A stretch of 64,000 nt of DNA from Echinococcus granulosus. Its lineage: Eukaryota > Platyhelminthes > Cestoda > Cyclophyllidea > Taeniidae. Numbering within the stretch: the stretch's first letter is position 1; every line of letters begins with the position of its first letter. The stretch covers positions 346,629 through 410,628 of the forward strand of contig NW_020170396.1 in NCBI RefSeq assembly GCF_000524195.1. Reading direction: 5' to 3'. Below, piece after piece: positions 1 through 64,000 of this stretch. Both the position numbers and the translations under genes were made by a program. The notes beneath the pieces were generated by a model. The model was given only the letters and a program-made list of their open reading frames with translations. It made no database searches and was not told where the DNA came from.

Positions 1-2124
1 ATTTTTGTAATCGGTTTAATTTTTTATTTTCGGCAAAGCTGTAAGTTCCACAGCGTGACTGAGTCTAGTGCCAAGAGGCGTACTTTTTCTACCTCTACCT
101 AATTAGTTTTAAATTACAACAACGAAAGAATCGCTCGTGGTAGCAAGATACGAATGTCACAGTCATCATAGGGCGTGTCAAGTCGAAACTTTGCCTGTGT
201 GGTGATGCCAACGGCAGTACCCTACTCTTCCTACCACCTTTAGTGGAGAGAAGACGCCCCGAAACCATCTCCTATCTGTATGCGTAGCGATTTTTACACT
301 AAAAAGTGATGCCAGATGAGTAGGATCTGTGGCTCCTCTTTCGCGCAAGACGCAGTGGGGATTCGAACTACCACGCATTTTCACCTGCGCTGAATGAATT
401 GTGGGTTGGGGTTGACATAAATGCGGCAGGTTTATTTCTCTTTGCGCTCCAGAGTGAGAGGACCCCTAACCATGAAAAATTCTGGTAGATTCTCTAACTT
501 TGGTGCTTTCACAGCGAGTCAAGTAGTCGACTGGTTATTACAAGTGGTGCATATGGGGCAGAAAAACGCAGCAACATTGAGCTCTCCAGCCTAAATGAAG
601 TTGCATCAAACAATTAACGCAATCTTTACTCCGATCTTTATGACGTCTCCAAATGAAAACCTATACTGGGAGAAAAAATAGCTAAATTTTCGCATGATCT
701 AAGGTAACTGACGATTTTCACATCTGAGTAAGGGTAGTGAAGGCACATGTGCGTCGTCTTCACCTCTCCGCTCCACTCGAGGCAATAAAGAGGAGGGTTT
801 ACGATCGGTTGAGTAATCGAGTAAGAACTGGACCCTAGCCTAATTTTATTGTAAAATGCGGAAATACATGGCTGCTCAAACTGATTCCCTCCGCAATGCT
901 CTCACGGAGACAAGTCCGCATAGCTCTGAGTCATTAAAAAGTGCCAAATTAGGTGCTGTTTCGTGATTATGTGAGTGCCTACCTAATAATTCACTGCCAA
1001 TGTGGAGGGGCTACTTAGGGCTTAATTTATCTCTTGTGTTAAGATTGTTGAAAACTCGGTGCGTTTTTCATTCTAAATATCGGTTCCTTGCTCGTTATTG
1101 TTAAATCGAAAGTAAAAGAATCCTCACTAGGTGGAATGTAACAGCAAAAATTGCTAAGAAACCGAGCTGGGGAGTTCGTTTTTGTTTTTCAGGCAGCGTT
1201 TTGAGAGTTTTTTCCTCAAAAAGCGATTAAGCTACCCTCATTACAGGAAATGAAACAAAAGCAGGAATATATGACCTGCCTGTGTGCGAACTTTCATCGA
1301 GAGAGATGAAAGTGTATAATGAGAGCTATTAAAAGTAATCATCATGTTGTTGCTTCCTACTTGACCTTCACAAGAGCAGATTGCCATAGCCCTATTCGTC
1401 TACTGCGTATGTGATTTCGATTCACCGTAGACACACACCAGGCCTTCTTCATGTGAAGTGAAATTTGAGGAAGGACTGGGTTATCGTACAGGATGCCACC
1501 AGTTGCCAGACAGAAGACTGGTATAAGCCGCATGGGCGTTTTTTTGTGCTCAACTCCAGTTATGTGATTTTAGCGAGGGAATTTGGTAAACTGGATTAAG
1601 GTATCAACTTTGCTTGTCCCAGAACAAACGGAAGTGCAATTACTCAAGGATATGCCCTCTCAACTCCTATTATTTGATACATGTCATTAAGTCCATCTAA
1701 GGTATTTTAATCTGACTATTCTAACAAAAATTTATAAAAAATCGCAATGGGCAAAGATCGAGATTTTAGCTGGGTTGAATGGATGAGGAAGTGGACGTAC
1801 TTAGTCGATTGAAAGTTGATACCCAAGAGTAACCCACCCAAAAAGACTGCAAGGGGAACGAGCAGCCAGCCTCATCGACCCCTTTCTTTCGGCAACAATA
1901 GCACCATAATCACCGCTTCTACCATCAACAGCATCGTCTTGAGAAGCAGCAAAGAGTGATGTGTGCCTGCACGTACGCACGCACATGGGAGAACTCGAGT
2001 GTGAGATTTGTGTGCCAGTGCTGACCAATCAGGTGCAAGCGTGGTGAGAGCCATCGAGCGCCATTTAAAACCCTCTCTCAGAGCCCCGTGACACAGTTCG
2101 ACTCCGCAGACAGCCCTTACGAGC
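1..2124. other. Intergenic sequence upstream of the arrestin-like gene
   Basis: I see no supportable gene here. Open frames are short and lack paired splice signals or recognisable protein sequence. The last 100 bases become richer in C and G and lead into the first exon of the gene at 2125, so the core promoter of that gene probably lies at about 2000-2100. Confidence 0.5.
2064..2069 (+). promoter_or_regulatory. Possible TATA-like element of the arrestin-like gene
   Basis: A TTTAAA stretch lies 56 bases upstream of the proposed start codon at 2125, in a less AT-rich context. Position and sequence would suit a TATA-like element, but AT-rich hexamers are common here and there is no transcription start evidence. 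Confidence 0.2.
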
Positions 2125-5100
2125 ATGGTTGCTGGAGCTTGTAAGTTCCTATGCCCCACACATACAATAAAAGCGCCTTGGTTCATTCCAAATTTCAGAG
2201 TGATTTCATTGTTGTTAATTACCACCTTCCATGATTATGCTCACTAGTCATTTTCATTTTTTGTATCTTTATATGCCCGGACTGTGCCATGAATAATAAA
2301 TTTGTGATAAACTTACCAAATGACTATGTGGTACATGATAAGCACACTTGAGTATCAGATGTGAGGTGTAATATCACTAATACGGATGATAAACCCCGTA
2401 TACTTTAAAGAGCGTCTTGCTTCCATAAATACGCATGCAGTTCAACGTTGAGCTGACGGTTTTACTTACTTTATGTAGATACGAAGGGCAACGGATCACG
2501 GTCTAAGCCTGTCTACTTAAAATATGGTGAGTTATAGCATTGCATATTTCACCCAGGTTTATGGAGGCTTTCTGCCCCGTTCAGTAAATTTGTGAGATTA
2601 TGAACAGAAAACTAGGTTCATTTAAACAGCATTTAAGTAGCTTACTAAGAACCTGACTTAGCTGACTTACTAACAGAGGACCGAGTTGATTTTTATTGCT
2701 CGGAGAGATTTTAACGCCTTGATGTAGGAGCATCTCCTTGGAAATAATATAGAGCTAGAGGTAACGTAGTAGTTCGACCTCCTCAGCCAAGCCACAGCGG
2801 AAAATGCATAACATTTCAAACTCACAACCATTTATTGCGTAATTCAAATCTTTTTATTGCAGCACCTTCGCATGGTAAGCTAACCCTTAGCTAGTACTTT
2901 TTATCCAATAAGTAAGAAAATTTGTGTCAGTGAAGTGAATAATTAAAAATGTTTATTTTATCCACAACCTTGATTGCATCCTCTCAAATTCATCCTACTT
3001 TTCTTCACCTCCCAGCCGAACGACCTCGTACACGAGATTACCGAGAAAAGGGAAAGGGTAAATAGAACCTCTAAGGGCTTTTAGTTTTTGTAAGAAAACG
3101 CTTTTCCAAAAAAAATTAGGCACATAACTCTTTGTTTTACTAGGTTGGCAGCGTAGCAAATCCAGCATGTATGACAATAGCTCCGATCTCTACTGTAAGT
3201 CCCGAAACGAAACCGACATACCTTATCTGAGCAGAATTGGTTTTAAAAAGCAAGTTTTTAAGAACTACCGGTTTTAATTAAAAAAGGGGGAATTCTGGCA
3301 TTCCTACTTCGTTTGAGGTCACCATGAAACACAGCTCAATTTGTTGTGTAATTCTACAGTCAGAACGCGTTCTTTGGTTACTCCACCCAAATAACTAGCC
3401 ACTGGATAAAAAATGAACTTGGCGGAATGTAAAAATGGCTTTAATCCTTTCAGTTTGTGAAAAACGAATGTCGCATGATCGCTACCGACGAGGTAAGGAT
3501 TTGTCTGCACGTTACCTTCTAGAATTTGGGCATCTTGCCTCCTTCAAGTCAGAAATAATTTAGGCCTCATCCAATTCTTGGCCATAAATAGCCTTTGAGG
3601 CTCAAGCTAATTAAGAATGTTGATGTTGACCGAGTCAATGCAGTCCAGAAGGGGGCAGTTGTACCCCTAGGTGATCAAATCTAACTTTTATGGTTGAAAG
3701 TGAAGTTTCGTTTAATTAGGGCACGTGAGGAAGGCTAGAGACCATACCGTAGGGTGTTTTTAAACAATTTACTATTATTTTATCTGGTTACCCTATCCCA
3801 AGGGTGATAGGTGTGCCTTCTCATTCATTTGGAGGTAGACGAACTGTGCAACGATACTTGAGTTCACGAATTAATTTGCTTTCGAGAGAGATTGCTGAAT
3901 TCAAAAATCCCACTTCTTCTTTTACAGCCCAATCGTCGATGAGCGACAGGAGGACGGGTAAAAACAGCAGTTCTTACGAAATTGGTGAGTGCTTGGGGAC
4001 CGAAATTTCTCCCACGCCTAATGCAAAACATAATAAGGAAATTTAAATAATAATACATAAATTTTTTTTCGTTTAGACTGTCCAGCTAAAAGTGAGTCAC
4101 AATTACCTTGTCATTGTAACCAAGAGACCACGAAATATTAAAACTATTACGCCTCAATTACGTAGCTTACCTATGAGGTGTGGATGCCCCGGTGTAATTC
4201 AATTTAAAGCTCTCGAGGTGATGGTGTTGGTGGTGATGCAACTGTGCATTGGGAACGGAATAAACCACCACTTGAGTGGGGCCACTAGGTGCACTGCGAG
4301 AGACACGTATTGCGTTGTGCTGGCAGAGGCAGTGGAATGAGTGTGAGGCATCCTCGGGTAGTCGGAGAGAGAGAGGCTAGACTCCGCAATTACCCAGTTG
4401 TGTAACAACGGCATATTTTGAATTCCAGACTTTAAAGTGCGAGATGAAATGCAAGGTACTTGTCATCCTTCAAAAAGCCGTCCATTGAAACCATCGGGTC
4501 AAACATGAATACTCGCAAGCAGCATTGGTCACGAGAAAAAATATATTTTCTCATCTTTGGATGTCCCTCATACATGTCTCATCTGAGACATCTTGGTGTG
4601 CTCATGGTGTATACCTCTCTTGTCATTCTTCAGTTCCAAGCACTCGCATTATCTACGTAGGGGCAATTACTACGCAAAGGTTCTTGCATGTTTTTTGTAG
4701 AACCAAGACGAAGGCGCGCCTCCGTAGAAGCCATCGTTCAGAGTGCGAAACCCGAGTCGAGTAAGCGGGGCTCATGCCTTGTGTTAACTTGGCTGAGACG
4801 TTTCAACTGCTCACATTTGCCTCATTTTTTCTCTAAATTCTAGCGGCTATCGGCCAGTCCACCGCTCCTATTGGCTTGCCGATTCAAAAGCGTGTGCAAA
4901 CTTACAAAGAAGGTGGTGGTAAGTGACATCAAAATGTTTGTAACTAGTTATTTATTCATCGACTTATAAGGTCTGAAAAGGGATTTTCGTTAATTTTATC
5001 AGTATTGACAGAAATCTTCCTTCTTCATTACAGTTGACAGAGATTGTGTTGCACCGAACAAACCTATCTATGGCTGGACACATACTTGTAGGTGACACGC

Positions 5101-7452
5101 AATTCATGTGATTTTCGACCTTGTCTACTTCTTCTTCCTCTTCTTAGTCATCTGATTTTTAGTGTTAATCTGCCTCCCTTTATTTGCTTCCTTTAGCTAA
5201 CTACAAGAGTTCGGAGAAGGGCCAAATCATTGAACGGGAGGGTCCAAAAGCTCGTAAGTAAAACAGTAGCAGCAGCTCTAAAAGTTTAATTCTTGCCAAT
5301 GCGGAAATCAGTAACACTATTTAACCACTTTTAGGTGCCTACACGCCTAGGTATGAGACTTCCGGCGGGGACGTCCGCGCTTTCCCCTGTACGTCTCCTT
5401 ATTGCTATTACCTTATGACCAAGTAGGTGGAATGGGATCGTGTCGTTAAGTGCCTCGTTTCTTCTATTAGACGCCGAGTCCGAGCGGAACGTGAAGACTC
5501 ATGAGTGCAAACAGCGCTGCATGGAAATGCTGGTTTCCACAGGTACAACACTAGACTACCTTATATAATGCCATCTATGGAAGGAAATTTTGTAATTTGG
5601 TCTTAACAGATTTTCTTCATTGTTTCTTTCAATAGAATCCTTCAGGGGGCGCCCAGGAGCGGTACGTCCAAACAAATGCCTGACTAGATTTGCCTCATTT
5701 TTTTCCTTCTGAAAACCCTTTTAACCTCTCTTTCAGGCTGAGAGTGATGAGACTGGTATGTTCGCACACTATTCCGCTGTTTACTCCTTTAACAGAATTG
5801 GCATTCACCCGCGGATGTGATAAAGATAGTGGCAGTATAATGGCGGACCAAAAAATTCTAGAAAATTGACATCAACCTTCGGTCTATGTAGTTGTTTTGT
5901 CTATTTAGCTGACTATACAACTGATGAGGCTGAACCCTACCCGGTTTACAGTACTTTCCGCCCGGAGGTGAATTCCGATATGGACAAGTATCTCAATGAG
6001 ATGCGCATTGAGCTGAAAAGCGCGGAAGTGCCAGAAAACCGTGTTATGGAAGGTCGCGTCTTCTTCGATCTGAAGGAGCCCGCCACTGTCGAGAGCATTG
6101 GAATCGACATCAACAAAACTCTTGCCATGACCAGTCCCGATGGCAAAGTTGTTATTGTGAGAGCAATGAATTTGCAAGTATTTTAGACCTAATAAGTATT
6201 ATTGAGTAAAGTTTAACTCGTTTTAGTTTGATGGGTATTTTGAACCCAATCGTACCGAACTCACCTAGACATACTACTTACAAGAAAAAAGTAACCAATG
6301 ATTAGGGTCAAGGTGGGCCGAAGGGAAACTCAATTTTCTGCTTTCCTTGCAGCCTTCCCGTGATAATAGGAGCTTTGCACCCGAGTTGAAACTCCTTCCC
6401 AATCGTCAGCTGCCACTGGTTTTGCCTGATACAGGGTCGCAACCGACGGACCCTTCAGCCGCACGTCGCTTGCCAAACGATTTCGCCCTGATTGAGACCA
6501 TCGCCAAGAAGGCACCACTCCAAGCCGGCCGCAGCGCTATTCCCTTTAAAATCTACGTGCCTGAGAATCAAGTACCCACATTTACCTACACCTCTCTTAA
6601 AGGTCCCAGTGTAATCAGCAAGTGGGTGCCGTTTCGTCAGTGAAGTGATTGGTTTAGCGGGTGGTGTAAGACGTCTTTTTCCCCCTATTTTAGCTATTCC
6701 GCGGAGGCTGTAGTCCGAATGGGTGGACGGACCGAGAGGACTGGCCGTGTGCCTGTAAAAGTTCCTGCTCTGGGTGAGAAAAATGTGGGCTACAGGGACG
6801 AAAACAAGAACTATGAAATCTTGGTAAGCACCAATTTGGATTTTTAAGCCCAGTCGCGACAAAGAGCATCTCCGACGGCTCTGTTTTGCAACGCACATTT
6901 CAGGTTAACAACAAGTACTTTACCAAGGAAGAAGGATTTGATTACGCCCTTGGCTATACAGAAAGTGATACGGGTTATGATAAGCCGAGCAAAGTCTATG
7001 CTAAGGTGCTCCGAGTGGTCAAATGTCCTGCGATTAATCTAAACGAGAGGACGTACGTGGCCGATTTGGGCAGCGCCAGTGTGTCTAGTAGCAAATCCAA
7101 CCCGGTTGTTGATAAATATCGACAAAATCCAGCGAACCCATCTGTAAAAAATGATTGGGACGCCAATGGCTACGATGAGAACAACGTCGTCACCTCCACC
7201 ACTCCTACTGTTAGCACTAGCGCCTTCACTTGTGACTACTTCCTTGAGGTGAGTCACCATTTACCACTTTAAAATATCGGATTTACTTGAAGAGCAGTAA
7301 TACGTATTTTGCTGTCAAACTACTAGCTTACTGTGGATGATGAGGTCTACAAAGGGCCAGTTATCTTGGTCGACCAGTACGCCGACAACGCTTCCAAACG
7401 CACTGACATCAGTCCCCTTTCCAAAAGAAATGATTTCAAAATCTCTGTGTAG
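2125..7452 (+). CDS. Micro-exon gene encoding an arrestin-fold protein (21 exons, about 599 aa)
   Basis: Proposed exons: 2125-2140, 2479-2526, 2863-2874, 3144-3194, 3454-3492, 3928-3984, 4077-4091, 4429-4455, 4701-4760, 4844-4918, 5034-5087, 5197-5253, 5335-5388, 5471-5542, 5636-5661, 5737-5755, 5909-6156, 6353-6621, 6694-6823, 6904-7248, 7327-7452. They sum to 1800 nt with one open frame. The first 14 introns are all phase 1, so exons 2-14 are exact multiples of three. The micro-exons encode a basic, Ser/Tyr/Gly-rich N-terminal region of about 225 residues without an obvious signal peptide. The last five exons resemble an arrestin N lobe (GRVFFDLKEPATVESIGIDI near residue 280, IPFKIYVPEN, then ISNYSAEAVVRM) and C lobe (AFTCDYFLELTVDDEVYKG, then PVILVDQY near the end). 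Arrestin-fold proteins are usually scaffolds for receptors or membrane traffic; the partner here is unknown. Exon 15/16 is the only phase-0 break in the micro-exon part. Some small exons could be alternative. Confidence 0.75.
2863..2874 (+). other. 12-nt micro-exon of the arrestin-like gene
   Basis: Only twelve bases separate an acceptor (TTTTTATTGCAG) from a donor (GTAAGC). In phase 1 they add the codons for Ala-Pro-Ser-His and keep the frame between exons 2 and 4. Exons this short usually need special splicing enhancers, so this one is likely to be alternatively included. Confidence 0.6.
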
Positions 7453-8365
7453 AGGAAGAGGTCACAGCCTTCTCGGAATTGACTCTGTGATGAACAATCT
7501 TTTCAAAAGTATTCAACTTGCCTGTGCCTCCAACTTTTTCCGTTCCTATGCACTCGTCTATTTTCCTCTCCTTCTATGATGTCACAGTACCTATTATAGG
7601 ACTTCATGCAAGGATTCACTTCTTTTGTAATATTTTACTGCTCAGCCCTCCCTGTTTGCCCCCACTGTTTAAGCTAGGCGGTTTTCGGGTGCGTAATATT
7701 TTCACTAAAATAGCAACTATTCATAACATTTGGCTTGTGTCCTATGTGCACCAACGTTTGTGCCTGCAGTGATTCCAGCGACAAGGTTAAAGCTTCTTTA
7801 AAATGGGTTTGAATGAAAGCAGCCTAAATACGATTAAGGTTAAAGCTACTTTTTTGGTCTTTAGGCTTAGTCAATTTGTGGGTGGTCATACTACTCATTT
7901 CCTCAAATAAGTAGGGCCGTTGCTGCTCTTCTGAAAGAGAAATATCACTTTTCAATATTTTAAATTGCTTCAAGTAGAAGTACTGCTTGTAAGTATTGAT
8001 GATATTTTGTGGAATAATTAATTCTTTAGTTTTAATGGATTGACTTTTGGAGAAGCGATCGTGTTTGGTGAGTCTGTATTACAGTAATGGCAGCATAGGA
8101 AATGATAGTAGTTTACCATGAGATTGCCCAAAAGGTTTCAACAAAACCGAATTTAACATAACTTTTAAACGATTAAAGTCGGTTCCTTGCCAGTCATTGT
8201 TTGAAGTTGAATGCTGTATCGTGCATTGGGTTCCTTAAGGAAGGACCGGTGGCGTAAAGTTTTTCAGCGCCCATTTTCAGTGGCGATGGGTCAACAGGAA
8301 ATGCACGGTTGGTCCAGCCTGGTGCAGGAAATCTGTTTACATTAGTCTCCAAGATCACATTTATA

Positions 8366-8371
8366 AATAAA
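8366..8371 (+). terminator. Candidate polyadenylation signal downstream of the arrestin-like gene
   Basis: AATAAA lies about 0.9 kb after the stop codon at 7452. A second AATAAA is at 8678-8683. Either could end the transcript; no transcript evidence is available. Confidence 0.2.
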
Positions 8372-9220
8372 CTTACTTTAGAAGGAGAACGGAATCTAGA
8401 AGCCGATGTGTTGACACGGAATGGACTTGTTTATTTATTTGGTGATCCGTAGGGTTTGCAGGTACTTTGAATCTGTCGGTTGCAAATTAGCTTATCCAGT
8501 GGTTCCCCTATGAAAGCGTATCAAAATAACTAAATTGCCCTAATTTATCAAAATACAGATCGTCTTTAAAGACCGGCATAGAAGGATAGCTGCTTCAACA
8601 ACCACTGGGGATGACTCTAGTTTTTCCAGAATCTTACATAAAGTGGTCTCTTCGCCCAGCCTTTCCATGCTTTGATAATAAAGTTGCACTCAGGTATGCA
8701 GACCCGCGGGGGCAACTGCGGCACCACAATGCCATTGATAAGGTATGTGCAACCACATGGAGTTGGGTTTGATTCAGGGGATAGGAAGCTTCGATTTAGG
8801 CTCTAAAGGTCTTGCATTTCAATTGAGGTTTCTCCACGCAAATACCTAGTTGTAATGCCTAAGATGAAAGATTTTAAGTTACATTTTAACTCATTTTTAA
8901 TGGGCTTTTTGAAATATTGGGTAAGTATGTAGTCCACGAAATCAAGGATGTAGTTCTGCCTTTAAGACCAAACATCTGTGTTGGCTTCTAAAATAAATTT
9001 CGAAAGAATATAAGCTGTTTATGGAAATGACTTTAAATGACTTTAAATTCCTAACGTTAATCAGTCATTAATCTGATCACTTTTATACGATTCTTCTTCA
9101 CATTCTAAAAGTTTAACCCATCTTCTTCATAATCCATTAACCAATCCTTATCACTATTATTATTATTATTGTTTTGAGCGTAAGTATAGATCCCTTCAAA
9201 CTCCCAACCGAAGTAATTAG

Positions 9221-9262
9221 GATATGAAGCCTTTGAATACGGACGTCTTAACCTGCTGACTG
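9221..9262 (+). other. Isolated candidate phase-1 micro-exon
   Basis: 42 nt between a TAATTAG acceptor and a GTGAGT donor. It is open in phase 1 and encodes a Tyr/Glu/Gly/Leu-containing peptide (YEAFEYGRLNLLT). It resembles the exons of the flanking genes but lies before the only good ATG exon of the second gene (11142), so its membership is unclear. Confidence 0.25.
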
Positions 9263-11034
9263 GTGAGTAAGCAGAGGGTGCGCGTCCGCTGCCCGACTAA
9301 TGAAGGCACAGGATGACACCATTCTCGCATATTTTTAGTAGTTGATTGACCTAGGAATTTTCTGGAATGTTTTCCACCTCTCCCCTCATAAATTCTGTTA
9401 ATGAACGCGTGGGTGTATGTTCGCACAGAACTGCAACCCCAATGGAGTTGCATTTAGTCCTTTCCTAGCACCTCTAGTAAAGTTCAGTACCCCAAAGCTC
9501 ATATCAACTCCTTTTTCTGCGAATTAAGATATGGTTCTACTTGTTAAGGATTGTGGTTGTGCTTTGGCTGAGCTTTTGGGCTACTCCTTGCAAGCGCCCA
9601 TTAATAAACTTCAGATCGGTTTAGGATTTGTCAGCTCACTCTTCAGTAGACTCGTGTCGGCCATAACAATTACCCATCTGTGCACTCTCTTCATCCCTGG
9701 TCCGATGGCCGTTGGAATTTGGAAGGCATAAGGGAGATTTAGACGTTCTCCACGCCATTCTCGATTTTGCACCAACAAACATACAGTTTAATCGTATGGA
9801 TTAATTTTTTTAAGTTCTTCAATTTCATTTAGAAGAAAAACAAAATTTTATTAAGCCTATCATGGAAGGGGGTACACGCATCATTGCACATTGACTATGC
9901 TTGCTGCAAAACGAATTTTCTCGGTTTCTTATATCCAGTAAAGTGGGGCGAGTGATGTAAAGACAGCAGGAGTTTTTCCCTAATCAGTGGTCATAGGCAG
10001 AGTGAAGAGCCTGCTGCTGTAGTCCTAACAAAGGCCCAATCTGTTTCAAATTTACATTGCCTCATGGTATGTTAAATTCACTTCCTATCAAAAAATACAA
10101 TACTCGTTCCGATGCAGTCAGTCAGCAGCTAACAAGATGAAAATGCCCATTAAATGAGTTTAGTAGAATCTGGCGTCCTGTCGCCTTATTCAGCGTAATT
10201 CTATCCTGAAGGACAATTTTTAGGGCATAAGTCAACCCATATGTATGAAAAAGTAGTTTTCACCTCCTTAATGCTTTTGTTATGCTTAACTCTGCGGAAT
10301 CAAAAGCGGTAGAAAAACACTCTTGACGCATTATCCCCACACGTCATTAATTAAAATGCATAAAATTGTTACTAAAGAAGTACTGCCATTAAATTTGACC
10401 AAAGCAAAACCCGTGATGTCTAAAATTCGCCACCGACACCGTTCGATTCAAGCGGACGCACATAGCAGAATTGCGTGGCATCACCGTCTGTCGAAAATTG
10501 CCTCAACAGTCGCTCCACCACACAAGGCGAGCAACTTGGGATAGGTTAATAGGAAAGGCGTGTATTCGCATTAAATGCTGGAAATGAGGCTTTCTTTTCT
10601 GCCAACCCAGGACGTTCCCAGGCGTTGCCATTACTTGGGGTTTGAGAGCGTAAACTTGGGTTCTGTTGATCTCCTCCCCTTCCAACCATTCAGAAATCGA
10701 TGAACAAAGACTTCAATGTAGAATGGGATTGATTAACACGTTTTGGCCTTATTAAACCTTAAATCTTGGTACTGTTACACCGAATCTGGTATTAATATAT
10801 CCAACTTTATCGTTAATCAAGCAGTGACACCCTAATCATGACAGGTGTTAATGTGCAACTTCGTTATCCGGCCACTTAATCGGGTGGGCTGTATTTACCG
10901 CAAGCCCAACAATAATTATTGCCCGCTCCTTCGGTGTTAGCGATGCAGAACCTTTTTAAACAACAAAATAAGGCAAAGGAGATTGTAACTTAAACGTAGT
11001 TGCCGGCAGTCCTGTAATAATTGAATCGTTTGTT

Positions 11035-11800
11035 TAGCTTCCGGTTTTGGTAATGGGCAACTGAGGCCTCCACCGTTGTGCCCCTACCGGCTAACCTATT
11101 CTCCGGGCCAAGCCAATATCTGCCTATTCCTCTATAGATCGATGGTACCTAGTCTGACTGAGTTTTTTGTCTCCAAAGAAGCGGAGACCGCTACGCTGGA
11201 AAAAGCGGAAAACGAACCCGATCCTAAAGGTCAATTACCTTAATTTCTATTCTTGATTGCTAAAAGCCTAAACACAATGGAATAAGGGTCTGTGCTGCGG
11301 ATCGGAGAATCTATCGTGACCCCTAAGGAAGGCCTGATGGTAGCGTCTACCTCCATCAACTACCCCAGTCCCGTGTTCTGCAGGAACGCTATTCACAAAT
11401 TAAGAAACACTAGGTGTGGTCTTGAACTGTCTGAGAAGTTAATTACAAAGTTGTCTACGGTATCTGTATGAGGACATCAATGAAGTAAACATGCGATATC
11501 TTCTACACGTCCCCAATAGCTGAAAAAATCCCAAATAGTTATGATTGGATAGCACTGAGGCGGGTACACAATGGCAAGGAGCAATGGACGCGAAACCCTA
11601 CCCCCATGGATTTATACTAAATTACACCCCTCATTAAATGCCTCTGCGTTTAAACCGGTGTTCCTGCGGCTGGAAACAGACACGCATGATGGCCAGCCCC
11701 GACCCCTCTATGCGTCGGCAATGCATATTCTACCATAGTATCATGTCTTCTTTTGTCTTCAGGTAAGTCTCGGAGCGCTACAATACACTGACGAAGATGG
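11035..11800. repeat. Diverged repeat, copy A, split in two pieces
   Basis: Sequence at about 11055-11090 matches about 16400-16435, and sequence at about 11690-11795 matches about 16470-16560, in the same order and orientation at roughly 70-75% identity by eye. The two pieces are contiguous near 16.4 kb but separated by about 600 bp here. That extra 600 bp contains the proposed first exon of the second micro-exon gene. Confidence 0.45.
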
Positions 11801-14800
11801 CAGTGATGATGACGATACTGCAACATACATCTACCAAATCTACAGAGCGGTTGCCCACAACTAAGTATTTTACGTATTTCTTCCAAATCAACATCGTTAA
11901 TGTCTGTCAAGAACAAGGGATTGATTGGCAGCCTTTGATGTTTTTGTTAAGGTTAAGATTATTAGGCATTCCTGTTTGTGAGAAAGTAAAAAAATGTCCT
12001 CAGGCATCGCTCCAAATCAGAATGGCTTCAGGTTGGATGAACTGCACTGTTTTATTGATGCCACCAACAGGTAATTTATTGCGATTTAAGACAGTTGAAA
12101 TCAAGGCTAACTAAATTGAGCTGCATTAAGGTTTGTGAAAATTTTGAGGTCACTTTTAGAAGACAACCAGCAGCGGGACCAGGAAGGCCTCAGTTGTATG
12201 ATATAAAACGCCATCTTTTAAGTTTTCCAACATTCATCGGTCGCCGCCTCTGGTCTGTGTCAATCACGATTCGTGCTTCCATTTTCTTCTTCAAATCGTC
12301 AAAAATAAAGTAAGTATTAGAGAATGGGTCCATTTGAGTTTTGAATTGCAATCACCTGCTAGAATGATCATTGTGTTGAATACCGTAGTTGTCAGGTGGT
12401 ACTTTCCTGGAATGTTAAAAAAACGGGAATCTGAAGAACTAGAAAGTAGTCACTCCCTCTCGCTGAGTGTCGATGTTGCGTCAACTGCCACATTCGCATC
12501 GATGTGGTCACTTACTCTAAATAACATAAATGAAGAAGGGCAGTAATTCAGCTCTCACTTTAGTGATGTTGTCGAAGATTATTAATTCCCACTTCTGAGC
12601 CAAAATACATGCGAGGAATCAACGACTTGTCCTCTGATTCATTTGCCTTTTATGTCCATAAGGCACGGAATAGGTGCGGTGGACTTGTAGAACTCCACCA
12701 CACATTTACCCGTGCTGCTGTCATTCAGAATTAGTTTAGGATTGCGTAATATAACAGGCAACCCCCGCTCTTCACTTATTGGTAGGGAGCCCCGTAAGTA
12801 CCACTAAAACGTGTCAAAGCACTTTTAATACAGGGAAAGGATGATACTTGGAAATAAGCTATCTTGTTTAAATCTGTCAAGTAAAATAGCTTTTAACCAA
12901 ATCTAACAAATTAGAAAGCACTTTAGCAGGTGTAAACGTTGGAAATATTTTTGCCTCGATATAATTGATTACTAATATGCCACTGTGGCCAATAACATTG
13001 CCATTTCCCAGCTTTTACCTCTTACCCTTATCATTCAAGGTGTTTCATACCCCTTTAAAAAGTCCTTTGAGTAAGTAGACCTCCTGCTTGCTCCACAGCT
13101 TTGCCTTATCGTTTAGACACTTTGTGCTTTATAATTCAGTGCTCTGCAAATTTGTTAATCTCCGGGTAAATTCGAAAGCTCACAAACCATGGAGACATGC
13201 GTGTAAAAGTGGAGTCATTAGGGCTGTATTTTTTCCCTGAGAAAGGTAGGTGCATATCTTTACATTTGTCATTTACTATTAATTTACTCCAAAATTTTTT
13301 ATATTAACTGCACTCTTATCATTGATACAATAATTCTGATTGACCCTTTTTAGACATGTTAGTCAAAATTTAAGCAAGAACCGAATTGTTTGATTCAAGC
13401 GAAGTTAGTAGTGTTTAAAGTGTAGGCAGAATTAATTCCTATAATGCAGTACAAGACACCATCTAATTGATGGGAATACAAATAGCTCTTTGGACACAAT
13501 GCCGTGGATATTTGGCATCCAACTCAACATCAAGGTGCAATGAGATATAGTTATACGCATACCTTCATTTTCGCGGTAGGTGTAGCGGTCGGTGACAGTA
13601 GAATCTAGCATATCCAATATAGCGGATGCCAAATAGTAGTTCATATCAGCACCTTGCAGCACCACAGTCATTAAGACAAACTGGCCTAGAAGACGCTATA
13701 GACAGGACCCCAAAACACAAAGCGTGGCAGTCGAGTCGCGTAGTACTGAACGGCTTGTATAGTCAACTGTTGAATCGTAACAATATACCCCTTCAAAGTG
13801 GACTTCAACACTTGCCTCTTCGGCGTCATAGTTACCGTAGACCTAGCCGAGAACATGAAAACTACCACGGAGAAAAAGTTGAATCAATATAATGGAAGTT
13901 TGACACAGCATGGGAGTTTGCAATTCTGACGGGAGGTCTGCTTGGACGGCATAGGCAAGATAGGTACCACTGTAGGCTTACGCTGCACTGGATGTGTCAA
14001 ATGTTTGGAATAATCTTGAAGGTCTCTGAGCATCCACCTTCCTTTCATTTTTTTTTTATTTAGCTATCATATTAGTACTTCAAATTATTCTGTATAAGGC
14101 ATTCCCACCTTCTCTGAACTTTCTGTTAAAGATGAATTCTCACTGTTTGGTACACTCGCTTGGCAAGACTCAAGTAGTTTCCCTCTGGCTCTTAGCACTG
14201 GGTCTTCACATGGTCATGCACCACCACCTGTCTGTCCATTGCATTTTTATCGCTCACCGGTCAATTTTTTCAACTTCTGTGTAGTTTAGCTTTCCTTGGC
14301 ACTGAGTTGCTATGCTGGAGGAATATTCCTGAATGTTTGAAACTTTAATACGAATGACAGAGCCGCTTATTAGCGTGAAATAAATCTTCCTCTTTGTGTT
14401 AGGCTTGAGAGTCTTGTTTGCTAATGTTGGCATTTCACCAATGGTGGAATTTACTTGAACAACGGTAATCCAAGTTTGCTAAGTTTGCCATCGAGATGTA
14501 AAGTGCAAATTGTGACTAGCGTAGGTTTTAGTTCATCTTTATATTCTTCCTCCCCTTAAAAGAACCAAAAGAGGAGAAAAAAACTAGGTAATTGACCAAT
14601 AGCAGCGGAAGTAAATCAATGCTCGAGTGGAAAGTCCCATTTTGGAAGGGGTAATAAACCTGAACTAGGACTACATAAAAGACCTGCGTTGAGACTACAA
14701 AGGATGGTAACAATAGTAAATTAGACTGACCTAATCCCATTTACCCAATTACACTGCCATATATTTAAAGGAGGGAGAAATATGGATTAACGAATCTTTC

Positions 14801-17800
14801 AATACTGGGAATGCTTGGGAAGAGTGTTCGTGGCAATCACTAGACTTAAAAGGATCAAATTGCACCCACCATTACGTCAGCATTACGCCATCGATTGCCA
14901 CCTTCCTCTTTAACAGAGTGGAGCCTATCTGTTGTCACCAGTGCCAGCAATTGAGAGATGAGACCACGCCTCGTTTGCAATGGCCTTGCAGCCGCCTTGT
15001 TCTCTTTCCAGCTTCCACCCACACTTAACTTGAAATGCGCCCAATAAAATATAATCGTATGTATTTTTAAACTCAAATGTTAATAAAAAGCCTCCAAGTA
15101 AAGGCTGACGGTTAAGAAAAAGAAGACACTGCAATTAATGGGTTTTCTGTATATGCTTGGAAACTCTACTCACAGTTTAAAATCAGTAGTAATTCAGAAA
15201 AAAGGCAGGCTATGAAGCCCAGTTGGACTTTCGTGAACCAGTTGATAGATTCATTTTGGCTTTTTAGTTGTCTCATTTCCCATAGACACTTCTCACTTTG
15301 CAAATTAGCTTTTGCATTACTCTAGGGCTTAAAAAATATCTTTGATACTCTTGTTTTTTGCTGGTCTTAATAAATAACAGTCTTGAACACTGCAAATTAT
15401 CTTATTTGATCGGCTATGTTTTCAAGAAAGTCTATTATTCTAACTGAATGCAAAAAGTTCAAAAGACGCTCTCCATCATCCAAGCGTTTATTTGATTTGC
15501 ACAACACCTCCTTCCTTTGTTAGAAACGCATTTAACGTGTCAAAACCGACTAACTTTGTCCCACTGCTCAAAATCAGTTTGCGCCGCATGTAGCCCCATT
15601 TGTAGAATAAGCAGCAATGTTACATTACATTGCTTGTAAATGGTTAGGTGGTGCCCAAGTTTTCTTTATCCTTGTTGAGACTTGAAATTACACAACCGCA
15701 CAGCCTACAAGTGAAGTGAGGATGTAAAATTCTCACGCCTCTGAATTCCGACAATCAATTAGGCTGAAGGTTTTACGAGACAGTAATACGTGATCCGAGG
15801 GTGAATCCATGAGAACAAGAAGTAGCCACGACGCAAGACAAGAGGAATGGCTGCATCTGGTGAATATTTCACATTTCTGCCAACAAGGATTTTACTTGAT
15901 AACTGCACTTTGCATTTGAAGGGAAAATTTTGGACTCTAGTGACAGCAATTGCGAATTTGTCTAGATTCTGTTTTGCAGACCTGTCAATTTCCACGTCTA
16001 TCTATCGCCATTAATGTGGAAGTAACTTGAAAAGTTACTTGAGTTCCACGCCATCAGATTTTAACTTAAAATTAAACAGCGAAAGTTTTTGGTGATTAGC
16101 TTCCTGGGTGCGATGTCAAAAAAGGAAGGAGGTGTTGTGCAAATCCAATAGACACTTGGAGGATGGAGAGCGTCTTTTGAACATTTTGCATTCAGTTAGA
16201 ATAATAGGCTTTCTTGAAGACATATAAGACAAATAAGATAATTTTCAGTGCTCGAGACTGTTATTTATTGAGACCAGAAAAAAACAAGAGTATCAAAGAT
16301 ACTCCACAAATGTGATTTTTTTTCCACCTGGCTTGCTGGCCTAAGTTAAATATTGTAATACGTCAATTGTTCGTTTAATTCTCAGTTTTGCTAAAAAGGC
16401 CACTGAGGTCCCCGCCACTGTGCTTTTACCGGGCCGTCCATCATCCGTACCATATTAATGGACCCCAAGCCCTTCTGTTGGTCAAAATTGCATATTCTGT
16501 CCTAGTTTATGCTCTTTTTTAAGTCTTCAGGGAAGTCGCAGAGCTCTACAATGATCCATATTGTAGAATGCAGCCTGCTTGTTTGGGCGCTGCCAGTGCT
16601 TACGTTTGGATGTTCTATCTCATTGATACTCACTAAGCTTTACTAAATATCCTAAGCGCAATCAAATACTGGCTTCACATCCAGTCTCACTGGTGAATGG
16701 AGTGTAAAACCTTTTAATGATATCGAGTTTTGATCGTGCGATTTCAACTTATAGCAATTTAAGGCATCCTCCCTTTCCATACATTTAATTCCTGTTTCCA
16801 CTATCTCAAAGAGTGGTTTTAACAAACTAAAATCAGGAATTACCTTCACGCATTATTTGGATTCTCAAAAGTGAGCCAATTGAGCTGATCGATTTAAAAC
16901 TGTAGCACAACTTAAATATCTCTTATAACTTATCAAATTTGCTGGAATATTAGTTCTAAGTGGATGTTACTAACAAAATTAACCCTTGAAAACACCCCAA
17001 ATCGTTCTTCCTTTTGGCAATCTCCATGCCCTTGTGCCGTAAAATTGGAAACTGTTCTCTGAAAAAATCATCAATTTCTTGGTACTTTTCTAAGCTCTCT
17101 CCAGCTAACATGTTGTAACGCGTTCCCGTTTAAGTCGATACTGTCTACTAAGTCGTTATTCTGTGGTAGTTTGGGGGTTAAGTAGGTTTAAGTTTGTTGG
17201 AATTGATGCACTTCATTTCCTAGTGGAAGCTACCTCCTAATTCGCCTCTTTTCTACTAACTCATTGAGTCTACGGTAATGAATGTTAATATCATCGAAAG
17301 CCTGATGCGAACAAACGACAATTCGGTGTGTTAAATTAATTTGAGTTTGCGTAGAACCTCGTGCTATCCCCCCCTCCCCACCACCATTTACGCCAAAATT
17401 CGGTAGACCAATTCTGAGAGTTGCAGAACAGTGAAATAGAAATCGGCATAAGCTATTAACTTAAGGGGGAAATTAAGTTAGATTTTACCTGGGAGTTCGG
17501 TAGCCATGTGATTGCCGCAGTGGCCGTTAGTCATTGAAGCACGGCGTGAACGCCGCCCCCCCCTCATCGATGCGTCGGAGGGCCTCATCTTGACGCTCAA
17601 ATCACCGGTTGCGCACAGCAATTATTTCTCAAGGTTATTAGTGCGATCTCGTCAGGCCTGCATTGGCTCCTAGGTTGTCGAGAAAGTCGCTGCTTTCTAG
17701 GCAATAAAGTAGCCACTTATTGCTACCCATTGCATGTTTGTGTGTGTGCTTTGACGATTGTACCGGAATTTACCCACACCGTAACGATGGTCTACAGCAA

Positions 17801-20800
17801 GCCGCACTACTTCCTCGGACAACAAGATGCAGGTTAGTTCGACTTGCTTATATCTACGGTTGACACTCAATACGCTCACCACTGTCCAGGTAGACTTGAT
17901 CACCAGACGCGACCGCTAGCGTCAATCGTTTCATTTCAGAGTAATAATTTTTTTCCAAAATGGAAGAGGAGCTTCAAAAATTTTCAATAAAATGGTAGTC
18001 ATATTTGTTGTCTGATGTTAGGCAGTGTTTTGCCAATGGACCTCGACCCTTCCCCTCAACAGCCCCAAGCTTTTACCATCGCGCCTATTCGCTTTGCAGG
18101 CTTTTTATCAAAATCACGCTTATCTCTGGCACTTTTACCCAACTCCAGCGCCACTTTGGAAGAGCAATTTTACTCTAAAATGTCGCTTATTTAGAGGCTA
18201 TAACTTAAAAGTCCATTTTTCCCCTTTAATAACTAGTGACAAAATCACGGTGGAATTTGGATGGCTCTTTTAATCTAGTGATTTAAATCTCACATTTTAA
18301 AAAACCCTAGATGATCTGCATTGTGTGGGCGAAAAAGCAGTCGTCATGTTTTTGATACCTACCTTTGAAATTATCCATTACAATAATAAGAAGTGGTGAT
18401 TATCTGATCAAGGTGGATGGATTGTCTAATTCAAACCTATTGAGTTGTTGATATTCCGTTGATTCAGTACCGCTCTCTTCCGTTTAGGGTTGCCACTGAA
18501 AGGAAGATCGCAATCTGTCCTTGACTGTAAGTGCATGCACAAACCCGTCTAACTAACCACTGTCGAAGAAGCGCCTAAAAGTTATAATTGTCTGCATGCA
18601 TTGGTGACAGCTCACCGACTTCTCGTGATGCTAGAAATACACCTACGAGCAGCATGTATGAGTGGTAAAGGCAAGAACTGTAAGGCTTGCTTCGACAGTA
18701 GGCGGTAGGTAGATCAGCTTCACTTCCCAGTATCTCTCTCACGTGAAAACAAGCTCATGATCTACATGAGTTTGACTACTTTCTTTTGAAACAACCGCTC
18801 ATGTGATAGCTAATTTCTAACCAAAAGTGCACACTTTCAAGATTTCAGGTTGGGTTCTCGCATTTTTAGAAGGCTACCATGAATGTGGCCAACTTTGAGA
18901 TTAAAACTTTCTCCTCATAAATTATGCACCATGAGCGTGCGAGAACTCCTTAGTTGTTTCACTTTATAGCCACGCTGTTGATGAAAAAGGGAAACCCTAT
19001 CCACTGCACCAACAGCCAAAGAAACAATCTAAATGGTACCAAAGGCATCGTGTAAGGAACTTGTGCGTCCACATGACCACCTACATCGCCTCACTTTCGA
19101 AGAGCGGAAATTACAGCCCCCCCCCTCCTGTAGCACAAGCAGCTGTGGTAGAAAAATCCTGACTTCATGGAACCAAAGTGGATCACAGATATGGGAATAG
19201 GAAATATCCTAGGGATGAACAGTTAAGTGATGTGGCACGACGGGTCTACAATTACCAATGGCTGCGCGAAATGGCAAAAAATACCGCAATCTTGCCATTT
19301 TGTGGTTAAATGACATCGCCACTGTTAGGCCACGGGTAATTAAATCCCGGAAATCTCATTTTTTGAATGGTTTTCCCTTCACCAATTGGTTAGTTGGCCT
19401 TCGAAATGTGCCACACAGCTGCTCAAGTGACGGGATGGCTGTGTGATTTCACAAAACCATAAACCTAGCCATTATCTCATGCATTCTCATTTCCAGTAGG
19501 CTTAATGCCCCGGAATAGCGTAAATACCGTGTGAAGTTCTCACTATTACTTGAGCCAAGCCTCACAAGCTGTCGTGTCTCGATAACTCATGAAGTATGGG
19601 GGTATTGAGTGGATTGCTCCATGTCACGACTGCATCCACCTTTATTCGCACTCAGTTTTGAATTATTTTATCCATTCATTCGTAATGTTTGGGTTCCTTG
19701 TTCGCATTTTATGCCCTCAGTTTCATTCTGTGATAGCTCTAACGAATGGGTTTCTCCTTGATTTCCCCCCTTGGTTCAATTTGCATTGCGCGTTTCGTTT
19801 TCTTAATATGAAAGATTGTTTTGAGAAGATTTGTTACTCTACACCAAATAAGTGTAGGTACGGATCCACATAGCTCATTGTATCCACAGAGCAGAGCTTT
19901 AAACGGGTAAAATTTCCCCACTCGTTGGTACTTTCATCCACCTCAAAAATTTGTTTCTGTTCATTATTTTACAAAAAAAAAGTCGAGTAGAACCGCACCT
20001 CATAATGGGTTTTGAATGGACTAAAAGCAATTTTGGTTCATAATCCTTCCATCCTTGCTTGTAGTACGACCTTATTCTGGCGCCTTCCCTCGCATACGTA
20101 AGTTTACCGCAATTCGTGAGTCTTAATGTTAGAAATTAGTGGAAAGTCACAGTCCACAGTTTTATGAACCGCTTAAGGTGAGAGAAATGAAATGCTCACG
20201 TAAGACGCATGCAAAATGCCGATCAGACCACTCACTACATAATCAGGAAGGCATTAGTCTTAAATTCCTCTTCAATTTATGGCCAAAAGCAAATCCACAA
20301 AGGGTTAACTCATACCCGCCATTCCACGAATGAAGAAATAGACTAGTAATTTCTTTTTCATGTAGATGTGCACTCCCCATCGCCGCATGAAAGTGAGTTT
20401 TCATATTCCGTATAAATGGGAGGTTAAAATGAGCCTAGAGCAATCTAGCCGGCATATTTAGACCTCCTTTCTCTACCTCCTTTTTTTCCCTAAGCACTGC
20501 ACATGAATCTGCTTTAGTTGGCAAACAACGCTTTATTCATTTTTCTGCTTTTAAAGCAAATGCTTCCCAAATCACATGCACGATTTCCGTTGTAATAATG
20601 ATAATCTAAATCCTTTATCACAGAACACTACTTGCAGGAGTATACCAATGGAAGAGCAAGGGGTGAGTGGTTAAGTGATGTATAGAAGCATTTGCTCTAT
20701 GCGCTCACTGACGCTGCTTTCCCCCGTTTCCCTGAAGCTCCAAGTCCTCTCAAGCCGGCGCCAAAAACTTCAGCCTTTAAATCTGGTGTGTTTGCCTTAA

Positions 20801-23800
20801 TCTTGTTAATAGACGTGCTCCTTCCCATTTAGCACTTTGGATGGAAAGGAACGCACATTATATTACCTGCTCTGCGATCAGGCAAATTCATCCCCACGAA
20901 CTGGATAATTGCACACACGAAAATAGAACTTCTCTTGTGAAAATTTGAGACCACAAAAAGATTTCATGCGAAATAAATTCACTGAAATAGGTCAGGGCAG
21001 AGCAAGTTGCACCACCCCATCGAGCACCTCAGGGCGACATCTAGAACTCATCATTGGATTGGATTTGAGAGGAAGCAGTGTGAGGGACGCCTTTGGGGGG
21101 GAGGGGGGGAGTAGAGTGGATCCACTTAATTTTTATCCTATTGCAGGTCAAACAAAGCCGATCTGGATAGATAGGAAGACAGGGCGTGGTAGGTGACAAA
21201 AATTAACATCACGTACCCAAATTACCCGGAGTAAATTAAGTAATATCCATTAATCCTCGGCATTGAAGAGCTCACCCACTGATTGCTGAATGTGCTTTTG
21301 TTTCCATGGCCTAATCGTGCATGCCTCTCGTGCTCCTTTTATGCTGACAAATGTAGTGGTGAAGGGGCCAGAAATTCTCAGTAAGTTCTCTAACTTAACA
21401 AGTATTTACAGGAATTGTGCACACGAAACCAGTGTACACAATAATCAGCATTATTACCACCTCAAGAAGCCACCACAACCCCCGAAAATGCCAACGTCTA
21501 TGCCACTAACACCAATATTCGCATTGCTCGCTGTCCGCTTGACACGCTTAATAGCAGTGAGGATGAGAACGCTGTTTTCAAGAGCTTCAAACAAATATAA
21601 AAAACAATTTATTATGTTTTCGGGGCTATAATTACTTCCTCACGGTTTAATCAACACAAACAATAAGTAAATACATCCAACTCAACACTCGTAACACCTC
21701 GATACACGGCTCTGACGCTTTGCTCTTTCTTTTTCCCAGAGGGTGAAAGGCTGATTCGATTTGAGGATTCCACCACAACTGGTATGTTTGCTTATGTTGC
21801 CAAAAATTGGAATTTACCCCGCATTCTACTTTACGGTTCACCAATAAATGGCTAATTTCACTGTCAGCAATTTGTGTTGTGGGCCGAAATTGTAGCCAAA
21901 TCATTTTACGATTGCTTTAGACTCCCAGTCAACTGAAACGGGTAAGTTGGTTAGCTCTATCTGCGCCACTTCACCTGTGAATAGAATTGTAAAATTGTTT
22001 TGGCCCTTTTCAAAAATATAAACCTTATGTATACCTTATTTGGGGTTTTAGTCCACCGTTTAAGACCAATGCCGCGAGTCAACATTGGTAGGCGAGATAT
22101 GGTTAATCATTACCACATTTCAAAATGACTATTAGCTTTCTCATCTCTCATTTCCTTGCTCACTTTTGCAAAGTACTTTCTACTTAAAGCAGGGAACTTT
22201 TGCCTGTTGGGCAGACTATGCTCATTCATTTTCGATAACTCATCTTCATAGGGGGTCGTTCGCCACGACACTCCCCAAGGCGGACTTCTAGAAGTAAGTC
22301 TGTGCGATGCTGCCTTGTAATGCGCAACACGATTTTCAGAGTATTGGAAGCCGTAATGCCATGGAAATTTATGGTAGCTTGCATTTGCTTTATCCACGAG
22401 ACTGTCCGTATTGTTTACATTGAAAACTGCTTCACTGGTGTGACCAATTCAGCTCTTCCAAATAAAAAGTTATTTATCGAATGTAGCCCGGTCATCTCGC
22501 TACAAAAAAAAACCTTGAATACAAGAGGGAAGATCAGCCGTTAGCTGCTGAATTATGGTAGGAGTGGTTCCATTTAAAGCAGCACTGAAGCGCATTTCCC
22601 ACTTCTAGGTGCGGCCAGACACTATTCTTCCAGTCCTTCCCGCCGAGACACCTCTCCGTATCGGCGCACCTCACCCACTCGCAATGACTGTAAATTCATG
22701 TTCACATTTATCTCTTCGGTTATTCCATGCACTACCCATTTAGTAGTCCATTTTACACGCAGGTCGTTGTTCTCTGGTATCCAATCCAAACTCTGTCTGT
22801 AGCAGTTCAATTGGATGCTTTGTGCCTCCAGATAATGCTTCATTTATTAGTTTAATAGGATAACCACTATTGTTCAATACTTAAATTAGTCACACATTAC
22901 TTGCCACCTCAGAGGTATTAAGAATTATCTTCACCAACAGCGATAAATTCTCCTTGATCACATAAAGCGGCGACGTCGCCGAAAATAATCTACTTCCACT
23001 CATTGTTGTTCCAACCGAAATTTTATCGCCTCTGAAATTATAAAGTTAGCAGAGCACTAAGTTTACCATGCAGATTGATTGTCTGGGTCAGGTGAGTCAT
23101 TTCCATCAGAAGGTTAGGCTAACACAGGATCTTGTCACAAGGGCAGTAAAAGATGGCACATGATGTTCCGCTAAATGGTAACTCAGTAAGAGGAGTCTTG
23201 GTTGCTGTCGACATTAATTGGGTTCCGCATTTGTTGATCTTCCAAATTTCTACCAATCTGGTTTAAGTGGGAATCAATAATCGATTTATCAATTATCTAG
23301 TTACTGACACCATTCATTATATACCAAGATCAAAGAGCATTCATTCAGTTCCAATAGGACCAAAATACGCTCCATATTACGAGCTTTTGGAAGCAGCTTT
23401 TAAAAAGCACTGTAAACTAAAATGCGTTTGAGGTGAAGGGAAAGGGGGGAATGCTATCCCACAAAAAATTAAAAAAAAAACTTTTCAAAGCACGGTAGGA
23501 CTATGCCTACACAGAGTGGTCCCAAGATTTGTTGTGTTTACATTAGTAATAAATAAATAAACCTGAAACCGATTAACAGGTTATATGGGTGTTGCACCCC
23601 GAGACCCCGAGACGGAAGAAGGCATGACACTCGAGTAAATTACTTATTTACGCCCTACAGAAGGGCTGAGGGGCTACCGGTGTGGCCTAAGGGCCGTGCC
23701 GCCTAGCCTTAGTGGCTGCAAAATCAAAACGAAGAGTTAAGCCAATAATGAAAGAATAACGGGAGCAACACCTGCTAAGGTGTATGGCAGGCTGCACTTT

Positions 23801-26800
23801 TACTCATAAACTTCATATCCATACATAAGACTACATTGTCTGCTATCGTGAAATAAGCATTAAAAGCTAATTTTCCTTCCTTGTTGTAGATTACAGGTAT
23901 GGAAGTTATGCAAGGTTCAACTCTCCACGTCGTTATTCTCCCAGTGAGTTCGGCTTAGCACTAAACAACTGCGTCGCCTTTACTCATAAGAGAGGCCAAA
24001 TAAGCTTAACTGTAATTATTATTACTCAAAAATATTCCTTAAAATTTTTACTACAAATGATGGGCGGAGCAGTGATGTTGTTTTCTTATTCCGATAAATG
24101 CAACATTCATCTCAATGACTACCAGTACTGACTGAAATGGGGTTAAGGAGGCAGCATTACGCCTTGTAAGATATTTTGGAGGAGGCTACAATTTCTGTAA
24201 ATGCATTTGGGCACGCAGCACCTTTCAGTTACAACCCTTCGTTCCGTCCCCACCCCCGCTCCCTACTCAGCTTGACTTGATGTTAACGAACATTTTTAGG
24301 GTGTCTGTGCCCATGCTCATTAGCATGCACAGGTAATCCAGGTAATGCACGGGTGACCCCTGTACACGTCTATTCATTGCATTCCTTTTAATAGACAGTC
24401 CTAATGACAATCTGGGTACTTACTTTGTGCCAAGGCCACGAGCCAACTAGCGAAGTGCACCTCTCCTGATTTCCCACTCTATTTGTTATGCCAGCACCGG
24501 TTTAACAAATTATTTGTATATTTTCAGTAAAAATTTGCCTTAACCTTGATGCAAGCAGGTTGATTTGTGTCTTTAAAAATGTTTTTGGAAAATCAGGGTT
24601 TGACACCTCTTCATCATCATCATCGACTTCTTCGTATACTGCGAGCTTGCCGAGCTCAAGCTACTTCCAAACAGGTAAACAGTAAAATGAGTTTACTTCA
24701 ACAAGTTTGCTTTGACTACTTAATGTACCATATCTACTATCTTAACGGTTTTGTTAAAACTTTTAACTGTTGAACCAGAAAATGGGCATCATATTGCTTT
24801 TCTCTCTCTTCAGAAGTTTCAGAAAGTGAAACATCGACCTCTTCAGGATACAATTCCGGAGGTGGGTTTGCATTGCTAATGCCTGAAAGTTAGCCACTTG
24901 GCCAGCTCACCTCATTTTTACACCCATTGCCATTGTCTTTTACTCCTTAGTAAAAAGGGTGGCATTCCTTGCGACATAATCAAGCTCTAAAGCAAAAGCA
25001 CACACCACTTGAAATTGTTTTAAGTGCAATTATTGCAATTCCCTTTTGTTTATAAAATGCATATTATTTAAAAGTCATTACCTTGAGCATATGATAATCA
25101 AGCAAAAAGCAAGAAGTGAAACATGCAAATATTACCGGAAGAAAGCCTTTTAACATGATCGGAAATTTAGTCAAAAGCGTGGAAGTCCTTTTCGCCAAAA
25201 TGTCAGCCCCTTCAAATACCGCAGAGTAGGCACCAGGAGTTGATGTTAAAAAAAAAATAGATTGACTTTCGTTTTAGTGATTTTGATGACATAAATCACT
25301 TTTTCAGCTTTCGATTGGCGGAATTATCATGGTGCACGATACCTTGGTCAGAGTCCAAGTCGTAAGTTTGCGTCCACCTAAGCATTGTTAATGTTCATTT
25401 CATCCGCCCTCAGCGATCAGAATTCATTTAAAGTCGCCTTTTAAAGTAAAGAAACAAATCATTGAGATGTAAAATTGCAAATCCATCCCATGCTTAGATG
25501 CCCCACAGTCCTACTATTGCAGTCCACAATCCATGACTCCAGTGGGTGGGTTTCAGCCACTTCGGGAACCATCCAAGCGCACACTCACCAAAATCCTTTT
25601 TTTTCTGTTTTGCATCGCCACTGCACCTGTCCCACAACCTCTCGCACATCCGATTTGCTTTAAACCTTTCTCTTTTGCCTTCAGGTACTAATAAAATTAT
25701 CATGCTGAAACCGCGCTCTGGTCGGTCCCCTCTGCGTAAGTGGTCTCACCGAGCAACAACTACTGACATTTGCTTTGACGTTTACTACATGGCATTGTTT
25801 GGTATTTTCAGAGAGCCTAGTCCCCCATCTCCACCATTGTGGACAGCGTCAGAGCAAGTGCACCCACAAAGGTAGTCGTCATCTCATCAATCACAATAAC
25901 CTTATTCACGGCGTCTATAAGGAATTTGATGTTTTAGCCTGCCAACAAAGATGTGAGCATTGCAAACCCCCGGGTAGGCCATTTTTATTTAAAATTTTCC
26001 AAATTTATCATTAAATTGCGTTCGGTGATTTGTCGGAAGTGTGGTAGACTACTTAACCGCACCTGTGACAGTAGAGTACCTCTGAAGTGTCAATGATTTT
26101 AGAAATGGTCAGATGAAACAACTTTGTAGCATGATGACAGCCTTCCATATCCCAGGCATGAACACCGAATGTTTGTGTGTGTACGGGAGAAAACAAATCA
26201 AGTGCTTGAATGGCCTTTGCCTCCATTTAATCCAGAATTCGATGGAAGCATATCTGGTGCTGTTATCTGACTTTCATATAACAAGTCGATGCCACCATCA
26301 ACCTCTTTTCCTGATTTTCAGAATTCCGTCGCTCGGTCTCACGGCGCAGCCGTGCAAGTATGTCTTAATGCATGATTTAAATCCCTCCGACTGAGAACTT
26401 AGAAAGCAAGAATTCACCAGCAGCGCTAGTAGGACATCAATGCTAATGGTTTTTTTGTTTATTTCAGCCTCCAAAATTTTACCCCCGAGGCCTAGTTCTA
26501 ATCTCTCGTTCTTTGAGGGTTAGTGATCTATTTTAGAGTTTAGTTTCCTCAAATTCATAGATGTAGCGTCGGCAGGTAATCCGACGCACCAAGGCTCCCA
26601 TTACATAGATTGGGTTAGAAAACACACGAATTTGTAGCAATTTCCTTTTTCTAAAAAGTGTTGCCTTTACCCACAGAATTGTTTCACAGCTAGCTGTAGG
26701 CCAATATCTTTACATTGTCAATCAAGTTACCCTGAGTCTCATCTAATCAGACCAGTCAAATCTTGCCAATTATATGTCAATCGATAATGACCCCAACGGT

Positions 26801-29104
26801 TACTTTGCATCCAGTATTTGTTAGATATTGTTTGCTTTTTATATCTTCCTAGAAACCATTCTACCCGGTCCTAGTATGCCTCTGCATCCTGTCACTCCAC
26901 TCCGTTATGGTAAGTGACACCTCAATGAAAATATTCAAAACCAAGTTGCCTATCTGGCGCTTAAAGAAAGGACTGTTGGTCCAACAGTAGTATGGTTGGT
27001 AATTAAAGTCCCCAATTCTCTACAAAGTGGGTGAAAATTTTTGATGGTAGCACACTTATTGTATGGCGGTTTATAATGAGTTAGGACAAGTGGCGAATTT
27101 CGGAATAAAGAGAATTAATGGCATTTTTATTATCTTAATTAAGTAGATTATTCTCTTCTTCTACCATTAAGATGAGAGTGAAACGTATTCGGATTCAAGC
27201 AGCTCATACTACGGTGAGCCTCATAAACTCATTCCTCTGGCCACGAAAAAAGATCACCATTAAGGCTGGTTATTTATTAAAGCAGTTTTATTCCTTTTTC
27301 AGAGGCGATACATTAAATTTTGATTGATATTTAAATTTGGAACTGCTTTGATGCTATTTTGGAGTGAGACGTTTTATCTGCGCTTTGAAATTCCAACATC
27401 TAGGATTATGCATTTTTATGCCACCCATGGTAGCTTATGGCCCACCTCATACTACTGTTAGTGTTATAAGTCTACAACCATTGAAATCTAAGCTCCAGTT
27501 AATGTCGGTAAGATTGACCACTTCAACGAAGGGGAAGCGACATCCAAACTGACTAGACTGACCAGCATCTAAGTCGCCTGATTATTAACCTGCCTTAGCC
27601 ACATAGGCAAAAGAGAAAGTAAAACCACAAGTGGTGTACTACTCCTATCATTTGTTTTGTTTGGCATCGTTTACTTTTGAGTGAACCTCGTGTATAGGCT
27701 GTGGTTCTATTCGCTGTGGATATGGTAATCTGGAGCTAACTTTTTATTCATTATCACCACAAGCTATTACTCCATCCATGTTTTCAAGCCTTTTCTTTAA
27801 ATCCACACTAACATTAATATCATCTTTTGCATAATTATTTAGCACTCCTTTTTTTGTACTAAGATCACTTGATTTCCGACACTTTGCACCTTCATTCCCC
27901 TGACAAAAGGAAACTGGCGTAACAACTACTACACTTTTACTCTAGTTCCGACGCGTAATTATATGCGAAATGCATCCCAAGTGAGAGGTAGAGGTACGTC
28001 GCCTCTTCCCCTACTCGTGTTGACTCTTGTGAAGCAGACTTAGACAAAGACCACGGTGTGACTAACCTCACTCAGGTGGTCGGGTCCAGCTAACTTGGTG
28101 CGCACCGCTAGATGTGCGCTCTTTATTCGGGTAGGCTCTTGCTGTCACCACTTGTCCCATTCGCCTAAGCAGCCTATCTCAGAGCCATTGAATAAAAGTT
28201 TAACTGCTTGTGATGTCCTAGAGGGGCATTATTTGTCGGCCTTGGAGGTAAAGCAGTTCTGCTAAATAAAGTCGCGTAATCATTCATCCAAATGAGGCTC
28301 CACTTTTAGCACTTGGATTTTGGTTGGAATTTTGGTAATGGATAGGAAATGTTTTTACCTTTTGAATCGGTTAAAATGGATGATAATGGACCCATCGGAC
28401 GGTCGAAGCGCCATCACACCAACAGGGCGGCCTAATTACGAAAATAATTAAGCGCAACTGTTTTGTTTCTGGCGGGATGTAGTGCCGGTCATTTGAAGGC
28501 ATCGGATGAAATGTAGGGAGTCTGTGCTATAAAAAGACAATTTTATGGTGTAGAGAAAAACAAAAGGACCCTGATCTCCTTACCACTGCAGTTCCCAACA
28601 TTCGTTAATTAGGTTGAGCAGACTTTTTTTTAGGTAAGCCTTAGATGGTTACCTTGTCACTAAAGTGTCATTTTGAATGGATAGGAAATGTAAACACCTC
28701 TTAATTAGTCGCTACGCGTTTTATGGTGGACTTCCATATATATATATATATATTCCTTAGCCAACACTAACCCACATCCCCAGTGTTTAGAAAGTTCTAT
28801 TTTCAATTTTATTTTTTGCCTTTTTTTAAGCACGAACACACGGTCGTCTTAATGGCAACCTAGAGAAATGGCTGAATGATGGTGAGTACAAAGTATTTCC
28901 TTTAGGCAGGTTCTTCACGTTCCTTCGCCTATGGTGGTAATTTTATCACAATCACGTGCCTTTTAGTGGGTTAAATTTTCAACGCCAGATGACTACGTTC
29001 AAGAAACAGCAATCTTGAGATTGAGTATAAGATATTCCTCATCTATTTTAGCCGTAAAAAGCAGCTATTCGCCTGCCGCCATCAACAATTTTAAGCAAAT
29101 GTAG
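11142..29104 (+). CDS. Giant micro-exon gene for a Ser/Tyr/Arg/Pro-rich low-complexity protein (about 35 exons, about 522 aa)
   Basis: Proposed exons: 11142-11229 (ATG), 12740-12793, 13222-13245?, 18488-18526, 18970-19035?, 20065-20097, 20366-20392, 20624-20662, 20738-20785, 21147-21188, 21357-21380, 21740-21781, 21921-21941, 22052-22087, 22252-22293, 22609-22689, 23890-23943, 24300-24332, 24395-24415, 24597-24674, 24814-24861, 25308-25361, 25498-25545, 25685-25735, 25812-25871, 25938-25973, 26322-26357, 26468-26518, 26853-26909, 27172-27213, 27493-27507?, 27698-27724, 27946-27993, 28831-28881, 29052-29104 (stop). Every internal exon is a multiple of three in phase 1, and no junction in this order creates a stop. 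The peptide has RS/SP-rich parts (SPSRRDTSPYRR), acidic Ser/Tyr parts (DESETYSDSSSSYY), Tyr/Arg/Gly-rich parts and Cys-rich pieces. No signal peptide, membrane segment or known domain is visible. Query-marked exons are weakest, and the ATG exon is uncertain because its donor (GTCAAT) is poor. I do not recognise the family. Confidence 0.6.
13563..13842 (-). pseudogene. Broken exon of an unrecognised protein, opposite strand
   Basis: On the minus strand an acceptor (CTCGGCTAG) is followed by 280 nt that read as protein-like sequence: VYGNYDAEEASVEVHFEGVY, then YDSTVDYTSR, later MNYYLASAILDMLDSTVTDR. It ends at a good donor (G|GTATGC). One in-frame TAG at 13698-13696 interrupts it after 48 codons. 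The composition is much more protein-like than other noncoding open frames nearby, and it lies antisense inside a long intron of the second micro-exon gene. It may be a decayed duplicate of a host gene or a piece of a mobile element. I do not recognise the family. Confidence 0.4.
15337..16301. repeat. Long inverted repeat (hairpin or foldback element)
   Basis: The left arm 15337-15518 and right arm 16121-16301 are inverted copies, roughly 90% identical by eye over about 180 bp and separated by about 600 bp. The arms share blocks such as TATTATTCTAACTGAATGCA and CAACACCTCCTTCCTTT. No open frame in the spacer looks like a transposase. It lies in the proposed intron 13246-18487 of the second micro-exon gene. 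A non-autonomous foldback/MITE-type element is likely; transcribed through, it would form a long hairpin. Confidence 0.75.
16386..16565. repeat. Diverged repeat, copy B
   Basis: This is the contiguous version of the repeat that is split at 11035-11800. Shared blocks include the CCACTGAGG / ACTGAGG segment with a following TACCGG, and a later GCATATTCT with GTCTTCAGG and CTACAAT. It starts about 85 bp after the inverted repeat element. It carries no coding capacity that I can see. Confidence 0.45.
20065..29104 (+). other. Dense core of the second micro-exon gene
   Basis: In these 9 kb about 30 short exons alternate with introns mostly of 100-900 bp. Most have a clear pyrimidine-AG acceptor and a GTAAGT-, GTGAGT- or GTATGT-type donor, and all read in phase 1. 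This core is far better supported than the 5' part (11-19 kb), where exons are sparse and long introns carry repeats. Exons 22252-22293 and 22609-22689 are RS-rich; 24597-24674 and 24814-24861 are Ser/Thr-rich; 25308-25361 and 23890-23943 are rich in Tyr and Arg. Confidence 0.7.
23588..23772. repeat. Short LTR- or MITE-like element, copy 1
   Basis: The segment is bounded by GGTGTTGC at 23588-23595 and its inverted copy GCAACACC at 23765-23772. Its inside shares blocks with 38819-39000: a CACTCGAG/CACTCGGG block, GGCTAC(C/T)GG followed by TGCCGC, and CAAAACGAAG. The TGTTGC...GCAACA ends would fit an LTR or a small terminal-inverted-repeat element. No coding sequence is seen. It sits in the intron between exons 22609-22689 and 23890-23943 of the second micro-exon gene. 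Confidence 0.45.
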
Positions 29105-29187
29105 AGGTACTTGTTCCTTTTGATAAAATACATACTTTTTCCCCCTATTTGCGTTGAATTTACTCTGTCGATTCACTTTATTCATAG

Positions 29188-29271
29188 GTCGGGCGCTGAA
29201 GGTCGCAGGTACGCGCTGTTATCTCCTCCCTTTGTTTTGTAATAAGCTCCTTTTGCCTTTCAGCTTGGTAG
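29188..29271 (+). other. Possible alternative 3' exons of the second micro-exon gene
   Basis: Beyond the stop at 29102-29104 there is another symmetric phase-1 exon (29188-29208, 21 nt, TTCATAG acceptor, GTACGC donor). It is followed by an acceptor at 29261-29263, after which phase 1 reads Trp then TAG at 29269-29271. Skipping exon 29052-29104 would give this alternative C terminus. The evidence is splice signals and phase only. Confidence 0.3.
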
Positions 29272-32200
29272 ATGTTGGCTCAATTGTTGCTGAGATTTTC
29301 TGTCATTTTGGAACAATTACAAAGTCTTTCTTGATACCCATTTTTGTTTCTGATCCCGCGCCCACTTTTTTGTTGATGCTCCATTTCGCCCTGCGCCCAA
29401 TCGAGTCAACTGAGACTAAGTGACAGGGATTCATGTTTAGATTTTTATGCACACCATGTACTTTGGACCCGCCTGTTAAAAATTTTATTGAAATAAGAAC
29501 GTGCTCAAATATCACCTTTTTATTTCATTCAATCCATGGTTAAAATTATTTTGTCAAGTGCCTGGAAAACCCCTGTTATACCTTTGTGAAAAGAACCATC
29601 ATAGTGATCTGGAATAAAGAGCTGAGTTACAGATAGAATATAGATTAAAAATTGAAACGCTAAACTCACATAAATTCGTCACGCATTTATTTCGAGGTGG
29701 GAAAATACCTGGGTCTTATCAAGCACCAAAGGCTGGCAATGGGATAATGCAGAACATGGTCACCGAGTCTTGTGAATACTGGTGCCTTTTACAATGGAGT
29801 CTGGGAGTCTAATGTAGTTGTTTCAATGTGGGAAAGTCTCATTTTTTTCCACTGCGTACCCGTGCCCGTGAGTGCGTGGGGTGAAGCGTTGTGAACCTTC
29901 TCCGTGCCAATTAACTCCGAGTCCTTATAGGTAAGCGAAGACTAATAAAGCTTACCATGGACTGCCTTTGGTCTATCCAACGTTTGTTTAACACATGTGC
30001 TGTGCCACTGCATCAGCCGACCCATTAATTAGGAGATATCAGTGAATTTTCACTTTTAACTTATCACAATAGCCATGACGAGCAATTGCATCCATTGCTG
30101 ACAACTTGTACAGTTGGCCTGGCAACGTGCAAGTGACTAAGAATCGCCGTATTTGTTTGTAAAGGCTGCAAGAAAATTTGAAAGGGCTGAGAGCACACGG
30201 TAACTAGTTCGACAAATCTGAGGTTTCCTACTGATTTGATTAACTTAAACAATTTAACTTAAATTAGAAGATTTTTTAAAAAGTTACCCAGCAATCATAA
30301 TAACAGGTTCTTTTGTTTATTCCATTTTTAGTTTTCTAATTACCAGTAGCTTTAATATTGTGTAGAACCTCATTTGTAGGTGCATTAAGTAAATTCTGTT
30401 TTTAATGGACCAGTTGTTGTTACTTATAAGATAGTAAGTATCACGGATTCTTCACATGAATGTGTAATTCTGAATTCGTGAAGTAGAATTAAAGAATTGT
30501 AGGCGTCCCACAAATCTGGTATAATGGCATTTGAAGAAAACTATACGACTTATTATTTCGACCCTAAGACATTAAAACATGCCTAATAAAATCATTAAAG
30601 GAACTTAATTTATTCCTTATCGCTTATTTTTTTCCTTGAATTCTCTTTATTCCCTACAGTACTTGATTAAGTACCTGGATATTGCACACCAATGTTCATT
30701 AGGAACAGTTGCACTGGCAACGCCTTTTGACTAATTGAATTGACTAATGGCAAATTGATGTAGGTCTCCTTTCGCGTTTTTTTTTGCTATCCGATGAAAC
30801 TCATCATAATAAAAGAGAGCAATTAATACAATTATGTATCTCATGCTTTGGCAGACGCCCACTGCCAATCTCTCGCGGAGTGCAGCGCTCAATTTAATTT
30901 CTCTCGGAATTTTGAAACTGTGTTTGCACGCATGTTTACAAACACACCTCGCTTCCTTTTTTTTCTCTCTAATCCAATATTTTGACTGACCTCAAAGCAC
31001 TTGCTCAAGCCCTCCACGGGGTTGGGATTTTAACAATCCTTTGTGCTTCTACTCATTGCTACAATGTTTTTACTATTTTTTGCTAGATTTCTTTTCAGCA
31101 AAGAACGAATAAATTAGGCTGGTATGTCACAGTTGTGTTAAGATAATGGCATTGTTTATTTTGAATTCAAAGGCAAGCAATTCAGTGCATTGATGGCCAT
31201 CAAATTAGACCATTATAAACCTGGCTAAACTGAAAATGCCCACTTTTATCCCTGAGACCATTCTAAAGCAGTCAATGTTTTAATACCTTACCGAGGAATT
31301 ATCTCGGCCATTCAGCAGCTTCAAGTGGGACGAAGGATACTGACCACCAATCGATACGCGGCTGTCACATTCGAGGTGAAAAGGATGGTTGTTAAGGCGA
31401 TTGTCAGTCATCAAAATTACGAGCTTGTGGGACTTCTTTTTACTCACATTTTGAAGTAGATACAGTGACTAGCCCTACCTGCATGCCAATTCTATCGATT
31501 GCATTTGGTTGACGTGTGTCAGGGCGGCATCAGATGGCTCGGCGACCAAAAACATCCCGCTACTGTGTCACCCCCTCCCCGCGTTCTCGCATGCGTATGA
31601 TGCAGTCGGCAAGCGGATGATGCATTACTAATGATGACAGTAGATCAACATGCATGTAACAGATTCGGGTGAAGCGCTTGTCAGCACACTTTTGCGGAGA
31701 CTAAAACTGATACTTAAAAATGGTTACTTTGCCTGTCCATGATGAGGTACTGTAGCACCTCAAATTTTGTCTAATCAAAGGTTCGATCACTCCATTCTTA
31801 ATGTCACCTGGCAACACAAAAGGTTAAGCAAACCAGACATCTTACGGTACAGTGACTTATTAATAAAGCTAAATTTATTTTGAAGCTGACATAAACAAAA
31901 ACGCGCTTCCGTAGGCTGGCATTAGCCTAGCTTTAACCGTTTCGGTGTAGCTCCAGATCCTTGTAGCTGTAATTCAGAGAATTCTGCAGATGTTTGAAGC
32001 TCGAATTTGCCTTTGTAACGTCGTGAAACTTATTAAAGTGGTGAGTGTGGACCAAACTTTGACAGCTAAACTGGGTAAAGTGCTCAAATTCCTTGTTTTT
32101 GTCTCTAACCCCGCCACTGAGAAGACCATGGAGCCCATGCATTGACGGCGTGAGTCTTGACAAGCACGAGCATCAGCCTGCCTTTCACACGTTAAACGCA

Positions 32201-33454
32201 TCATCAGTGGTCAGCCTGTCAAGGCGCCCCCGCCTCCGCGCGCCCCGCATGCACACACACAGAGGCGTGAAGTGCTGCGCAGGCAGCGCGGTGATGAGTC
32301 AGCACACACTTATCGATTTTTTATTAACTCGCGGCGGCGCCGTCGAGTCGCGTAGACAGGCAAGCACGGCACACCGGGGTTATCTCGCCACGATTACGAG
32401 TGTCGTAATGCCGCCCTCATTTCATCGCAGCTTACCACTACTTCATTTGTAGACATCTAGGGGTTTAAAGTGATCTAACAATTAATTGAGTGAGCAGGCT
32501 AGTTGTGATGCTGGCAACCTAAACAAGAAAAGGTACTTTAAAATATAGTATTTGCTATATCAACAAATAAGTATTCCATATTATTAAAACCCGGGGATAT
32601 ACTAAAAGAAGTGCATATTTACCACATCGACCAGTTTAACGGCCGTTCACTTCCGGAATTGCCTGAGTCGCCCTCCTAACGGGGGAAAGCTCAGTGTGTT
32701 TATTTTCTTTGTGGCAAGTATTTTTACTCCACTGCCATGCCATTGGGTAAAACCGTTGAGGTGACCGATGACCACCTAGGGACGTTCTGCCAACAGCGAC
32801 CAATTAAAGCGTGCCCTTATTTTCTGGCCGTGGTGTTAACTATACAGCCTCGAGGGCTTATTGGGTGGGATTTGGCAGCCAGCCTGTGTGTACCACACCA
32901 GAGTCAGCGTCGATAATGCAAATGCATTCGCCCTGGCAGTTAATAGCGCAATGAAAATTCACAAAATGTCATTTTCGTTCACGAGTTTTAGCCAGATGGG
33001 AAATGTATGCTAGTTTATAAATGAGGGAGGGAGCTGGTAGCAATCCTAGCTGCATAGCCGTTGCTGGGGTATTTCGATTACAGCTTAACACCCCTGTTTG
33101 GTTGCTATTGCATTAGTAATTATGTAGCATGGGGTTTTATTTATCAGGGGCGAAAAAATAAAAATTTCTAATTTTTGGTCAATCAGTAGCTCAGGCACCA
33201 ACTTAGGCCAGTGGGGCGTCGATTAAGTTTAATCATAATGTAGAATGGAGTGGTTGCATTTCAGCGCCTATTAAGTAGAATTGTTCGCGCAGGGTATCAC
33301 TTTATAAACTCCTGTGGGTGCTTTCTGTCTACCTCGTCTGCGGTGAAAACTTACCGTTGGTTGGATTCAATGATTAAAAGACGTTACGAGGTGACGGACC
33401 ATGGGTCGACAGCTAGCCTCGGCAGCCTCAATTTGCATCCACATGGGATAAATG

Positions 33455-33486
<32 letters not shown>

Positions 33487-35605
33487 NNNNNNNNNNNNNN
33501 NNNNNNNNNNNNNNNNNNNNNNNNNNNNNNNNNNNNNNNNNNNNNNNNNNNNNNNNNNNNNNNNNNNNNNNNNNNNNNNNNNNNNNTGTTTAAGTATGAA
33601 ATTATCCATACTAATTTCAACTTATTGATTGCTGAGTCGAGGCAGTGTCTTGACAACGCCCTTCGTCTGTTCTCATAGGCCCACCATGCGTTGAGTCACT
33701 CAACGGTGCGCAGGTTTGCCTTCCAAGAAAGTGTTGCACGCCTGACTACAACTGTCAGCGAATGCTGTAAGCGGAATTTTATTGTCTTTTTAACAGCTTT
33801 TCACGCAAGCAGGAATCAGTAGGTAATTTCGGCAGATCGAAATTTGAGCAGTGGCTTGAAGTCCTGCACTTTTAACCTTCTAGAGTACATAAACCGCCAA
33901 TTCCATCGCGACTACTATTGTGCTTGAAACGAAGATGAGGCCGTTAATTTTTACTCAAGATAGGTTCTCGTTGGAGCATAAAGCTGAATCGCAAGACAAG
34001 TTGTGGCAGGGACCAAGTGTAATTTCACAGGAAAAGCGGTCAGCAGTACATGTGTGTCCTGAAAGTACAACCAGCACCTACTTCGGTACGTGATGGTGAT
34101 CCACTGGCCACCATCTTGTGGCGAATTCGATAGCGAAAGACCTTAACTACTGTGCTCCCACAGTCGTGTTGCTTGGTACAACTCTCAAATTCATGGGCCA
34201 ACTGCATTAGACAGATGCAAACTGCGCTAAAGCATCGTTAGTCTACAAACTGAACTTCCACCTGAAGTTAGGCTGTTTGAGGTCACTTCCCCTCTGTGTC
34301 ATAAAGCTCTTTTCACCACCAATATCACTGACCTTTGAAACTACACGAAAACAACCGCATTTTCTCACCGCTTTAGCAATTCCAAATGCTCCCTTCAAGT
34401 ACCCAAAGCAACAGCTTCAGGCGTCGACTCGCCGCTACGAGGAATTTCCCCATCGTAACGGGTCAGGGAGGTAAATACTGAGATAAACGTAGCGCTCAAC
34501 TGCGATCCAGATTGAGTGACATTTTTCTCCAAAAACACAACAAAGTGTGCGAGGTGGCGAACGCCAACCGAACCGAATTGGGAGGGAAAGAAGCGAGCGA
34601 GCCGTCACGCCATAACAAGTCACCACCAACCTATCGATACGCTTTATGAGGAGAGAGCTAAGAAGGCATACATACACACACACACACATCACAGCAGAGG
34701 CAGCGAGGTTGCGGATAGGCTTGCGCCAACGACAACATGCATCCACATTGTGATGACCCAAACCATTGGATACGAGTCGGTAACCATCTGCGTGCGACTT
34801 TACAAGCCTAAGCGCCAATAGGCCTAGGCGACCCCACCGGACAGACCCATTCGCTAATGCTTCACCAATGATTGAAGACTCGTAATACGCACGGACCAAT
34901 ATATTTTCAATCAAAATCTGCATTGGTTCAGTCGCTCGCGAGGCGAGAGAAGAGAAGACGATGCACCGGCAATCCGGCGTCCAATTCCCTTCAAGCTTGT
35001 TGCAAGGCGGCGTGGAATGGCGTAGTTGGAGGACTGCGTCGCTTGCTGGTCGTGCCTTGCCGACGGCCTATCATTGCAATGCCACATGGAGCACGGTCCA
35101 ATGGGCGAGAACTTCACACCGCATGCACCAATGAAGGCTGCAAATGTCACCACAAATAGCAGCTCGAGGGTAAAAAAATAGATAATAATGAGTTTTAGCA
35201 AGGAAAAGCATTTTCCTGCAGGACTGCTCGCTTCTGTTACTCGTTATGTTTGTCTGCTTTGTTTTAATGCGCTCGCCGCCATTCGACGTGCGCAGTTTCA
35301 CTTTGGTAGGTACGGCTAGTTTTACGACGGGCTGCTCCCTTCTTCTGTACAATGTAGGTTGTTTGTCCTCTGATTTAAATATTTTATTCGTAAAAGCTGC
35401 AAAATTGGGCTTTAATACAGTTATGTGTTTCACACGTATGTGTTCTAACAACCCGGAAAGGCAAGTTAGAGCTTATTGCCGTGTTACAAGAGTGCTCATT
35501 ATTTACTTCACGACTTCCTCAGTTGTTTCGCCGGTAATTTTCTTTAGCTTATTTGAAACCTGCTACTAATCAGTAAATATTTGCCATAAACTTGTCATTG
35601 CGGAG
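29272..35605. other. Large intergenic region
   Basis: More than 6 kb without a supportable gene. The stretch 32090-32450 is GC-rich and has an open frame on the + strand, but with no recognisable protein or splice partners. The stretch 34435-35200 has long overlapping open frames on both strands, also unrecognised, plus a short (AC)n run at about 34673-34689. Isolated splice-like sites occur but do not connect into a gene. Confidence 0.45.
33466..33586. repeat. (TG)n microsatellite running into a 100-base assembly gap
   Basis: A (GT)n run of about 26 bases starts near 33461 and ends exactly at the N block 33487-33586. The gap was probably caused by the repeat, so its true length is unknown. 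Confidence 0.9.
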
Positions 35606-35670
35606 ATGATCGGCCAATCAGAGTCGGAAATTTCTGCAAACTCCAATCAAAGCTTGAATTGTCAACAGGC
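35606..35670 (+). CDS. Possible upstream coding exon of NF-YA
   Basis: An ATG at 35606 opens a frame rich in Ser, Asn and Gln (MIGQSESEISANSNQSLN). It could splice in phase 2 from a weak donor at 35671 (GTTGGC) to the acceptor at 35900-35901, adding an N-terminal extension in frame with the NF-YA body. The donor is poor, and the segment also contains CCAAT boxes that may instead be promoter elements. Confidence 0.25.
35614..35647 (+). promoter_or_regulatory. Two CCAAT boxes upstream of NF-YA
   Basis: CCAAT occurs at 35614-35618 (in GGCCAATCAG, a very good NF-Y site) and at 35643-35647. They lie about 300 bp before the NF-YA start codon at 35927. NF-Y binds exactly this pentamer, so self-regulation is possible; that is inference. 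Confidence 0.35.
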
Positions 35671-35926
35671 GTTGGCTTTCAATGAAATCAGTCAATCAGT
35701 GACTTTCATAGTTTGATTTACGCAGTTCCAGGCTCTAATGATTCCTTTTGATGCATCAGATAATCTGTCTCCCAGAGGAAAATCAGTTAATGTCTCTTCC
35801 TTTTAGGGAAGAGGGCAAAGTAAACGTTCGTTCTCTTTTCAAGTTACTTCTTTTCAGTCTCTTTTATACTGTTCATTAGTTGTCCTTGTTCTTTTATTCA
35901 GGGAAGGTTACATCCAGACAAGTCAG

Positions 35927-36715
35927 ATGGTTCCGGCTCAGACCTTGCTTCAACCACTTCAACAACAGTTGATTGTCGATCCAAATGGTACTGCAGCGGG
36001 TCAACAACCGACCTTCGCCTTTCAAGCAAGTGATGGTAGCCTAATTCCAGTTCAACTTGCTGCTTCACCAAACGGTGGACCTCTCATTATGCTGATGCCG
36101 ACTCAAACTACCGGTCAGGGTGGTCAGCCTGTCTACACCACACAGGCTATTACGACTGGTGCTGCGCCCGCTACCGGAACAATTGATGCCTCTGGGCAAG
36201 CGACTGTTCTTGGGTCCACTGTGGAGGACGAGAATAACCAAGCCGCGGCCCTGCAACAACAACAGACTCAACAATCGGCCGGACAGGTACAATTGGTGCA
36301 CCAGCAGACCGTGACCGCTACTCAGGCAGCGAGTCAGCTGATGCAGCAGACAGCAGCCCAGCAGAGCAGTGCTTCCATGGCTGGTGTAGGTCAGGAGGAG
36401 CCTCTTTACGTGAATGCAAAGCAGTACAACCGGATCTTAAAAAGAAGGCAGGCTCGTGGCAAGCTGGAAGCTCAGGGTCGTATTCCAAAGGAGCGTAGGA
36501 AGTATCTTCACGAGTCCCGTCACCAGCATGCAATAAAGCGGGTTCGTAATGCTGGGGGTCGATTCTACTCGGCACCGACTAGTAAGTAAAATGTTAGTGC
36601 GGAGCTGGACTGACATTCGGTTTAACTCAATATTTTTATCTCATGTGTATCCATGGTTTGCAGTTTTTGCTTTAACGCCTTGTACCTTTTAGCTTACATT
36701 GAAGGAGCTCAGTGA
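35927..36715 (+). CDS. NFYA: Nuclear transcription factor Y subunit alpha (CCAAT-binding)
   Basis: NF-YA joins the histone-fold pair NF-YB/NF-YC and inserts into the minor groove at CCAAT boxes. The first 155 residues are Gln/Thr/Ala-rich, as in NF-YA activation domains. Residues 157-183 form the A1 helix that binds the partner subunits ([20 protein letters not shown]), followed by the A2 DNA-binding part ([16 protein letters not shown], then GGRF). The large exon is 35902-36581, with an acceptor before the ATG that could be a cis or trans splice site. A strong donor (A|GTAAGT) at 36582 and an acceptor at 36691-36692 predict a final 23-nt exon, 36693-36715, ending TYIEGAQ-stop (225 aa). Reading through would stop at 36587-36589 instead. 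A2 differs from the usual HAMARxRGxGGRF pattern, reading [13 protein letters not shown]. Confidence 0.92.
36693..36715 (+). other. NFYA: Tiny last exon of NF-YA
   Basis: After the acceptor TACCTTTTAG the phase-1 reading completes a Thr codon and adds Tyr-Ile-Glu-Gly-Ala-Gln before TGA. The intron 36582-36692 is 111 nt with a GTAAGT donor. Retention would only change the last few residues. Confidence 0.5.
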
Positions 36716-37994
36716 TGTCGAATTCGTGGTTTTCTGTGCGTTTTATTCTCCCAAATTTATCTACAGAGCTGTTTGTTTCTACTCACCACACAGATCCCTC
36801 GTGCCGCATCGCTCTTGTTGTTGTCAGATATGTCATAGAAAATTCAATTGAACCGTTACGATATTCTGTGCCTGTATAGAATCCTTATTTTTTGTCATTG
36901 TAAATACAGCTGGGACTCGCGCTAAGACCTTCTTTTGCATCTTGTTTTTGACTGAGTGTATGGTGTGACAACGTAACTTCTGAGCCTTTGTCTCGCGATG
37001 TGTTCCAAGGAGGTTACACAAAATTGGCGGACTTGCGCACCTGAGTTCTTTAGTTGGTCGTTGATACTTTTTTGCTACAGTTTGGCGGTGCGATCTGTTC
37101 ATCTGGGTAAGGAGGGCTAGGCCCCAGGCATGAGTCCAAAGCATTGCCTTATACGATGTGTGGCCTGTGTTTCGTGGCTGCCTGTTTTGCTGATATTCCT
37201 CCGGTCACGGCCCAGTTTTTAATAAAGTTGTGGAAGAGTTTGTCCTGTTTAAATGTTGCTACTTTTTATGGTGCAGTAGTGTGCGTTGAGTACTAGGGCT
37301 TGCAGCCGAAAGGGATGCAGCCACCGCGGTGCCCAACGAAGACGTTAAGGTAATGGCGACTGGCAGTGCCTCTGTTATTGCTACATTTGAGGGCTAGGGG
37401 ATCGGTAGTATAGGCAACATAGCAGTAGCTACAAGCTATCAGTGTGGATGCCGAAGAGGCCTTATTTTACGGGAATACGCAAAGAACTAAAGTAGGAGCT
37501 TACCACTTGTTTTTTTAGTTGATGTTACGGTTGAGGGCTCAAGCAATGGCGGTAATATCTCCTCACTTTTGTGCAAATTAATTCGCCTAAATTTCTGTTT
37601 TTTTTTTCACCTAAAGGCTCCTAAAATTTAATAGCACGCTTATGATTAAATGCTCGATAGACCTTTTGATTGCTCAGGAAATTCAACCGATTTGAGTCTT
37701 TTGAGTTGGACATTTTTTGTTGCGCAGTTTTGATGAGCTTGGTGCTGTCACGACGATAATGCAGACGCCTCTTTGTCAATATTCCCTAATAGGCGTGGCT
37801 GTGATATCTCGAGATTGCTTACTGGTACCAGCTCTAATTTATTTCACCCATTCAATTACCTTGAAGTGTGGGAATAAAGGGTTTGTTTGTGACTGCGACC
37901 ATTTTGAATGGAGGGGACCTCCACACCCAAACCAAGATCACGTGTGTCCTAATCGATAGCTGGGGGCACGGAGGAGCATTAGCACGGACACGGG
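36716..37994. other. NF-YA 3' region and thioredoxin upstream region
   Basis: Probable 3' UTR of NF-YA followed by about 0.7 kb with no supportable gene. The last 300 bases before the thioredoxin ATG contain overlapping open frames in other frames that look like chance. Confidence 0.4.
37221..37226 (+). terminator. Candidate polyadenylation signal of NF-YA
   Basis: AATAAA lies about 0.5 kb after the NF-YA stop codon and about 0.77 kb before the thioredoxin start codon, a reasonable place for the transcript end. Confidence 0.35.
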
Positions 37995-38336
37995 ATGTCT
38001 GGAGAGCCCTCAACCACTGCCGTGAGACACGTCGACGCGGAGGGCCTGAAACGCGTATTGGGTGACAACCGCCTCGTAGTGATAAATTTTTGTGCGCCAT
38101 GGTGCGGACCCTGTCGTCTGCTGGCGCCCAAAGTGGAGCAACTAGCCAAGCAACATCAAGACATAATCTTTGTTAAGGTGGATATTGACGAGTGCGAGGA
38201 GGTCTCGGCCCAGTACAACGTCTCCGCTCTGCCCACACTCATAGCCGTGCGAAATGGACACATCGTTGGACGCGTGGTTGGAGCCAGCGAGGCGGATCTG
38301 CAGCAAATGGTCAATGCTAATCGCGACCAATGTTAA
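37995..38336 (+). CDS. Thioredoxin, single exon (113 aa)
   Basis: A classical cytosolic-type thioredoxin that reduces protein disulfides, recycled by a thioredoxin or thioredoxin-glutathione reductase. The active site is APWCGPCR, with Cys37 and Cys40. The cis-proline is Pro80 in SALPT, and the usual FVKVDIDE and GRVVGA strands follow. There is no signal peptide, the length is normal, and no intron is needed. Odd points: the buried acidic residue before the active site (Asp in VDF of most thioredoxins) is Asn31 here (VINFCAPWCGPC), and the last residue is an extra Cys. It could be the main cytosolic form or an intronless paralogue arising from a processed copy. Confidence 0.93.
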   Translation: MSGEPSTTAVRHVDAEGLKRVLGDNRLVVINFCAPWCGPCRLLAPKVEQLAKQHQDIIFVKVDIDECEEVSAQYNVSALPTLIAVRNGHIVGRVVGASEADLQQMVNANRDQC

Positions 38337-41300
38337 GTCATCATAGATGCGTGTTTTTATTCCCACCCAGTCTGCTTGGTTTAGCATCCATTAATTTTTA
38401 AATATAAGTTAGTTTGATTTTGTCTAAATTTTGGGAATTTTCCCTCTACGCACATGGCGATAAATGCTGGAAAAGTGAAACAGTAGTTTATTCCAAGTAC
38501 CCCATCTGGAGTCACTTTTAGAGCCAACGATTAAGGCGTGGTTGAAACTCGCTGATTTTGATTAAGTATACTAGTCCTCCACCGACTTCCAAAATAGGGC
38601 TTTTCTCATAGGTGCAATCATTTTTGATACATGTTTTGAAATAGCTTAATGGAGTAACTTGGTTGTGTCCATGATGAACACCCTAGAATCACGCTTGAAT
38701 TAGCCAAAAACAGGTTTCAGAAGTCATGCAAACGACTGACTTATAAATTTGACTATTCACACGAGAAGCTGGTAGAATTCGATTTTGATCTTTGGAATTC
38801 ATGCAAGTTATAGCGACTGTTGTGTAGCGCCCTCAGACTTCCCTGAAGATGAATGAGGATATAACACTCGGGCAGAGCATATATTGCTAACTTGCAGAAG
38901 GCCTGGATGGCTACTGGCATGGTCCGGAGGTAATGCCGCTCAAAAAAAGTACAATAGGGGGGTTCCTAAGTGCCCTCGAAACCAAAACGAAGGGGTAAAC
39001 AAAGTTCTGAGTAACCCTCTCCTCTCTTGTGCATTGCCCCCGCGCTCCCCTTGGTTAACCTCCTGTGTCGACCATCACAGCGTAGGCGGTGCTCTAAGGA
39101 AAACCCCCACCAGCCAACTTCGTCAGTCATTGAATCTGTTTGTAACTGGGATATCTGACCGCGGCGTCACTGATCCCTCCTGGCAACTTTACTGGATCTG
39201 GAATTTCGTCCTATGTGGGAATTGTATTGGGAGACAGGCGAATGTGCTGGCCGTCTCGTATGTCCATCGCCAGAAGTCAGAACTGACCCCGAAGCAGAGT
39301 CATTCAATCAGGAACGGGGTTTAAGGTAGTTTAGTCGGGACAAAGTGTTGCGTTCATTCCTCCTTGCTACTTTGTTCTAACTTCAGTGCCGCCTTGCTGT
39401 TTCTATTCAGAAAGTGGAGTGGTAAAGGAGGTGTTGCATGTTCACTCCGTAGGAATTCCCATATAGGTACCGTAGACATCACCGTGATAAGCTTGTCCAG
39501 GTGATTCACGGCCGCAGTGAGTGTAGCTTCAGTTGTTAACGTCATTCCTGTAGAACACCGGGTTGGAGTAGTTGCCGAAGGGTGACGTCATTTCCAATCC
39601 TTCTGCTGGGGGGTCGTCACAGGTCCTCCTTCGCAACAAATGCCCTTCCCAATCACCAGGTTTGGCATTCAGCAATGGAAGTCAGAGTGGTTGACCTTTG
39701 GGATCGGGTTTGCTTTCCGCTGCCACAAATGTAGCGCTCCAAGGCGATCGAATACCTACTGCTCAGACCGATTATGCACTGTCGACGTATAGGTGGCCAT
39801 GCCACCCAGCGAAAGTACAGAAGCAGTCTTAAATGGCCCGTTACCAAAACCAAGAGGTAAACAATCATTGTAATACAGTTTACTATTTCCCTTTCGAATT
39901 CTAGCAACTATCATTCGCGCATAAAGATCGTCCGCACCCTATCAACCAAGTAATGGGATATACTTTAAAAGTTCCAAAGTTCGGTATGTAAACGAAAATA
40001 AAGGGTTCTGCTCCAACGTTCCCATAGCCACCAATCATTGTTAGCAAGAAAGATTGAGAAGTGACAGTTCAAATCACCCATGCCTTTATGGTCCCCCTTT
40101 GCTCCTCATTTAGAGTTTTTTTAAACAGACTAATATTTTTGGTTTTGTGATGGTTATCGTGTGATAGTCACTTATTACTGATAAAGTTGACTACTCATAA
40201 ACAAAATCGAAGTCTTGGGCTAAAATTCCTGTTTGTGTGCAAAAATACTCCCCTCATGCTGAAGAGTAAATTATTTATATCACAACAATATTCTGCGCAC
40301 ATAACTGGCGTAGTTGCGTAATACACAACTGTCTCATGGCTTTCAGTGAATTCCAGTTCACATCACTATCGGTGGCAATCTCTCATCGACATGCTTGGTA
40401 TCCTCGCGATCTACTGCGTTATTTTATGGTCCGCCGACTACCATGAAACCGGTGCGACTCGTAAATGTTGAAGCATACAAGTGAATGACAGCACATACAG
40501 AGAAAAGCGAGTATCCTGAGACGCGCACAATTGACACTCCTTTGCCAATGGAAGGTGAATGTCGATTTAATCAGCACATTGTCATGGCAAAAAGTCCAAC
40601 TTGGAAGGCGAGAGCAGGTGCACATCACCTCCCCTGCCTGGGTGTTGTTTATTGCGTGACCCGCCTAGTGACTCACGTCTAGCAATTGGTCAGCGGTGAA
40701 CCACATCTGCCCTGCCCTCAGTCCGTTTCCTCGTCGCGAAGCCAACGCCTCAGAAAGGGCGAAGGCAGTTACGCATGCGTCTTTTGCCATCGTAATCTCG
40801 CCAAAAAAAACTAGGTTGCAGTGGCAAAGGCATTCACTTCCTGTTAAACTTGCGCAGATTGCGCTCGAGACTACAATGTGAGCACAGGCGTAATCTTATT
40901 AAAGTGAAACCAAGTATTGTAAACGTTACTTTACTTCTTCAAGCCAGTTACGTGGGCGTTAATGGTTGATCAAGCTGGGTGCAGATTGCATGATCCTCTT
41001 TTCTCACGCTGAATATTCACGTGACCTCAGGCGCGGTCGTCATACCCGACATTGCACCTCTACCTCGCATGTAATGCCCCAAGGCGTGGGAAAAAATCTG
41101 GTCTTCATATTATAGAGACATTTAATGTAATTACATGTTGATTTGTAAGATTCCACAGTGCCACGCAACTCCGTCACAGACATTGTCTCATTTGGCTCAT
41201 CGGGCAACAGAAGCCACAAAATTTCACCCACATCTATTGTCTGGCTAAAAATAAATTCCCTCCAACCCCTGATTAGTGATGCCAGCGACAGTGGTAGATC

Positions 41301-44300
41301 CATGGCTTCTAATTGTCGTTCGGAATCCCTCTTCATTATTAATCATAATTTTTCCAAACGAAAACGATGGACAAGGTAGTAATAAGCCTATTATGACATT
41401 CAAGTTGCCCCTAAAGTCTTATTGGTTTAAGTAAATTTATTATGGCAGATTTTACAACTGACATGGAGGTCATAACTTCTTAAACTTTATTATTACAAAT
41501 GCCACCATGGTGTCATGCCCTACTCACTTCCGATTGATTTGTTTTCATTGGTTAGAACGGCACAGGACAGGACAGGAATGCTATCGCGGACATGCCCTTT
41601 GCCACAACAATAGCAGTGGCACTGCATCTCTCAGGTTATCTGTCGGGTAAATCGTTGTGCAAATCACCGTAATTTGTCACATTGTTAAAAGTAGCTTGTT
41701 TTGAGGGGATAGCCTAGAATTAACTACTGCAAGTAATATTTGTTACAGTAGAACCCACCATCCTTTTAATGCAACCATACGTGACTGCGATTGCACTACT
41801 CACGTTTCCAGTCTCTCTTTACCGCTATAAAAGCGTAATTGATAGATTCCTGACACTTCAGAGAGAATTTCAGCGCTAGAACGACTGCGGAGTGGCTGGA
41901 TATGTCCAATACCTGCGACAAGTCATCGAATCACTGTATTAGCTTTCATCTTCTGGGCTTCACATGACGTGAGGTTTTCAAAGGAAGCTTGAATTGATTT
42001 GTGCAAATAAATAACATAAAAAGACGGGAACCCTAAAGACCCAAAACAGAAGACCCAAAAAACACCTGGTGGATCTCTCTCGCACATCCAATGGATGCAG
42101 AGGCGTGACCTTGGGTGGGGAGGTCAAAGGTGGCATAAAATAAGATATCTGTCTGTAGTTCAGCCGAAGCAGTAAAGATCCAGCAATATTCGATGATCTT
42201 GTAACAATCTGGGTGAAACCAAGTAAGAAAAAAAAAGGGTAGAAAGAAGTAACAATCATAATAAATATACATCCTTGCACCACTCGCTTCAAACAGATTC
42301 TGCAGAGTACAGAGATCGATGCATTATTTTTAATTGTGGTGCATTGCACAGTCCTCAAAACTTCTCTTTCCTCTAATCACATATCCCAGTGAAATCTGCC
42401 TATAAAGATTGGAAACAATTTGTCACAAAGTCTTCGTCGATCAAAAGTGTTGAGACTAATTTTAAAAGCACTAAGCGAACTATGCCTACAATCAAGGCCG
42501 GTTTTGCCCGCATGTAGCGCTACAATCCTTCCCTGAGAAATAACATGGCATACCAGCCTGAAAGAATGTCCCGAGTTAATGTACAGAAGGATCACAGGAC
42601 TATATACTTGAAGAGGATGATGACAGAACGGTGGAGATGAGGTAACCGAGCACTTAAATGGAAAACAGGAGAAAACAAATCCTATTTTGCTAAATGCTTC
42701 CTCATTTTGAGCATCATCTCGAACGCTCTCCGTAACCATCATTCTGCTTCTAGTGAATCGTAGTCCACCACGCGTCAGAAATGAAGGCCGTACGATGGAT
42801 ACTCCTTAATTCATTGAGAAACCATCGGGTCCTGTGTTAGAGTGGACGATATTCTACAGCGACCATATCCCGTATCAAGCATACCTCCTATGAGCATTTG
42901 TCTTAAGGTCAAATGAGGGAGGAAGGACCACGCCCTCATGTCATGGCCATTAGTAGCTCGGCCTACAGCAAACTTTCGATAGGCTACTGGCCGTTATGCA
43001 GGACCGGAAATTAAGACTGTTGTCAAAGGTCACTGCGATGCCCCTATCTCTGCTCCTGTGAGTTGCTACAAGCTCACCCATCTTCAGCCCCCTGTAACGT
43101 TAATTTTGAACATCACTGGTCGGCAACATCAAGATTGTTGCTCCTTGTTAATTGAACACTTTTACACCTTTCACAAAGGCAGCTCCCTAGTCCTACTTGA
43201 AGACGGCATAAGATGTACGTGTTTGAAGTAAACTTAGCCCGGAATGTACAAGGCAGCTAATGAGCTATTAAGGCTCCGCGTAGTTAAATGAATATCGCCC
43301 TAATATAGACATTCTAATGTTGTCTTCTTGTTGTTCTAGACATTGTTGGGATCACTGACATTAAATTATTAAAAAGGAATCATTTGAGCGATACGCACCT
43401 CTTGGGAGGCCTAACTCATCCCAGTTACTTTCGCACACAAGAAGGAGGCTAGGCCGAGGGAAAGCGATGCGAGTGTGAAAAGAGGCGAAAGTACTTAGGC
43501 GAGTCACGCTGCCACCTCTCTGCGTGTCACACCGCGTTCCTCTCCCGCATCGATTAGTGCCTCTGGGAAGGCATTTTCTAGCATCCACGCTCCTTGCCGG
43601 CGAGCGTTAAAGGCCAACCAGGCACAAAAATGATGCTATTGTGGCGGTTAGGCACGCAGAAGCGAGTGGGAAACGTGTCCTTTCACTGATTATCCATGTG
43701 TATGGCAAGAGCCAGTCCAGTTCACACACTGTCAATCAGAATGTGTAGACGAAATTTGGAATGAGGGAAGGTTCACGTAAACGGCAAATCAGCAGACATC
43801 TACAGGTGATGAGCCATAGCCTTGGTAAGACATCCGGCTGGGGTAGGTGTTTTAAAGGCAATCCTGGCCGTGGCATTTACTACACTGAGCAGTCACTCCC
43901 GTGAACATTCACTCAGCACATGTAAAACTGCCTGGTCAAATCAAGTCAACTTCCAGCCTTGGTGAATCTTGTCTAGTACCAGTCAAACACTGGTACAAGT
44001 TTATCAACGTAGCAGTGGGGAGATCATGCGGAAAAGCCTGCCTTCTTCCCTCGCCGACTTTTGTCCCTGTAGTACGTCAGAACTTCACCCGGGAAGTGCT
44101 GAAGCCCGGACATGCAAGCGAGAAACCACACTGCAGCGTCCCATGCCAGCTTCCAAGTGCAAAGCAAGACCTATTACGGGCGCGCAGAAAGACCGAGCCG
44201 TCGTATTGCCACGGCAGCGGCAAAAACCACAGTGGCTAAAGAGGACCGTGCTTACTCGAATCGGCCCGCCAAAACTGAACAACATACAAGCAACAATTCA

Positions 44301-45041
44301 CCATCTTCCGCCTTGAAAATACCTTCCAGTTGTAATCCCACTGATCCCTCGCCCCCTCGCAACAAGAAAAAGTTGAGATTTTACGTCATTTGCTCTTTTT
44401 AGCACACGCAGATAAATTTCGAAATCAAAAATGCCTTAGAGGTGTGCTTTTGCACGTGTTTGTGCTGTTATGATATGATGATGATTAATAAGAAAAGGAC
44501 CTGTTTCAAGAGTATGTACAGAGGGGCGCGCAATGTCAAAGTGCTGGCGATAATAATATTATCAATACCAAGAGGGAAACCACACGGCCACAAAAGGATA
44601 AGATGTCGAGAGAGTGGAAGAAGCAAAAATATACAGATTATGTCAATACGAAGGACTATATAAAAGTACATATGTTTAGATTACGAAGACGTGGAATAGG
44701 GCGTGCGGGGGACGTGGTGAGGCGGCTCTGTTGGTTGGGCTTATGACTCGAGCATGGATGTGTATGTACACAAAAGACAAGTGCAATGCGGCTGATTGTC
44801 AGAAGACGTCAGGGTGTATGTCATACTTGATTGTATACAATTTTGTGCACGCGTGGGCATGGACGCATCTTGAGAGATCACATGAGGAGACAAATGCATG
44901 GGTGAGTAGATAGGTGCATGTTAGAAATTTCGGATGGGATGTGACGTAGAGGTGCTAGGGATGGACGAGTAGCAGCATAAGAAATCTGTAAATCAGAATA
45001 AAATCTCAGCGGGGAGAAGAGGAGAAAGGAAGGATGTGAAA
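38337..45041. other. Intergenic region between thioredoxin and the CTDSPL2-like gene
   Basis: Nearly 7 kb without a supportable gene apart from the repeat at 38819-39010. Several open frames of 60-145 codons exist on both strands (for example 41040-41336 minus and 43901-44400 plus) but match no family I know and lack paired splice signals. The stretch 43990-44400 is open in more than one frame, which suggests compositional bias. Confidence 0.4.
38819..39010. repeat. Short LTR- or MITE-like element, copy 2 (partial)
   Basis: It shares ordered blocks with 23588-23772: the TGTTG-start followed by a CCTCAGAC-type segment, ATAACACTCGGG, GGCTACTGGCATGG, TGCCGC and CAAAACGAAGG. Similarity fades after about 39000, and the right inverted end found in copy 1 is not visible. 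An overlapping open frame (38884-39324) is unrecognised and looks like chance. Confidence 0.4.
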
Positions 45042-47648
45042 CTAATCCGTGACCCCTTCAACTTGCTCAAATCGCCCTCTCCAGGCCTCGCTCCTACTTC
45101 CATTCGATGGGTCTGCCACCTGAACCTTTGGTTCCTCCTTGTCAACTTCTGCAAGATCGATTACTCCCTCGTCTTCACACTCGCACTCAGGCTCGGCCAC
45201 CTCCATGTGCTCATCGCAGGGGTAGGTAGTGCCAGCGGTGGAGGAAAAACATTGAAGAGGTGGCTGAGGAGGCTCCTTCGCAAATACCTTTGATTGCAGC
45301 CGAAATTGGCTATCCACGATAGGCCTTACATCAGACTAAAAATTGAGGACGAACTGGGGGTAAAAAGGAATTAATGTTACCAGGTCAACAACAATCCAAA
45401 CAATCTTGTACCAAAGGGATATTTTCTGCATCAATGAGCAGATAACAACCCAATACGCCAATAGAGAATTTATTGTCTGCACTTCAATTTCAATTTTTGG
45501 GAGCGTGAACAACTCATTATTAACTGGGACTTGAGTACACCAAAAAATTTTTTTAACAAAATATGCAATAGTCCAAACTAACCAATTTCGCAAGACGTTC
45601 GAGGAAGGGAATCAATTTCATTAGTTCGTTATCCTCCTGGTCAGTAAACCAGCTTTCAATAGGTATCCCGTTGCTTAGCTGAAAAAAGGATGATCAAATG
45701 TGGTGCGTTTATTTGTCTGCGATAACAATGATTACTATAAGCAAGATACGAAGAAAATAGCAGGACACACTGTCTTGCCTGATAGCCAAAGGCTTGGGGG
45801 GAGTTGTCAATTATGACGGTTTTAGTTAAGTCCCTTCCTAACACACGCAGGTCCTTTACGTAGTTTCCATTGACAAAAATACAGTTTTCCCGAAACAGTC
45901 GGTGTCTGGAGAAAAAGATGACATAAAAGTTTATTGAAATAATGGAGTACACATAATTTTCACCTTTATCACTTACCTAATCCACTGTTTCTTGGGGTCC
46001 AGGAGGTTGACAAGTCTATCTGCGTAAACCTTGGTGCTCGCGGTAAAAAGGACAACCTCGTATAGTTCCGACACTCTTTCAAGGAAATGAAAGAGATGTG
46101 GCCTTACACGCACGTATACCTATATGAAGAAAGCGTTAAAAGGCGGAAGAAATGGAGAATTAATATTTGAGGAAAAGACCCACCATGTAAACGACACCCT
46201 GAAAAACGACCTGAAAGACAAACTGAGCGTCTACAAGGGGTTCGAGGCTGCAGTGCACCAGTGTCTCATCTAGATCGAGAACCAGACAGTGCTCCGGACA
46301 CGACCGTGTCCGCTTTGGCAGAGCCGGTGGATAGGCGAAGAGCTCGTCCGACACCGGAGGGAGTGTCCGAATAAAAGCGAATCTAGAGGGAGAAAAAGCA
46401 GTAAATCAACATATGGCTTTCTTGCCAAGGTTTTAGTCGTCGACTACTTCGGTTCAGACATTAATATTTGATTTAGAAACAAAAAATATGACTATAATTT
46501 GTTAGATAGCCATAGGGAAAAACTATGATTAACAGGGGAGGGGGGGGGGGTGAAGGTAACAAACTATTCGAATAAAGCCAAGATAAACACTAATGACGAC
46601 GCAGACTTACGGCCGGGAGAATCGCGCTGAAACCAAGGTATACGATTGAGAAAAATGATAGACTTTTAAACTAAATGAGTTGTTCCGGTAGCAACTCACA
46701 AATGTCCCACAATTCAGAGGCGTGAAATACCATTTACAAAAGCGGAGATAAACGTATCACCTACGGGTCTACTTCACACAGTTCACCGGCATCAGGCTCA
46801 TATTCTTCGGCTGATGGTACAGCAGACGGCTGTGGCTCCTCCATAGTCTCTACTTCAGACTGGGCAATCTCCATTATTTCTAGTGATTCGTCTTCCTCAA
46901 CTTCAGCATCGCCCTTAGTTTCACACCCACTAACGCTAGTGGGGAGAAGGGAGGAGATGGAGGAGGAGGCGGTGGAGTTATCAGCAGAAGGATCGCTAAG
47001 CCAAGCACCTTCGTCGACATGGGAGGGGTCAGAAAGCTTTTTGTCATCCGATTCGGCATCGTCGCAGCGGACGGATGATTGCCAGATATGCACTGCAGTA
47101 GTCGGGGTAGCGTGGGTTATGAAGGGAGTAGAGGAGGACTTGGGCTGGAGATTAGATTTGGGCGTTGAAGAGTTTTTTGGTTGAGAAATACGAGAGACCT
47201 TTCGGCAACGGTAGCGACATTTCCGACAACTCGGCTGGGTCATACCAGAGAGCCGTTGTGATTTGTGACAGGCCCGAGTGATCGATACAATCTAGATAGC
47301 GGTAAACGCGTCAGTAAGAGAAGCCAGAGAGGAAACCTGGATTAGAGCTAGGAGCAAACCTTCATTTTGGTGCGCTTGAGATTATTCCGGTTCAATTCGA
47401 TCAGGTGTGAGTTTGGCTCTGAAGAAGGGAAAACAAAGTCGGTTAACTAAACATGAAATTGAAGTAAAAACGACCGCCGTACCTTGAGCGTTTGATTTAA
47501 GCCGAGATTTAGTGAACACATCACCCCTGGAATTTTCCGAGACAGGTAATTCATAGATTGGAGAAAATATCTGCCCAGAAATTTTTCGCCGAGTCCGACG
47601 AGGAGATGAGCAAGCAACTATGGGTTTTCTCGATAGCACTGGTGACAT
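45042..47648 (-). CDS. CTDSPL2: CTD small phosphatase-like protein 2 (FCP/SCP family), nine exons, about 534 aa
   Basis: Minus-strand exons: 47648-47483, 47418-47360, 47291-46787, 46626-46611, 46382-46184, 46119-45977, 45905-45779, 45678-45583, 45335-45042. They sum to 1605 nt in one frame. FCP/SCP phosphatases are HAD-type Ser/Thr phosphatases that act on RNA polymerase II CTD or SMAD-type substrates. The DxDxT catalytic motif is at residues 285-289 ([15 protein letters not shown]). It is followed by [36 protein letters not shown], the HRLFREN block, then [20 protein letters not shown] and [11 protein letters not shown], all as in CTDSPL2. The N-terminal part (IFSPIYELP, then a long acidic Ser-rich exon with a Cys/Arg cluster) is diverged. 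Intron 45778-45679 starts with GC, and exon 4 is only 16 nt. The C terminus extends about 80 residues past the usual family end and is acidic and Cys-containing. Confidence 0.9.
46540..46553. repeat. Poly-G tract in a CTDSPL2 intron
   Basis: A run of about ten consecutive G residues (C on the coding strand), preceded by GGGGA, lies in the 228-nt intron between the 16-nt exon and the catalytic exon. On the transcript it is a C-rich tract. It could affect splicing or may simply be a slippage-prone homopolymer. Confidence 0.6.
46611..46626 (-). other. CTDSPL2: 16-nt micro-exon of the CTDSPL2-like gene
   Basis: On the minus strand the acceptor TTGGTTTCAG and donor GTAAGT bracket sixteen bases. 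They bridge a phase-1 end (46787) and a phase-2 start (46382), giving RFSRP just before [10 protein letters not shown]. Without it the two flanking exons do not join in frame, so it should be constitutive. Confidence 0.65.
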
Positions 47649-47651
47649 CAC

Positions 47652-50600
47652 GATTATTCTAGCACTGAATAAAACGCATGCGGAGTGACAAGGACTAGGA
47701 ATTGACAGTGACGGTAGGCAAACATTTGACCTTATGACAGCTGCAGTATTGTCAAAACTTACTACAGTCGTATGTTACGCGTATCAACAATAACCAAAGA
47801 AAAAATCACATTAGGATAATCAAAGCAACCGTAGAATCCAGGGCATTCTACTTACTTATCAAAACCCTGTCGATTTAAAGGCCAAAAAAATTACCTGAAA
47901 CAAAAGTGCGCAATTATTGTTGGCTGTCTATTACAGTGGAGTCGACCCGTAGGAAGAGATTCTCAGTCTTGGTGGAGGGACCAATTCTAGAGATTTATGG
48001 ATTACCATATCTGTTAATTAAGACTCACAAATAAACGAACGCGTCTACTTCAAATAAAAGTTCCAAATACAAACAAATGGTATTCGCAGAAAACAGCGAA
48101 AAACCCATCCTTACGGAAAACACCTGAACAGGGCGCTGGTTATGCATACCAAGCAGTTTAAACAATGAATCGTCTCAAAAAGTACTTTTGTGACACAGTT
48201 CTTTGCACAGATCTAAACATTACAACTGGTTGATTTATCATTGTCTTCAAGATGAATTCGGTCGTTATCTCCGCATTCGCGAATTTTGACTAACATAATT
48301 ATATGGTGTGTTTTCTTCTTGTGCTCCATTCTCATACCACTTCTTGCTTTAAAAATGCAATAAATACTTTTTAGGAGTTTTGATGTTCTTGAGATGTTTT
48401 ATAGCTAGCCTACCAATATATAGATTTGCTGATTAGTTAGTGGTGCCATTTAAATTCATTATGCATGGCAGAAGTACATCCTGCAGCGACTAGATGGTCC
48501 ACATGGTTAAGCACAATTAAACCAAAATTCAAGCCACTACGTTGCTGCGAGCTTAGCTTAGAATATGACTAGGTAATCGAAGTAATACGGGTGTAACTTT
48601 TGTGCGTTATTGTGCAATAGACAATGAAGCCTAATCTGTAAGATGTCAAAGACCCAACTTAATGCTAAGGGTCGAACCAAATGTTGCAGGCATTCAAAAA
48701 CGCCCACATTGGAATCGTGGGTGAAATTGCTTTACACAATTATGCAGCACTAAAACACTAGCGAGCAAGAAAGTATGCAGTAGGTGATAATCAATGCTTT
48801 GGTTTTACCATATGAATCGTATTGCATTCCTATGTAAACCGAATGCACAAATCGAGCATGAAGTGGTTCTACTGCTCCTCCTTAGAATCATTCCTAGGTT
48901 TGAAAATTTGGTATGTTGTAGTACTATTATGCTAAGATTATTGAAACCGATATGCGCAGGTTTACAACTCTAAAAGTGGAAGACTGCTAACTCGAAGTCC
49001 TGATTGTTCATGTAGTCAAGGAGAAACTAGAGATTAATGCGGTCGTTTTGAGGTTTGGTGCTTAACTAGTAGGGCTCGAAGGTGGAGAAACAAACTGCTA
49101 ATTTCCTTGCAGCCCTTAGAAAAGACGCTCGTATGCTAATAAGAAAGTTATTGTCACCAGACGCTTATCTGCGCATTCCTTTTAATGATACCTTAGTAGA
49201 TTCGACCAAGACTAAGGATTTTTTGGACACATTCGTTACAGTTTCCTCCCTTTTAGCCTAAGTGTTTTATCTGGTATTTTGGGATATAAGAAAGTTATAA
49301 ATTCTAGTTTGGTGGAAGATATCATCTACCCAGATTACATTGGTCATATCTCCGCTATGCTGCTTCGTGCTGAAGGAGAAAGTGCATTTCCTTGAAAATT
49401 CTGCTCCTTTACTGTTTTTGATCCCTTTGAATGGGAATGGTTATAAGGCATGGTCGTTTTTTCTAAGTAGCTTTTTACTATTTGATGAACTCACTAGAGC
49501 GTTATTATCTTTTTAACCACATCCTTACCCCATCTTCACTCTCAGGCTATAATCTGCTGGTCTGATACACATGAAAGTACGATGAGGATTAGTTCAACTT
49601 TTCTGCTCATACAGCCGCTTTGTGCTCAATTCCTTCAAGGCCACCATAGGCCTCGATTAAATTTGTCCCATCAATAGGTGTTAGCCCGTGTTAGATCAAA
49701 ATGGTAGGCCTGTTCTGTGCATTTTTTGGAACAATGGTATTCAAGTACATTAAAAAGTACCAGTAATATTCGCATCCGATATTTGGCTTTGCAAATATTT
49801 TCTTTGTATTTTACGGGTACTACTAAGCGTGGAACCCAAAAATTCATACAAAAACCTTATGAGGTTTTGGCAAAATCCTCTGTTACAATGGATTAATAAT
49901 GATTCGTTGTACTAACTGGGTACTCCACTTTGGTTTACCTTACACTCTTACTGCCTGACTCGCCGTACTACTGCTATACGCTTTCGATCCTACGAAGAAA
50001 CCTAATCTTCGGTACCCAGAAGCATTTCCATGCTGACCTGAATTTATTACGAAAACGTTTGGTACACTATATACAACGAAGCTTTACAGGATCTTACGAG
50101 CATCCAGCAGAATTCTTAATTACACCCACTAGGTTTTCATGTCCTGAGATTAAGCAGTTATTCCAGGAATCTTGAAGGACTGGCATCCCAGGATACTTGA
50201 GTATCGAGAAGATGTTATCAATGAAGTTTCTAGAAGCTGTTCTCATTGTAATCATGACATTCATTCAAGATAATTTTAATGCATGTTCTGGTCAAAGCAT
50301 TGTGAAGCCGAGGAATACATAAATGCTGACTACTGCGTTCCGTCCCTGGACAAATGCTCTGCTCAGTTTACCTTCGATTCTAACATCGGCCAGAAGCATA
50401 CTTCATTACCTATTCTGCCGACGACTTCATCTTCATGGCATACAGGAGAGTTTTTAGCTGTGAAGTGCTGTGTGAATTTGCGACTGGTGGCTTGCTACAC
50501 AAGCATATTTTTATCAGAATAGGATTATATGAACCGCCTTAAACCCAGTTTCGCAAGGTGAAGCCATAAGATAGTGTTAAAATCAAAGTGTAATTAAAAG

Positions 50601-50888
50601 TCCACATAAGCAGTTTTCTATAGCAGTGTCTTTGCATGAGAATAATGGTTCAGTGTTTAATGGTATTAAATCAATTCTTAACCTAAATTTTGACATTTAT
50701 TTTCTCTACCACTTATAGCTCTTCTAACAGCCATGCACGATAGGTTTCGTTTATGCTTAGTCATATACAATGAAGTGCTTGCCTCTGGTTGATAATTACA
50801 CTTGGCTTAATGATTATTTTCTTGTTTGTATGGTTTTCAGCCTTGAAAGTTGGAGTTTATTGGTTGACGTACTTTAGAGGATTTAACA
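47652..50888. other. Region between the divergent CTDSPL2-like and CPT2-like genes
   Basis: The two flanking genes diverge. The first 300 bases should hold the CTDSPL2 5' region, and an acceptor-like TTTATTCAG just upstream of its ATG may be a cis or trans splice site. The remaining sequence has no intact gene. The part at 49083-50520 contains frame-interrupted protein-like pieces described separately. Confidence 0.4.
49930..50525 (+). pseudogene. Frame-broken protein remnant, possibly a retroelement reverse transcriptase
   Basis: An open frame at 49930-50175 includes TLSILRRNLIFGTQKHFHAD and EFLITPTRFSCPEI. Its start recalls the segment before the RT domain in Penelope-like elements, though this is a weak visual resemblance. 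Further pieces follow in shifted frames, including YSADDFIFMAY near 50411, which resembles an RT (Y/F)xDD block with one residue displaced. Stops and frame changes show it is not functional. It ends a few hundred bases before the CPT2-like start. It could also be unrelated chance coding-like sequence. Confidence 0.25.
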
Positions 50889-53800
50889 ATGCGTGTAAAC
50901 CGTGCTCTACTTACTAGATATGCCTCGCATATGACTTTCACCAAATTAGGATGTAGTAGTATTAGAAAAGTCAGCCATCAATATGTAGAAGAAAGCCCTG
51001 TCCCTACGGACATTTTCCAAAAGAGCTTGCCCATATTACCCGTACCGGATTTGGACAAATCCTTGATTCGTTACCTTGCATCACAGGCATGTGCTATAGT
51101 TGTGATATTTTCTTATTGCGCAGGAGGTCATAAGTCGAACTGAGGCGTTTGAAGATTTATGCACCTTGGTGGAACACTTCCGCAGATCCTTTGGTTCCGT
51201 ACTGCAAGGGAAGCTTCGTGAATTGCATTATTCGAACCCCAACTACATGAGCAAAATATTGCTTGATTCCCATCTGAAGGACCGAAAACCTGTTGCTGTT
51301 AACCACAATTCTGTGTACGTATTTAAACAATGTTCTCTTGGAACCGGGTATAACGATGTACGTAGCGCTACCACTTAGTGTGAGGTAATTGTTTTAATCT
51401 GTGCTCGAAAGTGCCATATGTGTTTTTTTTGATCATGAGACATGCGATTAATGTTAACACTTTACTAACACTATGCTACCACCAAAATGGCACCCACCTT
51501 TGAACATTCTCTCTAGTATATCATTGCAACCACTGTTCACCACAGCTTTTCGTGTTTGTATACTGCAATAGATATAAGGATTTTGAGACGTGTCATGGTC
51601 GCTGATGTAAATTTCTGAAGCCCGCCCAACTCTGGCTGAATGAGATACTTTTATTCAATGTAAACGTAAACTATGACCGCCTTCCGTTGTTGTTTTAGTC
51701 CGTTTTGAGGGCAGCTAACCTAGTGTACAGTTCACTTCGCTTTTTGGAATCTCTGCGGCGTAATAAATTGAGACCTGACATTCATCACACCATTCCAACC
51801 ATTACCAACTCCGGCAATTTTGAGCACCTCATTAGCATTCTGCCGTCGTTTCTAGCTACACAGGGAGCCCACTTGTTCAAGGTTAGGAGTGGATTTAATT
51901 CGAACTCCTATGCTTCAAAGTCTTCAACTGCCATTTTTGACTTGTTCCAGTCATGTTTCGTAAGGGAATTTAAACTTGGTTTCTTACTTTAGGCATTCCC
52001 CCTGGACATGAGTCACTATAAATGCATGTTTCATTCAACTCGAATCCCGGATTTCGGTATTGACCGACTGGAGACCTACCCCGAAGCTCGCCATGTTGTT
52101 GTCCTCAGCCGAGGCGAGTTCTACACTTTCGACGCTTTTGATGATCAGGTACGCATCGCCCACTTTTCCTGGTAACCTGGTAAAAACATTTTTTGTCTTT
52201 TTAGAAGCCTTACGGTCCCGCTTTTACAAACAAACTGAATTTGAACTATTTTCTCATTCAAGCATCTTATATTTTCATATGGCAATTTTTTGCACTTATA
52301 AAGTATGCTGTTACAACCTCTTATAGTTTTATGAATCATCTGAGAATATGGGAGACTTTACAGCCATTTGTTAGCATAGCATTAAGCCTTCCGAGCAAAT
52401 GAGCCCTCGTGGCTGTTGAAAAATCTCCGTTTCTCGACTTTCTTTGTCTCCTATGTAAAATTTCATTTTCAAATACGTAACGAGTGGGAACCGCTGTCTT
52501 ATATGCCGGTGTCTACTTATTGTTTATCAGCAGAAATTTTGTTTAAGAACAAAATGGTGTCAGCGGAGCAGCTGGTCTCCAATTTCGCATTCATACGAAA
52601 TCGGCCACGAGGCAGCACAGAGAAACCCAGCGTGGGTCTCCTTACGACGATGAATAGGAACTGCGCGGCACTTGCTCGACAGCGTCTTAGACAGGTTGAT
52701 GGCGACACTGAGGGTATCAACACGCGAAATCTTGCATTGATCGACGCGGCAATCATGGTACTCATTATGTGCGATGCCTTCTCGGAATACCTCCCACAAC
52801 TAGTAAGTGGTTACGAATAACTATACCACTTATTGTCTGATGTCTTTTTTTCGAAGGTTGGCCTTATTCAAATTTAAGAACACTACTAAAACCGATGTTT
52901 TATTTTGATGCACATTACCGATGGACTTAAATTGATACAATTGGGTTGGTCGCGTCATTCTGGCTACACGCATGTGACTCCTTGATTTTTCCATTCTTGG
53001 CTTCACATTACAAGTATGTGACTTGTATCTTCTCAGTTTGTGGTAGCTATGCTGTTTATGTCCTTGACCTGGAGAAGACATTTACTTATAGTTATGTAAA
53101 GACAGTTTGGCACAGTTGAACGTTATAAGCATGCAAAGGGATGGAAAGGCCACTAGTATAGGTGACATGAAGTGAATAGGGTGACACTAACATAGTAAAC
53201 GAACCGTGACGATCTAAGAGCTTTCGTAGTTAAATGCAACATTTCGACGAACGCACTTCTACAAACTGGTTGTTATTCTTAGGCAAATTCAGTTTTACTT
53301 TCTACGTTCAAGATTGGGGGTCTCACAAAATCAACTTTAAAAATACTTAAAACTAGAATCAAAATTACACTTGGGAATTTGCGATTGGCAGTCCAGCCTC
53401 CTCATAACTTATTCCATAATCAGCTTTGGTGGCTATTCTTCCAACATATTTCCATTTGGTTCTTTTTTTTCCATGCTTGTCGGGCAAATTTTTACATTTT
53501 TTCCATCATTACAAGCTAAATTGTTAGGTGCAAAGACAGAAAGCAAATCAAACCACCATGCACTACGTCGCAAATGTTAAAAGCTCTCAGCATATTAGAA
53601 TACCTNNNNNNNNNNNNNNNNNNNNNNNNNNNNNNNNNNNNNNNNNNNNNNNNNNNNNNNNNNNNNNNNNNNNNNNNNNNNNNNNNNNNNNNNNNNNNNN
53701 NNNNNTCGCAGAGCCTAAACTCTGAGAATTTATTCAGGTACTGGGCAGTTACAAGCATTCGTGGTGTTTGAGTACCCTTTTCGAGTAGGAAAAAGCCAGC

Positions 53801-56800
53801 TGTCAGGCTTGTGATACAGCTTCAATTTGGGGAATGGCGAGTCTAGAGATCGGAACGAAATTCATTTTAGAGGAAGTAGATTGGTCATTTGGGTTAAATG
53901 ACGGGAATAACCCTAGCCACTCCTGTTGTGAAGCATTATAGCTAGCATTTCATCCTACCTAGTTATAACTCAACATCATCACTCCTCCCAGCCCCTATTG
54001 TACTACAACAATAAGGTTATTGTACATGCATTTCCCCCAAAGAAGGCTCGAACACTTAACGCAAGCTTCGTTAACGCATTTGTTACCAAGCATGTACCAC
54101 AAAACCAACTAAAGGTTGTTTTTGTTTAATGAGCTGAATGTATCATAAGCAAATGAGGAATTTAGCTGCTTTGGCTAATTGACTGCTATTACTACGGCTT
54201 AAAATGCCATTGATCTACTAGCCTTCAAAAGGAGGAAAAAAATACTTTAGAATTTTTATTTTGGAAAAAATTAGCAGCACTAACTGGCATTTGCTGGTAT
54301 ACTGAGACAGCAGCAAGGCTTGGTTTTTTACACCACTACCTAGGTATCCACAACTCTGGCTGGTCCGGGTGGCTCACGGTGGTTCGACAAGTCCTTCAGC
54401 CTTCTGGTCGATCGGAGTGGTACGGCAGCACTCAACTTCGATTGCGGTTGGACTGACGCCTCCACCGCTCTTCGCTTCGCGGAGAGCATTTTCAGGGACT
54501 CTGAGACCCGCCCCTCCGCTGATCCCTGGCTCCTCGATTCTCCTCACAGGTATGTGAACCAGGGTTTACCAATTATTCTTTTCTTTCCAGGTTTTCTTCA
54601 CATCTTAAGATATTGTGGGACCGTGTTTAGGGCAAATCAGGACTTTTAGTTCCAAAGTTACATTTCAAGGGGGGGGAGAGGGAATGGTATATTTTGAGTT
54701 GGGTTTGGCCAATGTATGAAAAACGACTTTGTCGGCTAGCCCTTCAAGGACAGTCTACTGGGCAGGTTAAAAGCGAAGGGCTATTTCGCCACCCAGTGGA
54801 CACCGACTTTTTTGTCTCTTTTGGGAATTTGCGACAATTTTTGCGTAGATTATCCAGCATCAGACATTCTAATCGCTGAATGCTCACAAGAATGATGATC
54901 AGGACTGTGGGGGTAAAGGACAGGACCACCACGAGGACAATTGTTACCGATGGTACTGTATTTTATGTATCATACGGTTGAGCACCTGATCCCCTTTACT
55001 ATGGCGTATCGTACTGTGCTTACAGTCTTCTGCAGACTGGAGTATGTGTCCGTGGATTCAGGTTTCACGTCATGATTTTCGCCGCCAAGACACCTGGTTC
55101 ACCGCCCATCAAACGTTACATGTGAGTACTCCCTAGTGTTGGTGCTCACGCCTGACATGTGAGCCGACCACTGGTGCGAGTGGTAATGGGAGCGACTCAG
55201 TACCTACAGACGAATGTTGTACTGCCATGGTGGCATTCTTTCTTGAAGGTGAAACTGCAACATCAAGAGTCACACTTGAGCTTTAGCGTGCCTCGCATAG
55301 GCTTCTGTTTGGACTTGTGTTTTGTGAATCATGGGTTCTCATCTTTCTAAAATGATGCTCGAGTCATATTTTATGAAAATTTTTCTCGAAAAACAGCTTT
55401 ATTCTTTTTCCTTACAAGCGTTTTACCAACACGACGACCATTCGTCCGTTACAAACCTTACATCAGACCAATCGACAATCCTGTAATAATTGATCATTGA
55501 ATTGCGAATAGTTTATGCTGGTCTACATCTTAAACTCTCTGTAAACTCATTTAATTTAATGAAATTATGGTTTTTCAGTGTCTTTTTTGTTTCTACTGGG
55601 GTAGACTTACGAAACTTGACCTTGTGATCAATGGGGGTTTCCATTTACTCTTCAATCGAATCAAGTAGATTTGCAAATGAATCTAGTTGCATCCTGTCAT
55701 ATCCTCTCTTTTGAACGCACACAAACCGTATTTGATGCCTTTTGCCTGTTACTTTTCCCCCACTTCAAAATTGTATAAATTACTTGATTGTTTCCCACCA
55801 TCCTCCATCTGATTCGTTTCCGATTTTCTGTTTTTGGATAGATTCTTTCTTTGTCATCTCCTGCCCTCTTTTTTGTCTTCGTTATCGTTCATCAGTCCTA
55901 CCCATCTCCTTCATTGTTAGTACCATCACCTGAATTAGTTTTCTGGGCTCTCCAGTTGTAAACACTTGAAGGATTAGAGGCGGATTTGTTTCACGGAACA
56001 TGTATATCAAAGCACCCACGAAGCATCTGGTGGCCTATGAATTCTAGGGACTAAATATAAGAATTTTTAAGATATAGACTGACATCCTAGATCGTTCCTG
56101 ACCATTGGAACATTCGTGTGGGGAAATTTCACCGAATTTTTGCTTCTTCCTAATTCCTTAATTGCAATGACAGGAAACATCTACAAATACTCGACAGCTA
56201 TGCGGTGTGGAAAATTAGGACTAACTCCACGCTTATTTTGCACCAGCACTAATAAACTGTTGGAACGTGCTCAAGGGCCGGATGGATGTCCGAAGCGCAC
56301 TTGTGCGGTGTCTTTGGCCGTCACCGGGGTCGAACAAACTGAGATCGGGGTCAGACGCAAGCGTGACCAGGAGTCTGATATGTGACATCTTGGCTCCTCG
56401 ACCCACAAATGGCCATGTTTGGGCATCCATGTTCCGTGCAAACTAATGCCTTTTGAAGCCTGTTTCATCAGACAAAGAGGGCACCGTTTCGATGCGATGA
56501 TTTTGACTTTTTCAGCATGCAACATCCTGAGGGTTGACTGTTTCTCAGGAAATTGTTGTCGTACACCTTTAATTTTCGTTGAGTTGAGAGGTAAATCTCA
56601 TCTGTAATTGTTCGGGCTTCAGGAAGTGAAAAATTGCGTCCGCAGTCTACCACATATGTTTACACAAAGCAAAGTCTTGGTGGTGCAGCGATGCGTGCCA
56701 TCGCTGATCGATGATATGTTGGTTCACTTGAGGCCAAAGTACAAAAGCCGCTTCTCATCACCAGTCGATCCGGCGTCGAGGAATCTAAAAGCTGCGAATT

Positions 56801-59800
56801 TGCGGAATGGAGGAGAGCGGTAACAGATTGACAGTCATTGTCATTGAAGATTATTGTGAATGCATGAGGTGCGATTGGTTTAGTAACTCTCACCGATTTT
56901 CCCCTTGTCGTAGGTGCCAACCAAATGTAGTTCTATCACTTGTATTAATTCATCACTAGTGGGCTCGAGATCAACGTATCAGTGCCGGGCTATGAATCTG
57001 CACTCGCATTCACAATGGAGGGTGCACCTTTTTTGATCAAATTAGCAGAGGCCATTTTTCATAAGTTTAAGGTTTTCATCGAATTCTTTGTCTTTAGAAG
57101 TGCGACTCGTATCAGTTTAAGTGGAACGGGTGATCTTTAAAGGGTTTTTCTAGTCTCCACCACATGCTTCTCAATGAATTATTGTTTTGGACAAAATACT
57201 TTCTCCAGATTGTACTTATACCTACTCGTAAAATACATTTCCATATGAAACAAGAGCTGGTTCAGGAATGGGAATGGGCTAGGACGTGATCTTCGTTCTC
57301 ACTAAATATCAAATACCGCTCCATAGCATCGTCCTTCACACGGAATTACAAAAAGAATAATGTGCAATATGGACTTCAGTTGAATCGGCAGAGAAGGTGA
57401 GAAAGTGCAGTTTGAAAGAAGAATCTCCTTGAAGTAGTTAAGAATGAGCAGTCATACCTGGGTGAAAGATGTTGTGCAAAAGGTTGCCCAAATAATCCAA
57501 TTTCGCCTAAATTAATTCAAAACGACAACACTTTGTCACCTTTGATTATAGTCATGCTGACTTTGACCTTCACCTGTCATTAAGTGATAAAATTAAAGTG
57601 ACCCTAAATCCCACCTTTCCGTCTGTGTGTAGGCTGCCCGGGGCGATGGTGCGTCGCTTGGAATGGCATCTGGATGAGGCCTTCTACGAAAAAGTGTTGC
57701 TGCCGCAACGCGACGCCTACGACGCGCTTCGCGACTCTCTGCAGGTGGACTGTCTAGCTGAGATGGGCGATCGGACGCTGACGCGACGTCTCTGCGTCCG
57801 TGCCGGCGTCTGTGCAGATGCCATGATGCAACTCGCCTTTCTGGTCAGCCTAGTTCTTCTCAATTCATCTTGTTGGTTGGGCACATTACTAGTGGAGGGC
57901 TAGAAGCAGACTTTTTAGATGAGTGGTTGAGGCGGGAATATGAACCTCATTCGCATTGAACTGGAATATTTAGTGTTCACGTCTGAGTCCCGTACTTCGT
58001 TGTGTAGATGTCCCGTATTTCAAGCATTACAACTTTAGTTGGGAGGAGGAAGGTGGTACTAAGCGACGCCAACAAAACAAAAACCGCCACGGAAACACTA
58101 AATAATTTGGGACTATTGAGAAATTCCTCTCTATGTAATGAATTTTCTCTTTCCTTAAAACAGGGGAAAGGCAGGCAAGATAAAACCGAGCATTGAATTT
58201 TGCTCTGAACTGTTTGAAAGTTTGTTTGATTAGTGAGTAGACCTATTTGCCAAAACATACTTGCCTTCAAATCTTCATTTTCACATCACGTCACTCTTGC
58301 ACCAGCTCAAATGTCCTGATGAAGGTATTCAAAATAGCCAGAATTGCCTTTCGGAAGATCTAATTCTTAGAACCGAAAACAAGGGGCGTATTCTGCTTAA
58401 GTAGCTAGCCAGTGGTCACCGCAAGTGCCTATTATCCATTCAAATTTCAACCGAGTGCAGGAGTCTAGCTCAATAAACTAACCACCAGGTTGATGTTGAA
58501 AGGGTCCTGTTTTTCAATTACCCTACATAAATTCAGCCCTTGATCAGGTATTCAATTTGTTTGAAAGACAAGTCAAGCCTTACTTTTTACACTTTCGACC
58601 AGTAGTGGCAGGAATGCTAAAACTGAGAATGTGGGCTACTCGAGTTATCGTTGAAGGTGTCACGAGATACGAGGCTGGAAGTACTTTTATTACGAAGATA
58701 GGGAAGGGCAAAGCGTAATATCACCATCGGAGGGGTTGGATAACCGGAGACTGAAGCGGGCCATTTAATCGTTTGCATTGATTACCTCAATCGTTACCTA
58801 GCCAGAAATGTCTTTTCAACAAATAAGCGTGATGAAAGAGGAACTCAGAGCTATACGATCAGGCGTGCCTCCCTTGGTTAATTTTATCTCCAGGTTTTCA
58901 TTTTACCAATTTGGACTTGTAAAATTAAAACAACTCGTAATATGTTATGCCCGGTTTGAAACCTTTCAGAAGGTAGTTTGCAAATGTTGCACAATTGAAT
59001 AGGCCTCCACCACCAGTATCTTTCTTGCCTTCAACCCAAAACCTCACCTAGTCCACAGCTAATGTGTTTACATTAGCTCCTTCGTGTGTATGGCAATAAA
59101 AACATCATCGTTTGTCGCAAACATAGGTTGTATACCATTCTCACTGCAAGGCGACTTGATGTGCATTATCTTAGCATAAGATCAAGTCATTAAACACAAA
59201 ATGTCGCATTACATATTCAAAGAATGGTTATATTTAATATCCCGATGAGAAGCAGGTTGCATGCCTACAGTATCTGCGAGATGCTGGCGCAATTAAGACT
59301 AAACCGGAGCTTTTGCATTAATAAAGGACTAGAGCTAATTTTAAGCAGTTGAAAAAGCATTTTGCTTTTCCCCTCTCTGCTCGAAGTAGGCTCTTATTCT
59401 GGCACTCGATTACTACCCGGGAAACTTTGTTGTATAAAGATTGAATCCTCCTAGGGCAGTCTGCCTCACATCGTCATGTATGCTGGCCCGACGCGGAAAG
59501 CGGTCCTCTTACAACGCACATACCGTGTGGTACCTCATTTTCAGCAGCATCCTTCTACAGCTGCAAAATTAGGGGTTCAGTTTGGTGTTAAACGCTCTCC
59601 GGTTACAAGGTTATTAGTAAATTGGTGGAGGAGGGGGTTTGTGATGCGTATTAAAAGCGCCTTTTTTCACAGTTTACGAATCATTGATTAGACTTTGGGA
59701 ATCTTTGATGGGTAGGTCTCAGAATGATAGTAACCTCTCACAACGCCCTTGGAAAGTGGTGTGTCGACGGAAATCTGTGAACCAGTTGAGGCACTTTGTA

Positions 59801-62081
59801 GTGCACCGTATTTGACTGCATTAGCTGTCATGACTAGACAGTAAATACAGATCCCTTATCCTGACGCATTTAATTGTTTTAAATCTCACATAGTTAAGGG
59901 GCTGAAAAAGTTTTACCTTCAGCATAAATAATTTACATTTCACCACCTTTCACTACGTTGTGCTCAGCTTAAATATCCCACGTAGTTCAGTTTGCATCGA
60001 AATGGGAAATGTCCGACTAATGCACCAAGGGTACGTTTGCTAGCCCCATCCCCATCTCGTCCGACGCTTTGCAGGACGGTGAGGTTTTGAACTGTTTGCC
60101 TATGTGGTGAAAATGCGAAATGGGATTTTTTCATCCACTTCTTGTACAGCTATTAGCATTTGCACGGGTCCTTACCGCGACCACTCATTCTTAATTAGGG
60201 AAGTTTGCAAATTTGATCTTTCTGTGTTGTCGAGGTTGACCATTGTTTGACCTTTTATTTCGGTAAACTTACATGCGATAGTTGTGCGGCGAACTTGTTT
60301 TGCTCTTCCAGATCATCGTGTTTGACTTTATTCCAAAGTGCGTAGCAGGAAGTAAGTGGAACTACTCTTTTATCCTAACATCAAATCAACTTTTAATTGT
60401 GCACCGGAAGTTGGGCTAGAGTATTGCTTGCACAAATTTTTTGAGCACTTCTTCCCTATTATGCACTAAACTTTTGGTTCCAATTAAATCGTGCGAATGC
60501 CAATCTAAGGTAAATTTTTGAGTGATTGAAACCAATTTCAGGTCGGTTCGATGTTCTCCCACATTCCTCACCCCCGAAGGAGCCGATTTCATTGCTGTAT
60601 GAATCACGACTTCGAGAGGGGTGAGTGGCTCCGCTGCCTTTGTCATTGAACCGTTGTTTACCGCCTCATTAAGTAATTCAGGGCAGATTTATGGAATTGG
60701 AAGCTTCAGAAGATAATTTTTTACTGGGAGTTTTTGGGGGACAATTGAGGAAGAGTATTCAACCGTTATTTCCATTACATAAAGGTTAGTTTATAAATTC
60801 GTGAATTGTAGACCAACGGAATCGGATTTTCTGTGAGAGGGCAAGTTTACCATCAGGTGAAGTAAGGTGTACCAAGTGAAGAAGGAGCAATTAACGGATG
60901 TATTGGCCTTATCTCAGCATCATACTAGTTATATTTAGCACTGTCTATCCCACTTTAAAGCTCTAGACCACTTGTAATAATTGGACTGGATCTCCTGTAC
61001 TGAACCAGATGACTGGTTGTGCATTAAATAGAGGAAATTTGTCGTCTTTATCCCTGAAGACGTCATAGGACGTCTGATTTTTTGATGGCATTGAAGGTCA
61101 AAGAAGCCCACGTACTCAAATAGGTACCTAAAAAATACGCTTCTATTACATACTTCCATTTCTGTTTTAACTCTTATTCCTGGAGGTCCCTTTTATTCTT
61201 CCACGAAATTATAATTGCCCGATAGCTTTATGATGGCAGTGCTTGTGGTGCCTGAATAAAACACATCCCGGAGATATTCATTTGGAAAATAGTGCTAGAC
61301 TACTTTCTTCTGTAAGCCCGTTTTCCCTGTTCATCACTTTTCCTTGGTGAATATTGTCTCAAGGCAATATAGGGAGTTCCCTTGCCCTTATGTCATGATC
61401 ATGATATTGTAATTCTGGTCCTACACCATTGTTGAATAACATGCAGAATTGGATAATGGAGTAGTTATCGAGAGGCTAAAGAGAGGTTCAAAATGTCGTT
61501 TGCGGTTCTCAGCAGATTTGGCAGATGCTTTCATTTTTTCGCTTGTAAGGTTAGCGTTCGACCAGCAGAATGGGGATTGCTAATCTTTTGGACTGGATTT
61601 GAATATCACTATTATTTACGCGATGTTTATGCCATCCTTGAGGATATAATGCGGCAAACCGCTTGAAATAGGCTCATTGTCAGCGTGCAGGTCTTGAGGA
61701 CTGTTGGGGAAAGTGGCATGAACAAACTGCTGTGCCACCAACGCGGTAGCTGAGCTGCTACTCTCTACATTGGTATCTAAGGGGAATATGTGCTTTTTCC
61801 TGCCTGATTGGAGTGTTTCTCTGTATCTCAGATGGCCCACGAGAAAGTGCATGGTGAAGCAGGACTGAACGGTGGTAGCACTGAATCTCACAGCACACGC
61901 ACCTTTCGAGGGGGCTACACGACCTTACTTCGTCCCTTCACCATAGAAATGCGCGAATTCCTCCGCCTGTTCCGGCTCGGTGACATTGTCGGCTACCTCG
62001 ACGAGGACGATCTTCTCGACGCTCTCCATTGCTGTTCCCGCGCCCATCAGAAACTCCTTCGAGAGGCCGCTGTTGCTCAAG
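50889..62081 (+). CDS. CPT2: Carnitine palmitoyltransferase 2-like protein, catalytic His replaced; right end outside window
   Basis: Exons in view: 50889-51086, 51124-51357, 51699-51881, 51993-52148, 52548-52802, 54344-54549, 57633-57843, 61832-62081 (564 codons, partial). All phases join. CPT2 converts acylcarnitine to acyl-CoA inside mitochondria. The N terminus (MRVNRALLTRYASHM) is basic and suits a mitochondrial presequence. Family blocks: LPILPVPDLDKSLIRYLASQ, YND then LRAANLVYSSLRFLESLRRN, FPLDMSHYKCMFHSTRIPD, RHVVVLSRGEFYTFDAFD, GLLTTMNR and SRWFDKSFSLLVD. The catalytic HFEHSWGDG block reads NFDCGWTDA, so His is Cys376. The motif before it (HGDG in the family) reads AGPGG, and the later GRTET block reads GYTTL. 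The first intron is 37 nt and GC-AG. Final exons, about 90 residues in the family, were not found and probably lie past 64000. An enzyme-dead paralogue is likely. Confidence 0.85.
53606..53705. other. 100-base assembly gap
   Basis: A block of 100 N in the CPT2-like intron between 52803 and 54343. Its true length is unknown. The flanks show no repeat structure that explains it. Confidence 0.95.
55026..55121 (+). other. Candidate in-frame cassette exon in the CPT2-like gene
   Basis: 96 nt between a TGCTTACAG acceptor and a GTGAGT donor, open in phase 2 and symmetric (2-2). It fits between exons 54344-54549 and 57633-57843 without breaking the frame. Human CPT2 has no matching insertion, and the direct join already gives the expected spacing, so it would be an alternative exon if real. 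Confidence 0.25.
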
Positions 62082-64000
62082 GTGGGCGAGATAATTGGAA
62101 TTAGTGCCCCCAGGCTCTAATGCACGGTGTAGCCCATTTACCATCGTCTCGTTCATGCCTAAAGTGGCAAAGAGTGGAATAGAATACAATCTAAACGAGG
62201 GGAATGTTTTTGGTAGCTGGCTCGGTTACATGGTAGAACGAATCAGCCCAAATCTACTCATCTGTCCATTCATCCAATCACCTACCCACTACTCAATGCC
62301 AAATTTATCCACCCTCCTCGGACACGTTAATCCCAGTATTATTCACATATCCTGGCTGCTGTTCGTCCACTCATTCGTCCTTTTATCTACTCACCATTAG
62401 CTTCGGGCTCTATCTAGCTCACCGATTGGTTTTAAACTATCATGTGTAGATTTGTTGCCTAAGACGTATTCGCCACTTTCTGCCGCAGCATTTATTACTT
62501 CTATTTCATGTGGTTCGTTATCAAACATGTTAAACACAAACTGCTAAAACGGAGTTTTTTTTTTACTCCATTAGCCACACCTTCACAAGACGGGCCCGAC
62601 TTGGAGATGGAATCTGTAACTTACCCCTAGTTCTATGGGAGTTGCTGTTAACAGATGGGAGTTTGAGGGACGCCTTCAAAACGCTTGAAATATTGGAAAG
62701 TTATAGCGAAAGCGCGTTGCAAAGAGCGTGGTTAAGGAAGATCGTAATTTTATGTTGAAGCCATTGACGTGTTCTATGGCTGGTTTCCAACCCAGGTTAC
62801 GTATTGCGAAGAATGGACGCCGGTGCCTGTAAATTGCACTGCCAAAAGATTAAACTCCCAGATGCGTAAAGTGAGGAAAAGTATCTACAAATTTAGGGAT
62901 TCGAAGTTGGTCTGGGAAATGTCAAAGTAAAATGTAAATTCTTTATTTATTGCAACTATTTAATGAGGCTTTATGTCCAAACTCTATCAGCAACTCCTAT
63001 TTAGGGATTCTGATTGCATCAAAACGTGTTCTCAAAAAATGACGCTTTTTTGTCAGTAGAACCATTTAACTCGTGAATCAAAACATTTTATTGTAAAAAT
63101 TACTGTTTTTGATTTTAAAATTGACTCCATGCCCTAGTAAAGTTTTCTATACGATTAGAATACACAAAGATATGTGTAAAATGGATGCTGGAAGTGTAGT
63201 ACCCTAGCACTCTCCGGAAGGTGAATGTGTATTGTACACGTGTACAGTGGCTGGAGGCTACCGTCGCGGCTTGGAGGCCAGGCCGCCTGGCAAGTTACAA
63301 TGGTGGAGCTCCAAAGTGGTTCCTCGCCAAAACTGAGGGTCAAACAAACAGCTGAAGCATTACAGAAGCACTCTTAAACTTTTGCAGTAATTCGAAAAGT
63401 CAGGCTACATCAGGCGTTAGAGACTTTGCGACAAGCCGGTGACATGGTCGCTTTCTGTAGGCTGCGTGGTCCCTCTCGATCGGCCTAGTGACAACTCCCT
63501 GCCAATTGCACTTTCTTCCTCAGACATCGCTGGTTACATTTTCTCCAGTACCATGCCTAATTTTTTGTCATTTCCAATCATTCTATTGCGTGTTTACTGC
63601 GTTTGCAATTAAGCTCCAGCAGATGGGGGTTGTCGTTTGCGAAACGGTCGCGATAGTTGAAATGACCGCTTTTACTTTCTGCATGCATCCATAACTTCTG
63701 TGGTAATCAGCCAATCGAATACTGTGTAAAAGTGAAATAAGTAAAACCCTTTACAAGCAACTTTACGTGGTTGATTTTTTCCCACCGGGTTGCTTTCAAT
63801 GTAAGCATGGTCGAGGATTCCTGTGTCGGCGCTGCCTCTTTCAGTAGCTTGTCTGCAAAAATGCACATTGTCCTTCCATATTATGAGCAGTGCTTCCCTA
63901 AACGCTTAGCGGTGTAAGTAGAGCTAAAATGATTGTATTTTTACTTTCTTTTGATCCTTGAAATGCTACAAAAATGCTTTGACATGACTACCATTCAACG
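62082..64000. other. Right end of the window, probable CPT2-like intron
   Basis: The sequence starts with a GTGGGC donor at 62082, and no exon encoding the expected CPT2 block (the family's FDRHLFALR-type segment) was found up to 64000. A degenerate CATC/CATT-type pyrimidine-rich stretch occupies about 62255-62400. No independent gene is supportable. Confidence 0.45.

Follow-up and report, generated by a model that had tools for sequence, protein, structure and literature searches.

Micro-exon genes and related exon arrays

In elastin and titin PEVK, disordered, repetitive segments are encoded by extended arrays of small exons, each symmetric and of phase 1-1. In parasitic flatworms, micro-exon genes (MEGs) are numerous, their function is poorly understood and they are badly handled by gene finders, according to the available sections of a tapeworm study with counts of 52 for Hymenolepis microstoma and 35 for Echinococcus multilocularis (PMC7653826). 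In the same sections a MEG is defined by exon structure, as a gene of at least seven exons, at least half of them shorter than 70 nt and divisible by three, with a run of at least four micro-exons, and one H. microstoma family is described as tandemly expanded and sharing a seemingly hydrophobic N-terminal motif (PMC7653826). A narrower description applies to schistosomes, whose MEGs, in the portions of the literature at hand, have micro-exons of 6–36 nt making up more than 80% of the coding sequence (PMC3166049; PMC3961193), encode secreted products (PMC3166049; PMC5825161), with signal peptides predicted for all of the head-enriched MEGs of Schistosoma japonicum (PMC5825161), and give rise to variant transcripts through exon skipping (PMC3961193).

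A new member of this already known class is very probably present in Echinococcus granulosus, at positions 17,787–29,104 of the plus strand of the window (the whole stretch of 64,000 nucleotides that was analysed), where the predicted gene is, again very probably, divided into about two dozen tiny exons, each omissible without a break of the frame. The 26-exon model starts with an ATG exon and closes with one that carries the stop; the 24 internal exons between them measure 21–81 nt, have lengths divisible by three and are all open in phase 1. The frame is complete from ATG to TAG, with zero stops at the junctions (Table 1). Measured against the tapeworm definition (PMC7653826), 22 of the 26 predicted coding exons are shorter than 70 nt and divisible by three, and the longest run of micro-exons in the model is 11, so that a gene consisting almost entirely of symmetric phase-1 micro-exons would count as a MEG by exon structure. 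It resembles the Schistosoma genes, as far as the cited parts of their descriptions go (PMC3166049; PMC3961193; PMC5825161), in its tandem arrangement of small symmetric exons whose skipping is safe for the frame, and it falls outside the narrow schistosome size range, with 7 of its 24 internal exons at or below 36 nt. It differs from the H. microstoma family, as portrayed in the sections mentioned (PMC7653826), in that its N terminus is not hydrophobic and no second locus was found in its own genome, all 10 of 10 protein matches falling at its own exons. The predicted gene lies upstream of the NF-YA gene. The taeniid lineage of this genome is supported by the Taeniidae antigen family PF05596, with four matches here, each above the cut-off of the family, and matches in 0 of 14 control genomes; a spliced-leader fragment, located at one place with one mismatch, was uninformative on lineage.

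Table 1. Features of the predicted gene and its surroundings (window coordinates). Acceptor and donor scores are in bits, from generic metazoan splice matrices not trained on E. granulosus.
Feature	Position	Strand	Length (nt)	Acceptor	Donor	Remarks
Dispersed repeat, outside gene	11189..11782					overlaps first exon proposed in the earlier note
Candidate acceptor before exon 1	17701	+		6.5		would give a 5' UTR of ~86 nt
Exon 1 (CDS part)	17787..17832	+				ATG with A at -3, G at +4; encodes MVYSKPHYFLGQQDA
Exon 1 donor		+			8.6	gttagt, phase 1
Exon 2	18488..18526	+	39	8.1	6.3	open in phase 1 only
Exon 3	20065..20097	+	33	5.5	6.2	
Exon 4	20366..20392	+	27	9.5	8.7	
Exon 5	20624..20662	+	39	6.2	10.1	
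Exon 6	20738..20785	+	48	4.1	8.0	
Exon 7	21147..21188	+	42	11.1	7.4	open in phase 1 only
Exon 8	21357..21380	+	24	-0.6	5.0	weakest; added by eye, could be chance
Exon 9	21740..21781	+	42	12.6	7.7	open in phase 1 only
Exon 10	21921..21941	+	21	5.1	10.8	frame-blind pick: same donor, different acceptor (21868)
Exon 11	22252..22293	+	42	7.0	7.9	RS/SP-rich
Exon 12	22609..22689	+	81	8.6	2.1	RS/SP-rich; weak donor; taken from the weak list for its composition
Exon 13	23890..23943	+	54	8.6	7.4	
Exon 14	24597..24674	+	78	4.6	7.4	Ser-rich; in best phase-1 chain; second open acceptor at 24528, permissive chain favoured 24528-24674
Exon 15	24814..24861	+	48	11.7	9.8	internal in-frame acceptors at +3, +9, +33
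Exon 16	25308..25361	+	54	6.3	5.2	
Exon 17	25498..25545	+	48	4.8	6.8	
Exon 18	25685..25720	+	36	11.7	4.8	open in phase 1 only
Exon 19	26322..26357	+	36	9.7	6.0	RS-rich
Exon 20	26468..26518	+	51	10.1	6.1	
Exon 21	26853..26909	+	57	8.5	10.1	
Exon 22	27172..27213	+	42	4.4	9.5	acidic, Ser-rich
Exon 23	27946..27993	+	48	5.3	8.7	open in phase 1 only; frame-keeping alternative donor after 27987
Exon 24	28831..28881	+	51	6.3	10.3	open in phase 1 only
Exon 25	28910..28936	+	27	9.6	5.0	starts just 28 nt past exon 24, so perhaps alternative to it, or not real
Terminal coding exon	29052..29104	+		6.7		open to TAG, end ...AINNFKQM
Candidate phase-1 exon past stop	29188..29208	+	21	8.9	8.6	also in frame-blind pick

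The exon chain against background

Short phase-1 exons divisible by three had been proposed here by an earlier note that searched for exons of just this phase, and weak single members of such a set can be chance, control strands holding between 0 and 9 phase-symmetric exons per phase per 10 kb strand. That the chain as a whole should reflect chance or search bias is nevertheless highly improbable, as this is contradicted by frame-blind and free-phase tests and by the composition of an unselected chain. The best chain of symmetric phase-1 exons in 19.2–29.2 kb contains 24 exons, of which 20 are identical with exons of the model and four are not, and it scores 96.8, versus a mean of 8.2 (sd 5.8, maximum 30.8) for 120 background chains, from 20 loci of 10 kb on two strands in three phases; the minus strand of the same interval scores at most 1.6. 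On the target strand, phases 0 and 2 likewise score above background (72.2 and 41.1, respectively), as many of the short exons can be read without a stop in at least two phases. When no phase is assumed, 22 of the 27 exons chained in the 10-kb core are 1-1, with a longest run of 13 and a score of 109.6, while 46 control strands reach a longest run of at most 5, a same-phase fraction of at most 0.43 and a score of at most 80.1. The free-phase chain also stood above background in a run over 21.5 kb. Adding a generic amino-acid coding score to that run gave 12 of 31 exons as 1-1 and a total of 105.0, not above all of five controls (75.5–158.8), and this score was dropped as a discriminator, gene and controls not being separated by it.

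The frame-blind test picks exons by splice score alone (sum at least 13). Between 17.6 and 29.25 kb, 18 of 23 exons so picked have lengths divisible by three, versus 118 of 342 in controls (p = 2e-5); the corresponding figures are 3 of 9 for the minus strand of the core and 2 of 6 for 9.0–17.6 kb. Sixteen of the 18 are open in phase 1; apart from the candidate past the stop, these are internal exons of the model, 15 of its 24. Such statistics are thus able to pick a gene of this kind out of raw sequence. Taken with the phase-1 and free-phase chains, they bear out the short phase-1 exons from about 17.8 to 29.1 kb.

The region upstream of the gene

The same note had placed some 33 internal exons over 18 kb, starting at 11,142, in a gene of about 35 exons. 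The part at 17.8–29.1 kb stands, and the part from 11,142 to 17.7 kb does not: the chain for 9.2–17.7 kb has only two exons and a score of 1.9, Ser, Arg, Pro and Tyr amount to 26.5% in the five candidate exons proposed there, and the dispersed repeat listed in Table 1 recurs at no fewer than 39 other places in the genome, in pieces of 65–83% identity (40 of 578 candidates scored). Exons at 11.1–14 kb were ruled out by this chain score, the repeat and the background-level composition. With the 5' portion unconfirmed, the internal exons therefore number about 24 and are spread over 11.3 kb, rather than about 33 over 18 kb, and the total falls to the 26 of the model.

The predicted protein

The predicted product, of 388 residues, is rich in Ser, Arg, Pro and Tyr, which make up 48.5% of what the 24 internal exons encode, versus 24.0% for chance phase-1 exons (sd 2.2, maximum 31.7, 3000 draws). 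Because some candidates had been dropped from the model partly for their composition, this comparison was repeated on the unselected best phase-1 chain, giving 45.2% versus 24.9% (sd 2.4, maximum 33.7, 3000 draws). Codon-position bias in the assigned frame is significant against random frames (p = 0.001) and against chance open exons (p = 0.017; 0.058 without exons 8, 12, 14 and 25, which are weak or were added by hand). The protein is hydrophilic and basic (GRAVY -1.0; 58 K+R versus 27 D+E), with 15 SP/TP sites and 12 SR/RS dipeptides, in agreement with an RS-, Tyr- and Ser-rich protein as originally described; the description as Gly-rich is unsupported, Gly amounting to 5.9%. Searches against Pfam and PDB gave zero matches, and the protein looks low-complexity and disordered, in keeping with the disordered protein of no known domain that the note had considered.

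Exon skipping and exon joining

Skipping any one of the 24 internal exons leaves the frame intact and makes no stop, as had been predicted for every exon. Free combination goes less far: 317 of 325 exon-to-exon joins are in frame and stop-free, whereas the other eight create a stop where exon 2 or 12, each with a final T, meets one of the later exons that start with AA or AG. As every internal exon is 1-1, splicing, if it proceeds as modelled, could retain or omit segments of 7–27 residues without loss of the frame.

One alternative is that the gene is real and its exons are constitutively joined to give a single disordered protein of structural or scaffold type, skipping being minor and the common phase a relic of exon/intron gain, as in the elastin and titin PEVK arrays. 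The exon architecture is indeed like theirs, though a literature search on elastin-like phase-1 exons returned nothing useful. Good splice scores on both sides of many internal exons are in line with constitutive joining, as is the lack of enrichment for in-frame offsets among alternative splice sites within exons, in-frame tandem sites included, and the stop-making joins suggest that free combination is not fully kept. Against it, every single skip is tolerated, none making a stop, and genes of the same architecture skip exons in schistosomes, in the part of the source consulted (PMC3961193). We regard constitutive joining as a serious possibility, with perhaps one chance in three.

Duplication was rejected as the origin of the exons, similarity in an all-against-all comparison of the 24 internal ones being no higher than in shuffles (p = 0.23 for DNA and 0.28 for peptides).

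The reading that we prefer, with belief and doubt about evenly balanced, is a tapeworm MEG by exon structure whose product is a disordered linker or scaffold tuned by exon choice. If expressed, the gene would yield a basic, low-complexity, Ser/Arg/Pro/Tyr-rich and probably disordered product of up to 388 residues, whose most likely role would be that of a modular linker or scaffold bearing many SP/TP and RS sites, and exon choice may tune both the length of the linker and its content of sites.

The signal peptide question

The model protein has no hydrophobic N terminus and, unlike the secreted Schistosoma MEGs as depicted in the sources at hand, no signal peptide was found in it. It could still be a secreted MEG of the schistosome type if its signal peptide is encoded by an exon overlooked upstream or by an unusual first exon, and the signal peptides of the S. 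japonicum head-enriched genes (PMC5825161) and the hydrophobic-looking motif of the H. microstoma family (PMC7653826), both known from partial texts, lend this some weight, as does the stretch 17701-17832, which is open in phase 1 ahead of the ATG. Against this, the ATG of exon 1 lies in good context, and upstream of it the same frame has a stop at 17547 and lacks a further ATG. Furthermore, a scan of 7.5–20.4 kb for an ATG exon that is hydrophobic and has a phase-1 donor found none (0.13 expected by chance), which is weak evidence because the scan is strict (4 matches per 400 kb of control strands) and its sensitivity is not established. On balance, we consider secretion of this kind unlikely.

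With no signal peptide visible at its start, the product is probably intracellular. An intracellular MEG whose product would be a phosphorylatable disordered scaffold, assembled combinatorially inside tapeworm cells in place of varying secreted products, is a more speculative proposal, which we hold only tentatively and think rather improbable as a whole. Nevertheless, some 24 uniform phase-1 exons without a visible signal peptide provide a test of whether the MEG architecture is used only for host-facing secreted proteins.

Additional candidate exons

Within the gene, permissive or automatic chains proposed further candidates that were left out of the model, at 18699, 19656, 21467, 23092, 24300/24333, 25812, 26561, 26988, 28038 and 28592/28622; their sites were weak, their composition was odd or they excluded one another, and some could be real exons. 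Outside the gene, a permissive phase-1 chain adds five candidates at 11.1–13.6 kb and eight between the end of the terminal exon and 35.4 kb. The 21-nt candidate just past the stop possibly marks an alternative 3' end, or else it is chance.

Extent and Phase of the Micro-Exon Row

As the earlier note on this DNA warned that its search had been biased toward phase 1, the exon pattern was retested without a phase assumption. Splice score was the sole criterion (sum of 13 or more; generic metazoan matrices, not trained on this genome) for picking non-overlapping exons of 15-90 nt, and this frame-blind pick returned 23 exons in 17.6-29.25 kb, 18 of them with lengths divisible by three, compared to 118 of 342 in the controls (both strands of 20 background loci of 10 kb and of three window stretches; p = 2e-5) and to 3 of 9 on the minus strand of the same segment. 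The 16 exons that are both divisible by three and open in phase 1 are 15 internal exons of our gene model plus one at 29188-29208. When phase was left free, 22 of the 27 exons chained in 19.2-29.2 kb were 1-1, with a longest run of 13 and a score of 109.6, while 46 control strands did not exceed a same-phase symmetric run of 5, a same-phase fraction of 0.43 or a score of 80.1. Over 9.0-30.5 kb, the free-phase chain contains 39 exons, of which 23 are 1-1 (total 136.6; five control stretches, 21-33 exons each, 1-3 of them 1-1, totals 54.4-84.7), with phases mixed to 17.8 kb, 1-1 to 28.0 kb except for one exon pair, and phase 2 thereafter. With a generic amino-acid coding score added, only 12 of 31 exons are 1-1 and the separation is lost (total 105.0 versus 75.5-158.8 in the five controls), which is expected for a protein so biased in composition, though it does count against the gene model.

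The row of phase-1 micro-exons, proposed to begin near 11 kb, thus holds from 17.8 kb on, while its 5' part is background: the chain in 9.2-17.7 kb amounts to two exons scoring 1.9. The first exon proposed is overlapped by a dispersed repeat, found in at least 39 other genomic places as pieces of 65-83% identity (40 of 578 candidates scored), with a 37-nt piece seen again at 16516-16552; it could be a miniature element. The ATG at 17,787 is preceded by an in-frame stop at 17,547, with no earlier in-frame ATG, and, given this context and the nature of the 5' part, the gene most likely starts there. Once that part is removed, about 24 internal exons are left, compared to about 33 originally counted.

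As to the phase itself, the single-phase chain of the core in phase 1 comprises 24 exons with a score of 96.8, versus a mean of 8.2 (sd 5.8, maximum 30.8) for 120 background chains (20 loci, two strands, three phases). Phases 0 and 2 on the same strand, at 72.2 and 41.1, are also above background, since a short exon frequently stays free of stops in two or more phases. Among the 24 internal exons, none is closed in phase 1, 8 are closed in phase 0 and 16 in phase 2, six being open in phase 1 alone, and phase 1 is assigned as the frame common to all, these counts alone being no test, since the exons were chosen as open in it. Position-dependent base composition in the assigned frame gives p = 0.001 versus random frames, and p = 0.017 versus equally open chance exons (0.058 without the four weakest exons).

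Gene Model and Predicted Protein

The model has 26 coding exons, with a predicted coding sequence of 1,167 nt including the stop, and introns of 28-1,538 nt (median 310). Each of the 24 internal exons has a length divisible by three. Four are uncertain: exon 8 for its poor acceptor, exon 12 for its poor donor, exon 14 for a competing acceptor and exon 25 for the intron of 28 nt before it. Translated, the internal exons have a summed share of Ser, Arg, Pro and Tyr of 48.5%, or 46.2% without the four weak exons, versus 24.0% for chance exons (sd 2.2, maximum 31.7, 3000 draws); five phase-1 candidates from a permissive chain in the 5' part have 26.5%. As some candidates had been left out partly for composition, the test was repeated on an automatic phase-1 chain (24 exons, 20 of them model exons), giving 45.2% versus 24.9% (sd 2.4, maximum 33.7, 3000 draws).

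The predicted protein of 388 aa (Ser 18.0%, Arg 10.8%, Pro 9.0%, Tyr 6.7%, Gly 5.9%) has a mean hydropathy of -1.0, 58 basic (K+R) versus 27 acidic residues, 15 SP/TP pairs and 12 SR/RS pairs. It has no match in Pfam at E up to 1 or in PDB at E up to 0.1. A search of its own genome, also to E 0.1, gave 10 matches, every one at its own exons and none at a second locus, though with exons so short a diverged paralogue could escape this search. A hydropathy scan of 7.5-20.4 kb found no signal-peptide-like first exon; the scan was strict (0.13 expected by chance), so that one may still exist.

Exon Skipping and Possible Role

Every internal intron of the model falls in phase 1, so that dropping one internal exon, whichever it is, preserves the frame; none of the 24 single skips shifts it or creates a stop. 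The claim that every exon is skippable therefore stands for single skips and for nearly all combinations, with a few exceptions: 8 of 325 exon-to-exon joins create a stop, owing to the final T of exons 2 and 12 and the AA or AG at the start of some later exons. This rate, 2.5% versus about 5.7% for random letters, is not strong evidence for selection, since just two exons end in T. No sign of duplication was found among the internal exons, nor any preference for in-frame offsets among alternative splice sites inside exons. Skippable segments would make the length of the protein adjustable by exon choice, and, while a disordered protein from constitutive splicing of all exons is the main rival, the likeliest product would be a disordered protein inside the cell that serves as a linker or scaffold and has adjustable segments.

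Relationship to Known Micro-Exon Genes

Micro-exon genes (MEGs) were first named in Schistosoma, with reports for E. multilocularis and H. microstoma following later. One tapeworm study counts 35 and 52 of them in these two species, respectively, under a rule (micro-exons shorter than 70 nt with a length divisible by three; seven or more exons, half or more of them micro, four or more in a row) that takes in the predicted model, in which 22 of the 26 exons are micro and up to 11 are consecutive (PMC7653826). The narrower schistosome picture is matched only in part: micro-exons there measure 6-36 nt and account for more than 80% of the coding region (PMC3166049), whereas only 7 of the 24 internal exons here are of 36 nt or less, and signal peptides are predicted in all the head-enriched MEGs of one Schistosoma study (PMC5825161), in contrast to the result of our strict scan. 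Variants of schistosome MEGs are reported to derive from skipping (PMC3961193). The predicted gene would be, on its sequence features, a new MEG within an already known class, standing out by its uniform phase, its number of exons and the seeming absence of a signal peptide. No description of it was found in text passages of open-licence PMC papers on tapeworm and flatworm MEGs; one may exist elsewhere, for example in supplementary MEG tables.

Genomic Setting

The genome totals 103.6 Mb in 272 contigs, and the window lies within one of these, C257. The Taeniidae antigen family PF05596 has four matches in this genome (best E 4e-23, all above the family cut-off) and none in 14 control genomes searched likewise, so the cestode assignment is sound.

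Features located in the window
Feature	Position	Strand	Remarks
Open frames	5830-7272	+	three consecutive, upstream of the dispersed repeat; may be exons of one gene; no Pfam match, each taken singly
Dispersed repeat	11,189-11,782
Imperfect long palindrome	15337-16301		arms 15415-15530/16109-16224 (116 nt, 90%) and 15337-15408/16230-16301 (72 nt, 93%); genome search found its own locus alone
Micro-exon gene model	17,787-29,104	+	predicted
NF-YA gene	35,807-36,586	+	PF02045, E 5e-26; downstream of the gene model
Thioredoxin gene	37,983-38,333	+	PF00085, E 5e-26; downstream of the gene model
Carnitine/choline acyltransferase pieces	51699-62101	+	one or more genes; three pieces matching PF00755, two with E about 1e-8 and one with E 0.008

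Among the 20 background loci, the highest chain scores (25-31) belong to the plus strands of L027 (C257:200001-210000), L023 and L018, where 8-9 small symmetric exons can be chained, and smaller micro-exon-rich genes may be present there.
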